Below, piece after piece: positions 1 through 64,000 of a stretch of DNA of 64,000 nt. A program made the translations under genes and the position numbers. Numbering within the stretch: position 1 is the first letter of the stretch; every line of letters begins with the position of its first letter. This DNA is from Bacteroidaceae bacterium (GTDB lineage: Bacteria; Bacteroidota; Bacteroidia; Bacteroidales; Bacteroidaceae): positions 47,820-111,819 of the forward strand of contig CABIVS010000001.1 of assembly GCA_902362375.1 (NCBI GenBank), read 5' to 3'. The notes under the pieces are model-generated. The model was given only the letters and a program-made list of their open reading frames with translations, was not told where the DNA came from and ran no database searches.

Positions 1-48
1 AGTAGAGAATTGAAAACATATGTCTAATAATCTTTAAAGCAAACGATT

Positions 49-315
49 ATGAAAAAATTAGTATTAGTAGTAGCAATGTTTATGTTTGTTTGTGGTGGTT
101 CATTCCTTGTAAAGGCTCAGAGTTCTGCAGAAGCTGTGACAGCCCCGACAGAAGTCAATGCGACAGTTGTCAATGATACAGTAGTAAAAGATACTGTAAC
201 TAAAAAAGACGAGCCTGCAACGGCATCACTGGTTGCATTAGCCGCTAATGTCAATGATACAGTTGTCACAGACACTGCATCTAAAGACAAACCGGCTGTG
301 CCTGTCAAGGAATAA
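49..315 (+). CDS. Small secreted protein with NDTVV-type repeats
   Basis: An 88-residue protein of unknown function. Residues 1-23 form a clear signal peptide ending in VKA-Q, so export to the periplasm or surface is expected. The mature part is low-complexity, rich in Val, Thr, Ala and Asp, and repeats the motif (V)NDTVV / KDTVT at least three times. It has no cysteine and no recognisable domain. It faces the GH76 gene across a shared terminator and is not part of the PUL operon. A full-length antisense frame exists but looks like a shadow. The gene is plausible because of its signal peptide and the terminator directly after it. Confidence 0.6.
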   Translation: MKKLVLVVAMFMFVCGGSFLVKAQSSAEAVTAPTEVNATVVNDTVVKDTVTKKDEPATASLVALAANVNDTVVTDTASKDKPAVPVKE

Positions 316-370
316 CCTTGCCAACAACAAGCAGGACATAGTCTGCTGAACAATAGTAAGCACACTACAA

Positions 371-413
371 AAAAAGCCATCCCTACTTTCGTCTATTCCG
401 GGGATGGCTTTTT
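371..413. terminator. Bidirectional terminator between convergent genes
   Basis: A 13-bp perfect stem (AAAAAGCCATCCC paired with GGGATGGCTTTTT) has an A-tract on one side and a T-tract on the other. It can end the rightward small gene and the leftward mannan PUL operon. Confidence 0.85.
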
Positions 414-437
414 TTTATTATCAACGACAAACAATCC

Positions 438-2009
438 TTACCTATTCTCACGCTCCAGTACCGCAAGACGAGCAAACAGCTCTACCAATGCTCCCTGTTG
501 CAAAATTTCCCAACTATTCTTGGAAGTTCCGCCACGCAAATCATCATCGTTCAGCAAATTATTACTCTGGTGACAGCTACTCTCCCAGGCATGAAGCATG
601 GTCTTTTCAATATCATCGATATATTTACGGTCATTATCAATCGAATAGAGTTCAAAAAAACCACGGCACATAATCGTGTTGAACCACGCATGCCCCGGAG
701 CAAGTATATTGAACGTAAGGTTCAGATCCTTAGAACGATATGGCATGAACCACTTGTCATGACAGCTTGCAGCTATAGCATACGCTTCGTTCAGATACTT
801 CTGCTCATTGGTAATCTTGTAGAGCATACAAGCAGCCTGTAACGGTTGCCCGCTGTTGTAGGAATACTTATTCTTTTCTACATCACCCGGCAGATTCGGA
901 TCGCTGGCATTAGGACGTACATTGTCATAAAATAAATGGTCTGATGGGTCTTGCAGATTGTCCAGCATATAGTTGTAACACTTAATCGCCCAGTCCAGAT
1001 ACGTTTGTCTTCCCGTAACCTGATACAGTTTGCATCCCAATACCGCTGTAGGAGCAGTAGAGCAGGAATGCTTGCTGGTAGTATGACTATTCAGTTCTCT
1101 CCAATGAATACCACCACCGCAGGTTTCATCCCATCCATAATCAATCAGGTAATTCCATACAGCCTCTGCTTGTGTCAGAAAACGTCTGTCTTCTGTTTCT
1201 GTATACCAGTCTACCATATCCAGTCCGATCCATACGTTATCGTCGTAGTAACGTTCATTTCCGCGAGCAGGATAGCAGGAATAAGCCGACTTACCTTCGT
1301 CGTTCTGGAAGAAGTACTGTATTCCCTTGAACATCATCTCATCCATTGCAGCATAAAGGTTCTCCACCTCACTCTGTTTGCTCGCTTCGCGCATGGCTAC
1401 AAAGGCCGACAATCCACTTCCCTGTCCCCATACCAAGGCATCACCATCCCAATATGCGCCACCGTTATACGGATACCAAGTACGCCAGCAGCTGCGTGAG
1501 CTCTTGCCGAAATAGAGACCGATAAGGGTAGTCATGTAAGAGTGTGCCCGATTCAGCATGGCCGGTAACTGTAATTCCGGCACCTCCTCCTCTTCCCGAT
1601 ACGGAGTCAGCCGTTTGCTTTCGATAACCGAACGTTGACCGCTCTTGCTAATGGCTACTGCCGACACCTCATAAAGGGAGAAGTAAGGAACGGTAAGCAA
1701 ATACTCACCCTCCTCCCCGCTTTGCGCAGGGAGAGTAATGCAACCCGGTGAAAAAGAGGCACGTGTCAACTCTTCGGACACATCTCTATAGGAGATTTCC
1801 ACCATATCCAGATCGCGGTTGATCGGATTAACCCACTTCACCAGCAGTTCATTATCGGCATTGGTAGTCTCCACCGAAAAAGAACTAACCGGAGAGATGT
1901 TATCACCTGCCAAAGCACCATCGGCAACCACATCGTCAGCATCACTACAAGCAGACAGCATGAGCAGTGAGAAAAGACTGTAAACAAACAATTCATATAT
2001 TACTTTCAT
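438..2009 (-). CDS. Surface GH76 endo-alpha-1,6-mannanase lipoprotein
   Basis: A 523-residue lipoprotein. The signal peptide ends in the lipobox LMLSAC (Cys21) and is followed by an acidic stretch, as in surface-exposed Bacteroides lipoproteins. Residues about 38-135 resemble a fibronectin type III/Ig domain. The GH76 (alpha/alpha)6 barrel follows from about residue 150. The family's catalytic aspartate pair is present as D256-D257 in RYYDDNVWIGL. GH76 enzymes cut the alpha-1,6-mannan backbone of yeast mannan. It is the last gene of the leftward operon and occupies the position of B. thetaiotaomicron BT3792, so its likely role is the first surface cut that supplies oligosaccharides to SusCD. 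Confidence 0.88.
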   Translation of the reverse strand: MKVIYELFVYSLFSLLMLSACSDADDVVADGALAGDNISPVSSFSVETTNADNELLVKWVNPINRDLDMVEISYRDVSEELTRASFSPGCITLPAQSGEEGEYLLTVPYFSLYEVSAVAISKSGQRSVIESKRLTPYREEEEVPELQLPAMLNRAHSYMTTLIGLYFGKSSRSCWRTWYPYNGGAYWDGDALVWGQGSGLSAFVAMREASKQSEVENLYAAMDEMMFKGIQYFFQNDEGKSAYSCYPARGNERYYDDNVWIGLDMVDWYTETEDRRFLTQAEAVWNYLIDYGWDETCGGGIHWRELNSHTTSKHSCSTAPTAVLGCKLYQVTGRQTYLDWAIKCYNYMLDNLQDPSDHLFYDNVRPNASDPNLPGDVEKNKYSYNSGQPLQAACMLYKITNEQKYLNEAYAIAASCHDKWFMPYRSKDLNLTFNILAPGHAWFNTIMCRGFFELYSIDNDRKYIDDIEKTMLHAWESSCHQSNNLLNDDDLRGGTSKNSWEILQQGALVELFARLAVLERENR

Positions 2010-2030
2010 ATTTTCTTTCTGTTTAAAAGG

Positions 2031-3689
2031 TTATCTAAAAGGCACTTCAATAGATGAAGCATCTTCAAAACTAGACATCGGGAACTCAACATCTCCCCAA
2101 CTATCATATTTACAGATGTGCATCAACAACTCATGATCGGAATTAGTACCATCATCAATATAAGACACCGGAGCTCCCGCAGAGAAATCCCAGCGTGCCA
2201 GCAATCCTTCCGGATGTTCTTCCTTAAGTTTCATCGCATTCTCTATCAATTGTTCCTCTGTACGGCAAACAGTCCAGATACGTGCTTCAAGTATGGCACC
2301 ACAAAGAAAACGCCGGTTATCGCTAGCCTTTCCAATAGTAATTCGTCCGCCATCATTACCTGCACAAAGATCGATCGCTGAATAATCAATATCCGTCTTT
2401 TGCTGATCGCTCCATGCCACCTGCTTGCCATTGACATACAGTTTATATTTATTACTGTAATCATGTTGTCCTTTCGAGCAGTCCACCACTAAAGCAATAT
2501 GCATCCATTCCCCTAACTCGAATGCACCATGCCCAGTTCTGAGTTTCAAATTGTCACTGATACCAACTAATTCCATCTGTCTGCCTTTATTATTTTCCCA
2601 GTCACCACCACGGAGGATGAAGTAACCTTCCTTACCCATAAAGGTCTGCAACCAATTGGTTTCGTCCACGCGAGTAACGATTTCCCAAGTCATTTGGGTC
2701 AATTTGAAACCATTAGTCTTCTCCTTAATAGCTTCTAACCCCTCACCCGTCATTTCTCCAAAGTGAGCCCACACAGCATAGTTTCTACCGAGATTCATTG
2801 CGTAACGTCCCTCTGGTGCAATAGTTACTTGCACAGGTTTTGATACTTGCTTCTTGGCATCTGTCACAGTAAATGAAGTTGTCCCGGCTTTTCGTCCTGT
2901 GACAGTTACTACATTACCGTAAATTTCCAGACGAATTATTTTCGGATCACCCGCATCGCAAATCTGATATTCACCATTACCGCTTGTGATTTTCACCTGG
3001 GTGCTTCCCTGGTTGGCTTTAATCAAAACACCCTCTTCATCGGCATCTGTCAGAATAGGTTTTGGCGCAATCACATTCACCGTAACGTAAGCCGTTTTTC
3101 CCTGTTGATCCTTCACTTCGATTTCCGCACTACCCTGTGCAACCCCCTTGATGGTGAACATTTCTGTTTCTTCCAAGTCATCGGCATTGATTTCCACACA
3201 AGTAGGAAAAACTGTATCATCCCCTTCCTGATGGAATCCGACCGTATAGCCACCGTTACCAGTATAAATACGGACAGTAGCCTCATCAGCGCCTTCCACC
3301 TGTGAATAGAGTGTGAACAAGTTTTGGCTAAGTTTCAAATCGAAAGTCGCTGCCGTATTCACAAAAATCTTGACGCGTTGGTCGTATTTATCCTTCACAT
3401 ATACTACACTCTGCGCATCGTTTTTGCCTTCCACGGCTTTCAGTTTCACGATGTTGCCGTCCACTTCTGCCGTCACTACTTCTTCATTGGCGGAAGTCAC
3501 CACATAATCACCGTTGCCAGAAAGGATATTTACCGTCCGTTCATCCCCCTGAGCTATGTTGATCTCCGTAAAATCGACTCTCAATTCCACCATATTAGAA
3601 GACGTTACATTATCCTTGTTATCATCCTCATCCCCACAAGCGCTCAAGGCAAGCAGTGAGGCGAAAAAGAAAAACTTTACAAACTTCAT
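2031..3689 (-). CDS. Surface glycan-binding lipoprotein with Ig-like repeats and LamG domain
   Basis: A 552-residue lipoprotein with lipobox ALSAC (Cys18) followed by an acidic stretch (GDEDDNKD). Residues about 30-290 hold three similar Ig/BIG-like repeats, each carrying a motif such as SGNGDYVV, TGNGGYTV or SGNGEYQI. Residues about 300-540 form a concanavalin/LamG-type jelly roll (GEWMHIALVVDCS, YVNGKQV, LEARIWTVCRTEEQL). No catalytic signature is visible. It lies between the DUF1735 protein and GH76 with 21-bp gaps. By position it corresponds to BT3791 of MAN-PUL2, so mannan capture at the cell surface is inferred. Confidence 0.78.
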   Translation of the reverse strand: MKFVKFFFFASLLALSACGDEDDNKDNVTSSNMVELRVDFTEINIAQGDERTVNILSGNGDYVVTSANEEVVTAEVDGNIVKLKAVEGKNDAQSVVYVKDKYDQRVKIFVNTAATFDLKLSQNLFTLYSQVEGADEATVRIYTGNGGYTVGFHQEGDDTVFPTCVEINADDLEETEMFTIKGVAQGSAEIEVKDQQGKTAYVTVNVIAPKPILTDADEEGVLIKANQGSTQVKITSGNGEYQICDAGDPKIIRLEIYGNVVTVTGRKAGTTSFTVTDAKKQVSKPVQVTIAPEGRYAMNLGRNYAVWAHFGEMTGEGLEAIKEKTNGFKLTQMTWEIVTRVDETNWLQTFMGKEGYFILRGGDWENNKGRQMELVGISDNLKLRTGHGAFELGEWMHIALVVDCSKGQHDYSNKYKLYVNGKQVAWSDQQKTDIDYSAIDLCAGNDGGRITIGKASDNRRFLCGAILEARIWTVCRTEEQLIENAMKLKEEHPEGLLARWDFSAGAPVSYIDDGTNSDHELLMHICKYDSWGDVEFPMSSFEDASSIEVPFR

Positions 3690-3710
3690 ATGTTATTACA
3701 TTTAAGGTTA

Positions 3711-4682
3711 TTACTCTTCTACCTCCACATCCGGATATTCTACCCGTAACACATCTCTCGACATGGAGAAAGTGCCCTCAAACGTCATCGTCAGCGGTTC
3801 GGGCAGCGTACTATCCTGGTATCCGTATGCCAGTTCAATGGTTGTAACTTCTGTATAGTATCTTTGATCCGTATAATTATAAGTATATTTCCGGGTCAGT
3901 CTGGCACTGTAAGGTTCAAACTGCAATCCTTGATTTTCAGAAACCAAGGAAATGTCACCAAACATGTTCCGATGAATTTCTACAGCATAATTCAGATAAT
4001 CAGCCGTATTAGAACGAGTCTTGTCTCCCACAAACATATAGCAGACATCATTATTGATAGCATAAAGCTGTGTACCGGTAGTCTCTGTTGTATAACTTGT
4101 TCCTTGCTGTGTGACCACACCTTTTCCACTATAAACGCCCGAATAATCATTTTTGAATCCGATATGTGCCAGTACTTTAACGTATTTATTCTGCCCTATC
4201 GGTTCACCAGTGGAAGAAGCAATACGCAACGGCAGTACATAGTCGTCATACAAACTTCCCACTTCCTCAATTTTCGCCAGGTCGATGGTAATGTACGCAG
4301 CTGCATTCAATTCTCCTTGTGGGATTGTCCATGAGCTGTTATCAAAAGAGTACGTCTCCGGCGGAAGAATCTTATAATACAAATCATCCTGATTTTTATA
4401 CCTCTCCCAATTATATCCCGCCAATGTGTCCGGGTCCACCTCCAGGGTCAATGTAATATCTTTATCGTTACCAGAGGTTCCGTTTACACCAAAATAGATC
4501 GGTAGCAGTGCTGTATTATCCTCTCTAACAGTCAGCTGATAGTCCTGCCATCCATTATGGATAATATATGAGTTCTTCACAAACAGTTCATCAGCCAGTC
4601 CGTCGTTGCAGGCACAGAAACCTAATGCCATAAGAGCGAGCAGACAACCTACCATTCCGTAATTATATCTTAGTTGTTTCAT
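3711..4682 (-). CDS. DUF1735-type surface mannan-binding lipoprotein
   Basis: A 323-residue lipoprotein with a signal peptide ending at Cys24/25 (GFCACND). The N-terminal half resembles DUF1735 (SWTIPQGELNAAAYITIDLAKI, then LPLRIASS), a domain common in surface glycan-binding proteins encoded next to SusD. The C-terminal half is beta-rich and resembles the DUF4361-type partner. No enzyme motif is visible. It is co-transcribed with SusD (gap 25 bp) and matches the BT3790 position in MAN-PUL2. The predicted role is binding mannan on the outer membrane and passing it to the SusCD transporter. Confidence 0.78.
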   Translation of the reverse strand: MKQLRYNYGMVGCLLALMALGFCACNDGLADELFVKNSYIIHNGWQDYQLTVREDNTALLPIYFGVNGTSGNDKDITLTLEVDPDTLAGYNWERYKNQDDLYYKILPPETYSFDNSSWTIPQGELNAAAYITIDLAKIEEVGSLYDDYVLPLRIASSTGEPIGQNKYVKVLAHIGFKNDYSGVYSGKGVVTQQGTSYTTETTGTQLYAINNDVCYMFVGDKTRSNTADYLNYAVEIHRNMFGDISLVSENQGLQFEPYSARLTRKYTYNYTDQRYYTEVTTIELAYGYQDSTLPEPLTMTFEGTFSMSRDVLRVEYPDVEVEE

Positions 4683-4707
4683 AATAACTGTTTCTTAATT
4701 GTTAGTT

Positions 4708-6687
4708 TTACCATCCTGGGTTCTGCGTCATATTCACATTACGTTTCAGTTCGTAAGTCGGGAACGGCCACAGATACATCCTCTGTTCGAACATCTTATG
4801 TACTGTCGTGATAATCGTCGGCTTATAAAAGTCGGCAACGCGGGTTTGATCATCACTTATGTTAATATCGCATCCCTGCAACAATTGGTTCTCTTCCTGC
4901 AAAGCATCTTTCCAACGAAGTAAGTCAAAATAACGCATACTATTTTCAGCAAACAACTCCACCTGGCGTTCTCTTTTCAGCTTCACACGGAAGTCACTCT
5001 GATTGTTGTATGTTTCGTTGGAGTAATCAGGTACTCCCGCACGCATACGTATACGTTTGATGGCATAACGCATCTCACCGGCATCCCGCTGAATCGTTAC
5101 GTCTTCACCCATATAATTAGTTACATGATATACCTGCCCTTCTGTCAGTTCATTAAGCGCTTCAGCATAGTTCAACAAAATCTCACCGTAACGGATGGTC
5201 ATCTCCGTCTTATCCACCCGGTAACCTCCTGTCGTTCTGGAGTCTTCAGCATTGTAGTACTTCTTCACGGTTATACCCGTAATCGGACAATCTTCTTTAA
5301 ATCCCTGCTTACCGTCATTCAGTCCGCGGTAGTAGAACACCTGACTATTACGATACAGCGTCTCAGATGAACTAGAAGCTTCCCAAATGGAACCACAATA
5401 ACCGATAGAAGCGTAGAAACGAGGTTCTCGGTTGTTGTACATCAAAGAGACGTTAACAGGCAAGAACGGATTAGTGGCAGCATACGCCTGTGTCGTAAAT
5501 CCTTCCGTCACGTAGTCGCCCGTAGCGGCAGCCTCCGTGATACTTCGTCCATCATTCATAGCATACGCATTCACCATTTTCAACGTCACAGCCAGCCGGT
5601 TCTTTCCACTCAATGTCTTAGGCATCAGCTGCTCATTCCAGTTATCTATACAAGTATGTCCATTTCTGGTGCGGGTATATATCAACTCTCGATTCTTGGA
5701 ACCCAGAATCGTTCCGTCAAAGATAGACTTATAGGAAAGAAGCGGGTCTACATCCGCCCATCCGTCCGGATAAGTTTTATTGGAGTACTCGTCGTTGTAA
5801 GGAGGACGTTCCCATTCCAGTGTCGTAGCTTTCGGAGCTATAGTATAGAGTTCATATAAATCAGCACTTTTAGCCAACTCTATCACATCTCTTGCCGCAG
5901 CGGCAGCTCTGGCCCATTTGCTTTCATCGTACTTCTGTGCTATCAACAGGTTTCCATAACAATCCTTCACATCAAAAAGGTCGGTATTTCCATTAAAAAG
6001 CGGACTGGCAGCAAAAAGCAATACACGCGAACGCAATCCCAATGCAGCACCACGAGTAGGACGTCCCAGATTGTTGACTGTTCTCTTCGTTGGCAGAGAG
6101 CGAGCGGCCTCCATCAATTCCTTGTCAACAAAATCCACCAGCACGTCAAAGTGCTCGCGTGGCAAAGACAGTTCTTCGTAAGAAAGGTTCACATCCAATC
6201 CTTCCAGCGGAATCAGAGGCACAGGACCATATACCCGCATCAACGCCCAGTAGCAGTATGCACGAAGGAAACGGGCTTGTCCTTTCATATCTGTTTTCTC
6301 ATCCATAGTCAGTTCCGGACACAGATCTACGTTATTAACAAAGGTAGAAGCCTTGCGAATTCCTTCGTAGTATTTCCACAAACGAGACTCATTTTGGTTT
6401 GAATCACTGAATTGGTTGTCAGCGCTATAATTTCCCTCATGATATTCTTTCATATCCGGATGATACAAGTCATCAGCCGTCCAACGGAAGGGTTCGGAAA
6501 ATTCACCGATGTAGTCCATCGCACTATATGCACTAGACAACCATCCATCTACATATACTCGTTTGGAAAATGCAGAGTCCAAAGAGACCTGATCATAGAA
6601 ATATTTGTCCACGTCGAGATAGTCGGCACATGACGAGAACAGGCACGTACCCACAATCAACAACAGGCTATAAAGTATTCGTTTCAT
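4708..6687 (-). CDS. SusD/RagB-family nutrient-binding lipoprotein
   Basis: A 659-residue SusD homologue with lipobox CLFSSC (Cys20). It shows typical SusD blocks: the N-terminal TPR-like region around KGQARFLRAYCYWALMRVYGPVPLIP, the GRPTRGAALGLRSRVLLFAASPLFNG segment, and the C-terminal RKRERQVELFAENSMRYFDLLRWKDA helix with the ending YLWPFPTYELKRNVNMTQNPGW. SusD acts as the lid on the SusC barrel and binds oligosaccharide at the cell surface. It lies 17 bp downstream of susC. The long insert relative to SusD proteins of about 550 residues suggests a large ligand site. It matches the BT3789 position. Confidence 0.92.
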   Translation of the reverse strand: MKRILYSLLLIVGTCLFSSCADYLDVDKYFYDQVSLDSAFSKRVYVDGWLSSAYSAMDYIGEFSEPFRWTADDLYHPDMKEYHEGNYSADNQFSDSNQNESRLWKYYEGIRKASTFVNNVDLCPELTMDEKTDMKGQARFLRAYCYWALMRVYGPVPLIPLEGLDVNLSYEELSLPREHFDVLVDFVDKELMEAARSLPTKRTVNNLGRPTRGAALGLRSRVLLFAASPLFNGNTDLFDVKDCYGNLLIAQKYDESKWARAAAAARDVIELAKSADLYELYTIAPKATTLEWERPPYNDEYSNKTYPDGWADVDPLLSYKSIFDGTILGSKNRELIYTRTRNGHTCIDNWNEQLMPKTLSGKNRLAVTLKMVNAYAMNDGRSITEAAATGDYVTEGFTTQAYAATNPFLPVNVSLMYNNREPRFYASIGYCGSIWEASSSSETLYRNSQVFYYRGLNDGKQGFKEDCPITGITVKKYYNAEDSRTTGGYRVDKTEMTIRYGEILLNYAEALNELTEGQVYHVTNYMGEDVTIQRDAGEMRYAIKRIRMRAGVPDYSNETYNNQSDFRVKLKRERQVELFAENSMRYFDLLRWKDALQEENQLLQGCDINISDDQTRVADFYKPTIITTVHKMFEQRMYLWPFPTYELKRNVNMTQNPGW

Positions 6688-6704
6688 AATTTGTTGTTTT
6701 TACA

Positions 6705-9700
6705 TTAGAAGCTAAATTGAAGATAACAAGAGTAAGTTCTATTAATCGGATAGTTACTTCCGTCTTCACTCGGCACTTCCGGATCCCACCATTTGAACGG
6801 TGCCCAAGTCAGCAAATTCTGCCCGATGAAGCCAATGCGCATATTGTTCACGAAGAACTTACGTGTCCACATCTGCGGAAAATCGTACGTGATTTCCAAG
6901 TTACGCAGACGCAGATATTTTCTCTCTCTCAACCAAAAAGTAGACTTACGATTGTTATTATTATTATTGGTATAAGTCAGACGAGGCCAATCTGCATTGG
7001 GGTTCTCCGTAGCTTCTGTACCAGAAATCTCCTTCGGAATCCAACGGTTGCCTTCCACCATCACCTGAAGGATATTGCCACGTTTGCCATCGTGGAAAGC
7101 GTGAGGTCCGCTTCCCCCAAGGAAGAAATCACACTTACCCGTACCCTGGAATAACAGGTTGATCCCCCAGTTTTTCCAATTGGCACTCAACCCAAAACCG
7201 TATTGGAGTCCCGGTGTCTGTCTGTATCCCAACGGAACAATATCGTCATCATTAATTATACCGTCACCGTTTACATCCTTATATTTAATATCACCGGGAA
7301 GAATCGTTTTATTAGCCAGGCTCGACTGATCAGGACTACGGTCAATATCATTCTGATCTTCAAACAATCCCAATGCAATAAGACCTTTGGTCTGATTCAA
7401 TTGGAAACCTTTCTCCATTTTATACCATAATTCATTGGCAGCCTCATCCTTGTCTAGAATATCCGTGGTCTGATAAGTGAAATTGGCCCGGAACTGCAAA
7501 TTCACTTTTCCTATTTGCTGCGTATAAGCGATGTTTCCATCCCATCCATAGGATTTCATTTTACCCACGTTCGCCATCGGTGTCTGGTCAGCAAGTCCGG
7601 TAGTTAATGGCATCTGGTTACGTTTCATAAAAATATCATCACGTCTGTCCAAGAACCAGTCGACTGTACCTGTAATTCTATCATTAAAAAATGAGAAGTC
7701 GACTCCGACATCGTATTTCTTGGCAACCTCCCATGTCAGATAAGGAGTACCAAGAGTCTTGATTCGATAAGCCTGTACTCTATTTGATCCAAACTCTCCA
7801 AAGGTATAGGAGCCACCATCATCCGTGTTCACCAAAGTGATATAGGGAAAACGGCGTCCCTCCAACTCATCGTTACCCACCTCACCATACGAAGCGCGTA
7901 CCTTGAACTGACTTAACCATGGCATTGCTTTCTTTACGAAAGATTCTTCCGAAATCACCCATCCGAGAGACACAGCGGGGAAGAAACCGAATTGCTTACC
8001 TTTTTCAAAGTTTTCAGAGCCAGTATATCCCCAGTTAAACTCTGTCAGATATCGATCTTTATAAGCATAAGTGAAACGACCGGAGTAAGCCAGCGTACGA
8101 TGGGGTATTGATCCCATCAAATCATCTTCAGCGAAATTAACATCGGAAGTTTCCTGCTGATACACCATCGCGAAAGCTCCTACACGATGTTTGTTGGCAA
8201 ACATTCTACTATAATCCAGCGATGCTTGCAGATAGTAGCGCTTATCTCCTTGTACCTCCTTTTTCTGATTCATTGCGCTGGCGTTCGACTCCCGTTTCAG
8301 CACCAGATTTCCGTTACCATCACGCATATTCTCCGCTGACCAAAGTTCCTGACTTTTAGAACGGGTAATCTGGTTCCAGTTGTACGTATCGAAAGCGAAC
8401 ACTCCGTTAAATTTCAAACCCTTGGTGATAAAAGAGAGGTCTTGTTCCAAACTGATGCTGCTCTCTATTTTATTCTCCCAAATCGTACGATAGCCAGTCT
8501 GTGTCAGTTGATATTCAGGAGTAGTCATTCCATTTACAATAGGCCACTGCCCGGTAGACCATTTACGGGGAGCAGACAACGGAGTATAAGAAGCAAATGA
8601 TTTCCAGATATCCTCCGAGCTACTGGAAGGAGCATTACGATTGACCAGCCATCCCCCCACACTGGCAGACAACACCGTAGTACGGGTCAGATTCATATCC
8701 ACGTTGGCGCGATAGTTCCAGCGTTCATATGTAGAATTCGTATTATAGGTATTTTCCGAACTGGCAGTACGGTAACGCCCGTTCTCACCGGTATAGCGAC
8801 CGGAAACGAAATAACGCACATTGTCACTACCACCCGAGAAACTAATATTAGCATAATAACTCGGAGCGCCATTCTTCAGCATCAGGTCTCTCCAGTCCAC
8901 ATTAGGATATAGGTCCGGATCCAATCCGTGTTGGATAATAGCCAATTCTTCATTCGTATACAATGGATTTTCATAACGGCCCACCAGCGCTTCATTAGCC
9001 AGACGAGCCCAATCATAACCGCTAGCGTATTCCGGAACTTTTACCGGTGAATTCCAGTCAAAGCCCGCCTTTACATTAATCTTTACCTTGCCTTTTTCAC
9101 CACGTTTGGTCGTAATCAAAACCACGCCGTTAGCACCACGTTGTCCGTAGATAGCCGTAGCCGAAGCATCTTTCAATACAGAGAATGATTCAATATCTTC
9201 TACCGGAATCTCATTGAAACTACGTTCCACCCCATCTACCAGAATCAAAGCTCCAGATTTGGCACCAAACGTACTCATACCACGAATCCAGAATTGAGAC
9301 ATATTTTCCCCCGGTTCACCACTACTCTGCATGGCAATAATACCCGGAACAACACCCGCTAAAGAGTTGGTCAGGTTGGCTCCCGGTGCATTCAGATGCT
9401 TGAGTTCTACATTTGTGATGGCACCTGTCAAAGTTTTCTTCTTTTGTACACCACTGGCGGTGACTACCACCTCGTCTATAGTCTGGTTATTTTCTACCAT
9501 CTTCACTGAAAGATGATTCCGGTCTTTAATGGACAAGACGGGAATTTCCACTGCCTGATACCCCACAAAGGTGATCTGCAACACATCATACGGTCCCACC
9601 TTGATGGAAAAATTACCGTCAAGGTCAGTAATAGTACCTACACCCGGCTGGTTCTTGGCTATGACCGATGCACCGACAATTGGTCCCAGGGCATCTTCCA

Positions 9701-9809
9701 CCACACCTTTTATAATAAACTTTTGCTTGTCTTCCTGCCCCCGCATAGTTTGAGGCACAAGCAACAGTATCATCAGAAACAATACGATATATTGTTGTAT
9801 ATTCTTCAT
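6705..9809 (-). CDS. SusC/RagA-family TonB-dependent mannan-oligosaccharide transporter
   Basis: A 1034-residue outer-membrane receptor. The order is a signal peptide (1-24), a carboxypeptidase-regulatory-like beta sandwich (KFIIKGVVEDALGPIVGASV), a TonB-box-like segment (QTIDEVVVTASG), the plug domain (VLKDASATAIYGQRGANGVVLITTKRG) and a 22-strand barrel. The barrel ends with aromatic residues (CYLQFSF), as needed for BAM-mediated insertion. With SusD it imports glycans, driven by TonB. It is the second gene of the leftward operon, after the NHL lipoprotein. The large size fits SusC-type receptors that import larger oligosaccharides. By position it corresponds to BT3788. Confidence 0.93.
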   Translation of the reverse strand: MKNIQQYIVLFLMILLLVPQTMRGQEDKQKFIIKGVVEDALGPIVGASVIAKNQPGVGTITDLDGNFSIKVGPYDVLQITFVGYQAVEIPVLSIKDRNHLSVKMVENNQTIDEVVVTASGVQKKKTLTGAITNVELKHLNAPGANLTNSLAGVVPGIIAMQSSGEPGENMSQFWIRGMSTFGAKSGALILVDGVERSFNEIPVEDIESFSVLKDASATAIYGQRGANGVVLITTKRGEKGKVKINVKAGFDWNSPVKVPEYASGYDWARLANEALVGRYENPLYTNEELAIIQHGLDPDLYPNVDWRDLMLKNGAPSYYANISFSGGSDNVRYFVSGRYTGENGRYRTASSENTYNTNSTYERWNYRANVDMNLTRTTVLSASVGGWLVNRNAPSSSSEDIWKSFASYTPLSAPRKWSTGQWPIVNGMTTPEYQLTQTGYRTIWENKIESSISLEQDLSFITKGLKFNGVFAFDTYNWNQITRSKSQELWSAENMRDGNGNLVLKRESNASAMNQKKEVQGDKRYYLQASLDYSRMFANKHRVGAFAMVYQQETSDVNFAEDDLMGSIPHRTLAYSGRFTYAYKDRYLTEFNWGYTGSENFEKGKQFGFFPAVSLGWVISEESFVKKAMPWLSQFKVRASYGEVGNDELEGRRFPYITLVNTDDGGSYTFGEFGSNRVQAYRIKTLGTPYLTWEVAKKYDVGVDFSFFNDRITGTVDWFLDRRDDIFMKRNQMPLTTGLADQTPMANVGKMKSYGWDGNIAYTQQIGKVNLQFRANFTYQTTDILDKDEAANELWYKMEKGFQLNQTKGLIALGLFEDQNDIDRSPDQSSLANKTILPGDIKYKDVNGDGIINDDDIVPLGYRQTPGLQYGFGLSANWKNWGINLLFQGTGKCDFFLGGSGPHAFHDGKRGNILQVMVEGNRWIPKEISGTEATENPNADWPRLTYTNNNNNNRKSTFWLRERKYLRLRNLEITYDFPQMWTRKFFVNNMRIGFIGQNLLTWAPFKWWDPEVPSEDGSNYPINRTYSCYLQFSF

Positions 9810-9830
9810 GAAAAATTCGTTTTATAATTA

Positions 9831-11186
9831 TTACTCTACCGTCACACGACGGATTACGTGATTCTCACGGTCAGCCACATATACTGAATTGTCAGGATAA
9901 ACCGTGACACATTCCGGTGAGTTAAACTTAGCCAATTCAGGCAATCCGTCACCAAAACCATTCTGCCCGGGCATCCCCGCATAAAGAGAAGTAGTACCCG
10001 CAGGCGTAATCTTGCGGACAATATGCCCACTCTTTTCCGGAATAAACATATTGCCATCTTCATCAAATGCCGGCTGACGAGGTTCATTCAGACGGGCTGT
10101 AGCACCTGTACCATTTACATAACCGCTCTCGTCCCATGCTCCGACAAAAAGCACCGGTATTCCAAATGTATGTGTGCCGGCATCGTAAGGCACCTTATAA
10201 ATACAATGACGGTTACAAGCCACTACATATAATATAGTACCTTCTCTGTTAAATACCATACGAGTCTCCACTCCTGTCGCATTATTGATCTGAAAGAGTT
10301 TCTCGTAATCTTCGTAACCAGGTCCGACATAACGCCAAATGTATCCATCACCCTTATTACTAAAGAACACCTCTCCAGTCTGGGGATGAACAGCGATTCC
10401 GGTTGTTCCGATTTTCGTTCCACGGCAAAGTCCGCGTACATCTACAAAACCGCCTTCACGAGTCACATACAGGACATTAAAGTCCGTCTTTGTGTTACTT
10501 TCGTCTGTATAACAATAGTTAGAGATATACAGTGTATCCTGATTGGGGCTAAATGCTAAGGCGGTAGGTGACTGGAACGGTCCCGTAGAACATTGTACTA
10601 ATGTTTCCACTTCACCACCGCGCGCCCGACGCAAAGCACCATTCTGTTCAGTACCACGTCCTTCATCAACAAAGAACACGGTCCCATCCTTATCCGTCAA
10701 CAAGAACCATGGACGTTGCAGTTTACAAGCAGCATAGCTACCGTCTTCACGTCCTTTCATTCCTTGCTGTCCCACCATTGTTGTCACATTACGCTTAAAC
10801 TGATAACAGAACTTTGATTCGGAAGAATATTCCTCCACATTATCATCTTTACCTATATATAAACGAACATAACCTGTGTCCGCACGCGCTGGAACGATGG
10901 CATAAATCATTTCATCGTCCATTCTCACAACGGTCGCTTCTTTGTTATTGACCGTAACTCTCACATACTCCGGATCAGAACCAAAATTCTTACCTCTAAT
11001 GATTAACTGTGTGCCGATACCTCCACTATCAGGAGAGAAACTTTCGAAGACTGAACGCTTACTCAAATCGGGAGGCGTAACTTGATATTGATTTATGGGA
11101 GCTAAATTATTATCACACCCCCAAAAAACAGATATCCCAATAAATAAGGACAATCCTAATTTGATGTTTAATAAATTGAATTTCAT
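9831..11186 (-). CDS. TIG/IPT plus NHL-repeat surface lipoprotein
   Basis: A 451-residue lipoprotein (lipobox SVFWGC, Cys24). Residues about 45-130 form an IPT/TIG Ig-like domain (FSPDSGGIGTQLIIRGKNFG). Residues about 145-451 contain NHL beta-propeller repeats (PWFLLTDKDGTVFFVDEG, PRQPAFDEDGNMFIPEKSGHIVRKITPAG, PECVTVYPDNSVYVADRENHVIRRV). Proteins of this type precede susC in several Bacteroides PULs and are taken to be surface glycan-binding or scaffold proteins; no enzymatic role is established. It is the first gene of the leftward mannan operon, with a leader of about 175 nt below the predicted promoter. It matches the BT3787 position. Confidence 0.8.
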   Translation of the reverse strand: MKFNLLNIKLGLSLFIGISVFWGCDNNLAPINQYQVTPPDLSKRSVFESFSPDSGGIGTQLIIRGKNFGSDPEYVRVTVNNKEATVVRMDDEMIYAIVPARADTGYVRLYIGKDDNVEEYSSESKFCYQFKRNVTTMVGQQGMKGREDGSYAACKLQRPWFLLTDKDGTVFFVDEGRGTEQNGALRRARGGEVETLVQCSTGPFQSPTALAFSPNQDTLYISNYCYTDESNTKTDFNVLYVTREGGFVDVRGLCRGTKIGTTGIAVHPQTGEVFFSNKGDGYIWRYVGPGYEDYEKLFQINNATGVETRMVFNREGTILYVVACNRHCIYKVPYDAGTHTFGIPVLFVGAWDESGYVNGTGATARLNEPRQPAFDEDGNMFIPEKSGHIVRKITPAGTTSLYAGMPGQNGFGDGLPELAKFNSPECVTVYPDNSVYVADRENHVIRRVTVE

Positions 11187-11364
11187 AAAATATTAAATTT
11201 AAATTAAGAACAAAGAGAGTAATTTTGACATAATACCCCGAACGACAAATACAATATTAATTCATAGCTTACATAATAATTAGTTAAACAATATTTCCTT
11301 TTCATTAGATTAAAGATTAAAAATTAACACTATTCAGGTTTGCTATTTAAAAACTTTGATGAAA

Positions 11365-11393
11365 CAAAGATAAAATCACTAAACTCTACCAAA
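11365..11393 (-). promoter_or_regulatory. Predicted promoter of the leftward mannan operon
   Basis: On the minus strand a perfect -7 box TATCTTTG lies at 11372-11365, and TTTG lies 17 bp upstream (11393-11390). This matches the Bacteroides TTTG / TAnnTTTG pattern, with a slightly short spacer. Confidence 0.65.
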
Positions 11394-11422
11394 AGAAAAT
11401 TAACTGCTTTTTTTTACATTTT

Positions 11423-11459
11423 GGCACGGAGATTTACTAGATTAACATGGATATTTACT
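11423..11459 (-). promoter_or_regulatory. Candidate HTCS operator, two 16-bp direct repeats
   Basis: On the plus strand GGCACGGAGATTTACT (11423-11438) and AACATGGATATTTACT (11444-11459) repeat at 21-bp spacing, two helical turns, as expected for an AraC-type dimer. The nearer copy ends 50 bp upstream of the -7 box. The same motif, spacing and distance occur upstream of the GH92 gene at 15875. The neighbouring HTCS is the likely binder. Confidence 0.68.
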
Positions 11460-11623
11460 TCTTCTTTTCAGCCATAAAGAGACGTCCTGGATAGGGTTAT
11501 GGCGGCTTTAATCTCTTTTCCAGCGAAAAAAGCCCCAAATGAAGCCAGCTCGCAAAAGAGTTCCCTCCCGAGCATTAGTAAATTGCCACTTCTTTTCACT
11601 AAAAGAAATTGCCACACACTTAA

Positions 11624-14600
11624 CTACTGCTGAATTTCCTCCAGATGTTTCATCCGGAATTCTTTTGGCGTGCACTCATACTTTTCACGAAATACCTTGA
11701 AGAAAGTAACTTTATTCGAGAAACCCGAATCAAACACAATTTCATCAATCGTCTTTTTGGTCGTGAGCAATAAATCTTTCGCAATATGCAAACGGCACTC
11801 CTTTATCAAATCCGTCGGACTATCCTCTCCGATTTCTTCCATCTTCCGATAAAGACTTCGGGGACTGATCGCCAACCGGTCGGCAATATAACGCGGAGTT
11901 AAATCTTTGTTCGTTATATTATCATTGATAATCTTCAAAACTGACTGGAGGAACTTCTTCGACTCTTTATGCGTCAACTTCCCGTCCGACTTTTCAAAAG
12001 AACTAATTGGCGAACTGAAATAATTCTTCAACACCTCTTTCCGTTCCATCACCTGACAGACAGAAATACGAAGGTACTCCGCACTAAACGGTTTCGTGAT
12101 ATACATTTCCGCACCGGCAGAAAGAGCCTCCATCTGTTGTTCCATCTCGTGCCGTCCGGAAACCACAATAATAGGAATATGCGCCGTCTCTTTCACCGAT
12201 TTGATCCGCCTAGTCAGTTCAATGCCACCCATTCCCGGCATCATGACATCACAGATAATCACATTCGGATAAACCTCATTCATCACCTGATCCAGCCGCT
12301 CGGGATCTTGCAAGGTTATTACATTAAAATCGCCGGAAAATATTTCTCCAATAAACCATAACATCTCGATTTCATCATCAACCACCAAAAGCGTGGGACG
12401 CATCTTGTCAAACTCATACTGTGGAAGTTTCAGTATCGATTGAGTATCTATCTTAGGGATGTATTCCGCTGTGAGCCGCTTGGTTTCCGACACTCCGGTA
12501 GTCAGTTCCACGACCGGCAAGGTGAGTGTAAACATCACCCATCCATCAGGAGTATTTTCCACTTTCAACGTACCATTCAGTAACTTTGCCATATTATAAG
12601 AGATGGCTAGTCCCAGTCCGTTCCGTGAAAAGTTCTTTTCATCCTGATTCTCGAAATTATCCAAAATGGCATACCGGTTAAAAATATACTGGAAATCCTT
12701 TTCCTTGATGGTACTTCCTTCATTTGCTACACGAAGAGTCAGCATGTTTTCCCCACTCGTATCCACTTCAATCTTGATACTCTGTCCGTCGGGAGTATAT
12801 TTAAAGGCATTAGAAATCAGATTAATAATAATCGTATTCAGAAATCCCTTGTCCGAGTTCCACATCACCTGTTCGGGTATCTTGCTCAAGAAAGTGATGT
12901 TTCTGGATTTAGCCATTTCGACAAACGTTTTAGCTATTCCTTTCACAATAGAAGACACATTCAATGACTCAATCCGTACTTCCCTGTTTCCTGTTTCAAT
13001 CCGACGGAATTCAATCAACTCATGAATCAGGTTGTTGAGACGCTCCGCATTCGTCTGAATCATCTGTACGTAGTCCACGACAAATTTACTAAGTCCCTTC
13101 GATGAAAGGATTCGTCCGCAAGGACCATAAATCAAAGTCAGCGGAGTACAAAACTCATGTGCGATATTAGTAAAGAAACGAAGTTTGGACTCAAAGACAT
13201 TCTTTTGATGGCGTTTCTCTATCTCGTTCAGCAATTCCTGCTTTTTACGTTTGGAGCGCAGTATAAAAGAACGTATCAGTAAGGCTGCCAGTAAAAGCAG
13301 ACAGAAGGCATAAATCAAATAAGCCCACCAGGAAGCATACCACGGATCGCCTATACGAATGACCAGGGAATAGACATCACTCTCTTTATCAAAGACACTA
13401 TTGTAATATTTCACCAGTAAGGTATATTCACCAGGAGCCATATTCGTAAAAGAGACTCCACTTTCCGAGCCATTGTTTACCCATTGGTCACTCAATCCTT
13501 TCAGTTTATAGAAATAGGTACAGTTATTACCATTCAGATAATCCACAGAAGCAAATGAAACAGAAAAGAAATTCTGGTCATACTGTAAATTCAAGACTTC
13601 AGCTTCTTTTTTCCGGGTGAGAAATTCTCCCAGATTGTATTGTTCACCGAAGATAGACAGCTTATCAAAATAAACAGGAGGCATATAAAGCTGCTCCGGA
13701 CGGCCATCCGCCCGGATAGCTACGACTCCATTGATTCCTCCAAAGAACAGAGTACCAGTCCGGGAATCCCGAAAAGCGGCACCGTCACTAAACTCTACCA
13801 CCTTTAAACCATCTCCGAAACCATACGAACGAAAGACATTCCGTTTCGTATCGAAATTGATTAATCCGAGATTGGTGCTCAACCAGAAATTGTCGGACGA
13901 GTTTCTAAGAATTGCATGAATGGTATTATTCAGGAAACCATTCTTGGCATTGAAGAGCTGATAAGAAGTTTCCGAAGTGTACTTTATCAATCCGTAGCTC
14001 GTTCCAAAAAGATAGTTATTGCTGCTGTCTTTACTGATGGCGAGAATATTATTCAGGGTCATGTTTTCGTATTTGTGAGTAGACACCGGTTCCAGGCCGT
14101 TCGTCGTTTCGTTATAGCGGAACACCCCATATCCTTTATTACCAAACAACAGGTTGGTTTCATTCTCCGCATAAATAGTAAAGAAATAGTTCGATCCCAG
14201 TTCGCCATCATTAATGATGTAACGTTGCGCATCCACAATCACCGGATTGTCCGGTGTTCCGGCAATACGAGCCTTCACCACTCCCATGCCGACACTCGCC
14301 AGCCACAGTTCGGAATCTGCTGTTTCGTAAATGTCATGGATGTATTTGAAATCTTCGTTGCCGATCCGTATTGGTATACTCTTGATACGTTTTTCCCGAT
14401 ATGAATAATAAGTTAATCCTTCTTCGTCTCCTATCCAAAGCAAATTCCGGTGGCTTTTGGCAAAACAATAAACGGCATTACTACTCAAAGCACTATTAGA
14501 GGTAGTCAACACCTCTGATCGGCAGTCAGAGATGTTTTTATCGAATTCGTAATCATAGATTTTAAGAATTCCGTTTCCTTTGGTTCCCACCCAAAAAGTA

Positions 14601-15664
14601 CGTTCATCATCAAGATAGATGGCACGCACGGGGCGTTCTATTTTCTCGGTGTAATTGCTAAGCACCATTGATTTGATAGAATAAAGCGGGTTCGAATAAA
14701 GATAAACACCTTGCCCGTCTGTACCAATCCAAACAACATCCTGAAAACGGTCCTTCTTGAGACAGAATACACCGCTGTTGATTGGCAACGGCTGAATTTG
14801 ATAATGATTCGTTTCCTTCTGTTTCTCCAACAGCAGAATACCATCCATCAAAAAGCCCACAAAATAGCTGTTATGATAATGAACGATGGAAGAGATTTTG
14901 CCACGTTCCTGTATTTCCTTACCCAGATTGGCAATAAATTCATTCTTCTGGGTCGGAATATGGAAAGCATAAAAATTAAATTCCTTGTCTATGTAATAAA
15001 GAGATTGCTCGTCATTGAAACAATAGATCAAGGAGGTCTGATAAATCAGATTCGTTTTTTGGGGTAACAGGGTGATATCTCCCGATGTGGCTTCCTGCTG
15101 TATGTCATAACAACGGTTGTATCCTTTCATGACTACCCACATCCGGTTATTACCGTCGATAAAGAAGTTTACGATATCGGAAATCGGAATTCCCGTGATA
15201 TTGATTTTCTTGAAGACGCCTTCTTTTTTATGATAATAATAAATGCAGTTACTATCCTGGATAATGAACAGATTACCATGACTATCCTTATTCATAAAGA
15301 AGAGTTTCTGAAATTCATTATAGTGAGTGATTGTATTGGTTTTCCGGTTCAAACGGTTCAACCCATAGTAGGTTTGAATCCAGTAAATGTCTTCACCCGT
15401 ATACACAATATTGTCAATCAGATTACCAGATAAGTAATCCTCCTTGTCACGGGTCTTAAATTCCTCAATCTCTTGTCCATCATAAATATTCAGTCCGTCG
15501 CAGGTCCCGATCCACATTAATCCACGTTCATCCTGGCACAGAGATGTAATCGAACTATTAGACATATATTCTTTATCTGCAACTTGCTTCAAATTATAAG
15601 CATAAGCGTTATGTATCAACAGATTAAGAAAAAAGAATAGAATAAAAAACGACTGTTTCCCCAT
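11624..15664 (-). CDS. Hybrid two-component system regulator (HTCS) of the mannan PUL
   Basis: A 1346-residue one-protein sensor-regulator. After the signal peptide the periplasmic part holds two seven-bladed propellers of reg_prop repeats (DERGLMWIGTCDGLNIYDG and many similar). It continues with a Y_Y_Y domain (about 690-775) and one membrane helix (about 780-800). The cytoplasmic part has a HisKA domain (phospho-acceptor His836 in FFTNIAHEFCTP), an HATPase, a receiver domain (Asp1139 in CDVMMPGMGG) and a C-terminal AraC-type DNA-binding domain. HTCSs bind an oligosaccharide in the periplasm and activate PUL genes. It sits between the two arms of the mannan PUL, as BT3786 does. Confidence 0.93.
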   Translation of the reverse strand: MGKQSFFILFFFLNLLIHNAYAYNLKQVADKEYMSNSSITSLCQDERGLMWIGTCDGLNIYDGQEIEEFKTRDKEDYLSGNLIDNIVYTGEDIYWIQTYYGLNRLNRKTNTITHYNEFQKLFFMNKDSHGNLFIIQDSNCIYYYHKKEGVFKKINITGIPISDIVNFFIDGNNRMWVVMKGYNRCYDIQQEATSGDITLLPQKTNLIYQTSLIYCFNDEQSLYYIDKEFNFYAFHIPTQKNEFIANLGKEIQERGKISSIVHYHNSYFVGFLMDGILLLEKQKETNHYQIQPLPINSGVFCLKKDRFQDVVWIGTDGQGVYLYSNPLYSIKSMVLSNYTEKIERPVRAIYLDDERTFWVGTKGNGILKIYDYEFDKNISDCRSEVLTTSNSALSSNAVYCFAKSHRNLLWIGDEEGLTYYSYREKRIKSIPIRIGNEDFKYIHDIYETADSELWLASVGMGVVKARIAGTPDNPVIVDAQRYIINDGELGSNYFFTIYAENETNLLFGNKGYGVFRYNETTNGLEPVSTHKYENMTLNNILAISKDSSNNYLFGTSYGLIKYTSETSYQLFNAKNGFLNNTIHAILRNSSDNFWLSTNLGLINFDTKRNVFRSYGFGDGLKVVEFSDGAAFRDSRTGTLFFGGINGVVAIRADGRPEQLYMPPVYFDKLSIFGEQYNLGEFLTRKKEAEVLNLQYDQNFFSVSFASVDYLNGNNCTYFYKLKGLSDQWVNNGSESGVSFTNMAPGEYTLLVKYYNSVFDKESDVYSLVIRIGDPWYASWWAYLIYAFCLLLLAALLIRSFILRSKRKKQELLNEIEKRHQKNVFESKLRFFTNIAHEFCTPLTLIYGPCGRILSSKGLSKFVVDYVQMIQTNAERLNNLIHELIEFRRIETGNREVRIESLNVSSIVKGIAKTFVEMAKSRNITFLSKIPEQVMWNSDKGFLNTIIINLISNAFKYTPDGQSIKIEVDTSGENMLTLRVANEGSTIKEKDFQYIFNRYAILDNFENQDEKNFSRNGLGLAISYNMAKLLNGTLKVENTPDGWVMFTLTLPVVELTTGVSETKRLTAEYIPKIDTQSILKLPQYEFDKMRPTLLVVDDEIEMLWFIGEIFSGDFNVITLQDPERLDQVMNEVYPNVIICDVMMPGMGGIELTRRIKSVKETAHIPIIVVSGRHEMEQQMEALSAGAEMYITKPFSAEYLRISVCQVMERKEVLKNYFSSPISSFEKSDGKLTHKESKKFLQSVLKIINDNITNKDLTPRYIADRLAISPRSLYRKMEEIGEDSPTDLIKECRLHIAKDLLLTTKKTIDEIVFDSGFSNKVTFFKVFREKYECTPKEFRMKHLEEIQQ

Positions 15665-15741
15665 AGTGTATTATTCTTAGATTTGCTATATGACAAAGGT
15701 AAACAAAAAAACATTCCGAGCTTTTTTTTGGCCGAGATATA

Positions 15742-15778
15742 AGTAAATATCCGTGCCAGAGTAGTTAATTTCAGTGAC
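15742..15778 (+). promoter_or_regulatory. Candidate HTCS operator of the GH92 operon
   Basis: AGTAAATATCCGTGCC (15742-15757) and AGTTAATTTCAGTGAC (15763-15778) repeat at 21-bp spacing and agree at 12 of 16 positions. Read towards the downstream gene, they have the same orientation as the site at 11423-11459. The nearer copy ends 49 bp before the -7 box. Confidence 0.68.
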
Positions 15779-15827
15779 AAGAGACGATTTAAACTCCCTA
15801 TTACTAGAAGCGCATTCCTTTTCTCCC

Positions 15828-15835
15828 TATTTTCG
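15828..15835 (+). promoter_or_regulatory. Predicted -7 box of the GH92 operon
   Basis: TATTTTCG differs from TAnnTTTG at one position. It starts about 47 bp before the GH92 start codon, and its distance from the operator matches the leftward promoter almost exactly. The non-consensus base fits an activator-dependent promoter. Confidence 0.55.
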
Positions 15836-15874
15836 TCGTAGAAATTATTTTCAAATCTATAAATTCATTGGTTC

Positions 15875-18157
15875 ATGAAAACACCTTTTTCATTTAAACA
15901 CTTGCTATTTCTTGGAGGTGCCGTGTTGTACAGCCTGCAATCTTCTGCCGTTAAGAATCCGGTAGACTATGTCAGTACACTGGTAGGCACTCAATCCAAG
16001 TTTGAACTGTCTACCGGAAACACGTATCCGGCTACGGCATTGCCGTGGGGAATGAATTTCTGGACACCGCAGACCGGTAAAATGGGAGACGGTTGGGCAT
16101 ACACGTATGATGCCGACAAAATCCGGGGATTCAAACAAACACATCAGCCCAGTCCCTGGATGAACGACTACGGGCAGTTTGCCATCATGCCTATCACTGG
16201 CGGACTGGTATTCGATCAAGACCGACGTGCCAGTTGGTTCTCTCACAAAGCGGAAGTTGCCAAACCTTATTATTATAAGGTGTACCTTGCCGACCATGAT
16301 GTAACAACCGAGCTTGCTCCTACGGAGCGTGCCGTCATGTTCCGTTTCACGTATCCGGAGACAAAGAATGCCTACGTGATTGTAGACGCTTTCGACAAAG
16401 GTTCTTATGTGAAAGTGATTCCGGAAGAAAACAAGATTATCGGCTATTCAACCAAGAATAGCGGCGGCGTGCCGGAAAACTTCAAAAACTATTTTGTGAT
16501 TCAGTTCGACAAACCGTTCACATTCCTTTCCGCAGTTTCCGAAAATAACATACTTCCGAATGAAACAGAAGCGAAAGGAAACCACACAGGTGCCGTGATC
16601 GGGTTCGCCACCCAAAAAGGAGAAATTGTACACGCACGTGTTGCTTCCTCCTTTATCAGTCCCGAACAGGCGGAGTTGAATCTCAAAGAGCTTGGCAAAA
16701 ACAGTTTCGACCAACTGGTAGCAAACGGAAGAGAGGTCTGGAACCGTGAAATGAGCAAGATAGAGGTAGAAGATGACAACATTGATCATTTACGTACATT
16801 TTATTCCTGCCTGTACCGTTCGATGCTTTTTCCACGCAGTTTCTACGAAATAGACGCTAAGGGACAAGTCATGCATTACAGCCCCTACAACGGCGAAGTG
16901 CGTCCCGGCTATATGTTTACCGACACCGGATTCTGGGACACGTTCCGCTGCTTGTTTCCTTTCCTCAACCTGATGTATCCGTCAATGAATCAGAAGATGC
17001 AGGAGGGACTGGTGAATGCTTACAAAGAAAGCGGTTTCCTGCCGGAATGGGCCAGCCCGGGACACAGGGATTGCATGGTGGGCAACAACTCGGCTTCCGT
17101 AGTGGCCGACGCTTACATCAAAGGGTTGCGCGGGTATGACATCGAAACTCTTTGGGAAGCATTGAAACATGGAGCCAATGCACATCTTAGCGGAACTGCT
17201 TCGGGGCGTCTCGGCTACGAATCTTACAACCAACTGGGATATGTCGCCAACAATATCGGCATAGGACAAAACGTTGCACGTACATTGGAATATGCATATA
17301 ACGACTGGGCGATTTATACATTAGGCAAGAAACTCGGTAAACCGGAAAGCGAAACCGATATTTACAAGAAGCGCGCATTGAACTATAAAAATGTCTATCA
17401 TCCGGAACACAAACTGATGGTAGGTAAAAACGACAAAGGCGTATTCAATCCGAAATTCGACGCTGTAGACTGGAGCGGTGAATTTTGTGAAGGAAACAGC
17501 TGGCACTGGAGCTTCTGCGTATTCCACGATCCGCAAGGACTTATCAACCTGATGGGAGGCAAGAAAGAATTCAATACGATGATGGATTCCGTTTTCGTCA
17601 TTCCGGGCAGACAGGGAATGGAGAGCCGCGGCATGATTCATGAGATGCGTGAAATGCAAGTGATGAACATGGGGCAATATGCGCACGGAAACCAGCCTAT
17701 TCAGCATATGGTGTATCTCTACAACTATTCAGGCGAACCCTGGAAAGCCCAATACTGGATACGTGAGATTATGAACAAGCTATACACCGCCGGTCCCGAC
17801 GGCTATTGCGGCGACGAAGACAACGGACAAACTTCCGCATGGTATGTATTCTCCGCACTCGGTTTCTATCCAGTTTGTCCGGGAACAGATGAATATATCA
17901 TAGGAACTCCGCTCTTCAAATCAGCGAAGTTACATCTGGAAAACGGAAAGACCATTACGATCAAAGCAGATAACAACCAGCTTGCCAACCGCTACATTAA
18001 AGAAATGAAGGTGAACGGGAAATCACAAACCCGCAATTTCCTTACACATGACCAGCTGACAAAAGGTGCTAATATCCAATTCCAAATGAGCCCCGTACCC
18101 AATAAACAGCGGGGAATCACAGAAAAAGATGTACCTTACTCTCTTTCATTTGAATAA
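15875..18157 (+). CDS. GH92 exo-alpha-mannosidase
   Basis: A 760-residue enzyme with a cleavable signal peptide (about 1-24) and no lipobox, so it is probably periplasmic. It shows the GH92 architecture: an N-terminal beta sandwich (GFKQTHQPSPWMNDYGQFAIMP) and an (alpha/alpha)6 barrel with GFWDTFRCLFPFLNLMYP, GHRDCMVGNNSASVVADAY and the C-terminal signature GDEDNGQTSAWYVFSALGFYPV (from residue 646). GH92 enzymes are calcium-dependent inverting alpha-mannosidases. It is the first gene of the rightward arm, 53 bp before the EEP gene. It matches the BT3784 position, so removal of mannan side chains is the probable role. Confidence 0.92.
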   Translation: MKTPFSFKHLLFLGGAVLYSLQSSAVKNPVDYVSTLVGTQSKFELSTGNTYPATALPWGMNFWTPQTGKMGDGWAYTYDADKIRGFKQTHQPSPWMNDYGQFAIMPITGGLVFDQDRRASWFSHKAEVAKPYYYKVYLADHDVTTELAPTERAVMFRFTYPETKNAYVIVDAFDKGSYVKVIPEENKIIGYSTKNSGGVPENFKNYFVIQFDKPFTFLSAVSENNILPNETEAKGNHTGAVIGFATQKGEIVHARVASSFISPEQAELNLKELGKNSFDQLVANGREVWNREMSKIEVEDDNIDHLRTFYSCLYRSMLFPRSFYEIDAKGQVMHYSPYNGEVRPGYMFTDTGFWDTFRCLFPFLNLMYPSMNQKMQEGLVNAYKESGFLPEWASPGHRDCMVGNNSASVVADAYIKGLRGYDIETLWEALKHGANAHLSGTASGRLGYESYNQLGYVANNIGIGQNVARTLEYAYNDWAIYTLGKKLGKPESETDIYKKRALNYKNVYHPEHKLMVGKNDKGVFNPKFDAVDWSGEFCEGNSWHWSFCVFHDPQGLINLMGGKKEFNTMMDSVFVIPGRQGMESRGMIHEMREMQVMNMGQYAHGNQPIQHMVYLYNYSGEPWKAQYWIREIMNKLYTAGPDGYCGDEDNGQTSAWYVFSALGFYPVCPGTDEYIIGTPLFKSAKLHLENGKTITIKADNNQLANRYIKEMKVNGKSQTRNFLTHDQLTKGANIQFQMSPVPNKQRGITEKDVPYSLSFE

Positions 18158-18210
18158 AATATTGTACTTTTGGAGGTCAATGAATTATCTACCAAACAAA
18201 CTATAAAAAC

Positions 18211-19161
18211 ATGAAACTGAAAAGTCTTTTACTAATTTCCCTTGTTGCGATCGTATTCTGCAATTGCCAGAGTAACTATCAGCCTACCACCTTTACTGTT
18301 GCCTCTTATAACCTAAGAAATGCCAACGGCAGCGATTCACTTCGCGGAAACGGTTGGGGACAACGTTATCCGGTCATTGCCAAGATGGTGCAATACCACG
18401 ATTTCGATATTTTCGGCACACAGGAATGTTTCCTTCATCAGCTGAAAGACATGAAGGAAGCACTTTCCGGTTATGACTATATCGGTGTGGGCCGTGACGA
18501 CGGTAAAGATCAAGGTGAACATTCTGCAATCTTCTATCGTACCGACAAGTTCGATCTTGTAGAGAAAGGCAACTTCTGGCTGTCGGAGACTCCCGATGTG
18601 CCGAGCAAAGGCTGGGATGCCGTGCTACCGCGTATCTGCAGTTGGGGACACTTCAAATGCAAAGATACCGGTTTCGAATTCCTGTTCTTCAACCTGCACA
18701 TGGACCATATCGGGAAGAAAGCCCGTGTGGAAAGTGCGTTCCTTGTACAGGAGAAGATGAAGGAACTGGGCAAAGGCAAGAATCTTCCGGCTATCCTGAC
18801 CGGTGACTTCAATGTCGATCAGACTCATCAGTCATACGATGCTTTTGTAAGCAAAGGCGTGCTGTGCGATTCCTACGAAAAATGCGATTTCCGTTATGCT
18901 ATCAACGGAACCTTCAATGACTTCGACCCGAACAGCTTTACAGAAAGCCGCATCGACCATGTATTCGTATCTCCGTCTTTCCATGTGAAAAGATACGGCG
19001 TACTGACAGATACTTACCGAAGCATCGTAGGAAACGGAGACAAAAAAAATGCAACCGACTGTCCGGAAGAAATCGACATCAAAGCATATCAAGCCCGCAC
19101 TCCTTCCGATCACTTTCCTGTAAAGGTAGAGTTAGAGTTTGACGAACGTCGGCAGAAATAA
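18211..19161 (+). CDS. Endonuclease/exonuclease/phosphatase-family lipoprotein
   Basis: A 316-residue protein with a signal peptide and possible lipobox (IVFCNC). All catalytic blocks of the EEP fold are intact: [43 protein letters not shown] and the terminal [11 protein letters not shown]. The fold covers DNases, sphingomyelinases and phosphoesterases, so sequence alone does not give the substrate. Its place between GH92 and GH76 in a mannan PUL (BT3783 position) suggests removal of phosphate or phosphodiester groups from phosphorylated yeast mannan. That role is inference. Confidence 0.82.
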
Positions 19162-19214
19162 TTTTATTAGTTAAAAATAACCTGAAAAGTTTCACCACAC
19201 AACCTGATATTCCT

Positions 19215-20375
19215 ATGAGAAATATATACACCCTAGCCTGTATGTTATTTTTCCTTACGTCCGCAACGGGAAAGACACCGGAAAACAATCGCTATCTTTC
19301 CATTGCCGACTCGATTCTGCACAATGTATTGAATCTTTATCAGACGAAGGACGGATTACTGACAGAGACTTATCCTGTCAATCCCGACCAGAAAATCACT
19401 TATCTGGCTGGAGGAATGCAACAGAACGGAACGCTGAAAGCCTCTTTTCTATGGCCTTACTCCGGGATGATGTCAGGTTGTGTGGCGTTGTACAAAGCTA
19501 CCGGTAACAAGAAGTACAAGAAATTACTCGAAAAGAGAATCTTGCCGGGGATGGAACAGTATTGGGATAACAGCCGCCAACCAGCCTGTTATCAGTCATA
19601 TCCGGCCAAATATGGTCAGCACGGACGTTATTATGACGACAACATCTGGATTGCATTGGATTATTGCGACTATTACCAGCTCACCCACATCCCAACTTAT
19701 CTGGAAAAAGCCATCGCATTGTATCAATACATTTACAGCGGCTGGACTGACGAACTGGGTGGAGGTATTTTCTGGTGCGAACAGCAAAAGGAAGCAAAAC
19801 ACACTTGTTCGAATGCCCCGTCAACTGTGCTCGGTGTCAAGTTATACCGATTGACAAAAGATGCCAAGTATCTGGAGAAAGCAAAGGCTACCTATGCCTG
19901 GACCAGAGAACATCTTTGTGACCCCGACGACCATCTTTATTGGGATAACGTCAACCTGAAAGGAAAAGTGTCCAAAGAAAAGTATGCCTACAACAGTGGG
20001 CAGATGATTCAGGCAGGCGTGTTGCTCTATGAGGAAACAGGAGACGAACAATATCTGCGTGATGCCGGACAAACAGCTGCAGGAACAGACGCTTTTTTCC
20101 GTACGCAAGCCGACAAGAAAGATCCGGTAATCAAAGTACACAAAGATATGGCTTGGTTTAATGTGATTCTGTTCAGGGGATTGAAAGCTCTGTACAAGAT
20201 TGACAACAATCCGGTTTATGTAGATGCCATGGTGAACAACGTTCTTCATGCTTGGGAAAACTACAGGGATGAGAACGGACTATTGGGAAGAGACTGGTCG
20301 GGACATAAGGAGGAACCGTATAAATGGTTGCTCGACAATGCCTGCCTCATTGAGTTTTTTGCCGAAATAAATTAA
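19215..20375 (+). CDS. Periplasmic GH76 endo-alpha-1,6-mannanase
   Basis: A 386-residue enzyme with a signal peptide ending near residue 19 and no lipobox Cys, which suggests a periplasmic location, unlike the surface GH76 at 438. It is a single-domain GH76 with the aspartate pair D141-D142 in [14 protein letters not shown]. It also has the family's [12 protein letters not shown] and [14 protein letters not shown] blocks, which are shared with the first GH76 (CGGGIHWRE, TAPTAVLGCKLY). It follows the EEP gene by 53 bp. It corresponds to BT3782, where the periplasmic GH76 shortens imported oligosaccharides. Confidence 0.9.
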
Positions 20376-20543
20376 CTTCATCCATTATTATTACCATGAA
20401 TATAACTAAAATAGTTGGTTTATCCATCCCCCTCTCCGGCAGTGCCGGTATGCAAGCGATGGAGTAGCCGATTGCTCATATCAGGAATTATTGTATTCCT
20501 GCTTACGGAATAACTGTTTCTAACATTGACACTTACGGTTCCA

Positions 20544-20675
20544 AGATAGTTTCAAGGCAGAAGAACTTTAGTTTCAAGCCTTTGAAACCATAGTTTCAAG
20601 CAACAGAAACTAAAGTTTCTCACCAATGAAACTAAAGTTTCCTACTGATGAAACTAAAGTTTCAAGCAATGAAAC
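20544..20675 (+). repeat. Six-unit 22-bp tandem repeat (minisatellite)
   Basis: The hexamer AGTTTC recurs at 20548, 20570, 20592, 20614, 20636 and 20658, exactly every 22 bp. The later units follow CTAAAGTTTC-(A/T/C)-N-rich-GAAA, so each junction also contains the near-palindrome GAAACTAAAGTTTC. It lies in the 582-bp gap between GH76 and GH130, where no gene is visible. Unit number could vary between strains. Confidence 0.8.
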
Positions 20676-20786
20676 CTTCTCTCACCTGTAATAGTATGAT
20701 AATGAGCGAATACAACTCCGAATAGAGAAACAAGTACCCTCATAGCAGAAAAACAATAAAATCCCAGCTTTCGACAAAGTGACAGC

Positions 20787-20825
20787 ACACCATGCCGTCA
20801 CCTTGCCATCACACCATGCTGTCAC
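20787..20825 (+). repeat. Short direct repeat ACACCATGCYGTCAC
   Basis: ACACCATGCCGTCAC (20787-20801) and ACACCATGCTGTCAC (20811-20825) lie 24 bp apart with one mismatch, flanked by further GTGACAG/GTCAC half-sites. The dyad-like GTCAC/GTGAC halves could be a protein-binding site upstream of GH130 or repeat debris. I see no gene in 20376-20957. Confidence 0.45.
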
Positions 20826-20957
20826 ACCGTAATATTTTCAGGATCAATAATTTATATCCAATCAGGTGACAGATGACAGCATTTTATTCATTTTTCAATT
20901 TATATGTAGAGAGTTATATGACTCCTGAAAATAAACAACCCATATAATATAGACAAT

Positions 20958-22109
20958 ATGAAATCAACTTTTTTATTCTTACTTGCTACGACAGTGATGA
21001 CTTGTGCTGCCAACGGCCAGTCTTCCAATCATAAAGAGAACCAGTTACCCGATTGGGCTTTCGGTGGTTTCGAACGTCCGAAGAGCGTAAATCCGGTAAT
21101 ATCCCCCATCGAAAACACCCAATTTTATTGTCCGCTCACAAAAGACTCCATTGCATGGGAATCGAATGATACATTCAATCCGGCAGCTACAATCTACAAT
21201 GGAGAGATTGTCGTGTTATACCGTGCAGAGGATAAATCAGGGGTCGGCATCGGACGCCGTACTTCACGCCTCGGTTATGCAACCTCTACTGATGGCACAC
21301 ATTTCCAACGGGAAAAGACTCCTGTATTCTATCCGGATAACGATTCACAAAAAGAATTGGAATGGCCCGGCGGCTGTGAAGATCCACGGATTGCTGTAAC
21401 CGATGACGGACTTTATGTAATGATGTACACCCAATGGAACCGCCATGTGCCTCGGCTGGCAGTAGCGACCTCCCGCAATCTAAAAGATTGGACAAAGCAT
21501 GGGCCTGCTTTTGCCACGGCATACAACGGAAAGTTCTTTAATCTGGGCTGTAAATCCGGCTCTATCCTGACGGAGGTTGTCAAAGGCAAACAGGTTATCA
21601 AGAAAATCAACGGAAAATACTTTATGTACTGGGGCGAAGAACACGTATTTGCGGCTACTTCTGATGATTTAATCCATTGGACTCCGATTGTCAACATTGA
21701 CGGCTCCCTGAAGAAGCTGTTTTCTCCCCGTGACGGCTACTTTGACAGCCATCTCACCGAATGTGGACCACCGGCCATCTACACTCCGAAAGGAATCGTC
21801 CTTCTTTACAATGGTAAGAACCATTCAGGAAGAGGTGACAAACGTTATACTGCCAATGTTTATGCTGCCGGACAAGCGCTCTTCGACGCCAAAGATCCTA
21901 CCCGCTTTATCACCCGTCTCGACGAACCGTTTTTCCGCCCGATGGATAGCTTCGAAAAGAGTGGACAATATGTGGACGGAACCGTATTTATCGAAGGAAT
22001 GGTCTATTTCAAAAACAAATGGTATTTGTATTATGGCTGTGCCGACTCCAAAGTAGGAGTAGCCGTTTATGATCCGAAACGGCCGGCAAAAGCTGATCCG
22101 CTGCCATAA
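20958..22109 (+). CDS. GH130 beta-mannosidase or mannoside phosphorylase family enzyme
   Basis: A 383-residue enzyme with a signal peptide (about 1-20). It has the five-bladed propeller typical of GH130: NPAATIYNGEIVVLYRAEDKSG, GYATSTDGTHFQ, GGCEDPRIAVTDDGLYVMMYTQW, HLTECGPPAIYTPKGIVLLYNG and YVDGTVFIEGMVYFKNKWYLYYGCADS. By position it corresponds to BT3780, a GH130 hydrolase that removes beta-1,2-mannose caps from some yeast mannans. An exported hydrolase fits better than a cytosolic phosphorylase because of the signal peptide. It is separated from GH76 by 582 bp, so it may have its own promoter; I could not place a convincing -7 box. Confidence 0.85.
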   Translation: MKSTFLFLLATTVMTCAANGQSSNHKENQLPDWAFGGFERPKSVNPVISPIENTQFYCPLTKDSIAWESNDTFNPAATIYNGEIVVLYRAEDKSGVGIGRRTSRLGYATSTDGTHFQREKTPVFYPDNDSQKELEWPGGCEDPRIAVTDDGLYVMMYTQWNRHVPRLAVATSRNLKDWTKHGPAFATAYNGKFFNLGCKSGSILTEVVKGKQVIKKINGKYFMYWGEEHVFAATSDDLIHWTPIVNIDGSLKKLFSPRDGYFDSHLTECGPPAIYTPKGIVLLYNGKNHSGRGDKRYTANVYAAGQALFDAKDPTRFITRLDEPFFRPMDSFEKSGQYVDGTVFIEGMVYFKNKWYLYYGCADSKVGVAVYDPKRPAKADPLP

Positions 22110-22221
22110 TTAAGTATATGCACACAAGTAGTTTATATAATCATTCAGACACGGATTACATCCTCCTTTAAAAGAAAGAAAGTAATCACGACTAACTTAT
22201 TTCTTAAAACTACATCCTCTC

Positions 22222-22273
22222 AAACGGTTGAAAACGGTAAGTTCCTGTAAGGATTTACTTTTCAGCCGTTTTT
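22222..22273 (+). terminator. Terminator after GH130
   Basis: AAACGGTTGAAAA (22222-22234) pairs with TTTTCAGCCGTTT (22259-22271) with one G-T pair, followed by T residues. It lies 110 bp after the GH130 stop. Confidence 0.65.
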
Positions 22274-22285
22274 AGTGTATAAAAT

Positions 22286-22329
22286 AAAGCTTTCCGAAGC
22301 TGAACTAAATGTTACAACCGGAAAGCTTT
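22286..22329. terminator. Second inverted repeat between convergent genes
   Basis: AAAGCTTTCCG (22286-22296) pairs perfectly with CGGAAAGCTTT (22319-22329). It lies between the GH130 terminator and the 3' end of the leftward GH92 gene and may stop transcription from that side. The rest of the 22110-22437 gap shows nothing else. Confidence 0.5.
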
Positions 22330-22437
22330 ACAATACCTATTGAAAACTGAATTAATACTCGGGAACTAACTTTATTCTTTCATTGCCGGAGACTTTTCCC
22401 TCCTTTCAATAAGGACTTATCTTTTATAAGCTGTCTT

Positions 22438-24708
22438 TCATCTATTTATCTTATTCAAAACAACCGGTCTGTTTGCCGGAGCCTTACCAAAATTCTTATT
22501 CGGCTTTTTCCCCATTACAAACTTCAATGTGCTGCCATTTATTATATCCTGATAAGTGATATAACTCTTATCATAAGGCTTGCCATTCAAATACACTTTC
22601 TGGATATAGATATTTTCTTTGCTGTTATTTGGTGCTTCTACAGTAAAAGTATTACCACCACGTACCTTCATTTCTACTTTCTTAAAACAGGGGCTACCGA
22701 AAACAAATACACCATCCGACGGGTTCACCTGATAGAGTCCCATGGATGAAAGCAGATACCAAGCTGACATTTGTCCACAATCTTCATTGCCGATAATACC
22801 ATCCGGTTGGTCTGTATAAAAATCACTCATGATGAAACGGACCTTTTCCGCCGTTTTCCATTGTTCACCGGCATACGCATAAAGGTAAGCAACATGGTGG
22901 CTCGGTTCATTTCCGTGCGCATATTGTCCGATCAATCCGGTTATATCGCTCGATGCTCCTTCGCCCATACTGTCGGTGTTGGTAAAGAAACTATCAAGCT
23001 TCGTCGCAAAGGGTTTGTCACCGCCAAACAAGGCAATCAGTCCATACGGATCTTGTGGAGCAAAGAAAGTATATTGCCATCCGTTTCCTTCACAGAAATC
23101 TCCGACAGTATGGATGGAACGTGCCGGATCGTAAGGAGTACGCCAAGAGCCGTCTTCCAATTTCGGGCGGATAAAATGGATGGAAGAATCAAAATAGTTC
23201 TTATAATAATGAGCACGTTTCGAGAATGTTTCAGCATCTTCGGCCTTTCCCATCTTATATGCCATAGCAGCAATTCCCCAATCGTCCACCGCATATTCCA
23301 TTGCTATCGAAGTCGCCTCATGGATTTTGTCGGCAGGAATATATCCTTTTTCTACCACATAGGGTACTCCCTTTTGTTTCTCGTAAGTAGCCGTAGCTTT
23401 CATAGCCTGCCATGCTTCTTCCGCATCGAAACCGGTAAATCCTTTCAGATACGCATCGGCAATCACCGGCACGGAGCTATAGCCCGGCATCTGATTGGTT
23501 TCGCCGCTCATCAAAGGCCAGATGGGGAGTTTATCCTGCTGACGATAGATGGAAATCATCGAATTGACTACATGGTCCACCATTTCAGGTTGGGTGATAG
23601 TCATCAGAGGATTCAATGCACGGTAGGTATCCCACAAAGAAAGAGTTGTATAGTTGGCTTTCTTAGGATCCGTGTAAATCATGTCGTTCATTCCTCTATA
23701 CTCTCCATTCACATCACAAAAAAGTGTAGGGGCAATCATGGTATGATAGTGTGCGGTATAGAACACACGTCTGGAAGCCTCATCGTCGGTTTCTACTGTC
23801 ATCTTCTCCAGTTGCTTGTTCCATCGGGCGGCACTCCTATCCACTACTTTGTCAAAATCCCAGTGGGTAAGTTCGGCTTGCAGATTCATCGCCGCATTGT
23901 CACAGCTGACAGAAGAAAGAGCGACTTTTATCTTCACTTCTTTCACGTTACCAAAAGTGAGGACACTCTTCACTGATGCCACTTTCAGTTGCCCCCAAGG
24001 TTTCGGGGTATTATCGTCATAGGCAGTAAACTGCTCTATCTTCTTATCACTTTTCAACACAAAATAAACTTTGCGGGAAGGACTCCAGCCTCTCACATAA
24101 CGATACCCCTCTACTGTATAATCATCTACTTTACGGATATAACTGTCGTAAGCATTCGAGCCGTTCCCTTCACGTAAGTCGATCAATATGGAAGCAGGTT
24201 TTCCTTCAGGATAAGTATAACGATGGAAGCCTACACGATCTGTAGCTGTCAGCTCAGCTTTGATATTGTAACGGTCGAGAAGCAAAGAGTAATATTCGGG
24301 ACGGGCAATTTCATTCGTATGGGAATATCCGGAAGCATAGCCATCTCGTATATCATCCTGATTGCCTCTAGGCGTACGGATTTCATTCAATGGCATGATG
24401 AGAATATCACATAAGTCAGTACAGCCCGTACCGCTCAAATGGGTATGTGAAAAACCGATTAAGATGCTATCGGAATAATGATAACCCGAACACCAGTCCC
24501 AACCTTTATGGATGTTAGTAGGGCCCAGCTGCACCATTCCATACGGAACACTCGTCCCAACAAAAACGTGTCCATGATAACCGGATCCGATATACGGATC
24601 GACGTACTGCAATAATCCTTCACTTTTTGAATAGTCCCGTTGCGCAACTCCATTTCCCGCTGCAAACAAGAAGCAGGAAGTCAATGCAAGTAGTTTAAAT
24701 GCTTTCAT
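22438..24708 (-). CDS. Second GH92 exo-alpha-mannosidase
   Basis: A 756-residue enzyme with signal peptide (about 1-22, GNGVAQ). GH92 blocks are present: GSGYHGHVFVGTSVPYGMVQLGPTN, HTHLSGTGCTDLCDILIMP, SLWDTYRALNPLMTITQPE, QYAHGNEPSHHVAYLYAYAGEQWK and GNEDCGQMSAWYLLSSMGLYQVNP (from residue 640). It differs strongly from the first GH92 and belongs to another subgroup, so it probably cleaves another linkage (alpha-1,2 or alpha-1,3). It is a single-gene unit convergent with GH130. A promoter and one operator-like site resembling the other mannan units lie upstream, so it is probably part of the same regulon. Confidence 0.9.
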   Translation of the reverse strand: MKAFKLLALTSCFLFAAGNGVAQRDYSKSEGLLQYVDPYIGSGYHGHVFVGTSVPYGMVQLGPTNIHKGWDWCSGYHYSDSILIGFSHTHLSGTGCTDLCDILIMPLNEIRTPRGNQDDIRDGYASGYSHTNEIARPEYYSLLLDRYNIKAELTATDRVGFHRYTYPEGKPASILIDLREGNGSNAYDSYIRKVDDYTVEGYRYVRGWSPSRKVYFVLKSDKKIEQFTAYDDNTPKPWGQLKVASVKSVLTFGNVKEVKIKVALSSVSCDNAAMNLQAELTHWDFDKVVDRSAARWNKQLEKMTVETDDEASRRVFYTAHYHTMIAPTLFCDVNGEYRGMNDMIYTDPKKANYTTLSLWDTYRALNPLMTITQPEMVDHVVNSMISIYRQQDKLPIWPLMSGETNQMPGYSSVPVIADAYLKGFTGFDAEEAWQAMKATATYEKQKGVPYVVEKGYIPADKIHEATSIAMEYAVDDWGIAAMAYKMGKAEDAETFSKRAHYYKNYFDSSIHFIRPKLEDGSWRTPYDPARSIHTVGDFCEGNGWQYTFFAPQDPYGLIALFGGDKPFATKLDSFFTNTDSMGEGASSDITGLIGQYAHGNEPSHHVAYLYAYAGEQWKTAEKVRFIMSDFYTDQPDGIIGNEDCGQMSAWYLLSSMGLYQVNPSDGVFVFGSPCFKKVEMKVRGGNTFTVEAPNNSKENIYIQKVYLNGKPYDKSYITYQDIINGSTLKFVMGKKPNKNFGKAPANRPVVLNKINR

Positions 24709-24755
24709 TCGTATTCTTCTTTGGTATGATTGATAATAACAATTAGCGAATGATG

Positions 24756-24763
24756 CAAATATA
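24756..24763 (-). promoter_or_regulatory. Predicted -7 box of the second GH92 gene
   Basis: On the minus strand TATATTTG matches TAnnTTTG perfectly and lies 48 bp upstream of the GH92 start. Confidence 0.6.
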
Positions 24764-24812
24764 CTACCTATTCAGGAATTTACTAAATGTCGCTGGAGTT
24801 TACTAGAAAAAT

Positions 24813-24828
24813 GGCAGGCAAGTTTACT
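24813..24828 (-). promoter_or_regulatory. Candidate HTCS half-site upstream of the second GH92
   Basis: GGCAGGCAAGTTTACT agrees with GGCACGGAGATTTACT (11423-11438) at 12 of 16 positions and ends 49 bp from the -7 box, the same geometry as the other two mannan promoters. Further TTTACT cores occur at 24799-24804 and 24779-24784. The expected distal partner 21 bp upstream is weak (only GGCA-N-G is kept). Confidence 0.5.
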
Positions 24829-24971
24829 CTTTTGGCAAGAGTTCCAATCACAGACTTACCCGAATTTCCACAAAAAAAAGCTGTATACCAAGCACTCTTG
24901 CTAAACAATCGTATATTATTAGGTACAGATTCCATGTTTTTTAGAATAATGAATTGTAAAGCAACAGCGCC

Positions 24972-25013
24972 AATCCGTGAAATCCGTGCTTAAATTTATT
25001 ATAGAAATCCGTG
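24972..25013. repeat. Three copies of AATCCGTG
   Basis: AATCCGTG occurs at 24972, 24981 and 25006, immediately downstream of the pseudouridine synthase stop (read on the minus strand). Function unknown. The stretch from 24850 to 25013 shows no gene. Confidence 0.4.
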
Positions 25014-25685
25014 TTAATCTATGATGAATCCTTTCCATAAATTCCCTTCGGGAAGGGGAGCTTCAAGCTCTATCAGCTCTTTGGAAACAGGATGTATGAA
25101 TCGCACTCTCCGGGCGTGCAGACAAATGCTCCCATCCGGATTGGAGCGTGGAGAACCATATTTCAAATCTCCTTTGATAGGACATCCCATTTTGGCCAAC
25201 TGACAACGAATCTGATGATGACGTCCGGTCTTCAAATCAACTTCGAGCAAATAGTAATTCTCCGAACGACCGATCAACCGGTAATGCAAAATCGCTTTCT
25301 TACTGTTCGGAACTTCCTTATCATATGCATAACTTTTATTTTGCTTTTCATTACGCACAAGAAAATGTATCAGTTCGCCTTCCGGTTCTTCCGGTTCATT
25401 TTTCACAACCGCCCAATAAGTCTTTTTCACCTCACTGGTGCGAAACATCTCGTTGAGTCGTGTAAGCGCTTTACTCGTTTTGGCAAAAATAACAAGACCG
25501 CTTACGGGGCGGTCCAACCGGTGTGTCACACCGAGGAAAACATTTCCGAGTTTCTGATACTTCTCTTTCAGATACTGTTTCACAGTCTCCGAAAGCGGCG
25601 TATCGCCCGTCTTGTCTGCCTGGACAATCTCGGAAGCGGTCTTATTGACTACAATGATATGGTTGTCTTCGTATACAACAGTCAT
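25014..25685 (-). CDS. RluA-family RNA pseudouridine synthase
   Basis: A 223-residue cytoplasmic enzyme that isomerises uridine to pseudouridine in rRNA or tRNA. The catalytic aspartate is D58 in the family motif THRLDRPVSGLVIFAKT. Other blocks are YEDNHIIVVNKTASEIVQ, LLEVDLKTGRHHQIRCQLAKMGCPIKGDLKYG and ICLHARRVRFIHP. There is no S4 domain, which is usual for short RluA/TruC-like members. The substrate position is not predictable. It lies 9 bp after fabG in the tetR-fabG-rluA operon, an order consistent with a chromosomal housekeeping location. Confidence 0.9.
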   Translation of the reverse strand: MTVVYEDNHIIVVNKTASEIVQADKTGDTPLSETVKQYLKEKYQKLGNVFLGVTHRLDRPVSGLVIFAKTSKALTRLNEMFRTSEVKKTYWAVVKNEPEEPEGELIHFLVRNEKQNKSYAYDKEVPNSKKAILHYRLIGRSENYYLLEVDLKTGRHHQIRCQLAKMGCPIKGDLKYGSPRSNPDGSICLHARRVRFIHPVSKELIELEAPLPEGNLWKGFIID

Positions 25686-25694
25686 TCTGTTCGA

Positions 25695-26441
25695 TTACAT
25701 ATTCATACCACCATCTACCTGAATCACCTGGCCCGATACATAAGATGACATATCAGAAGCAAGGAAGGTAGCGATGTTTGCCACATCTTCAGGAGTACCA
25801 CCACGACGCAAAGGTATTTTCTTTGCCCATTCAGCTCTTACTTCATCAGAAAGAGCAGCTGTCATGTCTGTCAGGATGAATCCCGGAGCGATAGCGTTGG
25901 CACGGATGCCGCGAGAACCCAACTCCTGTGCGATAGACTTAGCCAATGCAATCATACCTGCTTTGGAAGCAGCATAGTTAGCCTGTCCTGCATTTCCGTG
26001 AACACCTACAACAGATGCCATATTGATAATGCTACCGGCTTTCTGACGCATCATGACAGGTGTACAAGCATGAATGAAGTTAAACGCCGACTTCAGGTTC
26101 ACGTTGATCACCATATCCCATTGCTGTTCGCTCATGCGCATCATCAAACCGTCACGAGTGATACCGGCATTGTTTACCAATATATCGATCCGTCCAAAGT
26201 CCTTGTGGATTTCTTCTACGACCTTTGCAGTATCTTCAAAGTTAGCAGCGTTAGATGCATAGCCTTTGGCTTTCACGCCCATTGCTTCAAGTTCTTTAGC
26301 TGTATTTTCTGCATTTTCGTCAATGACAAGGTCAGTAAATGCGATGTTTGCACCTTCGGCGGCAAACTTAAGAGCGATAGCCTTACCAATACCGCGAGCA
26401 GCACCGGTTACAATGGCTGTTTTTCCGTCTAATAATCCCAT
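25695..26441 (-). CDS. fabG: 3-oxoacyl-[acyl-carrier-protein] reductase (SDR family)
   Basis: A 248-residue short-chain dehydrogenase. It has the NADP-binding GAARGIG motif (13-19), NNAG (90-93) and the catalytic Ser143, Tyr156 and Lys160 (NYAASKAG). The ending GQVIQVDGGMNM is typical of FabG, which reduces 3-oxoacyl-ACP to 3-hydroxyacyl-ACP in fatty acid elongation. Length equals the family norm. It starts 16 bp after the tetR stop and runs into the pseudouridine synthase gene. Since no other fatty acid gene is near, a FabG-like role with another substrate cannot be excluded, but similarity to true FabG is very high. Confidence 0.9.
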   Translation of the reverse strand: MGLLDGKTAIVTGAARGIGKAIALKFAAEGANIAFTDLVIDENAENTAKELEAMGVKAKGYASNAANFEDTAKVVEEIHKDFGRIDILVNNAGITRDGLMMRMSEQQWDMVINVNLKSAFNFIHACTPVMMRQKAGSIINMASVVGVHGNAGQANYAASKAGMIALAKSIAQELGSRGIRANAIAPGFILTDMTAALSDEVRAEWAKKIPLRRGGTPEDVANIATFLASDMSSYVSGQVIQVDGGMNM

Positions 26442-26457
26442 ACTAAAAGTTATTTAA

Positions 26458-27048
26458 TTAAATTTCTGTTCTATGCAGTGCGCCAAACACGATGTTGGAC
26501 ACATATTTATTTCTTGTATCTTCATCCAGATGCGCGCCTATATGACCACGGATATAAGGAACTTCAATTCCTTTCACACAATAATGAATCAAGTCGGCAG
26601 TCATCTCCACATCGTCAATATGAAAAACTCCTTTTGCCTGTCCTTCCAGGAGAACGGCTTTAAAAAGCTGGACTTCCTTTGCATCAAACTTCTTGCGGAC
26701 TTTCTCTACCCGCCATATATCACGGAAGAAATAAGCACGCAGTGTTCCGTTTCGATAGACTACCTCTTTTACCGCGTCCAACCGGGTATATATCATCTCC
26801 AGCAATTTCTCGTCCGGTGAGATGTTTTTCTCGGCTACCCGCTTCATCATATCCGACAGAATATCCAATTCCGACTCCACAACAGCCAAATAAATTTCGT
26901 CCTTGCTTTTGAAATAAGTATAGAGTGTTCGTCTACCTTTTTTAGAAGCAAGAGCGATATCGTTCATAGTTGTGTTTTCTACTCCCATCTTCGCAAAAAG
27001 CTGACGGGCTACATCTACTAATTTGGCTTTTGTCTTAGATACGGTCAT
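26458..27048 (-). CDS. TetR/AcrR-family transcriptional regulator
   Basis: A 196-residue regulator. The N-terminal helix-turn-helix is clear (KLVDVARQLFAKMGVENTTMNDIALASKKGRRTLYTYFKSKDEIYLAVV). The C-terminal all-helical ligand domain (60-196) is typical in size but not diagnostic. It is the first gene of the tetR-fabG-pseudouridine synthase operon, so control of its own operon, perhaps in response to acyl chains, is a reasonable inference. The integrated element sits in its promoter: the start codon is 29 bp from the left attachment repeat, and the repeat carries the -7 box. Confidence 0.88.
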   Translation of the reverse strand: MTVSKTKAKLVDVARQLFAKMGVENTTMNDIALASKKGRRTLYTYFKSKDEIYLAVVESELDILSDMMKRVAEKNISPDEKLLEMIYTRLDAVKEVVYRNGTLRAYFFRDIWRVEKVRKKFDAKEVQLFKAVLLEGQAKGVFHIDDVEMTADLIHYCVKGIEVPYIRGHIGAHLDEDTRNKYVSNIVFGALHRTEI

Positions 27049-27076
27049 AGGTTACAAATTGCACATTGCTGAATAT

Positions 27077-27101
27077 TTTGAGCAAAAGTAATTCTTTTCT
27101 T
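27077..27101. other. attL: left copy of 25-bp direct repeat
   Basis: The repeat begins TTTGAGCAAAAG and ends TTCTTTTCTT and is identical at 43860-43884; flanking bases differ on both sides. It lies 29 bp upstream of the tetR start codon and contains, on the minus strand, the -7 box TACTTTTG. Confidence 0.88.
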
Positions 27102-27114
27102 GGAAATGCACAAA
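27083..27114 (-). promoter_or_regulatory. Hybrid promoter of the tetR operon across attL
   Basis: On the minus strand the -33 box TTTG (27114-27111) lies inside the element, and the -7 box TACTTTTG (27090-27083) lies in the attachment repeat. The 20-bp spacer is typical for Bacteroides. The equivalent -33 position next to the right repeat reads CTTG, so the element supplies a better -33 box than the empty site had. Confidence 0.65.
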
Positions 27115-27173
27115 TTGTTCGCAAGCATATTTGTAATCGGTTGGAAATTAATACTAGTCATAAAGAATAGCCT

Positions 27174-27222
27174 TTAAAGAACACAATTAAAGAACAAGTT
27201 TTAAGAACCACTTTAAAGAACA
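27174..27222 (+). repeat. Four 13-bp phased repeats, probable integrase arm sites (left end)
   Basis: TTAAAGAACA starts at 27174, 27187 and 27213, and a diverged copy TTTAAGAACC at 27200, so the units are exactly 13 bp apart. They end five bases before the integrase start codon. Two more copies in the same orientation and with the same spacing lie inside the right end (43808-43830). Position and distribution fit arm-type integrase or excisionase sites, which would also allow autoregulation. Confidence 0.78.
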
Positions 27223-27227
27223 AGGCT

Positions 27228-29027
27228 ATGGTTAGACAGATTTTTATTAATCAAGTACGATGCAATTTCAATTTAAGACAACCTAAAATTGATAAACCGA
27301 CCAACATTTATCTAGTAGTACGTTTCAATAATAAACAGGTAAAATTATCAACTGGAGTGAAAGTTTATCCCGAACACTGGAATGTGAGAAAACAACAAGC
27401 GTATGTTAGTGTACGCTTGTCTGAATTAGATAACAACAACAATACAATAATCAATGATAGATTAGCTGAATTAAAAGAATTATTTTTTGAATTTAAGCAT
27501 TACCTTTGTGAACACCCTACTGAAATTAATAGTGGCATAACCATACTAAAAACATACATGTACAAGAATACAATGACTACAGAGATAAAAGAGAAAGCAG
27601 CAACGACTATAATGAAAGAGATTATAGAAGCTAAAAAAGTAGAACCTAGTACTAAAGAGCAACAGAAATTAAATGTTGGCAAATTTGAGAGGTATCTAAA
27701 AGAGAATAACATCTCTGATACATGGGAATCTATGAATCTAAAAACATTTGATAGTTACCAGAAATACTTAACAAACAGTGGTAGAGGTAGTATTACAATA
27801 AAGAACATCATACAAAACACTCTGTTTCCTTTACTAAAGAAAGCTAATAAAAGAATGGACATTCCTTTTACGTGGTATGAAAGTAACTTAGACAGCCTTG
27901 AATTAGTAAAAGATGAGTCCAACAAAGAGCTAGCCAACAATAAAAAAGTGGCATTAACAGAAGAACAACTAAAACAATTATATGATTATCAAATAACGAC
28001 AGGTACAGCCATACAAATAAAAAGACGAATTGAAATAAGAGACTTATTCGTATTACAATGTTTAGTTGGGCAACGCATTGGAGATATGCAGAAATTCTTC
28101 AATGGAGATAATGAAAGGGATGAAGAAGCAGGAACCATTTCTATTATACAACAAAAAACAAAAGCCAGAGCTATAATTCCATTAACACCATTAGCAGAAG
28201 AAATTTTAGCCAAATATCAAAACATTAAACTCAAATACTATAAAACAGATAACACCAATTTAAATGCAGAACTAAGAATTATTGCAAAAGAAGCAGGTTT
28301 AAATACTCTTGTTACTTATGAAGATAAAGATGGGAAACAATCAAAACCTTTATTTGAATTAATCCACACACATACAGCCAGACATACATTCATTACTATA
28401 ATGTGCAGAAAAGACATTCCAAAGGAAACCATAATAATAGCAACGGGACATGAAGACACAAAAATGATAGATAAAGTTTATGCTCATTTAAACAGCAAAG
28501 ATAAAGCTAAAAAAGTATCTAGTGCTTTTAAAGATAAATTGAGCGATGGTATTTTTAAAATGGACAAGAAAGATACTTCTATTAATAAAACAACACTAAT
28601 TACCAGTACAATGGTTTGCGACATTACATTTGATACACTGTTAGATACTCAATTTTTCGCATCTAAAATCAATAAGGCTGCTGAATTACAATCACAGGTA
28701 GGTCACTTGAAGGATGGAAAACTGTGTAGCTATGACAATGAAATCACGTCCCTTGTAAGTGAAATTGAGAATTTTGCTCAATCCTCTACCTCTGATTTTG
28801 ACGTAGCGAAACAATACGTAGAACAATTATCTGTTTGGAAGCTGTCAGATTTGAATGATATTTTTAAAGAATTGATAATCAAGTGTGTCAAGATTGGTAT
28901 TAGTAAGGAGGTAATCATGAGATTTATTGATAAGGCTTTAGAAATGGAACTGTTAGACACAGATAGGTTTACCAACATTAAAGAAGTCGCTATTGCCCTA
29001 TTGGATGCAAAGAATAAGAATTGGTAA
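27228..29027 (+). CDS. int: Tyrosine recombinase, element integrase
   Basis: A 599-residue integrase. Residues about 1-100 form the arm-binding domain typical of Bacteroidota integrases (KPTNIYLVVRFNNKQVKLSTGVKVYPEHWN). Residues about 125-225 form the SAM-like core-binding domain, and the catalytic domain follows with Arg283 (GQRIGD), His382-x-x-Arg385 (HTARHTF), His408 (GHED) and nucleophile Tyr418 (DKVYAHL). All five residues are intact. An unusual C-terminal extension of about 180 residues follows the tyrosine; usual integrases end soon after it. The gene starts at the left end directly after the arm repeats. It probably catalyses integration and excision at the 25-bp repeats. Confidence 0.92.
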   Translation: MVRQIFINQVRCNFNLRQPKIDKPTNIYLVVRFNNKQVKLSTGVKVYPEHWNVRKQQAYVSVRLSELDNNNNTIINDRLAELKELFFEFKHYLCEHPTEINSGITILKTYMYKNTMTTEIKEKAATTIMKEIIEAKKVEPSTKEQQKLNVGKFERYLKENNISDTWESMNLKTFDSYQKYLTNSGRGSITIKNIIQNTLFPLLKKANKRMDIPFTWYESNLDSLELVKDESNKELANNKKVALTEEQLKQLYDYQITTGTAIQIKRRIEIRDLFVLQCLVGQRIGDMQKFFNGDNERDEEAGTISIIQQKTKARAIIPLTPLAEEILAKYQNIKLKYYKTDNTNLNAELRIIAKEAGLNTLVTYEDKDGKQSKPLFELIHTHTARHTFITIMCRKDIPKETIIIATGHEDTKMIDKVYAHLNSKDKAKKVSSAFKDKLSDGIFKMDKKDTSINKTTLITSTMVCDITFDTLLDTQFFASKINKAAELQSQVGHLKDGKLCSYDNEITSLVSEIENFAQSSTSDFDVAKQYVEQLSVWKLSDLNDIFKELIIKCVKIGISKEVIMRFIDKALEMELLDTDRFTNIKEVAIALLDAKNKNW

Positions 29028-29041
29028 GTTCAAATATTATT

Positions 29042-29073
29042 TTCTCCCCGAGCAGAAATGGCTTAGGGGAGAA
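29042..29073 (+). terminator. Hairpin after the integrase gene
   Basis: TTCTCCCC (29042-29049) pairs with GGGGAGAA (29066-29073), followed by only three T residues, 15 bp after the integrase stop. It is a probable, weak terminator. Confidence 0.55.
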
Positions 29074-29149
29074 TTTGGACTTTAGAGCAGCCTCAACTCT
29101 GAATATCCATAAACTCACCGTACCATTAGGCTACCTCCCTCGAAAGCCG

Positions 29150-29157
29150 TACCTTTG
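29150..29157 (+). promoter_or_regulatory. Predicted -7 box TACCTTTG
   Basis: A perfect TAnnTTTG box with TTAG 20 bp upstream (29126-29129). It opens a GC-richer 400-bp stretch (29090-29540) in which I see no convincing gene, so a leader or non-coding RNA is possible. Confidence 0.5.
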
Positions 29158-29524
29158 CACTGTGATTCAAAGTTCGGTGGTCGGCTTCCCCGTCCCCCAG
29201 ATTGACCACTACAGACCGATATCTGCTCAAATAGAAAAGGCAAACCTATCCCGCTACCCGAGAATCGGCACTACAGCACGCCATAAAGTCCGCAAGACTT
29301 CACAACGGCTTCTGACCGCCATCAATACACCAAGATGCAAAAATGAGACAGGGCAAGACACATACCATTTACCTGCCATTCCACAAGCCGATTTTAAAGC
29401 CGATTTTAAGCAGCCAGAATCAGATTCAAGAATTGCCAGAGTGCAGATATTTATGCTTATGAAGCTCTCTACACGAAGTTTCAAGAAAGTTAGGAAAGTG
29501 TTATGCCACCTCCGAGAAGTGCAG

Positions 29525-29532
29525 TATCTTTG
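29525..29532 (+). promoter_or_regulatory. Predicted -7 box TATCTTTG
   Basis: A perfect TAnnTTTG box, with TTAT 20 bp upstream, inside the small palindrome GTGCA-N7-TGCAC. It could drive the small genes starting at 29649. Confidence 0.5.
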
Positions 29533-29648
29533 CACTAACAACATGAGATAAGAGTGGTACTACTGAAACTACTGAATTACCGACTTGAAGTACATTTGAA
29601 ATCCATTATCTGAATTTACGCTACTCACCAGACCAAGATTCATTCTTT

Positions 29649-29984
29649 ATGTACTTAATTTATGATTTTATGGCAATGACCATGCAATTCACTACCTCAA
29701 GTTCATTTCTGGAGAACATTCCAGTAGCAATTATTTCAAAACAAGATGTAATTAGACTTAAGATGCAGCGATACAAAGATGTAAAGGTTTACCTCTACAG
29801 TTTCGTACTTCCAGAATACATGCCAGATGAGTATGTATCAGAGCAATTAGATGAATTTGCTTCACAACGACTATTTCCGTATCTCATTCTTTCCATAGCG
29901 AATACGACAATCTGTAATCCTAGACTTGTCGCTAATAATGTGAATGGTATTGTACATGTAGTTTTGTGTTTTGAACATAAATAG
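29649..29984 (+). CDS. Hypothetical protein of the element
   Basis: A 111-residue protein that I do not recognise. It has no signal peptide or membrane segment. The middle part (residues about 30-90) alternates charged and hydrophobic residues like a small alpha/beta domain (DVIRLKMQRYKDVKVYLYSFVLPEYMPDEYVSEQLDEFASQRLFP). In-frame ATG codons at about residues 9 and 11 are alternative starts. Base composition matches the rest of the element. It lies about 115 bp below a predicted promoter and is the first gene after the integrase region. Confidence 0.5.
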   Translation: MYLIYDFMAMTMQFTTSSSFLENIPVAIISKQDVIRLKMQRYKDVKVYLYSFVLPEYMPDEYVSEQLDEFASQRLFPYLILSIANTTICNPRLVANNVNGIVHVVLCFEHK

Positions 29985-30069
29985 ATAATAGAACCAATGT
30001 GACAGGTTGGTTCAATCTTACCACAACTAGATTATGATAATAAGTAACACAAGCAATTAACCATGAATC

Positions 30070-30243
30070 GTGAAAAATGAATTTACTTTTGAAGAACTAC
30101 GCAGGCTTGCATTAGCTCAAAACATAGATGACAGCAAAACAATAATTGGTATTTGGGCAAAGCTCAATGGCTATTCCAAGAAACGTAGACAAAGAGATAA
30201 CAAGGTTTACACCGTTTACATCAAGATGAGCAATGACAATTAA
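30070..30243 (+). CDS. Small basic protein with GTG start
   Basis: A 57-residue reading frame (VKNEFTFEELRRLALAQN to YTVYIKMSNDN). GTG is the only usable start: an in-frame TGA lies two codons upstream, and the nearby ATG codons are in other frames. The middle is basic (GYSKKRRQRDNK) and the start is an acidic/hydrophobic helix, which suggests a small nucleic-acid-binding or regulatory protein. It ends 14 bp before the next gene, so both are probably co-transcribed. It is not similar to anything I know. Confidence 0.5.
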   Translation: MKNEFTFEELRRLALAQNIDDSKTIIGIWAKLNGYSKKRRQRDNKVYTVYIKMSNDN

Positions 30244-30257
30244 AAACAATAACAATT

Positions 30258-30734
30258 ATGAAAACAAATAACAATCATAAAGAAAAAAAAGTAATGAAAG
30301 AGTTAGATGTAAAAATGTACAATAAGAAGATGGAAGAGTTATACCATGTAATAGATACAGTCAATGACTATCTCTATTATTGTGAGTGCTATGGTATGGA
30401 AGTTTCAGAAGCCTTCGGTTTCATTAATCAATGGTTTGCCCAGCCTACAGTCATTTTTAACGATACTTTAAGTGTAAAGAATGTGCTTGATTATGTACGT
30501 AAATCTAATCCAGGTGACTTATCTACTATTCACAAAAAAACTGCCAGCATTATGGCTGAAATCGCAAGAACCCAACATACCCTTTTAAGGTTATTGCCTT
30601 ACATCAAGAAATGGTCAAGTATTCTTTTAGCTCTTCACCCCAATTGGGAAGAGTTGTGGAAGAACAAGAAAAAAGGAATAATGGGGCAAATTGTATACGC
30701 AGAACAATTCATCATGGGACTATGTCTAAAATGA
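30258..30734 (+). CDS. Hypothetical helical protein of the element
   Basis: A 158-residue, mostly helical, cytoplasmic protein of unknown function. Residues 13-60 (MKELDVKMYNKKMEEL onwards) hold aromatic-rich helices (NDYLYYCECYGMEVSEAF). The C-terminal half has a basic helix (YIKKWSSILLALHPNWEELWKNKKKG). Translation may begin at the second methionine, residue 13. A strong hairpin terminator follows at about 110 bp, so this gene and the small one before it form one unit. Confidence 0.6.
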   Translation: MKTNNNHKEKKVMKELDVKMYNKKMEELYHVIDTVNDYLYYCECYGMEVSEAFGFINQWFAQPTVIFNDTLSVKNVLDYVRKSNPGDLSTIHKKTASIMAEIARTQHTLLRLLPYIKKWSSILLALHPNWEELWKNKKKGIMGQIVYAEQFIMGLCLK

Positions 30735-30840
30735 AAATAAGATTAACCTAACTGGACAAAGCCTAACCTATTAGAAGATTTGGATATGAACATGAATATG
30801 AAATAGTAAAATGTAAGATGGCAAATGAATGACTTCTGAT

Positions 30841-30879
30841 AAAGGGGAGAGCTGTGTAAAAGACGGTTCTCCCCTTTTT
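30841..30879. terminator. Strong hairpin terminator
   Basis: AAAGGGGAGA (30841-30850) pairs with TCTCCCCTTT (30868-30877), followed by Ts. It ends the unit at 30070-30734. Confidence 0.8.
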
Positions 30880-31011
30880 GTTTTGCAGATAGTAGTATGC
30901 CAGATTGATACAAATCATAGAAAGTATGCAACCAAGTCCAATTACATATTACCATTTGAGCCTATAGTATTTAAGTGAATAAATCAACACATTCTAATTG
31001 ATAAATTATCT

Positions 31012-31073
31012 ACTCCCTATTTTGATACTCTAATAAGCACTCCCTATTTTAATACTGGAACACTCCCTAAAAT
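31012..31073 (+). repeat. Three ACTCCCTATTTT iterons
   Basis: ACTCCCTATTTT starts at 31012 and 31039, and the variant ACTCCCTAAAAT at 31062; each is followed by an (A/G)ATACT-like end. The spacing is 27 and 23 bp. They precede the small gene at 31221 and the winged-helix gene at 31363, the usual arrangement of a replication initiator or repressor and its binding sites. Confidence 0.6.
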
Positions 31074-31220
31074 AATACTCTAACAACATACCTTATAAAT
31101 AACATACCTATTATATGAAAACTGAAGTTCCGTAGGAACTCCAATTTTCTGGAATGGGAGTTATAGATAATTCCATTAATCAGATGAGCAATAACTAATC
31201 AAATTTAACACTAAAGCATT

Positions 31221-31394
31221 ATGATATGGTATAAACCAGACAACATCATTTTTAAGAACAGAAAAGAAGCTAAAAAATACTTTGGAGCTAATAAGTATTA
31301 CAAGATTGAGCAGGAGAAGAAAGATATTATATTTATAGACAATCACAAATCCATAGCTACTAATGGGAACAATCAGACAGACATTAATAAGTAA
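31221..31394 (+). CDS. Small protein overlapping the winged-helix gene
   Basis: A 57-residue reading frame (MIWYKPDNIIFKNRKEAKKYFG to NGNNQTDINK), lysine- and aromatic-rich, with no known domain. The segment IIFKNRKEAKKYFGANKYYKIEQ resembles short motifs that recognise a helix-forming DNA-binding partner, but no function can be assigned. Its 3' end overlaps the start of the next gene by 32 bp, which suggests translational coupling. It lies directly downstream of the iterons. Confidence 0.55.
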   Translation: MIWYKPDNIIFKNRKEAKKYFGANKYYKIEQEKKDIIFIDNHKSIATNGNNQTDINK

Positions 31395-32193
31395 GGACAT
31401 TATCAACTTTAGAAATACATTGGACGCTTTTATTTACTCCATTATTAAAATGAATAGCAATTATTATAACGGTCAATCAGAAATCACCTATTCTAAAATA
31501 GCCAAACTATCAGAAATACCAGAAGGCATTATAAAGACACATTTAAGCAAGAAAGATGAGAATGGGAAGTTTGTTTTTAAGGACAATCCAATCTTTTTGA
31601 ATTGGGAGTACTTCTATGTTGATGGCAAAACTCACATTAAATACAAAATGAATGTCAAGCCAAAGAACTACTTCATATTAAGAAATGACTTCATTCTGGA
31701 TAAGAATTTAACCCCTAAAGAAAAAGACTTCTTGTTAAAGTTCATGGCAATTTGTACCAATAGTACACATTACTTAAAAGCAAGTAAGCAAGATATTAGA
31801 AATAAAGTTGGAGTGGGTAAAAACAATGCTGTAATTGACAGCCTTATCAATAAAGGATACATGGTTCTTATTAATGGATACTGCATTGCCAGATGCAAAA
31901 ACATTCCATTATCTAGAGATTTGGAGAAAGCTAATATCTATCAAATAATAGAGGACTTCTGCATAGAACACGAAGTTGTACCACCTGCCTATGACAGAAA
32001 GAAAATAAATCTTATCCTGACTAAATACACGACTGCTGGTAAAGACAATCGTCAAGACTTTAAACAGGCACTAATTAAGAAATGCAAGAACATAGAACAA
32101 GGGAATTACCAGTATTTATTAACTGCACTAGGTCTATGTAAGAAAGAAATAAAATCATATCCGCAATCAGAAGAATCCAGAATCATATTGTAG
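31363..32193 (+). CDS. Winged-helix DNA-binding protein, candidate replication initiator
   Basis: A 276-residue basic protein. Two helix-turn-helix-like parts are visible: residues about 40-66 (EITYSKIAKLSEIPEGIIKTHL) and about 118-166 (LTPKEKDFLLKFMAICTNSTHYLKASKQDIRNKVGVGKNNAVIDSLINKGYMV), the second ending in a wing-like strand. This double arrangement and the upstream iterons resemble plasmid or phage replication initiators, but I do not recognise a Pfam family. A repressor is the main alternative. The gene overlaps the small gene upstream and ends at a terminator shared with the convergent kinase-like gene. Confidence 0.6.
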   Translation: MGTIRQTLISKDIINFRNTLDAFIYSIIKMNSNYYNGQSEITYSKIAKLSEIPEGIIKTHLSKKDENGKFVFKDNPIFLNWEYFYVDGKTHIKYKMNVKPKNYFILRNDFILDKNLTPKEKDFLLKFMAICTNSTHYLKASKQDIRNKVGVGKNNAVIDSLINKGYMVLINGYCIARCKNIPLSRDLEKANIYQIIEDFCIEHEVVPPAYDRKKINLILTKYTTAGKDNRQDFKQALIKKCKNIEQGNYQYLLTALGLCKKEIKSYPQSEESRIIL

Positions 32194-32197
32194 AAAT

Positions 32198-32233
32198 AAA
32201 GCTCCAGACCATTAATAAGGTTTGGAGCTTTTT
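32198..32233. terminator. Terminator between convergent genes
   Basis: AAAGCTCCAGACC (32198-32210) pairs with GGTTTGGAGCTTT (32219-32231), with flanking A and T runs. It ends the winged-helix gene and overlaps the 3' end of the kinase-like gene. Confidence 0.75.
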
Positions 32234-32820
32234 CTATTTCTTCTTATTTGAGTATCAATAAAATACAAGTCACCATCAATGCCATAGAGGACATTATTAG
32301 GGACTGCATCAAATACTTCGTATTGGTCATTATGGTACTCATCAAGGTAATCCATTTCAAAACCAAGAGCTTGCATATAATCAGTTATTTCGTCCTCCGT
32401 AGCCTCTCGCTCTGCCTTTATGTGTGGTTGTATGAGAACTGCACAAAACTCATGTAGACTATTGTAAGCAAAGCCTATCATTTGGTAGGGCACATTGCTA
32501 AAGAACTTATTGTGTGCAGTAATACGGATAAAGAAATTCTCCAGATTGTCACCTGCATACTCAAAGTTATTTAATTTGTACACAGTAGCCGCACCATCAT
32601 AAAAAACTTCATTCTCTCCCCCTTTATCTAAATAAATAACGGAAAGATTGTTAAAGTCAATCCATAAGCCGTTTGAATCAGCAAATGAAATTAACTCTTC
32701 AATTTGCCCTCTCTTATAGCTCTCTGTTGGTTCAAGCGTTCCTGCTGTTTCTTTGCTTCTTCTAACGATGCAGGCTGCTTGCTCCAAGAGACTATTGACT
32801 GACGAGTGCGCTCTATCCAT
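32212..32820 (-). CDS. Polyvalent-protein-type kinase-like protein
   Basis: Residues about 38-190 match the small kinase-like domain found in polyvalent proteins of mobile elements. Visible features are a glycine/beta region (WIDFNNLSVIYLDKGGENEVFY), an ATP-lysine candidate K82 in VYKLNN, the helix ENFFIRITAHNKFF, QPHIKAEREATEDEITDYMQALGF, the catalytic-loop equivalent DAVPNNVL and the metal-binding DGDLYFIDT. Such domains are thought to phosphorylate host targets after transfer of the element, but this is not proven. The first 37 residues look unnatural and overlap a coiled-coil frame (32691-32849), so the true N-terminus may lie there through a frameshift. Confidence 0.65.
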   Translation of the reverse strand: MDRAHSSVNSLLEQAACIVRRSKETAGTLEPTESYKRGQIEELISFADSNGLWIDFNNLSVIYLDKGGENEVFYDGAATVYKLNNFEYAGDNLENFFIRITAHNKFFSNVPYQMIGFAYNSLHEFCAVLIQPHIKAEREATEDEITDYMQALGFEMDYLDEYHNDQYEVFDAVPNNVLYGIDGDLYFIDTQIRRNRKSSKPY

Positions 32821-32849
32821 TGCTTGTGAAATTCATTAATGTATTCCAT
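32691..32849 (-). CDS. Small coiled-coil frame overlapping the kinase-like gene
   Basis: A 52-residue frame starting MEYINEFHKQWIERTRQ and ending in a basic, Gln-rich helix (EEAKKQQERLNQQRAIREGKLKS). It overlaps the 5' end of the kinase-like gene by 130 bp in another frame. Its composition is more protein-like than the overlapping part of the kinase frame. It is either a separate small gene translated before the kinase or the original N-terminus of the kinase, split off by an indel near 32700-32730. Confidence 0.5.
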   Translation of the reverse strand: MEYINEFHKQWIERTRQSIVSWSKQPASLEEAKKQQERLNQQRAIREGKLKS

Positions 32850-33296
32850 AATTTCTGTAATTATGAGTTTATGCAAATGTAGCCAATTAAATTGAATCTG
32901 GCAATAAAAGTTCATTTGTCATCCCAACTTAAAATGTAAGGTATCTAAATTTGCACCCCCTCCCCTTAGATTTGGGAAGTACTTTCATTTAGACTTAATG
33001 TTTCTCTAAAGTAGAATGTTTGGTATATCAGCAAGTATGCAGGCACGTATTAGATGTATGTCATGCGCTGAACTTCTGTGTTACCCCAAACACCCCACAC
33101 CAATTGGTAGGAAAAGTGATAAACTGCACATGAAGTACTTTCCCTCTCTCAACCAATATTTTGTATAAATCGCCAATCTGACAAATACAGTCAATTTAAG
33201 ATTTACTACATAGTTACACATTTGTAAGAGAGTGGAAAGTCCTTTGTGTCAGTCTATCATTTTGTCCTTAAATACATTATTCACTAACCTATTATT

Positions 33297-33434
33297 ATGC
33301 GTATGGAGAATTTAAAGATGTTATTAACGATTGGAACTATTCTAATTGTACCTGTAATCTTAATGCCACAGTTCTTTATTGGTTTACTGATTCTGATTGT
33401 GGCTTGCTTAGCTTTCAGACAGAGAAATTTCTAA
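33297..33434 (+). CDS. 45-residue membrane protein
   Basis: A reading frame too short for most gene finders: MRMENLKMLLTIG, then a long hydrophobic stretch of about 28 residues (two short helices or one long one), then a basic tail FRQRNF. It starts with ATG and ends 24 bp before the DUF3871 gene, so it is probably the first gene of that unit. The preceding 32850-33296 stretch shows no gene or clear signal. Confidence 0.45.
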   Translation: MRMENLKMLLTIGTILIVPVILMPQFFIGLLILIVACLAFRQRNF

Positions 33435-33458
33435 TATTAACTTGATAAATTACAGATT

Positions 33459-34481
33459 ATGGAAACATTACAGATTATGCCAACTTTGGCACAAAGAAGC
33501 AGTAGTAATTTTGGTGAGTTTGCAGAGGATGCAACTATAATAGTTGAAGAACAACCTACCAAGCAGAAGCGACCGTTATTCATTGAAGCTAACACGATTG
33601 AAGCTAGTTTGGAACATCTAAGGAATGATTGTATTATACCTGTATTCGCCAAAGATAACGAAGCTACATTATCTCATGTGGCTTTTATCGAAGCGGTACA
33701 GGATGCAACTAGTACATTCTTTAATGGTGAACAAATTGAATTGCCAGATATTCGTGTTTCTCATGTGATTAAAGGGAGGATTCCAGAAGCAATACATAAG
33801 CCAGCCAATCAGTTATTGGAAAGTGATAAAACTATCTATTACGAAAGATGTGCTTTTGTGATTGAGATTCCTACTATCTATGAGACTGTAAACGGTAATA
33901 GGCTAACATTGACTATTGGCGGTGTTCGTGCTTATAATCATACTAATCTCTACAGTAAAAAAGGTGCTGAAAGATTTAAAGTGTTTATAGGTTTCATTTG
34001 TAAGGTTTGCACAAATCTATGTGTGTCTACGGACGGTTTTATTAGTTGTTTGGAAGTTACTAATACAAGGGATTTATACCAAGCAGTATTAGAAATGTTC
34101 CACAACTATAATCCAGCCAAACACATACATTTGATGCAGACTTTAGGCAATACCAGTATGACAGAACACCAGTTTTGCCAGTTATTAGGAAGAATGAGAC
34201 TTTACCAATTACTACCGCAAGGCTACCAAAAGGACATACCTAAAATGTTGCTTACTGATACACAGATTAACAATGTGGCTAAAGCATATATTAATGATGA
34301 GAACTTTGGTAGTTTGGGCAGTGATTTATCTATGTGGAAATTCTACAACTTACTTACTGGAAGCAATAAGTCAAGCTACATTGATTCTTTCTTAGATAGA
34401 GCCTATAATGCTACAGAACTTGCAACAGGTATTGCAGCCGCTTTACATGGTGACAGCAAATATCAATGGTTTCTTAATTAG
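33459..34481 (+). CDS. DUF3871 family protein
   Basis: A 340-residue protein of a family seen on Bacteroidota mobile elements. Recognisable blocks are FIEANTIEASLEHLRNDCIIPVFAKDNE, DIRVSHVIKGRIPEAIHKPANQLLESDKTIYYERCAFVIEIPTIYE, LTLTIGGVRAYNHTNLYSKK, KVFIGFICKVCTNLCVSTDG, and the ending MWKFYNLLTGSNKSSYIDSFLDRAYNATELATGIAAALHGDSKYQWFLN. Length equals the family norm. Function is not known; conservation on integrative elements and plasmids suggests a role in element maintenance or DNA processing. Small membrane-protein genes lie on both sides (33297 and 34530). Confidence 0.88.
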   Translation: METLQIMPTLAQRSSSNFGEFAEDATIIVEEQPTKQKRPLFIEANTIEASLEHLRNDCIIPVFAKDNEATLSHVAFIEAVQDATSTFFNGEQIELPDIRVSHVIKGRIPEAIHKPANQLLESDKTIYYERCAFVIEIPTIYETVNGNRLTLTIGGVRAYNHTNLYSKKGAERFKVFIGFICKVCTNLCVSTDGFISCLEVTNTRDLYQAVLEMFHNYNPAKHIHLMQTLGNTSMTEHQFCQLLGRMRLYQLLPQGYQKDIPKMLLTDTQINNVAKAYINDENFGSLGSDLSMWKFYNLLTGSNKSSYIDSFLDRAYNATELATGIAAALHGDSKYQWFLN

Positions 34482-34529
34482 TGGTATTTGAGAATACACA
34501 GGATTGCCAAATACTTAATAATTGGAACT

Positions 34530-34652
34530 ATGACAAAGAGTTTGTTCTACTTAATTGCGATTGTTGCTACAATGCTTGTTGCCATGCTATCATTTCCCTT
34601 ATTAATAATAGGCTACATTTTATTGCTTGCCTATGCTCTTATTAAAGGGTAA
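34530..34652 (+). CDS. 40-residue membrane protein
   Basis: A short frame, MTKSLFYLIAIVATMLVAML then SFPLLIIGYILLLAYALIKG, with two hydrophobic helices around a proline and a basic end. It resembles in style the 45-residue frame before the DUF3871 gene. It is followed within 10 bp by a strong terminator, which supports it as the last gene of the unit. Confidence 0.45.
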   Translation: MTKSLFYLIAIVATMLVAMLSFPLLIIGYILLLAYALIKG

Positions 34653-34660
34653 CATGAAGG

Positions 34661-34695
34661 GGACATCTAATTTTTTTGTTAGGTGTCCTTTTTTT
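34661..34695 (+). terminator. Terminator of the DUF3871 unit
   Basis: GGACATCTAA (34661-34670) pairs with TTAGGTGTCC (34679-34688), followed by seven Ts. Its central 24 bp are repeated exactly at 35016-35039. Confidence 0.82.
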
Positions 34696-34726
34696 ATTTC
34701 TATTAACTATTAACAATTAGATATTT

Positions 34727-35002
34727 ATGGAGAAAAAGAAAATTGATAATGCAGTAAATCACATTTCCACATTACAGGAAAGTTTGTGTTATTGTGAAAA
34801 CAATCTGCAATACATTAAGCGATTACAAGCATTAAAGTATTGGCTACATAAGTTTGATTCATTCTTAGATAGGACTAGCAGACAGCAAGGAGAGTATGCA
34901 GCAATTTACGAAAATTATTTTTGTTCTGGTTGTGGATTCTCATTCTACGAAAGAGTTTGTAATTCTATCATAGTCTATGAGTATGGAGACAGACCATTTT
35001 AA
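34727..35002 (+). CDS. Hypothetical helical protein
   Basis: A 91-residue cytoplasmic protein of unknown function, with a helical coiled-coil-like N-terminal half (DNAVNHISTLQESLCYCENNLQYIKRLQALKYWLHKFDSFLDR). The C-terminal part has CSGCGFSFYERVC; the three cysteines CxxC...C could bind a metal but a full zinc site is not complete. It sits between two copies of the same hairpin sequence, so it may be a separately transcribed cassette. Confidence 0.55.
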   Translation: MEKKKIDNAVNHISTLQESLCYCENNLQYIKRLQALKYWLHKFDSFLDRTSRQQGEYAAIYENYFCSGCGFSFYERVCNSIIVYEYGDRPF

Positions 35003-35012
35003 TAAGGTATAA

Positions 35013-35042
35013 GGAACATCTAATTTTTTTGTTAGGTGTTCC
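35013..35042 (+). terminator. Repeat copy of the terminator hairpin without T-tail
   Basis: GGAACATCTAA (35013-35023) pairs with TTAGGTGTTCC (35032-35042). The loop and inner stem (35016-35039) are identical to 34663-34686, but no T-run follows, so termination may be weak and read through into the recombinase gene. Confidence 0.6.
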
Positions 35043-35156
35043 TAAAGAATGTTCACTTTGTCTATTAGTGAATGTTTCCTTAGTAATCAGCTACTTAGAA
35101 ATAACAAGGTGAAATTAATCTTCACTTTTATGTGTTTAACTACCAAACTGAATATT

Positions 35157-35744
35157 ATGAGTTTGAAATACAGTAATACTACGGCTGATTTCCTGCAATG
35201 GGACGAAGCCATGAATTTAGTGAGAAAGTTATCCAGAGATGGAAATTATAAGATGTCGCTTTTTATTGCGATAGGTTGTTTTACAGGTTTTAGAATTTCT
35301 GATATTTTAGCTCTAAGATGGAAACAGATTCTAAATGTGGACGAGTTTACCATCATAGAGCATAAAACTAAAAAGAAACGGACTATCAGAGTAAATCCAC
35401 AACTAAAGGCACATATTAGAGAATGTTATGAGCGTATAAATCCAGTTGGAATTAATGCTCCAATACTGATAAGCCAGAAGAAAACAGTCTATAGTATCCA
35501 GAGGATAAATGACATTCTCAAAGAGATAAAAGCGAAGTATAAACTAAAGGTAAACAACTTTAGCTGCCATTCCCTTAGAAAGACTTTTGGCAGACAGGTT
35601 TATAACATGAATGGTGAAAACGCTGAACTAGCTTTGGTTAAGTTGATGGAAATATTTAATCATAGTTCCATTACGGTTACTAAAAGGTACATAGGACTAA
35701 GAAAAGAAGAAATACTACAAACTTATGACTGCCTTAGCTTTTAA
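35157..35744 (+). CDS. Catalytic-domain-only tyrosine recombinase
   Basis: A 195-residue recombinase counted from ATG at 35157; longer in-frame starts (from 35049) add an unrelated hydrophobic segment and are less likely. All active-site residues are present: Arg46 (GFRISD), His138-x-x-Arg141 (CHSLRKTFG), His169 (FNHSS) and Tyr178 (KRYIGL). There is no SAM-like core-binding domain, which is unusual for integrases, but such minimal recombinases occur on Bacteroidota elements. It may resolve dimers, invert a small segment, or act at the long inverted repeat just downstream (35849-35998). Confidence 0.85.
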   Translation: MSLKYSNTTADFLQWDEAMNLVRKLSRDGNYKMSLFIAIGCFTGFRISDILALRWKQILNVDEFTIIEHKTKKKRTIRVNPQLKAHIRECYERINPVGINAPILISQKKTVYSIQRINDILKEIKAKYKLKVNNFSCHSLRKTFGRQVYNMNGENAELALVKLMEIFNHSSITVTKRYIGLRKEEILQTYDCLSF

Positions 35745-35773
35745 CTTACTATTTTAATTGCAAATACAAATGT

Positions 35774-35830
35774 CTTTCGTTATCTTTGTGCCAATCCTAG
35801 TAATAGGAGGACATATTTATTTAACGAAAG
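35774..35830 (+). promoter_or_regulatory. Promoter flanked by 9-bp inverted repeats
   Basis: CTTTCGTTA (35774-35782) and TAACGAAAG (35822-35830) are perfect inverted repeats. A perfect -7 box TATCTTTG (35781-35788) starts in the left copy. Transcription would run into the long inverted repeat at 35849. The arms look like possible recombinase or repressor half-sites. Confidence 0.5.
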
Positions 35831-35848
35831 GCGTTTTGCATTATCCTT

Positions 35849-35998
35849 GTCTCTAAATTTCGCCAAAATTTGACAACTACAGGGATATGCACAACGCCCA
35901 CACTAATGTTTACATCTATCTTATGATAGCCTGTATACTGTTTGGTGTGGGCAACTGTTGTGTATTTGTAGTTGGGGTGTTTGGCGATACCTAGAGAC
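35849..35998. repeat. Long imperfect inverted repeat
   Basis: About 55 bp (35849-35903) pair with 35945-35998 around a 41-bp centre. Matching blocks are GTCTCTA, TCGCCAAA, CAACTACA, ATA, CACAAC and GCCCACAC. No convincing gene overlaps it. It could be a structured RNA made from the promoter at 35781, a folded single-strand DNA site such as an origin, or a recombination site for the neighbouring recombinase. Confidence 0.7.
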
Positions 35999-36187
35999 AG
36001 ATATGCTAATAGTTCCCGCACCTTTTCTATTTTATAACTGTATCTATTGGGAGCAGGATACAACAAATAGTTGCACTATGGAACAGGCTTATTTATTACC
36101 AATTCCTACCCTACATTTACCTCAATCAGTATGTAGAGTGTTAAATCCCTTACAAATTCAAGGATTAGGCATTTTTATCTAAAATTC

Positions 36188-36221
36188 TTTGGGTAAATAA
36201 AAGCAATAATTATTATATTTG
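36188..36221 (+). promoter_or_regulatory. Predicted promoter of the divisome-like operon
   Basis: TTTG (36188-36191) and the perfect -7 box TATATTTG (36214-36221) are 22 bp apart. No further -7 box as good occurs before the first operon gene at 36489. The leader is about 260 nt and contains two small hairpins (TACTATC-A-GATAGTA near 36374, and CAACTTTTT/AAAAAGTTG at 36412-36449). Confidence 0.6.
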
Positions 36222-36488
36222 TATACATCTAAAAGTACCATATTGACTATCAAGTCTCTATTAATTCTCTGATACTTTTAATACTATGATAACCTACTTT
36301 CTTGGGAGAATTGGAAAGTGCATTTTACATAAAAAGAAACAGACATACTACTTATCTTATCTACAGACAATTCTACTATCAGATAGTAGGATGTGATTTA
36401 GCAAACAACATCAACTTTTTGTATAATTATTCAGGTTATTAAAAAGTTGAATACTGATTAACATACCGAACGATTAAAATTTAAACTT

Positions 36489-36641
36489 ATGTATCCATTG
36501 ATGATTTTTCTAAGTAGAGGTAAAATGTCTGATTATGCAGATTCTTCCTCTGGCTATGGTCTTGAAATTTTCACATTGATAGTCATAGTTGGCTTTATAT
36601 TGTATGCTATTGTAGCACGTTGGAGAGAAAAGAATAAATAA
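36489..36641 (+). CDS. 50-residue single-pass membrane protein
   Basis: A short frame with an N-terminal Ser/Asp-rich part (GKMSDYADSSSGYG), one clear membrane helix (LEIFTLIVIVGFILYAIVA) and a basic end (RWREKNK), so the C-terminus should face the cytoplasm. It lies 11 bp before the next gene and is the first gene of the divisome-like operon. Function unknown. Confidence 0.5.
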   Translation: MYPLMIFLSRGKMSDYADSSSGYGLEIFTLIVIVGFILYAIVARWREKNK

Positions 36642-36652
36642 AATTACACGAA

Positions 36653-37000
36653 ATGAGATTGAAAACAATACTACTGATATGCTTACTTTCTTTATTAAGT
36701 ATTAATATACTTGCTGATAACTACAAATTCGATTATGCAGTGATTAATAATGAGAAAGTAACTACTGTAAATGCACCTAACATTACAGCTACCATAATTA
36801 GTACTACAAAAGCGACTGTTACTTATCAAAAAGAAACTATTACTTTAACTTCTAAAGATGGCATAAAGTATGAGGGATATGGTGAGAATGGAGTGATGGT
36901 AATTGCCAATAAAGTAAATAATGTATTAAGCAGAATAACGATAGGAGCTACTGTTAAGACACAAGTCGTTATGCTTATTTATAAACGGATTAATAATTAA
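36653..37000 (+). CDS. Small secreted protein of the divisome-like operon
   Basis: A 115-residue protein with a clear signal peptide (MRLKTILLICLLSLLSINILA-D). The mature part is about 93 residues, beta-rich and Thr/Val/Ile-rich (TVNAPNITATIISTTKATVTYQKETITLTSKDGIKYEG), without cysteine or known motif, so it probably acts in the periplasm. It is 13 bp before the next gene and clearly part of the operon. Function unknown. Confidence 0.65.
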   Translation: MRLKTILLICLLSLLSINILADNYKFDYAVINNEKVTTVNAPNITATIISTTKATVTYQKETITLTSKDGIKYEGYGENGVMVIANKVNNVLSRITIGATVKTQVVMLIYKRINN

Positions 37001-37013
37001 AATTTTAAATTGA

Positions 37014-37394
37014 ATGAAAGTTTTTATAATAATTTTCGCAGCAATTCTTATTGCATTAGTCGTTTATTTTGGACTAGGTTGGGTTGCTAAAGATATTACT
37101 TTTTCTATGATGGATATTAATGATAATACGACACTTGAAGAAATAGCTAATATAGATTTAATTGTCTATGCCAGTCTTGCAGGAGTATATATTATATTGT
37201 GCTTACTCTTTATAATGGAAAAGATAGATAATGATAAACTTCTTTCAATTTTACTATTTCCATTCGCAGCATACTGCATTAGTAAGTATTTAATTCCCCC
37301 TTCAATGGGTAGTGCTGTGCTATTTAATTTGTTAAATATTAGCGGAATGACTATTTCAACAGTACTTGCTATGGTTGTATTAACAGAAGAATAA
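37014..37394 (+). CDS. Four-helix inner-membrane protein
   Basis: A 126-residue integral membrane protein of unknown function. Predicted helices are at about 2-25, 48-68, 77-95 and 102-123, with short loops and an acidic periplasmic or cytoplasmic loop (DINDNTTLEEIANID) after the first. The size and acidic loop are unlike any cell-division protein I know. It lies 13 bp after the secreted protein gene and 12 bp before the zinc-ribbon gene, in the operon with the FtsI- and FtsZ-like genes. Confidence 0.65.
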   Translation: MKVFIIIFAAILIALVVYFGLGWVAKDITFSMMDINDNTTLEEIANIDLIVYASLAGVYIILCLLFIMEKIDNDKLLSILLFPFAAYCISKYLIPPSMGSAVLFNLLNISGMTISTVLAMVVLTEE

Positions 37395-37406
37395 AACATA
37401 TATGGT

Positions 37407-37619
37407 ATGGAAGATATGTTTTACGCTATTATAGGGCTTGCCTTTATTATCACTTTGGTAGTTCTAGCACAAAAAAGAAGAAACAAGTACTTCACTAAGA
37501 AGTGTCCTAAATGTGGCTATCCAACTGTACACCCTAAGCCTACAGGACTTAAATACAGAGGTGGATGTCCTTGCTATAATTATAAATGTCCTAAATGTAG
37601 ACATCAATTTACTAATTAA
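37407..37619 (+). CDS. Membrane-anchored zinc-ribbon protein
   Basis: A 70-residue protein: one membrane helix (about 4-21), a basic stretch (QKRRNKYFTKK), then a zinc ribbon with C33-P-K-C36, C54-P-C56 and C61-P-K-C64. The basic flank places the ribbon in the cytoplasm, where it could contact a protein or nucleic acid at the membrane. It belongs to the operon (12 bp from both neighbours). No close family is recognised. Confidence 0.65.
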   Translation: MEDMFYAIIGLAFIITLVVLAQKRRNKYFTKKCPKCGYPTVHPKPTGLKYRGGCPCYNYKCPKCRHQFTN

Positions 37620-37630
37620 ATATTTTGATT

Positions 37631-37822
37631 ATGATAACATCTTGGATTATTCATACAGTATCTTATTTGTTAATTTTCTGGCTTGGGGTAAAATACAAGA
37701 AGATAATACAATTAAATGGTCTAATTGGAGGACATGTAGGTATTATTTTTGTCATGTTAATAGTTATTTTCATAATGGGATTCGCTAATTGTTGTGGACT
37801 ATGCAAAGATTTATTTGGCTAA
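37631..37822 (+). CDS. Small two-helix membrane protein
   Basis: A 63-residue protein starting at ATG 37631. Helices are at about 3-20 and 34-52, and the end is FANCCGLCKDLFG, a Cys-rich short tail that may be lipidated or bind metal. Its last 22 bp overlap the start of the FtsI-like gene, so the two are probably translationally coupled. Function unknown. Confidence 0.6.
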   Translation: MITSWIIHTVSYLLIFWLGVKYKKIIQLNGLIGGHVGIIFVMLIVIFIMGFANCCGLCKDLFG

Positions 37823-38895
37823 ATATAAAATACATAATTTATGTAATTACCGTAATTGGGGGATTAGCTTCTTGTCAAAACAAGCAGCAAGTAACAGAAC
37901 AAGTTTTCACTATAGACAGTACATTACAGGTTAATGCTACTTCTATTCTGGAAGAAAAATTATCAGAGATAAATGCTCAATCTGGACAGGTAATTGTTAT
38001 AGAGGTTCAGACAGGGCAAATTAAGGCTCTGGTTGGACTTACCAAGAAAGACAGTGCAGACTACCAACCTTGTGAGAACTTTGCTACACGACAGCCTACA
38101 GGTCTGATGCACCCAATATCTCTATTGGCAGCTTTAGAAACTGGTAAAGTGAAGTTCAGTGATAAAGTTGATACTGGAAATGGTATCTACCAAGTTCATG
38201 GCAGAGAACTGAAAGATCACAATTGGCATAGAGGTGGATATGGTGAGCTTACAGTACAAGAAGGATTAGCTGTTAGTTCCAATATTGCTACTTATAAATC
38301 AATGGAGAAAGTATTTGGGAACGATGTACAAACATACTTTACTATGTTGGATAAAATGAGTTATGGAAAACCAGACAGCATTATTGGAATAACTAATCTG
38401 CAATCTGCGTATTTTATTACTCCTAAAGATAACAATTGGACTAAGACAGCCTTTGCATGGTTCTGTATTGGATACAATCAACTCATTTCACCAATTCAAA
38501 CTCTTACCTTCTATAATGCTATCGCCAATAATGGTAGGATGGTGCAGCCTCAACTATACAAAGATAGTGTAGTAGTTATTAATCCACAAATAGCAAATAA
38601 GGCTAGTATTGATAGTTTAAAGAAAGCTCTAGTACTTAATATTACTGACGGACTAGGACAACCTGCCAAGTCTGATAAGGTACTAGTTGCAGGTATGCAG
38701 GGAACTAGTTCATTATCTACTAATGAGGATAGTACTAAGGATATGTATGCAGTTGAGTTCTGTGGCTATTTCCCTACTGACAATCCCAAGTATAGTATCA
38801 TTGTGTCTATTAATAAGACTGGATTACCTGCTAGTGGTGGATTGATAGCAGGTGATGTATTTAGAAAGATAGTTGATTACATCCAAACCGAATAA
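37801..38895 (+). CDS. FtsI/PBP3-like lipoprotein with degenerate transpeptidase active site
   Basis: A 364-residue protein starting at ATG 37801. The lipobox GGLASC (Cys about 25) makes it a lipoprotein instead of the membrane-anchored form of true FtsI. Residues about 45-360 are clearly the transpeptidase domain of Bacteroidota FtsI (DTGNGIYQVHGRELKDHNWHRGGYGELTVQE, ISPIQTLTFYNAIANNGRMVQPQ, FCGYFPTDNPKYSIIV). The SSN motif (159-161) remains, but the SxxK nucleophile block PGSTFK reads PTGLMH (Gly101, His104), and KTGT reads MQGT (299-302). Acyl-enzyme formation is therefore not expected. There is no PBP dimer domain. It is probably a binding-only decoy or scaffold. Confidence 0.85.
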   Translation: MQRFIWLNIKYIIYVITVIGGLASCQNKQQVTEQVFTIDSTLQVNATSILEEKLSEINAQSGQVIVIEVQTGQIKALVGLTKKDSADYQPCENFATRQPTGLMHPISLLAALETGKVKFSDKVDTGNGIYQVHGRELKDHNWHRGGYGELTVQEGLAVSSNIATYKSMEKVFGNDVQTYFTMLDKMSYGKPDSIIGITNLQSAYFITPKDNNWTKTAFAWFCIGYNQLISPIQTLTFYNAIANNGRMVQPQLYKDSVVVINPQIANKASIDSLKKALVLNITDGLGQPAKSDKVLVAGMQGTSSLSTNEDSTKDMYAVEFCGYFPTDNPKYSIIVSINKTGLPASGGLIAGDVFRKIVDYIQTE

Positions 38896-38907
38896 ATTAG
38901 ATTCAAG

Positions 38908-39258
38908 ATGATAGCAGAAAAAATAGCGAATGTAACTAATAGCTTTGACAAGTTATGTAATAATTGTATTGATGTACTGGAGGGATTATCCAAAGATATT
39001 GGAATGAGTTACGGTGAATTGAATGTATGGTTATTTGTAATTATACAGCCAGCTTTGATACTGATATTCTTTACTACAACTGTAATTCTTACCATAAGAC
39101 TTTACAGAAAGAATAAAGACTTTAAACGTGGAAACTTAATCACTGCTTCAATATCTACAATAGTTATTATTGCATTTGTTATTGCTATGCTATTAGCTGC
39201 CGCTTATGTATTTCTAATTTTGGCAATAGGAGGTAAAGGAATTGATGGCACTGTTTGA
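38908..39258 (+). CDS. Two-helix membrane protein between FtsI-like and FtsZ genes
   Basis: A 116-residue protein: soluble N-terminal 40 residues (NVTNSFDKLCNNCIDVLEGLSKDIGMSYGE), helices at about 45-66 and 81-106, and a short basic loop (RLYRKNKDFKRGN) between them. Its place directly between the FtsI-like lipoprotein (12 bp) and FtsZ (56 bp) makes it a candidate membrane anchor for the FtsZ homologue, but no ZipA-, FtsA- or SepF-like motif is present. Confidence 0.65.
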   Translation: MIAEKIANVTNSFDKLCNNCIDVLEGLSKDIGMSYGELNVWLFVIIQPALILIFFTTTVILTIRLYRKNKDFKRGNLITASISTIVIIAFVIAMLLAAAYVFLILAIGGKGIDGTV

Positions 39259-39314
39259 TTTTAGGCAGATGATGTATTTAGAAAAATAGTTGATAATGAA
39301 ATAATGTAATAATT

Positions 39315-40547
39315 ATGAATGACATAATTGAATTTGACTTTCCTAAGAATCCAGTATCTAACATAATAAAGGTAGTTGGTGTAGGAGGCGGTGGCGGTAA
39401 CGCTGTAAAGAATATGTACAAGCAGGGGATTCATGATGTGTCCTTTGTGTTATGTAATACTGATAGCCAAGCTTTGTGTCGTTCTGACATTCCCGTAAAG
39501 ATTCAGTTAGGTAAAACTGGATTAGGTGCAGGTAACGATCCTATGAAAGGAAAGGCAGCAGCAGAGGAAAGTATTGACAGCATTAAAGAACTATTCAATG
39601 ATACTACCAAAATGGTGTTTGTAACTGCTGGGATGGGTGGTGGAACGGGAACTGGTGCTGCACCCGTAATAGCTAATGTTGCTAAAGAAATGGGAATACT
39701 AACGGTAGGAATAGTTACTATACCTTTCCTTTTTGAGAAGAAACCTAAAATAATGCAGGCTTTAAAAGGGGTTGAAGAAATGAAAAGGAATGTGGATGCC
39801 TTGTTAGTTATTAACAATGAACGTTTACGAGAAATATACACTGATGGAATTACAACCGCTAAAGACGCTTTTAGTAAGGCAGATGACATTCTAACTACTG
39901 CAACTAAAAGTATTGCAGAGATAATAACCATTGAAGGTACAATAAATCGAGACTTTCGTGATGTTGAAACCATAATGAAGAATGGCGGTAGTGCTATAAT
40001 GGCTACAGGAAAAGCCAAAGGAAAGCATAGAATACAAAATGCGATACTGAATGCTTTAAATTCTCCATTACTTAATGACAATGACATAGAGCAAGCACAA
40101 AAACTGTTGTACATTTTGTATGCAAGTAAGAATAATCCAATCTTAATAGACGAGCTATCAGAATTAGATTCATTTATGGAAGAACTGGACACTGACATAG
40201 AAGTAATCTGGGGATTGTATGATGATGATAGTTTAGGAGAAGATGTAAAGATTACCCTGATTGCTACTGGCTTTAACAACAGAAAAGACACTATTACTGA
40301 TACAAGCGAAGAAACAAGACTTAAAGGTCAGATAGAGAAATACTATAAATCCAGTTCCAAACCAGTGAGCAAACAAACCCAATTTAAAGTTGAAGAGCCA
40401 ATAACCACTATTGTAGAAGAAGTAGTAAAAGAAGAAACAGAAACAATATCATTTGAAGAAACAGAAGAAACTATCGTCCCCTCTAAAAAGGAGAAACTGA
40501 TAAATCGTCTTGGCAATATGATAAATAAGTTAATGGAAGAAGAATAG
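39315..40547 (+). CDS. ftsZ: FtsZ homologue encoded on the mobile element
   Basis: A 410-residue tubulin-like GTPase of FtsZ rather than TubZ or PhuZ type. GTP-binding T1 loop VGVGGGGGNAV (21-31) and T4 signature GGGTGTG (108-114) are intact. The T7 synergy loop N211-R-D213-F-R-D216 retains the residues that hydrolyse GTP in the next subunit, so polymerisation and GTPase activity are expected. After the globular part (to about 335) there is an acidic linker (356-389). The C-terminus KKEKLINRLGNMINKLMEEE is a potential amphipathic helix; the usual FtsA/ZipA-binding peptide (IPxFL-like) is absent. It therefore probably has other partners than host FtsZ. The host should have its own ftsZ elsewhere. 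Confidence 0.93.
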   Translation: MNDIIEFDFPKNPVSNIIKVVGVGGGGGNAVKNMYKQGIHDVSFVLCNTDSQALCRSDIPVKIQLGKTGLGAGNDPMKGKAAAEESIDSIKELFNDTTKMVFVTAGMGGGTGTGAAPVIANVAKEMGILTVGIVTIPFLFEKKPKIMQALKGVEEMKRNVDALLVINNERLREIYTDGITTAKDAFSKADDILTTATKSIAEIITIEGTINRDFRDVETIMKNGGSAIMATGKAKGKHRIQNAILNALNSPLLNDNDIEQAQKLLYILYASKNNPILIDELSELDSFMEELDTDIEVIWGLYDDDSLGEDVKITLIATGFNNRKDTITDTSEETRLKGQIEKYYKSSSKPVSKQTQFKVEEPITTIVEEVVKEETETISFEETEETIVPSKKEKLINRLGNMINKLMEEE

Positions 40548-40641
40548 TTATTGTACGATAGCAAAATAATTCTTACCTTTATTATTTCAAGGATTAATGG
40601 ATGTACTGATAAACGATAACAGTTGAGCAAATAAAAAATGT

Positions 40642-41208
40642 ATGTGGAATAAAGTAAGAAATAGGATAGTTTCTAGCAATGTGGATATTGACGGTGTTCT
40701 TTTTGACAAGACAAGAACAACTTTAATCAAATGCTCTAAAGATAAATCTGGTAACTATGTTGTTCCAGATGGAACTTTATTCATTGATAAAGGTGCGTTT
40801 AGAGATTGCTATTTTTTATCTTCCATTGAATTACCTACTACAATTCAATCCATTCAAGCCTATGCTTTCTGTAGATGCTCTGGACTAAAGCGTATCGCTA
40901 TTCCTAATAAAGTACATTACATACATAGAGGATTATTGCAAGGTTGTACGGGTTTAAAAGAAATTCATGTTCAATCCGCAATACCTCCTATTTGTGTCAA
41001 TGGTAGTAAGTTTAGTTTCTTTAATGATGATGATATGATGATTATAGATTCACCAACAAATAGAAGCTATCAAAAGAAAGGTGCTAAGCTGATTTGTTTT
41101 GATGGAGTTGGTAAAGAACATTGTATTGTTTATGTACTTAAAGAAACGGTAGAACTATACAAAAATACAATAGGCTGGAATGAATTTAAGAACATTGTAG
41201 AAGAATAA
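40642..41208 (+). CDS. BspA-type leucine-rich repeat protein
   Basis: A 188-residue protein without a signal peptide. It has LRR_5-type repeats (VVPDGTLFIDKGAFRDCYFLSSIELPTTIQSIQAYAFCRCSGLKRIAIPNKVHYIHRGLLQGCTGLKEIHV). BspA repeats are usually on secreted adhesins; a cytoplasmic form next to ftsZ is unusual and suggests a protein-protein contact role. The C-terminal 70 residues (from about 118) are a different, unknown domain. It starts 94 bp after the ftsZ stop and is 12 bp before the next gene, in the same operon. Confidence 0.75.
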   Translation: MWNKVRNRIVSSNVDIDGVLFDKTRTTLIKCSKDKSGNYVVPDGTLFIDKGAFRDCYFLSSIELPTTIQSIQAYAFCRCSGLKRIAIPNKVHYIHRGLLQGCTGLKEIHVQSAIPPICVNGSKFSFFNDDDMMIIDSPTNRSYQKKGAKLICFDGVGKEHCIVYVLKETVELYKNTIGWNEFKNIVEE

Positions 41209-41220
41209 TAAAACTAATCT

Positions 41221-41499
41221 ATGAACAATAATCAATCAGACAAGAAAGAACCGGAGTTTTTTACTCCCAATGCTCCAGATAAATATGCAAATTGGAATAC
41301 CAAAGGTATAATGATAGGTTGTGGAGTTATGGTAGCTCTATACATTATTGGAGTAGTTGTAGGACTATGTTTAGGTTATGGTTGGGCTAGTTTGTTTCTT
41401 CCTTTTATTCCATTTGCTATCATGGGATTTCTTGGCTGTATCTGGGAATTATTTAAGAAGTTCTACAACTTGGGGTATGATAGGGAACGTAGGAAATGA
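41221..41499 (+). CDS. Two-helix membrane protein, last gene of the operon
   Basis: A 92-residue protein: hydrophilic N-terminal 30 residues (NNNQSDKKEPEFFTPNAPDKYANWN), helices at about 30-52 and 55-76 joined by a glycine-rich turn (GLCLGYGWA), and a basic end (KKFYNLGYDRERRK). Function unknown. It is followed by a clear terminator, so it closes the divisome-like operon. Confidence 0.62.
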   Translation: MNNNQSDKKEPEFFTPNAPDKYANWNTKGIMIGCGVMVALYIIGVVVGLCLGYGWASLFLPFIPFAIMGFLGCIWELFKKFYNLGYDRERRK

Positions 41500-41520
41500 T
41501 AAAAGAGATAATTCAAAGGC

Positions 41521-41558
41521 AAGGCAGTAGGTGAGATTTCATTTACTGCCTTATTTTT
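41521..41558 (+). terminator. Terminator of the divisome-like operon
   Basis: AAGGCAGTA (41521-41529) pairs with TACTGCCTT (41544-41552), followed by a T-rich tail. Confidence 0.8.
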
Positions 41559-41574
41559 TATCACTAAATCTTTC

Positions 41575-41582
41575 TATCTTTA
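41575..41582 (+). promoter_or_regulatory. Predicted -7 box of the next gene
   Basis: TATCTTTA differs from TAnnTTTG at the last base. It lies 24 bp before the gene at 41607 and directly follows the operon terminator. Confidence 0.45.
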
Positions 41583-41606
41583 AGGCATAATTTAATTATT
41601 AGAGAT

Positions 41607-42575
41607 ATGGAAGACATAAAGCCAATAGATAAGTTCATTTTAGACAGGTATGTAAAAGAAGAAGATGATTTGCTTGAATATGTAGAAATATTAGGATGCA
41701 AATTTCACCCTGACTATGATTTCATAAAGGTTAAAGAAGAAATAGAGAATAAAGCAGGAATAAATGAAGAAGAAGAAACAGTAGAAGAAGCAGTAGAAAA
41801 AGATGAAGGAGAAATAAAATTCGTCTTTATGGGTACAACTGTAACACAAGAATTTAAAAAAAGATATAATGCAAAAGTGCTTAATGCACACTATACATTT
41901 GAGAAATACCTACAAGATGAAGATGTACAAAATACTTTAGAAGCATTAAATATAGATAAGGAAAAATTCTGGTATCTATTGTTATTTGTTTCAGATTACA
42001 TTCATGGAAGCTGTTTAGAAGGTGCTAAGGTAAAAGAAGCCCCCAAATTATTAGTAGAGAAACTCATGCAACAGATTGGTAAGAATATTGATAAGGATGG
42101 CTCTAAAGTTTCTTTCATAAAACCTATGACACTAACATTAAAGATACAAGAAGAACATCATTCTATCGAAATTGATGACCCCATATCACTAGCTTATATT
42201 CATTATGCCTATAATGCAGGGAAAGAGTATTTTAACATTGATAAACCAACAATATTTGATATACAAGAAATAGATAGAAAAGGTAAAGCAACAGAACCTG
42301 ACACTGTTTTAGTGGCAATGTTCTATAATTTATTGAATAGTTTCCTTAAGTTATTGCCCAAAACAAATAAAAGTAAGATTGCAAAGGCATACACAACAGT
42401 CTTTTTAAATAAGACATTGTTAATTTCAAGACTAGTCTATTTAACTAATCTCTCTAAGGATGAACGTTATACTGGAATTGATAAGAAAAAAGAGAAACTA
42501 TGTCCCAACTTCATAAAAGACCAGATAAAATCTTACAAAGATTATGAAATTCTTAGAGCTAACAAATTTTATTAA
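41607..42575 (+). CDS. Hypothetical acidic-linker protein
   Basis: A 322-residue cytoplasmic protein that I do not recognise. The N-terminal part (1-50) is followed by a very acidic linker (EEIENKAGINEEEETVEEAVEKDEGE). The C-terminal 240 residues form an alpha-rich domain with a KMTLTLKIQEEHHSIEIDDPISL strand pair. No catalytic or DNA-binding motif stands out. It has its own promoter and terminator, so it forms a single-gene unit beside the divisome-like operon. Base composition matches the element. Confidence 0.62.
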   Translation: MEDIKPIDKFILDRYVKEEDDLLEYVEILGCKFHPDYDFIKVKEEIENKAGINEEEETVEEAVEKDEGEIKFVFMGTTVTQEFKKRYNAKVLNAHYTFEKYLQDEDVQNTLEALNIDKEKFWYLLLFVSDYIHGSCLEGAKVKEAPKLLVEKLMQQIGKNIDKDGSKVSFIKPMTLTLKIQEEHHSIEIDDPISLAYIHYAYNAGKEYFNIDKPTIFDIQEIDRKGKATEPDTVLVAMFYNLLNSFLKLLPKTNKSKIAKAYTTVFLNKTLLISRLVYLTNLSKDERYTGIDKKKEKLCPNFIKDQIKSYKDYEILRANKFY

Positions 42576-42585
42576 TTGATTATTT

Positions 42586-42620
42586 AAGGGGTAAATTATA
42601 GTGTTATTTTTACCCCTCTT
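42586..42620 (+). terminator. Terminator of the acidic-linker gene
   Basis: AAGGGGTAAA (42586-42595) pairs with TTTTACCCCT (42608-42617), 11 bp after the stop codon. Confidence 0.65.
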
Positions 42621-42720
42621 ACCACCTCTCAAAATATTTCCTTTACGCATATTTCCATTGTAGTTTTGCCACCAAGAACGAAGGTAGAAATGTTTCTACT
42701 GGGTAGTCTAATTTTAAACC

Positions 42721-43662
42721 ATGAATAAAGAAAGCGAAATAGCTCTTCAAGTTTTAACGCTAACAGTGCTAGCAAGTAAAGGAATTAAGATAGCTAGACT
42801 ATCAGGTAATCGTAATTTCAATGCCAAGGCTATTAAAGCCAAAATGCAATCAATGAAAGAGAATGGAATGTTAGTTCCTGCTATCATTGTGGATGCAAAG
42901 GAAGTGATAAAAGCTGGATTGGAAATTGTAGATTTTGAAACTGGAAAAACCATTAGCGAAGCTAATGCAGACAAGTACGTTGTGTTGGTAGATGCAAACC
43001 ACCGTTACCAAGCTCACTTGAATCTTCTTAAAGCAAATGAAGATTTGAAAGAAGAAGAACGGTATAAAGGTGAGTTCTATCTTATTCATGCTTTGAATGA
43101 AACAATTACAGTTGCTAAGATGTTGGCAGAAATCAATATCTGTACAAATCCATGGAAGGGTGGAGATTTCCCTAAAGGAGCAAAGATGGTATGTAAAGAG
43201 GAATTACCTTTACTTGACTTCATTGAAGAACTTACAAGTAAGGGGTATCCTTTACCAACCGCTTCTAAATGGGCAACATTCAAATCTGATATTACTAAAG
43301 ACGTGATGGCAGATGCAATGGCAGGTAAGATAAACGAAAAGTTGCGGAAAACTAACAGTCTGGAAAGAGGTAAGAAGTTGCTAGAAGCAGCAATGAAAAG
43401 CCTATCAGAAGGTGTTCTTAAAAGCCGAACAGTCGTTGATTGGATTATTTTCAAGTATGATGAAGCTACTGACGAAAACAAAGTTACTGTAATTGATGAG
43501 TTGGTTGCATTCTTTACAAGTCTGGATAGACCTAAAGCGGAACTGATAGAGAAAGCTAAAGGGGTACGTGGCGGTGAAACAAAGGAAGGAATCATCAATG
43601 GTTTGCTTAACAGTTTCTACGAGCAGTTTACACAATCCAAAAGTACTTCCACTGATGAGTAA
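42721..43662 (+). CDS. ParB/Srx-fold protein
   Basis: A 313-residue cytoplasmic protein. Residues about 24-125 resemble the ParB N-terminal (ParB/sulfiredoxin) fold: KIARLSGNRNFNAKAIKAKMQSMKENGMLVPAIIVDAK, then VLVDANHRYQAHLNLL with the family's D-x-NHRY motif at 91-96. The C-terminal helical part (130-313) lacks a recognisable ParB helix-turn-helix. No ParA gene lies near, so a regulatory, CTP-binding or nuclease-like role is as possible as partitioning. It is the last gene of the element before the right end. Confidence 0.65.
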   Translation: MNKESEIALQVLTLTVLASKGIKIARLSGNRNFNAKAIKAKMQSMKENGMLVPAIIVDAKEVIKAGLEIVDFETGKTISEANADKYVVLVDANHRYQAHLNLLKANEDLKEEERYKGEFYLIHALNETITVAKMLAEINICTNPWKGGDFPKGAKMVCKEELPLLDFIEELTSKGYPLPTASKWATFKSDITKDVMADAMAGKINEKLRKTNSLERGKKLLEAAMKSLSEGVLKSRTVVDWIIFKYDEATDENKVTVIDELVAFFTSLDRPKAELIEKAKGVRGGETKEGIINGLLNSFYEQFTQSKSTSTDE

Positions 43663-43669
43663 AACAAGA

Positions 43670-43704
43670 AGCCAGTTATCGAAATTGATAGCTGGCTTTT
43701 TTTT
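43670..43704 (+). terminator. Terminator of the ParB-like gene
   Basis: AGCCAGTTATC (43670-43680) pairs with GATAGCTGGCT (43687-43697), one G-T pair, then eight Ts. Confidence 0.82.
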
Positions 43705-43781
43705 ATCTGAATATAAATTGTCACATCTAAGTACAGACTAAATTTCTAATCTCCAGATTATGCCTTATACAGATTTAATCC

Positions 43782-43789
43782 TATCTTTG
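43782..43789 (+). promoter_or_regulatory. Outward-facing -7 box at the right end of the element
   Basis: A perfect -7 box TATCTTTG with no gene between it and attR. In the integrated state it points to the chromosome. In the excised circle it would point across the joined ends into the integrase gene. No good -33 box is visible. Confidence 0.45.
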
Positions 43790-43807
43790 TCTCGTTCAAA
43801 TAAGGCT

Positions 43808-43830
43808 ATTAAGAACAGTATTTAAGAACA
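43808..43830 (+). repeat. Two 13-bp-spaced repeats, probable arm sites (right end)
   Basis: ATTAAGAACA (43808) and TTTAAGAACA (43821) are 13 bp apart, in the same orientation as the four left-end copies at 27174-27222. Confidence 0.72.
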
Positions 43831-43859
43831 AACATCATAACTCACTGATACAAAGCAGC

Positions 43860-43884
43860 TTTGAGCAAAAGTAATTCTTTTCTT
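43860..43884. other. attR: right copy of 25-bp direct repeat
   Basis: Identical to 27077-27101. It lies 185 bp upstream of the initiator tRNA gene, so that gene is not the attachment site. Confidence 0.88.
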
Positions 43885-44023
43885 TAGACCATACAAGAAA
43901 ATAGAGAGAATATTAACATTTGTATATTAATAGGTGCTAAGAAAAAGTTTCATCATTATTTCGCTCATTCTCAACCTAATAAGAAAAAAGTGAAGATTTA
44001 TTCGAAAAATATTCAGCAATATA

Positions 44024-44054
44024 TTTGTTTGTTTCAAAAAAAGCCGTACCTTTG
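44024..44054 (+). promoter_or_regulatory. Promoter of the initiator tRNA gene
   Basis: TTTG (44024-44027), 19 bp, then the perfect -7 box TACCTTTG (44047-44054), 14 bp before the tRNA. Confidence 0.75.
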
Positions 44055-44068
44055 CACCCGTTAAACAT

Positions 44069-44141
<73 letters not shown>

Positions 44142-44150
44142 CTAAAGAAA

Positions 44151-44182
44151 AGAAGAATCGCAAAATGCGGTTCTTCTTTTTT
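44151..44182 (+). terminator. Terminator of the tRNA gene
   Basis: AGAAGAATCGCA (44151-44162) pairs with TGCGGTTCTTCT (44166-44177, one G-T pair), followed by Ts. Confidence 0.85.
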
Positions 44183-44340
44183 ATGACGACTCTTCTGTAC
44201 AGACTTTATTCACAACCTCATTTCAGTTATCAACAAGGATATTAACAAAGTTATTAACAGGTTAATTTGTTTATAACAAGATAATTAACTACATATAGTC
44301 ATTTTCTATCAACAAGGCAGTATTTAGTTATTCACCATAC

Positions 44341-44377
44341 AAAAGCCGGCTGATTCCTCATGAATCAGCCGGCTTTT
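44341..44377. terminator. Strong bidirectional terminator at the 3' end of PUL 2
   Basis: A perfect 15-bp stem, AAAAGCCGGCTGATT (44341-44355) with AATCAGCCGGCTTTT (44363-44377), around a 7-nt loop. It lies 23 bp beyond the stop of the leftward esterase gene. Confidence 0.9.
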
Positions 44378-44400
44378 GTATTCTTTCGAAAAAGGGTATT

Positions 44401-45198
44401 CTATGGATGCTTATAGAACTTCAGTACCTTTTTTGCATAACGTTTCCCTAATAACAATTGTGCTTCCGTATTAAAATGAGGGTCCTTCTCATCTTTATAC
44501 CATCCCAATCCTTTCGATGATACCCAATCGGAATGGGGAATAAAAGAAGAAACTTTTTTAATCATCTGATTAAAGGGGACTGTACCTGCTTCTCTTTTCG
44601 TCCAGTTCCATTGAGAAATCTGTCCTACAACAATCGGCAGTTCCGGCAGATTCAAATCTTCCCGCAGGTCTTTCACCAAAGAAATCAGTTTTTGTTTATA
44701 CGCTTCCGGATTGGAGCAGTCGGCTTCTCCCTGATGCCAAAGGATTGCTTTTAAAGCACCTCCCTGTTTCATCGCAATCCGAATCCGGGAGAGTGCTTCT
44801 TCATAATATCCGTCTTTACTTCCTTTTAACCAAGAGTTGATAGAAGAACCACCACGTGCATTTACTACCAGTCCGATAGGGCGTTTCGTTTTCCGCGTCA
44901 ATTCTTTGGCAAAACCATAAGCTGGTCCCAAGCGTTGCATAGACAAATCTTTCCGGACTGTTGAATAACGATTGAGGGGATTTACTGCCGGTTCAAAATT
45001 CCCCTTATCATTCAACAGATACACATTTTGAAGGGTATCCATGACTTCCGGAGTTAATGTTGCACGCCCCGCCATGTTGGATTGTCCGATGCATACATAC
45101 AAATCAAAAGAGGACGGAACACTCTCCTTTACATTCCCGGCAAAAGCAAACAAGGATTGCAGGAGGAGAAAAGACAGTAAATAAATAGACCTAAGCAT
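44401..45198 (-). CDS. CE6-type SGNH carbohydrate acetylesterase
   Basis: A 265-residue secreted esterase (signal peptide about 1-20) of the sialate O-acetylesterase/acetylxylan esterase (CE6, DUF303) type. The catalytic serine is S40 in GQSNMAGR; further blocks are NARGGSSINSW, ILWHQGEAD and the Asp/His pair D239-P-H241. These enzymes remove O-acetyl groups from polysaccharides. It is the last gene of the leftward operon, 17 bp after GH2. Its presence indicates that the PUL 2 substrate is acetylated; the actual glycan is unknown. Confidence 0.85.
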   Translation of the reverse strand: MLRSIYLLSFLLLQSLFAFAGNVKESVPSSFDLYVCIGQSNMAGRATLTPEVMDTLQNVYLLNDKGNFEPAVNPLNRYSTVRKDLSMQRLGPAYGFAKELTRKTKRPIGLVVNARGGSSINSWLKGSKDGYYEEALSRIRIAMKQGGALKAILWHQGEADCSNPEAYKQKLISLVKDLREDLNLPELPIVVGQISQWNWTKREAGTVPFNQMIKKVSSFIPHSDWVSSKGLGWYKDEKDPHFNTEAQLLLGKRYAKKVLKFYKHP

Positions 45199-45215
45199 AT
45201 TGATAGCATTTATAA

Positions 45216-47891
45216 TTAATAGTTTCTATAAATACGGATAGCATTCAGAATTGGTTCTCCCTCCTTTTTATGGAAATCGACACTCAATCCTTTTCCATCC
45301 TTCACTGTTATCACAAACTTCTTGATAACAGCACGGGCATATCCGTAATCGCGGGCTACGTTAAAATCATCAGAAACGGTTGTTCCATTGATTGAAATTC
45401 CGAAGCTGCGGTTTCCGGCAAATGTCTGTTCCGAGTCAGCTCCCAAGTTATAAACCAATGCTTCCCGCTCTTTGTCCGACTCCAGTTCTGCCCAGTACAA
45501 ATATACGGAATATTCTCCATCCGGTACATCAGCTTTAAAAGATTTTATTCCGACACGTTGGGTCTGGAAAACCGGATTCATGTCTGTTCCGTGAATATCA
45601 ATATCCGAGCCAAGCATACTGCCGAACCCTGTTTTGCGGCGATAAGAAGTTCCGCCGACAAATCCCCAGCTACCGGGCTTATACTCCTGTTCGGGAATCC
45701 ATGCTACATTTGCCGAACGGTCTTCAAAATATCTTGGAGAACCTAACATTACATTGATTTCCGTGAATGGCACAGCTTCATCTTTCAATTGTGAACCTAC
45801 CAACTGGAACTGAATCCGGAGCATATCACGCAATTTATGACCACTAGCCACAGCAACAGCTTCCAGCAGATTCTCTCCACCAACGAACGGCACGTCGAAC
45901 AAAGCATAATTATCTTCTACCTTTTTCTTTCCCAGACTCTTGTTGTTCACAAACAGCTCAACTTCTTCCGCATTAGAGAATACAGGGACAGACTGAATAC
46001 ACTCTTTCTGTGCAGTATTCACCACTCCCCCACGGCTTTTCCACTCCCGATTACCTATAACAAGTATCGGACGACGTGACAAAGCTGTCTTATAGAACCA
46101 ATAGACATCTTTCTTCTCCCTGTCTAATCCGACAACTCCTTTATTGTTTACATGAGGAACAGCATCTACACGGGATTCGGAATAAAAATCATTCAGATTC
46201 CACAGACTGGAACCGGCTATAAACGGACGTTTCATCATTTCACGGAGATAATGTTTATGATATACCAGACCGTATTCCTGTGAGAAGTCGAAACGTTCCG
46301 ACTGGTAGGAATGAAGTCTCGGATCTACTCCCGGTCCATATTCCGTAACCATCAGTACTTTTCCTTTGTATACCTTATGGGCACGATCGAGCAAACGCTG
46401 AAACTCATTGATATCCGGTTCATACCAGCCTTGATACAGGTTCCATCCCTGAATCATCGGTATCTCGGTCAGATGGGCGTCTTCGTAATATTGAGGCATA
46501 TTATGATAAGCCATCATGGTATATCTGGAAGGATCTTCTTCTCGGATGGTCGCCTCCAAGGCACGGGCTACTTTTTCAGTAAAGCGGTAATAATTTTCCA
46601 ATTGCTTGCCTTCGGTATAAGGGCGACGCAGGAAAATCTCATTCATATAACCCCAAATCATAACAGAAGGGCGATTGAAGTCCTGACGCACCATTTCTTT
46701 AGCCATCTCAACGGAGTTCTGCAGAAACTCTTCGGTTTCCGTAACAGCATTGACAACGGGGATTTCAACCGAAGTCACAATACCCAGTTTATCGCACATT
46801 TCCATGATTACAGGATCTTGGGGATAATGTGACACACGCAGGAAGTTCCCTCCCATCTCTTTCAACAGCAATACATCCTGTACATGCAACTCGTCGCGCA
46901 AGGCATTTCCTTTCTGAAAATAATCCTGATGCCGGGCAGTTCCGATCAGTTTACGTCCTTTGCCATTCAGGAAAAAGCCTTTTTCCGAATCAAACTTGAA
47001 CCAGCGCAAACCTAACGGATTCACCACTTCATCCAGTAAAGCGCCCTTTTTCTTATCAAGAATACGCGTATATACCATATACCGATAGGGATCGTCTATA
47101 TCCCACAAACGGGGAGAATCTATTTTTATCTTTTTAGAGATGTCCGTCTTTGTTTCGCCGGATGCCAGCTTTACTTCCGCATGAGTCTTTTTCACTTCCC
47201 TGCCATCCGCATCGCAGATTACATTTTCCACTCTGATTTCAGCAGGTTGGAGTGTATTATTCGTCAGTAATGTAGTGATTTCTACCGAGGCTGCGGAGTT
47301 GTTCACTTCGGGTGTACGGATATAAACTCCTGACGAAGCATAATCATTCGTTGCAATGTGCACCGGATTCATAAACTGCAGATAGACATCCCGGTAGATA
47401 CCGCCAAAGAAAGTAAAATCGGCAGACAGAGGCGGGATATTCGGGTTATAGACATTGTTCACATAAATGGCAAACAGGTTTTCCTGTCCATAACGCAAAT
47501 GGGAAGTAATGTCAAAACAGAAACGGGTATACCCTCCTTTGTGCTCTCCCACGAACTGACCGTTCAGATAGCATTGCACTTCCTGATTGGCTCCTTCAAA
47601 ATAGATTACTGCCTGACGTCCTTCCTGGCTTTTGTCTACAAATAATTGTTTCCGATACCAAGCCGGCCCCCGATAAAATCCCGGAGTTTCGTCGTCGGCA
47701 TCTTTATCATTCCATGTATGAGGAATATTGACCGTCTCCCAAGAAGAGTCGTCACAGCCGGCCAGCTGCGCTTCAAACGGAGATCCTTTTGTAAATTTCC
47801 ATCCGTCGTTGATTGTGTATACCACGCGTTGTTGCGCCTGCGCCCATCCCACAATAAGCAATAGAATAAAGATATAGAAAAACTTCTTCAT
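45216..47891 (-). CDS. GH2 family beta-glycosidase
   Basis: An 891-residue enzyme. I prefer the ATG at 47891 (MKKFFYIFILLL..., a good signal peptide) to the one five codons upstream. Residues about 20-180 form the GH2 sugar-binding domain, about 185-300 the Ig-like domain, and about 305-610 the TIM barrel. With numbering from the longer start, the acid/base is E423 in IWGYMNE and the nucleophile is E522 in VTEYGPG. C-terminal beta domains (malectin-like, KKFVITVKDGKGLSVDFHKKEGEPILNAIRIYRN) follow. Galactosidase, glucuronidase or other specificity cannot be decided. It is co-transcribed with GH31. Confidence 0.88.
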   Translation of the reverse strand: MKKFFYIFILLLIVGWAQAQQRVVYTINDGWKFTKGSPFEAQLAGCDDSSWETVNIPHTWNDKDADDETPGFYRGPAWYRKQLFVDKSQEGRQAVIYFEGANQEVQCYLNGQFVGEHKGGYTRFCFDITSHLRYGQENLFAIYVNNVYNPNIPPLSADFTFFGGIYRDVYLQFMNPVHIATNDYASSGVYIRTPEVNNSAASVEITTLLTNNTLQPAEIRVENVICDADGREVKKTHAEVKLASGETKTDISKKIKIDSPRLWDIDDPYRYMVYTRILDKKKGALLDEVVNPLGLRWFKFDSEKGFFLNGKGRKLIGTARHQDYFQKGNALRDELHVQDVLLLKEMGGNFLRVSHYPQDPVIMEMCDKLGIVTSVEIPVVNAVTETEEFLQNSVEMAKEMVRQDFNRPSVMIWGYMNEIFLRRPYTEGKQLENYYRFTEKVARALEATIREEDPSRYTMMAYHNMPQYYEDAHLTEIPMIQGWNLYQGWYEPDINEFQRLLDRAHKVYKGKVLMVTEYGPGVDPRLHSYQSERFDFSQEYGLVYHKHYLREMMKRPFIAGSSLWNLNDFYSESRVDAVPHVNNKGVVGLDREKKDVYWFYKTALSRRPILVIGNREWKSRGGVVNTAQKECIQSVPVFSNAEEVELFVNNKSLGKKKVEDNYALFDVPFVGGENLLEAVAVASGHKLRDMLRIQFQLVGSQLKDEAVPFTEINVMLGSPRYFEDRSANVAWIPEQEYKPGSWGFVGGTSYRRKTGFGSMLGSDIDIHGTDMNPVFQTQRVGIKSFKADVPDGEYSVYLYWAELESDKEREALVYNLGADSEQTFAGNRSFGISINGTTVSDDFNVARDYGYARAVIKKFVITVKDGKGLSVDFHKKEGEPILNAIRIYRNY

Positions 47892-47910
47892 AATCGATAT
47901 ATGCATCTAA

Positions 47911-50268
47911 TTAAAACTTTATTTTTACCTCTCTACCTGTGTAGACACACTCTTTACTCTCAAAAGCAGCACCTTCAGGCAGATATAATTTCATATGCAC
48001 TTTTATTTGTTCCGGCATACCGGGATAAGTTCCCTCACGCAGGCCAATAGTCAATGTCCGTTCCGAATCTTTCCATTGCACCGGCACTTTCGAACATACA
48101 CCCTCTTCATAGCGGTAGGAATCACCTTCATCCTCATACCATAAAAAAGAAGCGTCCGCTCCTCCATAGATACGCAGTTCCAATTCACGGTCGGGATATT
48201 CCATCGCATATTGTTTTACTTCTGCCAAAGGCAAGATAGAACCTGCCTTCACATAGAGCGGAAGTATATCGAGGATACTTGTCTGCATTTGTTCTCTTCC
48301 TCCTTCAAAAGCTTCTCCGGTCCAGAAGTCATACCAATATTTACCGCTGTGTTCCGGCAGATAAATGCTGACGTTCTTTTCTTCCGATTGCGGACGAAAT
48401 ACCGGACGCACCAATAAGGAAGTACCGAACATATAGGCATTATCAATATCAAAAGTCCGGGTATCTGTTGTGAAATCCATTGCCAAGCCTCTCAACATGG
48501 TATAGTTATTGGCGGTTACCTGATGAGACATTGAGTAAATGTAAGGCAACAGACGGTAGCGCAGATGGATATATTTCACCTGATTATCATAGAATAATGT
48601 CCCCTTTTCACCGAATTGCCAAATTTCACGCGGCACGTTCGTACCGTGAGCACGGAAGATAGGAGTAAATGCGCTAAACTGGAACCAACGGGAATACAAC
48701 TCTTTATAATCATTACTTTTCAGTCCGTCGGGATATTTCGCATCCCGTTCTGTGACGAAGAATCCTCCCGTATCGGAAGTCCAATACGGAATACCGGACA
48801 TAGACAAGTTTAAGCCGGCAACCAGTTGTTTGTGCATATTCTCCCATGAAGCCGAAACGTCACCCGACCAGACAGCCGTACCATAATGTTGTTGCGAGGC
48901 AAAGGCGGAACGAGTCAGGATAAATATTCGTTTCTGATCGCTTTCGGCTCGCAGGCGTTGATAGAAATCTTTCAGCATCTCTAAAGAATAGGTGTTCAGA
49001 TAACGGTGGAAGCTACCCAGATAAGTATTACCTGCCGATTTGGTCTTTTCTTCCTGTTTCAACTGTGTGAATCCGTCCCGGAAAGAAGGTTCCGTTGCAT
49101 CCATCCACCAAGCATCCACGCCCATATCATAGAGTCCTTTCTTGAGGTATTGCCAGAAGATATCCCGTGCAACAGGATTATAGGCATCAAAAACCTTATA
49201 GCCTGCCCATGTAGGTTCGCTAAACAATGCACCGATAGAATCCAAAGACTGATAGACAGCCGTTTCCGGTCCGAATCCTGGCCATACGGAAAGCATAAAA
49301 TGAACATGGTCCTGTTGATGCAGTTCATCAATAACCTGACGGGGATGATTAAAGTTTGCCGGATGGAAAGTCAGGCTGTTCCAATGAGGTTTGTCTCCCC
49401 AATATTCCCAGTCCTGCACAATGTTATCCAACGGAATTCCCCGTTTACGGTATTCTTTAACGACTGCCTTCAATTCATCGAACGACTTATAACGCTCTTT
49501 GGACTGCCAGAAGCCATATACCCATTTTCCAAACATCGGCACGTCCCCCGTCAATTCCCGATAACCGGCAACGACTTCGTCCATATCCTTGCCATAGACA
49601 AAATAATAGTCGGAAGCATCACCTACTTCGGAAGTAAACGAGTAGCCCTCCTTCGTATCTTCAAACTTCGTAGAAGAATAATTATCCCATAAGACACCGT
49701 ATCCGTTGGTCGAAATAAGGAACGGATTGACAATATCCATATTGGCCTGCAACAGAAGTACGGATTTCCCCCGGTAGTTCATGATTCCGTTCTGATACTG
49801 TCCCAGTCCGTAAATAGCCTCATCATCGGTAGGAACAAAGCGTTGAGTGACTTCGAGACATTGTTCACCTCCGGCAACCGAACGTTTGAAGTTCCGTGCC
49901 TTTCTATCCCCTTTCTCTTTTAGTAATAACTTACCGGTCGATACTTCCTGAAAAGTGAAAGCCGCATCTGCCTTATCAAAAGCTACGGAAAGTTCACGGG
50001 TGCGAAAGAACAGCTTCTGTCCCGTATCTTCCCATTTATAGTCTTTGAAAGCCGGCTTTTCCGCATCGACCACCAATCTTTTTGTTATCAACGTATCACC
50101 TTGGGGAAAAGACAAAATCCGTACGCATCCCGCCGACATAAACTCAACCCGATATTGAATACTGTCAGATACGAAAGCACATCCTCTGCCATCTTCATGA
50201 ACCGGAGAGGAACAGCCGAAGCAGGATAGTACCAATAAAACTAATAACCAATTATTTAAGCTCTTCAT
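47911..50268 (-). CDS. GH31 alpha-xylosidase or alpha-glucosidase lipoprotein
   Basis: A 785-residue enzyme with lipobox SCFGC (Cys19). An N-terminal beta sandwich (about 30-240) precedes the TIM barrel (about 245-600). The nucleophile is D390 in WWMDATEP and the acid/base D470 in WSGDVSASW; both occur in the alpha-xylosidase-type branch of GH31, as do VQDWEYWGDKPHWN and RSAFASQQHYGTAVWSGD. A DUF5110-like C-terminal domain ends the protein. It is in the leftward operon, 8 bp after the GH71/99-like gene. The lipobox suggests an outer- or inner-membrane-bound enzyme. Confidence 0.9.
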   Translation of the reverse strand: MKSLNNWLLVLLVLSCFGCSSPVHEDGRGCAFVSDSIQYRVEFMSAGCVRILSFPQGDTLITKRLVVDAEKPAFKDYKWEDTGQKLFFRTRELSVAFDKADAAFTFQEVSTGKLLLKEKGDRKARNFKRSVAGGEQCLEVTQRFVPTDDEAIYGLGQYQNGIMNYRGKSVLLLQANMDIVNPFLISTNGYGVLWDNYSSTKFEDTKEGYSFTSEVGDASDYYFVYGKDMDEVVAGYRELTGDVPMFGKWVYGFWQSKERYKSFDELKAVVKEYRKRGIPLDNIVQDWEYWGDKPHWNSLTFHPANFNHPRQVIDELHQQDHVHFMLSVWPGFGPETAVYQSLDSIGALFSEPTWAGYKVFDAYNPVARDIFWQYLKKGLYDMGVDAWWMDATEPSFRDGFTQLKQEEKTKSAGNTYLGSFHRYLNTYSLEMLKDFYQRLRAESDQKRIFILTRSAFASQQHYGTAVWSGDVSASWENMHKQLVAGLNLSMSGIPYWTSDTGGFFVTERDAKYPDGLKSNDYKELYSRWFQFSAFTPIFRAHGTNVPREIWQFGEKGTLFYDNQVKYIHLRYRLLPYIYSMSHQVTANNYTMLRGLAMDFTTDTRTFDIDNAYMFGTSLLVRPVFRPQSEEKNVSIYLPEHSGKYWYDFWTGEAFEGGREQMQTSILDILPLYVKAGSILPLAEVKQYAMEYPDRELELRIYGGADASFLWYEDEGDSYRYEEGVCSKVPVQWKDSERTLTIGLREGTYPGMPEQIKVHMKLYLPEGAAFESKECVYTGREVKIKF

Positions 50269-50276
50269 CCATGCAT

Positions 50277-52070
50277 TTATTTGACTGTGTAGATCGTATA
50301 ACCCAATGACAAATTACGGACTACGACATTTCCTTTTAAATAAAAAGTAGGCATATTGAATCCATTCACGATATTATCCTTATACAATTCTACTTTTGCG
50401 CTTTTCCACTCACCCGTATTGTCGGTACGTATCCGGGATACAATTTTAAACGGCTCTTTCGGTTCACGCAGCGTAGACGAACGTATAAAAAGAGATTCAT
50501 TTCCTTTGTCCAGATACTCAAAATAGAGATATCCTACATAGTTATTCATTTGTAGTTTGGAAACCAACTCTTTAGGCAAAGAGATAGAGAGAGTCTCTTC
50601 GGCACTGTAGCCACCGGATTTCCGCTTTCCCTGAATCTTCATGTCCGACTCACGCAAACGCATCATCTCAACCGTTAAAGCCGACTTTGCCGTCTTGACA
50701 TCATTTTCTATTTGCGACAACAAACCTATCGCCACCGGATAACGTCCCTGGCTGATTAACAATGCTGCTTTATCGAGGGAACGATGACAACCGGATACGT
50801 CCATCTTTGTCTTTTCCAAGAAACGGGCTTCTTTTCGCAAACGGAAAAGCATCAAAGGCAAGGTTAATCCACGTTCATCCGCCTGTTCACCTTTGAACTC
50901 TGCCGCATATTTTAAAGTAGTACGCAATTCGCGGTCGCCGTTTTCAATGGTTGGCTCTATTTCGTGTCCTTCGGTATAGTCGCTCCACGAAGCAATAAAC
51001 ATCATATCCAAGCTGTCTTTCTCCGCCATACAGAACTTCCACATACTTTGGTAGGTTTCTCCATTGTTGCGAGGAATATAATAGAAGTGTCCGCGTCCCC
51101 AGCCTGCACACCCCCGGTTATCCATCCCCGGCATGGCAAATCCCGACTTTATTGTATATGCAGGATTGTTACTATGCCAGATAGAATCGCGGAAAGGTTT
51201 CATAAACTCGATAACATCATCCTGTGTGGCGTAATTATCCCATTCGGCATGTGCCTGATCTCTTGTACGGACACGGGCAGGAAGCCATGCAGTCGGAATT
51301 TCTCCCACTTCTTTCCAAGCATCCATTTCATCGCTACGAGTGACGGGGATATATTTATCGTTTTCCAGTTTTCCCCAATCCGCCCAACGGCGTAAAGCAA
51401 CCGGTTGCTTCATTCCTTGCGGTAACTTCGCCAGTGATAATACTTTCTTATATTCATCCACCTTCGCTCCGGGACCGAAATGATAAAAAACAGGCATTCC
51501 CTTCACCATAGGAGCTGTAGGACCAGTAAAGACGCTATCTACCAAATATTGGTAACATTTAGCCATGTATTCAGTCTTTGCCTCACGGGTATTGATTTCC
51601 GGATAAAGTTTAGTAATCCAGTCATAATACAACCAACCGTCACACCAGTTTACCCCGATCTCAAAGTCATACTTCGCCGCCACTTTCTGCATCTCACGCA
51701 ACAAGATGTCATTTTCGTGAGGCTTGAATCCCCATTCAATAAAGAATCCATCTATCTTGGCTGCTTTCGCAGACAAAATCTGATATTCGATATAATCGGG
51801 ATCGAGATTGGACTGCATTCCGACTTGCGGATAAGCCACTGCCGCTATTTCATGCCGCCCTTCACTGTCTATCAGGTCGGCATTATAACACAGCGACTTT
51901 CTTCCGGTACTTGATTTCTCCGTATTGGCATACATCTCCCAACGGCCCAACTTTCCGTCATGCTGCCGGGTATAGCGTACACCGTGAAAGTCGGCATACA
52001 CTTTCTTTCCATTCTGCGCCAAAGCCGGCAATGCGATAGATACCAATAAAAATAGAAGAAGCTTCCTCAT
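50277..52070 (-). CDS. GH71/GH99-like TIM-barrel glycosidase
   Basis: A 597-residue secreted protein (signal peptide about 1-18, LPALA-Q). The catalytic part resembles GH71/99-like enzymes: VAAVAYPQVGMQSNLDPDYIEYQILSAKAAKIDGFFIEWG, FEIGVNWCDGWLYYDW, and IASWSDYTEGHEIEPTIENG, similar to the W-N-x-x-x-EG-x-x-IEP block of that clan. The acidic residues E111/E113-like (FFIEWG) and E in TEGHEIEP are candidates for catalysis. The C-terminal 200 residues hold a coiled segment and a beta sandwich (SISLPKELVSKLQMNNYVGYLYFEYLDKG). Specificity (endo-alpha-mannanase, alpha-glucanase or another) cannot be assigned. It lies within PUL 2, 8 bp before GH31. Confidence 0.72.
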   Translation of the reverse strand: MRKLLLFLLVSIALPALAQNGKKVYADFHGVRYTRQHDGKLGRWEMYANTEKSSTGRKSLCYNADLIDSEGRHEIAAVAYPQVGMQSNLDPDYIEYQILSAKAAKIDGFFIEWGFKPHENDILLREMQKVAAKYDFEIGVNWCDGWLYYDWITKLYPEINTREAKTEYMAKCYQYLVDSVFTGPTAPMVKGMPVFYHFGPGAKVDEYKKVLSLAKLPQGMKQPVALRRWADWGKLENDKYIPVTRSDEMDAWKEVGEIPTAWLPARVRTRDQAHAEWDNYATQDDVIEFMKPFRDSIWHSNNPAYTIKSGFAMPGMDNRGCAGWGRGHFYYIPRNNGETYQSMWKFCMAEKDSLDMMFIASWSDYTEGHEIEPTIENGDRELRTTLKYAAEFKGEQADERGLTLPLMLFRLRKEARFLEKTKMDVSGCHRSLDKAALLISQGRYPVAIGLLSQIENDVKTAKSALTVEMMRLRESDMKIQGKRKSGGYSAEETLSISLPKELVSKLQMNNYVGYLYFEYLDKGNESLFIRSSTLREPKEPFKIVSRIRTDNTGEWKSAKVELYKDNIVNGFNMPTFYLKGNVVVRNLSLGYTIYTVK

Positions 52071-52126
52071 TGTTCCAAACTTAATTATTCAACTTATATA
52101 CTCTATCAATCTTCCGTGATACTTAA

Positions 52127-53113
52127 TCAATCCTCACCCAACACGAAATCATGCTTTTCCGGATAACTGAAGGTATTGTCTATCATCCAACGGCCTTTAT
52201 AAATCTTGGCTCCGTCCATTTTGAAAAGTTCTTCTCCCTTCTCATTTACAAGTCCTTCTGCCCACCACTCTTCAGTCGGTTTCAACATCAGGATTCCATC
52301 CGGTCCGTTGCAGATACTTTTTATATCGGCTATGCTATACACTTTCTCGCAGGTCGGAACATCCGTAGAAATATCAAACTTATAAACTGCCGAAGCCGCT
52401 GTCAACCATAATTTATCTTCTTCACCATACACCGGGAACAAATCATGTCCTCCAGATTCCTTGTCGAAGGTATATATACGTGTCTGATTAGTAAGTTGCG
52501 GATTATTCCGATTTCCATTATAATTCATACGGAACAAAGCTGTTACACCCGCCTGTATGGTAGCCGTAGCATAGATACATTCTCTTTCCTTATCCCAGAC
52601 TACATTATGGGCATTACCCAGTTTTATGGTATTAGCTTTCATTCCTAATACTTTTACCGTATCTACTACAAAGGTATTGATTTCACCGGATTTCGACTCT
52701 GCCGTAACGATATTTCCATCCGGCAAAATTTCTGCAGAATGCGGGTTCTGTCCACAGTTTGCATAAAACATTAATTTATGGTCTGACAAGCGAATTAAAG
52801 CTACCGCCCCACCGGAAGCAGTCATTAGAATATAGCGTTTATTAAATACCGGTTTTACTTCGCTCGGATTAATAAACCAATCCTGATGTGCCGAAGGAAC
52901 ACGAGCAGTATAAGGATCCCAACTCCATACATTACGTTGGGTTTCTGCATCTCTTATCACAATAGCACGTTTTGTTTGCTCTGCCAAAACATATGCCTTT
53001 GCGGGAAGCTGAAACGATTCATTTTTCACAATCGGAGCTGCGTCGTCATCTGAACAAGCACCTAAAGCTATATTAAAGCCTAAAAAAAGAGCTAATAAAC
53101 TGATCTTCTTCAT
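52127..53113 (-). CDS. Beta-propeller lipoprotein (DUF6528-like)
   Basis: A 328-residue lipoprotein (lipobox LGAC, Cys19, then SDDDAAP). The remainder reads as repeated propeller blades: VWSWDPYTARVPSAHQDWF, YILMTASGGAVALIRLSDHKLMFYANCGQNPHSAEILPDGNIVTAES, GNAHNVVWDKERECIYATATIQAGVTALF, GGHDLFPVYGEEDKLWLTAASAVYKFD. Proteins of this kind (annotated DUF6528 in Bacteroides) accompany PULs; function is not known. Binding of substrate or a lyase-like activity are both possible. It lies between the GH71/99-like and the agarase-like genes. Confidence 0.68.
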   Translation of the reverse strand: MKKISLLALFLGFNIALGACSDDDAAPIVKNESFQLPAKAYVLAEQTKRAIVIRDAETQRNVWSWDPYTARVPSAHQDWFINPSEVKPVFNKRYILMTASGGAVALIRLSDHKLMFYANCGQNPHSAEILPDGNIVTAESKSGEINTFVVDTVKVLGMKANTIKLGNAHNVVWDKERECIYATATIQAGVTALFRMNYNGNRNNPQLTNQTRIYTFDKESGGHDLFPVYGEEDKLWLTAASAVYKFDISTDVPTCEKVYSIADIKSICNGPDGILMLKPTEEWWAEGLVNEKGEELFKMDGAKIYKGRWMIDNTFSYPEKHDFVLGED

Positions 53114-53174
53114 TGTAGTAACTATTTCAAATTATATTTTCTTTTTCTATCAAAATCTCGATAAACTATCCTAC

Positions 53175-54713
53175 TCATTGCTTGGCATCATAATAATCAA
53201 TCAATGGATATACAGCCAAGTTCAGTTGTCGTACATATGAGAGGAAGGATCCATAGGGTTCATATTCCAGCGAAACGATTCCTTTATTTGAGGCACTGCC
53301 ATCCGAAGCATAACCATCGTTGTATTCAAAATGTACCCATCCAACACAATTCTGCGTTTCAAGTAAACGAAGACAGAAATTCTGATGAAATTCTCCTCTG
53401 TTCTTTTGTGTACGGACAAGCCAACCACCGCCTTCAGTATTTACATATTTAACCCCTTGATAACTGGCATCCTCTGCTTTCGTATAAAATTCTGATACCA
53501 GAAATGGCTTCGCACCACACCATACTTTCAAATTAGCAAGGAAGTCGGTTTCGGGTTGCCAACGTCCATAGTAATTAACAGAAACAACATCACAGTAACG
53601 GGCACAAGCTTCTACCACTTTCTGGTTATATTTGCTCCAGTCATGAAGACGCGTACCTAAGATCAAATGCTCCGCATCATGGCGGCGAACAGTTGTTGTG
53701 GCTAACTGATAATAATAATCAGAAACAGCTCCACGAAAGTCTTCCTGATCTTTCTTGCTTATTGCCGCCGAAGAAGCAATCCCTCTTTCTTGCATAAACT
53801 TCTCCGCATAAATCCGGGCAGCTTTATAACGATCGGGCAAGGATAGAAAATGCTTCAACTCAATTCCCTTTACTGGATCACCATTCTGGTAACTTGCAAA
53901 CGGCAATTCATTATCAAGATAATATCCGATAAAATGTTTATCACCTGCAAACAATGCTGATTTCTCCTGTACAAGATTATCAATATATGCTGCAAATGTG
54001 GGTTCGAAAAGAAGAACCAGACGATTATATTTATCATCATCAAAAGCATATCCCAAATTCTTAGTCATATCCCACATAAAAGTGCGGAGTAGATACAGCG
54101 TTTCCGCATAAGCAATTTTCTGTGTCTTCGGAGTCAACAGATTGGCACGTACCGCTACGGGAAATGCTTCAATACGGTTTGAACCATATGAGATATAGTT
54201 TATATGATTGTCAGCCAACATTTTACCAGTCACCTCACTCCATCGGGCTTCACTTCCATATTTTGTAATGAAAGCTTTCTGGTGAGCTGTAGACTCCCCT
54301 GGACGAACATGCTGAATTCCATGCAAAATAACAGCTCCATTATCTGGATCAAGCAGGTAAGCTCGTCCTCCACAATAGGCAACCCGGAAGAACCCTTCTT
54401 TTCCTGTTACAGAAGAAGGTTGCAACCCGATCCGTCCTCCCCATGCAGTCCTGCTATAATCTCCCGAAGGAGCGTATCGGTTCATATTATCAATGATACG
54501 GGTCTCACGGGAATCTGCAGTAGTCCACGATTGAAAAGTCCCATTCTGCCACTTTCTATACTCTACATTCAGATAAGTATACTCATCTGCTGGAGTAGTA
54601 GGAGTTTCTGGTTCTGAAGGTTCTTCTGCACTGCCAGAACAACTTATTGCGAACAATAATATCAAACTGGCTAAACAAAAAGAGCAAAAATACCTGTATG
54701 TATGTTTTTCCAT
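53175..54713 (-). CDS. Agarase-like (GH50/GH86-type) glycosidase lipoprotein
   Basis: A 512-residue lipoprotein. I chose ATG at 54713 (MEKHTYRYFCSFCLASLILLFAISC) because it begins a perfect lipoprotein signal, with Cys25; the longer frame adds 26 residues without sense. A beta domain (about 40-130) is followed by a TIM barrel with the clan GH-A glutamates: acid/base E269 in GYYLDNELPF and nucleophile E408 in LVSEFYTKAED. Similarity to beta-agarases is general, and a gut Bacteroides PUL may use it on another beta-galactan. It belongs to the PUL 2 operon. Confidence 0.65.
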   Translation of the reverse strand: MEKHTYRYFCSFCLASLILLFAISCSGSAEEPSEPETPTTPADEYTYLNVEYRKWQNGTFQSWTTADSRETRIIDNMNRYAPSGDYSRTAWGGRIGLQPSSVTGKEGFFRVAYCGGRAYLLDPDNGAVILHGIQHVRPGESTAHQKAFITKYGSEARWSEVTGKMLADNHINYISYGSNRIEAFPVAVRANLLTPKTQKIAYAETLYLLRTFMWDMTKNLGYAFDDDKYNRLVLLFEPTFAAYIDNLVQEKSALFAGDKHFIGYYLDNELPFASYQNGDPVKGIELKHFLSLPDRYKAARIYAEKFMQERGIASSAAISKKDQEDFRGAVSDYYYQLATTTVRRHDAEHLILGTRLHDWSKYNQKVVEACARYCDVVSVNYYGRWQPETDFLANLKVWCGAKPFLVSEFYTKAEDASYQGVKYVNTEGGGWLVRTQKNRGEFHQNFCLRLLETQNCVGWVHFEYNDGYASDGSASNKGIVSLEYEPYGSFLSYVRQLNLAVYPLIDYYDAKQ

Positions 54714-54827
54714 ATTACTTTCAGTTAATGTTAGTATCGTGTACGAGACATTCATCTCGTACACAACAACTAACCTCTTATCCCTATACAATCCACCTGT
54801 TTCAATACATTGCGAACGGGAGCATCT

Positions 54828-56369
54828 TTACTTCTTTTGGGGGAATTTGATTTCAACAGTCATTACTCGGGCAGTTGCATTATTGGAAACCAAATCCTTA
54901 GGTTCCGTTATATTAATAACTTTCATAACTCCAATTCTTCCTCCACCTGCTGTAGAAGAACTTCCTGTGCGGAAGGCTATAATATTTCCAACAGCAATAG
55001 GATCCAACAGACTTTGAGTTATACTACTTGAAAGTATTTCCGAAGAAATAGAAGTCACAGTTGCATTCTCATAATCAAAGTTAGATAATATAGCAAAACG
55101 TGTTAAGTTTTTCACCTTTATAGCCGACAGTTTACCAGTAGACCCGGAAAACTCACTATCCTTTCCTGTATTATCCATAGAGTATAAGCGAGGAGTACCT
55201 GCCGCCCCAAAACAATAGAATTTAAAGTCTATATTCTTCGCATTAGCCTCATTAGCGATTGCATAATCAACAGAGTATGTTTTCAAATCATTCAAAGACA
55301 CCATTCCAAATGCATCCGGATATTTCTCATGTGCATTATTAGCAAGAGGCTGGCTACCTACATTCAGTGTAGCAACCTCCATATTAACATACGCTTTCAC
55401 ATAGCCTGTTGCTTCTTTGCCTTCTCTTCCATCAGAGACTACTACCTTAAGTTTTGAAGTAGCTTCGGTAAAATCTATTTCCGGAGCATAATTCAAAGTA
55501 TGTTCTCCACTTCTAGTTTCACGCAAGGCCTCAACTTCCGCTCCATTTTCAATACGGTAAATTACAACCTCGTGCACTCCACGTACTGACTCTATCTGCA
55601 TAGATACTCCTTTTTTAGCATCAGTACCTGCAAAAATTGCGGATTCTGTTAAGGTCAAAGAAGGTCCGGGGATAGTTTTATAAGTTACAGGTAACGTTGA
55701 AATCGTAATATAACCATAGGTATCTTCCGCTTTTACTTTAAAACCTCTGTCGCCTTCTTTATAATTAATCATTTCGTCAAACGTGTACTCTTTCTCCCCA
55801 CTCAAATTTATCGTTCCTTTCGCTTCCTGTCCACTAGCCGAAACCAAATACATTTCAACTGTTTTCAAACCAGCCTCCGAAGTTATTTTAAATGTAGTAC
55901 GAGGAATAGTAGGATTCTCATCCATTTCATCATAGATAATCTCTTCCGGATCAAAAGTGATAACCGGACGTTCTACCACATCAGTCACAGATATGGGCAG
56001 TGTTCCTGTGATAGCATGATTCAGTTTATCAGTCGCTTCAATAATAAATGCCTGATAATTTGCATTATATTCTAAGTTTTCCGACAAACTATAAGAGTTC
56101 GGATTAAAAAAATCCGTGACAGTCTTATACTCAACAGTACCCTCTACAGTCTGGATTTTCATCGTTACGCTCTGCAATCCAGCCTGGGACTTGATTACAG
56201 CTACTACTGGCAGATTGTCGACTTTATTCAAATCAACATCCAATTGTTCCATCGGGAATTTGATAACAGGAGCAGACGCATTAGGATCAATGCCTTCATT
56301 GTCGTCGCCGCAAGCTACTAAGTTTAAACAAAGCCCGATTAATAAGATGGTATATAATTTACGAATCAT
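54828..56369 (-). CDS. Surface glycan-binding lipoprotein with Ig-like repeats
   Basis: A 513-residue lipoprotein (lipobox LVAC, Cys20, followed by GDDNEG, typical of surface export). Four related Ig-like segments follow, with repeated PVITFDPEEI / PVIKFPMEQL / PSLTLTESAI starts and SxAGLxxVxM motifs (SQAGLQSVTMKIQT, SEAGLKTVEMYLVS, SVRGVHEVVIYRI). The C-terminal 150 residues form another beta domain, with FYCFGAAGTPRLYSMDNTG. No enzyme motif is present. Placed after SusD and FAS1 genes, it fits a SusE/F-like surface glycan-binding protein. Confidence 0.75.
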   Translation of the reverse strand: MIRKLYTILLIGLCLNLVACGDDNEGIDPNASAPVIKFPMEQLDVDLNKVDNLPVVAVIKSQAGLQSVTMKIQTVEGTVEYKTVTDFFNPNSYSLSENLEYNANYQAFIIEATDKLNHAITGTLPISVTDVVERPVITFDPEEIIYDEMDENPTIPRTTFKITSEAGLKTVEMYLVSASGQEAKGTINLSGEKEYTFDEMINYKEGDRGFKVKAEDTYGYITISTLPVTYKTIPGPSLTLTESAIFAGTDAKKGVSMQIESVRGVHEVVIYRIENGAEVEALRETRSGEHTLNYAPEIDFTEATSKLKVVVSDGREGKEATGYVKAYVNMEVATLNVGSQPLANNAHEKYPDAFGMVSLNDLKTYSVDYAIANEANAKNIDFKFYCFGAAGTPRLYSMDNTGKDSEFSGSTGKLSAIKVKNLTRFAILSNFDYENATVTSISSEILSSSITQSLLDPIAVGNIIAFRTGSSSTAGGGRIGVMKVINITEPKDLVSNNATARVMTVEIKFPQKK

Positions 56370-56396
56370 AATAAACTCATTTTAATGTAATACTGA

Positions 56397-57005
56397 TTAT
56401 TTCTGGTAATAACAATATTTCTCGAAGATATGAATGACACCATTCGTCGGCAAAATATTACTAGTTTTGGCATTACGCTGAGGTGATTTGCCATTACTAC
56501 CCGTTTCATTCACCAAGATCTTGCCTACGGCAGCCTGCCACGGGTTCTTCCAGACAGACATTGTCATCAATCCCTTTTCCCCGGGAAGCATCGTCAAAAC
56601 AAACATAGCTTCCACCTGCAGTTGACCATAGGAACTGTATTCACCATCTACAATATGGTATAAAAGCATATTTTTCACCGTTTCTTTATCACAGTCCGTA
56701 ATAGAGGCTATCCCCGGAAAGGCATTTTCACGGTATGATTGCATTGCCGTATTATTCAAAGCCAAATAAGTGTATTTATTTTCGGTTTGAGTATAATAAT
56801 CCTTCAAACCTGTATACTCTATAGCGGTAGTAAATTCAGAGAACATATCCTGATGATCCTGAAAATACTCCCAAGCTGTTACATTTACATGAGGATCATC
56901 TACTGATGCTTCATAATCATAATTCTTCTGCAATTCCAAGTCACACCCAGCTAGCGCAATAACGCTCAAGCAAAAGAAAAGCGTTCTATATATTGTCTTT
57001 TTCAT
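56397..57005 (-). CDS. Fasciclin (FAS1) domain lipoprotein
   Basis: A 202-residue lipoprotein; the start at 57005 (MKKTIYRTLFFCLSVIALAGC) gives a correct lipobox, while the longer frame runs into susD. One FAS1 domain follows: H1 region YTYLALNNTAMQSYREN, the H-x-V-x-G core LLYHIVDGEYSS and H2 region NILPTNGVIHIFEKY. FAS1 domains mediate adhesion; in PULs they may bind glycan or other surface proteins. It lies 13 bp after susD, where surface glycan-binding proteins usually are, so that role is inferred. Confidence 0.8.
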   Translation of the reverse strand: MKKTIYRTLFFCLSVIALAGCDLELQKNYDYEASVDDPHVNVTAWEYFQDHQDMFSEFTTAIEYTGLKDYYTQTENKYTYLALNNTAMQSYRENAFPGIASITDCDKETVKNMLLYHIVDGEYSSYGQLQVEAMFVLTMLPGEKGLMTMSVWKNPWQAAVGKILVNETGSNGKSPQRNAKTSNILPTNGVIHIFEKYCYYQK

Positions 57006-57018
57006 CGTTTCAATCTTT

Positions 57019-58479
57019 TTAATTGTTACCATAATATGCATTCTGAGTTATCTTCGGATTCTCCAATATGTGAGAATAATGAATCGGGAACAGCTCATTT
57101 CCATCCTGACTCATGCCATTAATAGGCTTCATCACTTCTTTCCATTTCCCTGTACGTAACAAGTCGAACCAACGACGGCCTTCACCCACTAACTCTACCT
57201 GCCGTTCACGCAGAATATAATTAATGACTTCATCTTCCGATGCAAAACTAAGTGCAGTAGGAGTAACCAGTCCGGCACGGTCACGTACTTTCTTCACTAA
57301 ATCCAAAGCTTCTTCCCATTTTCCTAAACGGGCACGTGCTTCGGCCTGCAATAACAACATATCCGTGTAGCGATAAATAGGATAAGCAACCTCACAAGTC
57401 TTATTTAATGAGTTACTAATATCACCGGCCATATATTTACGTAATTCGTTTCCATTCTGATAATCTTTCACAGTATAAGCTTTACGTAAATCACCCTGCA
57501 TATCCGGTTCATTGAAAACACTCATCAACTTATCCGACAAAACGGCAGCACGGTTACCAGAGCCGGAGAACCATTGATACATATAACTATAACCATTGGT
57601 TCCCACTTCATCCATATTAAAATGAATCAGGAAAATAAACTCTTTTGTAGAATACTCATCATTTTCCGGAGTATCATCCGATGGCTTGTTATTCAATTCC
57701 TCTGTGAACATTGTATGCCAAGTTTGAATAGAGGGTTCAAAATCTACCAGACGCCCTTTGGAAGATTTTATATCAGCCATCTTATCAATGGTCTGATCAG
57801 CCAAATTATATTGCTCTGTCCACATATAAACATCAGCCATGATGGCCCAAACGCCACAGATAGAGATACGCTTGCGTTCGTAATTTTTGTTACGGTTAAT
57901 CAGACTCTCCGCTTTCTTCAGATCCGGAAGAATTACATTATCAATAATATAATTCTTATCTGTACGTTCCTTGTAAATAGCCTCCGAATACTTTTCAGTA
58001 GGTTCTATAAACAAAGGTACGTCTCCCCAGACACGGATAGCATAGAAGTAGGACAAAGCACGTAGCGCATACGCTTGTCCGAGGTAATCGTTACGGTCTG
58101 CCACGTCGGGCATACTGATATTAGGAACATATTTGATGGCCAGATTGGTCTGGTTAATCATCTGATACAAGGTTGTCCATTTCGCACATTTCTCGTCCGT
58201 AGACATCAGGTTATTAATCACACGTGCCTGATCGGCCATCACCGGTGCTCCGGGAGCTACGTTATCCGAACGGAATTCACCCCAATAAAAATAATTCTCG
58301 CGTAAAGTGGAACGCAGCAATCCGTAGATTTCATTTATACCTGCCTTAGCATCACGAGCGGTCTGCCACATGTCACCTGCCGGGATTTCACTCACCGGTT
58401 CCTCATTCAGAAAGTCTGAACAGCTATTCAATGATAGAGCCAGGCATACAGCTCCAACAAAATATTTTATATTCTTCAT
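57019..58479 (-). CDS. SusD/RagB-family lipoprotein of PUL 2
   Basis: A 486-residue SusD homologue with lipobox LNSC (Cys20). Family blocks: FLNEEPVSEIPAGDMWQTARDAKAGINEIYGLLR, GQAYALRALSYFYAIRVWGDVPLFIEP, YRYTDMLLLQAEARARLGKWEEALDLVKKVRDRAGL and RQVELVGEGRRWFDLLRTGKWKEVM. It ends FPIHYSHILENPKITQNAYY. It pairs with the SusC homologue 13 bp upstream to import PUL 2 oligosaccharides. Confidence 0.92.
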   Translation of the reverse strand: MKNIKYFVGAVCLALSLNSCSDFLNEEPVSEIPAGDMWQTARDAKAGINEIYGLLRSTLRENYFYWGEFRSDNVAPGAPVMADQARVINNLMSTDEKCAKWTTLYQMINQTNLAIKYVPNISMPDVADRNDYLGQAYALRALSYFYAIRVWGDVPLFIEPTEKYSEAIYKERTDKNYIIDNVILPDLKKAESLINRNKNYERKRISICGVWAIMADVYMWTEQYNLADQTIDKMADIKSSKGRLVDFEPSIQTWHTMFTEELNNKPSDDTPENDEYSTKEFIFLIHFNMDEVGTNGYSYMYQWFSGSGNRAAVLSDKLMSVFNEPDMQGDLRKAYTVKDYQNGNELRKYMAGDISNSLNKTCEVAYPIYRYTDMLLLQAEARARLGKWEEALDLVKKVRDRAGLVTPTALSFASEDEVINYILRERQVELVGEGRRWFDLLRTGKWKEVMKPINGMSQDGNELFPIHYSHILENPKITQNAYYGNN

Positions 58480-58492
58480 ACGATATTTTCAA

Positions 58493-61400
58493 TTAAAAGT
58501 TAGCAGAAAAACCAATACCATATTCTCTCTTTCTCGGATAACGATAAGAGTCTTTACCTACCTGCAAAGGATTACTTGTAGAGAATTCAGGATCGAATCC
58601 CGAATAGTTGGTCCATGTCAATGCATTGTTTATAAAAGCGTAGATGTTTATATTCTTCAACATCAGCTTCTTTATCCAGTTTTCAGGAAGATCATAGGCT
58701 ATACGTACGTTCTGCAAACGGATAAATGAAGCATCTTCCAAATAGAACGAGTTACCCATACGCGCATTGTTGAAATCATCGTTATACGGACGCGGATAGA
58801 TGGCCTGATCGCCCGGATGCAACCACATATTATGAATGACTTCCGGTGAAGGAGTGGTTCCGGTATATTTGAACATATTACGATTATGTTCGGCAGCGTT
58901 ATAAATCTGTCCTCCCAAAGAATAATAGAATCCCAAATACAAGCTTACGCTTTTCCAAGTCACGGTTGTATTCAAACCACCGGTCACATCAGGCATGGCA
59001 TTACCAATCACCATACGGTCATTATCATCAATCACACCATCACGAGTTCCTTCCGGCTCTTCCCAGTTGTAATCTCCACCACGGAACGGTTTGCCGTTCG
59101 GTAACGTTTTCTGGCGGATATCACCTACATATTCCTTTCCATTCAATAAATACTTGTATTGGAATACACCATTTTCAAATACCGGAGTCAGTTGTTCCCA
59201 TTTATCTGTAAAAGCGTTCGATTCGTCGTAAGCAAAGATACCGGCGCTTTTAAATCCATAGAAGTCACCTACACGGCCGCCTTCTTGCATCCACCAGATA
59301 TCACCTTCCATATATGCCTTACCTTCAGACAGTTTCTCAATGCGGTTGATATTTCTGGAGATATTGAAAGAAGCATTCCACTTCCAGTCCTTTGTGCGGA
59401 TAATATCACCGGTAACGGCAATTTCAAAACCGCGGTTATTCATCTCACCGACGTTTGTCTTCATATATGCAAAACCGGATTCTTTAGGCAATTGGTAGTT
59501 TGCCAACAGACCGTCTGTATATTTATCGTAGTAATCGGCAGTAATCGTCAAACGGCTATTCCAGAAATTCAAGTCCAAACCAAGGTTGAACTGTTTGGTT
59601 TCCTCCCATTTCAGGTTGTCTTTACCGATACGGGTCGGAATAACACCACCCACTCCGTCATAGATAGAATTCGGAGAATAAGAATAAATATAGTCATAGT
59701 TTCCGATCGCTTCATTACCCGTAATACCATAACTTACACGTATCTTACCATCTTCCAGGAATTTCTTCGAGAACTTCATGAACTTCTCATCAGAGAAACG
59801 CCATCCCACTGACACTGACGGGAAATTTCCCCATTTGTTTTCTTCCGCGAAACGGGAAGAACCGTCACGACGCATATTCGCTGTAAACAGGTATTTTCCC
59901 AGATAATCATACGTCACACGTGCAAAGACAGAAGCCATGGAGTGATTGCTCAAGGTAGATCCCGTAGAAGACAAATCCAAATTAGCAGCAAAGGCATTCA
60001 TCGTATAAATAAAGTCGGTGGATGAATTCAAACCTACAAAGGTTTCATTTTCATAACGCCATTGTTGAGCACTGACACCCACCATTGCGCTGAAATTATG
60101 TCCCTTGATCTTACGTGCATAAGTGATGAAATCTTCATTCATCCAGTTCCAGTTCAAGTAATTATAAGAATAGCCCTTATTCTGTTTCTGCCATTCATCG
60201 GTGATAAGACTCGGTTCGAGTTTTTTGCGCTTGTCCAGATAGAAGTTGGCATTGATATTGGCTCTGAACTTCAGATATTTGTTGAATTTGATTTCAAAGA
60301 ACTGGAAAAAGTTCGCCTTATAAGAGTCTGTAAAGTCAGTTGTATAATTAACCTGTGCAATAGGGTTCTTCTGACCATTAAACACTCCAACCAAAGAGCC
60401 ATCCGGATAATAAGTATTGAAATAAGGGCGACGAGTCAATACCGCACTCAATAATGTACCTTCATTCAGACCTTTCTTCTTAGAATAAGTCAAAGAAATA
60501 CGGCTACCCATATTCATCCAGTCTGTCGGTGAATAATCGGAGTTGATACGAGTATTTAATCTTTGAAAACCGGTATTGGAAATAATACCTTTCTCGTTAT
60601 AATAACCGGTATTGATGAAATATTTCAGTTTCTTCGTACCGCCACCTACGCTGATATCCACCTGATCTTTCTGCGCAGTGCTCGTAATCATATCCAGATA
60701 ATCATTGTCTACATTGAAGAAAGAGTTCAACGGATCATTCAGTATATCACTACTTTCGTCAGGATTACCTCCGCCGTATGTTTCAAAATACTCTTTGCGG
60801 TACTGGTCGTACAACAGACGCTCTTTGCGATTTGCCTGTGGCACCTTATGAGACAATGTACCCCATGAGTGATTATACTTGATATCAATACGGGCTTTAC
60901 CTTCCTGACCGCTCTTAGTAGTGATAATAATCACACCGTTAGCCGAACGGGAACCGTAGATAGCTGCAGAAGCAGCATCTTTCAAAATCTCCATAGAAGT
61001 AATATCATTGGTATTGATACCGTCGATACTTTCCAAAGGCACACCATCTACAATATAAAGAGGAGTCACTCCTTCGGCGGAGAAAGTGGAAGTACCACGA
61101 ATTTTAATAGAAGAAGACTCACCGGGCTGTCCCGAACCTGACACTACCTGTACACCGGCAGTAGTACCTTGCAGTGCTTCAAAAACATTAGTAGCCATTT
61201 TCTGCTCAATAGCCTCACTTGAGATGGAAGTAATAGCTCCCGTCACATCACGCTTTTTCATCGTACCATAACCCACTACCACTACTTCGTCCAGTAACTT
61301 AGAGTTCTCTTCAAGCGTAATATTCATTGATTTATCTTTCACTACTACCTCTTTAGGGGTATATCCCATGAATGATACAGTCAAAGTAACTCCCTTCTTT

Positions 61401-61630
61401 GAAACATTCAATGAGAAATTACCATCTAAATCCGTAATTGTCCCATTAGATGTTCCTTTCTCCATCACGTTAGCGCCAGGCAAAGGAAATCCTGTTTTAT
61501 CCACAACAACTCCCTTCACTGCAAACCCGCCTTGAGCATAAGCCGGATGGACAAGGAAAAGGAGACTCAAGGAAATCAAAAGAAACGACTGCAACAACCG
61601 CACTTTTGTCCTACTCTGCAAATTTTTCAT
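58493..61630 (-). CDS. SusC/RagA-family TonB-dependent transporter of PUL 2
   Basis: A 1045-residue receptor from ATG 61630 (MKNLQSRTKVRLLQSFLL), which gives a proper signal peptide; a longer frame starts at 61675. It shows a carboxypeptidase-regulatory-like domain (GFAVKGVVVDKTGFPLPGANVMEKGTSNGTITDLDGNFSL), a TonB-box region (LLDEVVVVGYGTMKKRDVTGAI), the plug (MEILKDAASAAIYGSRSANGVIIITTKSG) and the barrel, ending YGIGFSANF. It is the first gene of the PUL 2 operon. A long leader of about 250 nt follows the predicted -7 box. Confidence 0.92.
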   Translation of the reverse strand: MKNLQSRTKVRLLQSFLLISLSLLFLVHPAYAQGGFAVKGVVVDKTGFPLPGANVMEKGTSNGTITDLDGNFSLNVSKKGVTLTVSFMGYTPKEVVVKDKSMNITLEENSKLLDEVVVVGYGTMKKRDVTGAITSISSEAIEQKMATNVFEALQGTTAGVQVVSGSGQPGESSSIKIRGTSTFSAEGVTPLYIVDGVPLESIDGINTNDITSMEILKDAASAAIYGSRSANGVIIITTKSGQEGKARIDIKYNHSWGTLSHKVPQANRKERLLYDQYRKEYFETYGGGNPDESSDILNDPLNSFFNVDNDYLDMITSTAQKDQVDISVGGGTKKLKYFINTGYYNEKGIISNTGFQRLNTRINSDYSPTDWMNMGSRISLTYSKKKGLNEGTLLSAVLTRRPYFNTYYPDGSLVGVFNGQKNPIAQVNYTTDFTDSYKANFFQFFEIKFNKYLKFRANINANFYLDKRKKLEPSLITDEWQKQNKGYSYNYLNWNWMNEDFITYARKIKGHNFSAMVGVSAQQWRYENETFVGLNSSTDFIYTMNAFAANLDLSSTGSTLSNHSMASVFARVTYDYLGKYLFTANMRRDGSSRFAEENKWGNFPSVSVGWRFSDEKFMKFSKKFLEDGKIRVSYGITGNEAIGNYDYIYSYSPNSIYDGVGGVIPTRIGKDNLKWEETKQFNLGLDLNFWNSRLTITADYYDKYTDGLLANYQLPKESGFAYMKTNVGEMNNRGFEIAVTGDIIRTKDWKWNASFNISRNINRIEKLSEGKAYMEGDIWWMQEGGRVGDFYGFKSAGIFAYDESNAFTDKWEQLTPVFENGVFQYKYLLNGKEYVGDIRQKTLPNGKPFRGGDYNWEEPEGTRDGVIDDNDRMVIGNAMPDVTGGLNTTVTWKSVSLYLGFYYSLGGQIYNAAEHNRNMFKYTGTTPSPEVIHNMWLHPGDQAIYPRPYNDDFNNARMGNSFYLEDASFIRLQNVRIAYDLPENWIKKLMLKNINIYAFINNALTWTNYSGFDPEFSTSNPLQVGKDSYRYPRKREYGIGFSANF

Positions 61631-61814
61631 AACTAGAATAAAATTAAATTGGTTAATTATCAAGGTTTCACTCACTACTTAATTAATTAGGAGAAATACA
61701 TTGGTTCTCTCCCGTAAGATGTTATCTTTTATTTATTACACGGATGATTGTCTTTCATAATACTATACAATAATTATTATATTAGAATAAAGATTATATC
61801 ATACTCGGTCTGCT

Positions 61815-61838
61815 AAATAAAAGTGTGTGCGGACACAC
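61815..61838 (-). terminator. Terminator of the PUL 2 HTCS gene
   Basis: On the minus strand GTGTGT-CCGC-ACACAC is followed by TTTTATTT. It lies 128 bp after the HTCS stop codon. Confidence 0.65.
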
Positions 61839-61883
61839 CTAATTAAAGAAAACTCAAGTACAAGCTGGCATGATCCAACGCCA

Positions 61884-61891
61884 CAAAAGTA
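61884..61891 (-). promoter_or_regulatory. Predicted -7 box upstream of PUL 2 susC
   Basis: On the minus strand a perfect TACTTTTG. It lies upstream of the HTCS terminator hairpin, so either transcripts pass the hairpin or the box is fortuitous. No -33 TTTG is visible, which fits an activator-dependent promoter. Confidence 0.4.
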
Positions 61892-61965
61892 TCGCATTTG
61901 AGCATATTGCACCCTATCGAATTGTTCGTTTTATCTAGTCTAAAAATTCAGATGACTTATTTTAA

Positions 61966-64000
61966 TCACCTTACAGAGGGATCGGAAGGGGCATCATGAG
62001 ATTTCCTATACTGTGTAGGAGCTATATCAAAAAGTTCTTTAAAACATTTGTTGAAGTATTGAGGATTTCCAAATCCTAACCGGTAAGCAATATCCGAAAT
62101 GTTCATCTCCGGAGCATTCAGCAGAAAATACGCAGCCTTTTTCAGACGGAGATTCATGATAAAATTATTTGGCGTACTTCCCGTGATACCTTTTATCTTC
62201 TGAAATAAGACAGTACGCCCCACCCCCATCTCCCGTGAGAAAGCATCTACACTGAATTCGGGATTTTCCATATTATCTTCCACCACTTGAGTAGCTTGTT
62301 CGATAAACTTCTGGTCGAGTTCGTTCGTTGCAATCTTCTCCGCCTTGCTATCCAATTGATGGGCATATTTATTCTGTAAAAGTCTGCGGGTATTAATGAG
62401 ATTATTGCATTGCATCACCAGCCGCCGCATATTAAATGGCTTCACCACATAAATATCCGCTCCAATTCTCAATCCTTCCAACTCACGTTCGGGAGCACTA
62501 AGGGCAGTCAGAAGAACGACAGGTATATGGCAGGTTTCTATATTGTTCTTGATCTTGGCACATAACTCTGTTCCGGGCATTCCGGGCATCATGATATCCG
62601 AAATAACCAGATCGGGCTGCATCACCTTTACTTTCTCGTATCCTTCCTTGCCATCACTTGCAGTTTCAACCGTGTACAATGGAGAGAAAATATCCACAAG
62701 GATATTTCTGATCTCTTCATTATCATCAATTACCAATAACTTACAGTCAGTAGTCCCGCTTTCACTCTGGGCTGACCGCACCTCCTTAACCAACAGTTCT
62801 TTATCTTCCGAATAATAAATATATTCCTTATCCCGCTCCGGTTCAACCCGGGCAACAGAAGAATCAAAGTGAGCATCCCCTTTTTTCAGAATGACCTTAA
62901 AACAAGAGCCTTTTCCCAACTGACTTTCTACTGTTATATCCCCCTGATGGGCTTTCACAATACCCTGACTCAAAGCCAGTCCGATACCTGTTCCTCCATA
63001 CTGTCCTATATTCTCAACCTGATAGAACCGCTCGAATATCTTAACGTAGTCTTCCTCGGAGATTCCCGCACCATTATCGGAAACGGAAAACATACATTCC
63101 TCCGTTCCATCAGCCAATTCCATACGGATAGTTCCACCGTCTGAAGTATATTTAAAAGCATTAGACAGCAGGTTATTAACCACCTTCTGTATTTGCATCC
63201 GGTCTCCCCACACGAGGCATTGCTCGCAGTCGGCATGCAAAACAAACGAAATATTCCTGTTAGCAGCCAACTCTTTGAACAATACATAATGCTCTTTGAG
63301 CAAAGAGTATAAGTCAAATTGAGAAACTTTCAGTTTCAAAAGTCCCTGTTCTTGTTTCCGGAAATCAAGCAATTCAGTAATCAATGATTTCAGGTTACCT
63401 GCATTTTTATGTATATTCAACAGTTTCGAATAAGCATAGGTAGACAATTTGCCGGAATTCAGCAACAGATCAACCTGCCCCAGGATAAGAGTAATAGGAG
63501 TTCTGATTTCATGCGAGATATTCGTGAAGAAACGCAGTTTGGATTGATTCATCTCTTCAATGTATTGCTTCTCGCGAAGTTCAAAATCCAATGAAGTTTT
63601 CAGGAACAGACGGATTCTATATTCTCTCACGATAAAGAATAGCATAGTAAGAATCACGCATACATAAATCGTATAAGCCCACCAAGTGGCATAGAAAGGT
63701 GGCGTAATCGTTATATTCAGCGATCTGATTACTTCCGGGAAGTTCTTCAGCCTGATCTCAAAGACATAATCGCCCGGAGAGATGTTCGTATAAGTAATAT
63801 CATTTCCCAAACGGTTCTCGCTCCATTCATCATTATACCCCATCAACCGGTATTCTACCTCACCCCCGCCTATATGCAAAAAATTATCTGTCGAGAAGCC
63901 GATAGAAAACACATTCTGCAAGTAATTCAATTTGATCCGGTCGGTATAGGCAAAGGATTTATTTAAAATACCGGTTTGATCGCCTGTTGTTATCTCTTTG
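61966..64000 (-). CDS. HTCS regulator of PUL 2, 5' part beyond the window
   Basis: The frame is open to the window edge, so only the C-terminal 678 residues are seen. The order is the end of a Y_Y_Y domain (IKLNYLQNVFSIGFSTDNFLHI), a membrane helix (TWWAYTIYVCVILTMLFFIV), HisKA (FFTNISHEIRTPITLIL, His conserved), HATPase (NNLLSNAFKYT, DNGAGISEED, GGTGIGLALSQGIV), receiver (LLVIDDNEE, DLVISDIMMPGMPG) and AraC domain (NISDIAYRLGFGNPQYFNKCFKELFDIAPTQYRKS). It probably controls the adjacent PUL 2 operon. The propeller sensor part lies outside. Confidence 0.92.
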   Translation of the reverse strand, partial: KEITTGDQTGILNKSFAYTDRIKLNYLQNVFSIGFSTDNFLHIGGGEVEYRLMGYNDEWSENRLGNDITYTNISPGDYVFEIRLKNFPEVIRSLNITITPPFYATWWAYTIYVCVILTMLFFIVREYRIRLFLKTSLDFELREKQYIEEMNQSKLRFFTNISHEIRTPITLILGQVDLLLNSGKLSTYAYSKLLNIHKNAGNLKSLITELLDFRKQEQGLLKLKVSQFDLYSLLKEHYVLFKELAANRNISFVLHADCEQCLVWGDRMQIQKVVNNLLSNAFKYTSDGGTIRMELADGTEECMFSVSDNGAGISEEDYVKIFERFYQVENIGQYGGTGIGLALSQGIVKAHQGDITVESQLGKGSCFKVILKKGDAHFDSSVARVEPERDKEYIYYSEDKELLVKEVRSAQSESGTTDCKLLVIDDNEEIRNILVDIFSPLYTVETASDGKEGYEKVKVMQPDLVISDIMMPGMPGTELCAKIKNNIETCHIPVVLLTALSAPERELEGLRIGADIYVVKPFNMRRLVMQCNNLINTRRLLQNKYAHQLDSKAEKIATNELDQKFIEQATQVVEDNMENPEFSVDAFSREMGVGRTVLFQKIKGITGSTPNNFIMNLRLKKAAYFLLNAPEMNISDIAYRLGFGNPQYFNKCFKELFDIAPTQYRKSHDAPSDPSVR

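Follow-up and report, generated by a model that had tools for sequence, protein, structure and literature searches.

A predicted lipoprotein form of the FtsI transpeptidase domain lacking catalytic motifs, encoded on a mobile element of Bacteroidaceae

Introduction

The division transpeptidase FtsI contacts FtsW via its transmembrane (TM) helix, and as a class B penicillin-binding protein (PBP) it is recognised by a transpeptidase fold with the SxxK, SxN and KTG motifs, joined to a TM anchor and a pedestal domain (PF03717). PBP-lipo of mycobacteria is a lipoprotein encoded by an ordinary chromosomal gene, and both its catalytic serine and its N-terminal domain are retained. It is described as a penicillin-binding protein of septal wall synthesis (PMC9170245). 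In the Pseudomonas aeruginosa divisome the FtsI pedestal contacts helix 1 of FtsL, and the transpeptidase (TP) domain contacts FtsL, FtsB and FtsQ (PMC7614612). Mobile DNA can also act on host division, as with the phage division blockers Kil and KilR, which inhibit FtsZ assembly (KilR also elongation) and are not FtsI look-alikes. In Bacteroidales, rAID arrays are described as having a tyrosine recombinase at the head of co-directional genes of less than 41% G+C, with conserved intergenic motifs and orphan immunity genes (PMC12247911).

Here we analyse a gene found in a 64,000-nucleotide stretch of Bacteroidaceae DNA (the window), whose product, hereafter the mimic, resembles the TP domain of Bacteroidales FtsI/PBP3 with 35–42% identity to four host FtsI proteins (L018–L021), but lacks SxxK, KTG, the TM helix, the pedestal and the PASTA domain, carries a lipobox, and is mobile and patchily distributed. 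Unlike PBP-lipo, it keeps neither the catalytic serine nor the N-terminal domain and is not an ordinary chromosomal gene. It would join Kil and KilR as mobile DNA acting on host division only if the division reading discussed below is true. The mimic belongs to a real, widespread and selected pseudoenzyme family of a known domain, and among open-licence papers we recognised none on this family; DUF3871, a protein of the element core, is mentioned in one.

Results

The mimic gene lies within an element of ~16.8 kb bounded by an exact 25-nt direct repeat, the likely attachment site, with copies at 27077..27101 and 43860..43884 in a repeat scan; G+C is 0.333 in the element versus 0.433 and 0.416 outside. 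The element sits between a TetR-family regulator and a tRNA-Met gene (44069–44142, just beyond the right repeat), and its flanks carry Bacteroides-type carbohydrate-use genes (GH76, GH92, SusD, TonB receptor). An 18-nt exact repeat occurs at 29143, inside the element, and at 44040, outside it. Encoded on the + strand are the element integrase (27228..29027, 599 aa), a DUF3871 protein of the element core (33459..34481; PF12987, 522 bits) and the core of a tyrosine recombinase, REC (35157..35744, 195 aa; PF00589, 66 bits), whose open reading frame starts further upstream at 35049. A 27-nt AT-rich intergenic repeat (96%) precedes both a 91-aa gene (repeat at 34660–34686, gene at 34727) and REC (35013–35039), and is a possible shared terminator or regulatory site.

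REC and the cargo genes are separated by a conserved non-coding stretch (35753–36543), which has counterparts at the corresponding position of several related elements and may represent an origin, a regulatory RNA or a recombination site that folds. Within it is a strong hairpin (35850..36000, fold z −7.6); for the best-folding 160-nt stretch downstream of REC in each of 32 loci, counting the window, z was −2.8 to −9.2 versus shuffles, values inflated by the choice of the best sliding window and the use of simple shuffles. A known RNA was sought for the hairpin region in Rfam at E≤0.5, with just the tRNA and one sub-threshold match returned, and an inverted-repeat scan for an invertible promoter behind REC gave short or imperfect pairs only. 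The sub-threshold match, to SNORA15 (43600–43718, 33.7 bits, E 0.007), is probably chance in a bacterium; it overlaps a stretch (43661–43848) conserved in L122 and L124.

Variable, mostly co-oriented genes follow REC and the non-coding stretch, and it is among these that the mimic is placed. In the window, 11 genes from 36653 to 43662 all lie on the + strand at G+C 0.28–0.37, and the spacing of the nine at 36653–41499 (13, 12, 5, −22, 12, 56, 94 and 12 nt) suggests that they form one operon. Four small genes (36653..37822, +; 115, 126, 70 and 65 aa) stand upstream of the mimic, the last overlapping its ATG by 22 nt; none had a PADLOC match, and the first two matched nothing in Pfam or NCBIfam. 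The features shared with rAID arrays (PMC12247911) are formal ones, namely a tyrosine recombinase at the head, co-oriented genes below 41% G+C and a Bacteroidales host; no conserved intergenic motif was found among the window cargo, nor any immunity family.

The mimic gene (37801..38895, +) encodes 364 aa from an ATG start; an alternative TTG at 37789 adds four residues (368-aa form). An FtsI-like transpeptidase domain had been claimed for it in a first-pass annotation made from the sequence, and rightly so: PF00905 matches residues 64–358 of the 364-aa form (68–362 of the 368-aa form) with 105.1 bits (cut-off 22.1), and the proteins of solved structure most similar to it belong to PBP3/FtsI, the best being 6hzi, a PBP3, at E 7e-18. 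PBP families in NCBIfam matched just partially and far below cut-off. The motif readings of that annotation were likewise reproduced (364-aa numbering): the SxxK position is GLMH (residues 101–104, 38101..38112), with the three residues ahead of it deleted, and the KTGT position is MQGT (residues 299–302, 38695..38706), while SxN is kept as SSN (residues 159–161, 38275..38283). Of the marks of a class B PBP, the mimic therefore has the transpeptidase fold and SxN and is without SxxK and KTG, which reads MQG. The further claim that a lipobox replaces the membrane anchor and PBP dimer domain also stands: the lipobox is LASC (residues 22–25, 37864..37875), and a Pfam scan of the protein found neither the PF03717 pedestal nor PASTA (PF03793), so that the C-terminal PASTA domain is missing besides TM helix and pedestal, unlike in most Prevotella FtsI compared, which have PF03717, PF03793 and PF00905. 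An AlphaFold model of the mimic leans to the active fold because its alignment contained 33 FtsI rows; with 44 mimics alone the pLDDT was 48.5.

The lipobox pattern is present in 25 of 34 family members (L015 and the partial L017 counted), and a few others look lipobox-like by eye; in L108 the pattern probably matches one turn ahead of the true lipobox. L110–L112 have a start resembling a signal peptide and no lipobox, L072 shows what by eye is a TM helix, and in L008 Tyr replaces the lipobox Cys. For Bacteroides fragilis an acidic run, SDDDD, has been proposed to signal surface export (PMC5080379). Two or more acidic residues at positions +2 to +6 after the lipobox were found in none of the 25 members, and the window mimic reads QNKQQ there. 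Since no acidic run follows the lipobox, the mimic should face the periplasm and is probably exported as a periplasm-facing lipoprotein.

Loss of the motifs extends far beyond the window. A homologue search with the mimic found 6735 proteins; among the best 120 of these, window protein included, GLMH is present in 120/120 and MQGT in 116/120, and the protein cluster of the window mimic is present on 57 contigs. Open reading frame clustering at genome and viral loci gave 36 family members, of which two repeats (of L007 and L008) and the truncated L015 were dropped ahead of tree building; the 33 in the tree include the window mimic, the partial L017 and L074, and G506:C207 is outside the set. 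The SxxK lysine (104) is missing in 32/33, with His in its place in 18/33, and the KTG lysine (299) is kept in 8/33. Serine occupies the SxxK serine column (101) in four members (L005, L008, L070, L072) and lies one column off in L068, bringing serine at this place to 5/33. SxN is SSN in 21/33 and the KTG glycine is present in 33/33, and the KTGT position has 18 different readings among the 33, the residues substituted at catalytic positions varying from branch to branch. All 25 host FtsI in the same tree have SxxK, SSN and KTG. A lone mutated copy can thus be rejected, the motif loss being clade-wide in both the best 120 homologues and the tree members, and the earlier view of a protein catalytically dead by motif with its fold kept is supported. 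Damaged copies are G506:C207 (internal stop), L017 (without the N-terminal part) and L074 (internal deletion).

Sister elements retaining SxxK and KTG had been named as the observation that would reduce the window gene to a mutated copy. That is not what was observed: the SxxK lysine is absent from all 23 members encoded beside DUF3871 and/or the recombinase; the full SxxK occurs in 1/33, L068 (SLCK, SSN, KTGT), the sole member with all three motifs, which has neither DUF3871 nor the recombinase in the 20 kb examined. This lipoprotein relative (9734–10834) is a possible short, lipid-anchored active transpeptidase. The TM-anchored L072 reads STVE, SSN and KTGT. In L108 (10044–11498) and L109 (10078–11541) the mimic domain is followed by an extra C-terminal part of ~140–150 residues, that of L108 having no match in a Pfam scan. 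L142 (about 8161–9915), on a contig classed as viral, is a lipoprotein in which another transpeptidase-like domain without SxxK and KTG is fused to a long additional N-terminal region that resembles Sel1/TPR by eye and has no Pfam match.

With respect to distribution, DUF3871 and/or REC accompany 23 of the 33 mimics in the stretch examined; both are missing from the stretches of the other 10, of which some are truncated by contig ends. In the Bacteroides genus set (158 genomes), mimic-type places number at least 16, spread over at least 14 genomes (frames <450 aa), and in 399 Bacteroidaceae genomes they number at least 13, in at least 11 genomes (frames <500 aa), one of these 13 with an internal stop; DUF3871 is present in 53 of the 158. 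REC was found at ≥73% identity at 43 places, at least 11 of which have a mimic ≤3 kb downstream, omitting a 121-residue piece with a stop. Carriage as virus cargo was considered and rejected: viral-contig scans with the mimic and alignment A2 gave one family contig (twice) and one distant fusion, and those with REC and DUF3871 only relatives at 36–39% and 56%, sparse matches from which it follows that phage carriage is not the rule.

In a tree with the motif columns omitted, the 33 mimics form one side of a branch versus the 25 host FtsI (support 100/100), with L072, flagged by the program as a long branch, closest to the host proteins; by its sequence relationships the mimic family descends from the FtsI TP domain. 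Among 99 host-invariant TP columns, 53 are kept in ≥75% of mimics and 31 in <25%, and the latter indicate that change reaches far beyond the pocket. Loss at active-site columns (3/4) versus other host-invariant columns (28/95) gives a Fisher p of 0.09, so that an enrichment is suggestive only. On this tree, the deep forks of which are not resolved, two changes are needed for the SxxK lysine and seven for the KTG lysine; the chemistry would have been lost by several separate routes, or a single time followed by one regain.

Nei–Gojobori dN/dS among mimics has a median of 0.227 (range 0.107–0.433) in the 163 of 528 pairs with 0.05<dS<1.5, versus 0.019 (range 0.002–0.08; 20 of 300 pairs) for the host TP domain, the pairs not being independent and the values descriptive rather than a test. 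A value of 0.48 came from one mimic pair whose dS (0.025) fell below that range. By these values the mimic appears constrained, roughly tenfold less than the host enzyme; a pseudogene or passenger in decay was rejected on the same 163 pairs, in agreement with the first-pass annotation.

Directly behind the mimic lies a gene for a predicted membrane protein (38908..39258, +; 116 aa) with sub-cut-off matches only, a homologue of which also follows the mimic immediately in L003. Next in order, second after the mimic, is the gene for an FtsZ homologue (39315..40547, +; TIGR00065, 325 bits, cut-off 295.2), and the operon ends tightly with a BspA-type LRR_5 protein (188 aa) and a 92-aa protein (40642..41499, +). 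The GTPase signature of the element FtsZ (GGGTGTG) and its T7 loop (N-x-DF-x-D) are intact. Its tail, ending KEKLINRLGNMINKLMEEE, lacks the PTYxR-type end of 3/3 host FtsZ and is conserved and helix-like, the same tail type occurring in the close relatives P0121, P0128 and P0132. Just ahead of FtsZ, the 3' end of a second mimic survives as a remnant (ADDVFRKIVDNEIM-stop, 39252..39309), a recombination scar, with the same ending as P0002 and P0005 (2/120 of the best homologues listed). Since this second mimic 3' end precedes FtsZ and a homologue of the 116-aa protein follows the mimic in L003, mimic and FtsZ were probably once direct neighbours, recombination inside the mimic gene having brought in the 116-aa gene. 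The longest contig of mimic P0002 is 47,300, equal to that of FtsZ P0123. The best 120 mimics have 21 different 11-residue C-terminal endings in discrete types, a pattern that would fit recombination at the gene end. The end of the mimic gene looks like a recombination joint for cargo.

No FtsZ was found at the other mapped mimic loci in the stretches examined, and the pairing is seen in the window alone. FtsZ searches at E≤1e-145 in 399 Bacteroidaceae genomes gave one protein, in G006 (63%), also with another tail and with no mimic among the matches listed; the search with P0128 at E≤1e-150 gave 0/158 in the Bacteroides genus, at a cut-off that also drops host FtsZ.

Discussion

Judged from its sequence, the mimic is very probably a non-catalytic binding protein descended from FtsI, chemistry being excluded as far as the motifs tell. 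We tentatively propose that it binds division partners of the FtsI TP domain. It would be lipid-anchored and periplasmic, working by binding rather than chemistry; its partners would most likely be those touching the FtsI TP domain, namely FtsL, FtsQ, FtsB or a Bacteroidota equivalent, or the nascent septal wall; binding would slow or re-time host septal wall synthesis, in the interest of the element; and in the window type the operon-encoded FtsZ, which lacks the C-terminal peptide of host proteins, would work on that synthesis from the cytoplasmic side. The observation of a disarmed FtsI copy is confirmed, and its earlier interpretation partly supported. Of the decoy functions suggested at first, for FtsW, lipid II or divisome partners, that for FtsW is unlikely because the mimic keeps the TP part only, and absence of the TM helix and pedestal weakens the FtsW and lipid II versions, whereas TP contact with FtsL, FtsB and FtsQ could remain. 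The most specific proposal would be a competitor or placeholder at the FtsL/Q/B side. Residues that make the contact in P. aeruginosa, mapped by eye, are not conserved in Bacteroides FtsI. An outer-membrane lipoprotein might be out of reach of FtsL, which would count against a role in division, and the position of the mimic among cargo, equally expected of an immunity gene, counts against it as well, as do the pairing with FtsZ in the window alone and the 31 of 99 host-invariant TP columns kept in <25% of mimics. A bait based on the active site appears disfavoured, SxxK and the KTG lysine being among the host-invariant columns mostly lost by the mimics, though not significantly more so than other columns. 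The suggested complex with the element FtsZ is possible for the window type only, and FtsZ is absent at every other mapped locus in the stretches examined. It is unlikely that two disarmed divisome components acting together, a chemically inert FtsI head outside and a tail-swapped FtsZ inside, seize or pause host division; such a pause might last, for example, until the element is replicated or moved, and the lone mimics of sister elements would be the older half of the pair system.

The mimic could instead be an immunity-type decoy in a rAID-like array, an alternative we consider somewhat unlikely. It would account for a tyrosine recombinase followed by small genes that vary and mostly share one orientation (with low G+C in the window), for a patchy distribution in which at least 11 of 43 REC places have a mimic within 3 kb downstream, and for protein evolution about tenfold faster than in host FtsI, and a neighbouring lipoprotein in L001 matches the BSAP-5i immunity model, at E 0.012 and far below cut-off. 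However, PADLOC gave no match for 10 window cargo proteins, which does not in itself exclude immunity; three SUKH loci (not shown to be rAID) had no REC homologue at E≤1e-3; no intergenic repeat of ≥18 nt lies between the window cargo genes except the scar of the mimic end; and we know of no toxin aimed at Bacteroidales FtsI.

The retained SSN (21/33) and KTG glycine (33/33), the missing surface-export signal and the extra parts of L108, L109 and L142 would also suit a wall-binding or scaffold lipoprotein that grips peptidoglycan stem peptides uncut and serves as a tether for the outer membrane or for an envelope complex encoded by the element, but the pocket is otherwise free to vary, as the 18 readings of the KTGT position in 33 members attest, and we regard this as quite improbable. 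Retained enzymatic activity of the mimic, through a replacement nucleophile or in a different reaction, is very improbable: L068 keeps SLCK, SSN and KTGT, and His takes the place of the SxxK lysine in 18/33, yet serine is found at the SxxK place in just 5/33 and the replacing residues differ between branches. A functionless passenger in decay, to which the internal stop of G506:C207, the lost N-terminal part of L017 and the deletion in L074 would be suited, is scarcely credible given the dN/dS of 0.107–0.433, the intact frames of most tree members and the presence of the cluster on 57 contigs.

Because the mimics P0101 and P0109 are annotated by their source as penicillin-binding transpeptidase domain proteins, drug targets may be attributed to gut genomes in the form of proteins that are probably unable to bind penicillin. 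A clade in which PBP catalysis is lost and which is nevertheless selected offers a natural probe of the non-catalytic roles of the FtsI head, and if the mimic acts on division, it would be an unusual case of mobile DNA employing a look-alike of an essential division enzyme. Sister elements carry among their cargo a DnaJ J-domain protein (L003, 3291–4070) and a weak J-domain-like piece (L001, 6680–6958); taken with the FtsI, FtsZ and LRR pieces, these suggest that such elements habitually carry protein parts resembling those of the host.
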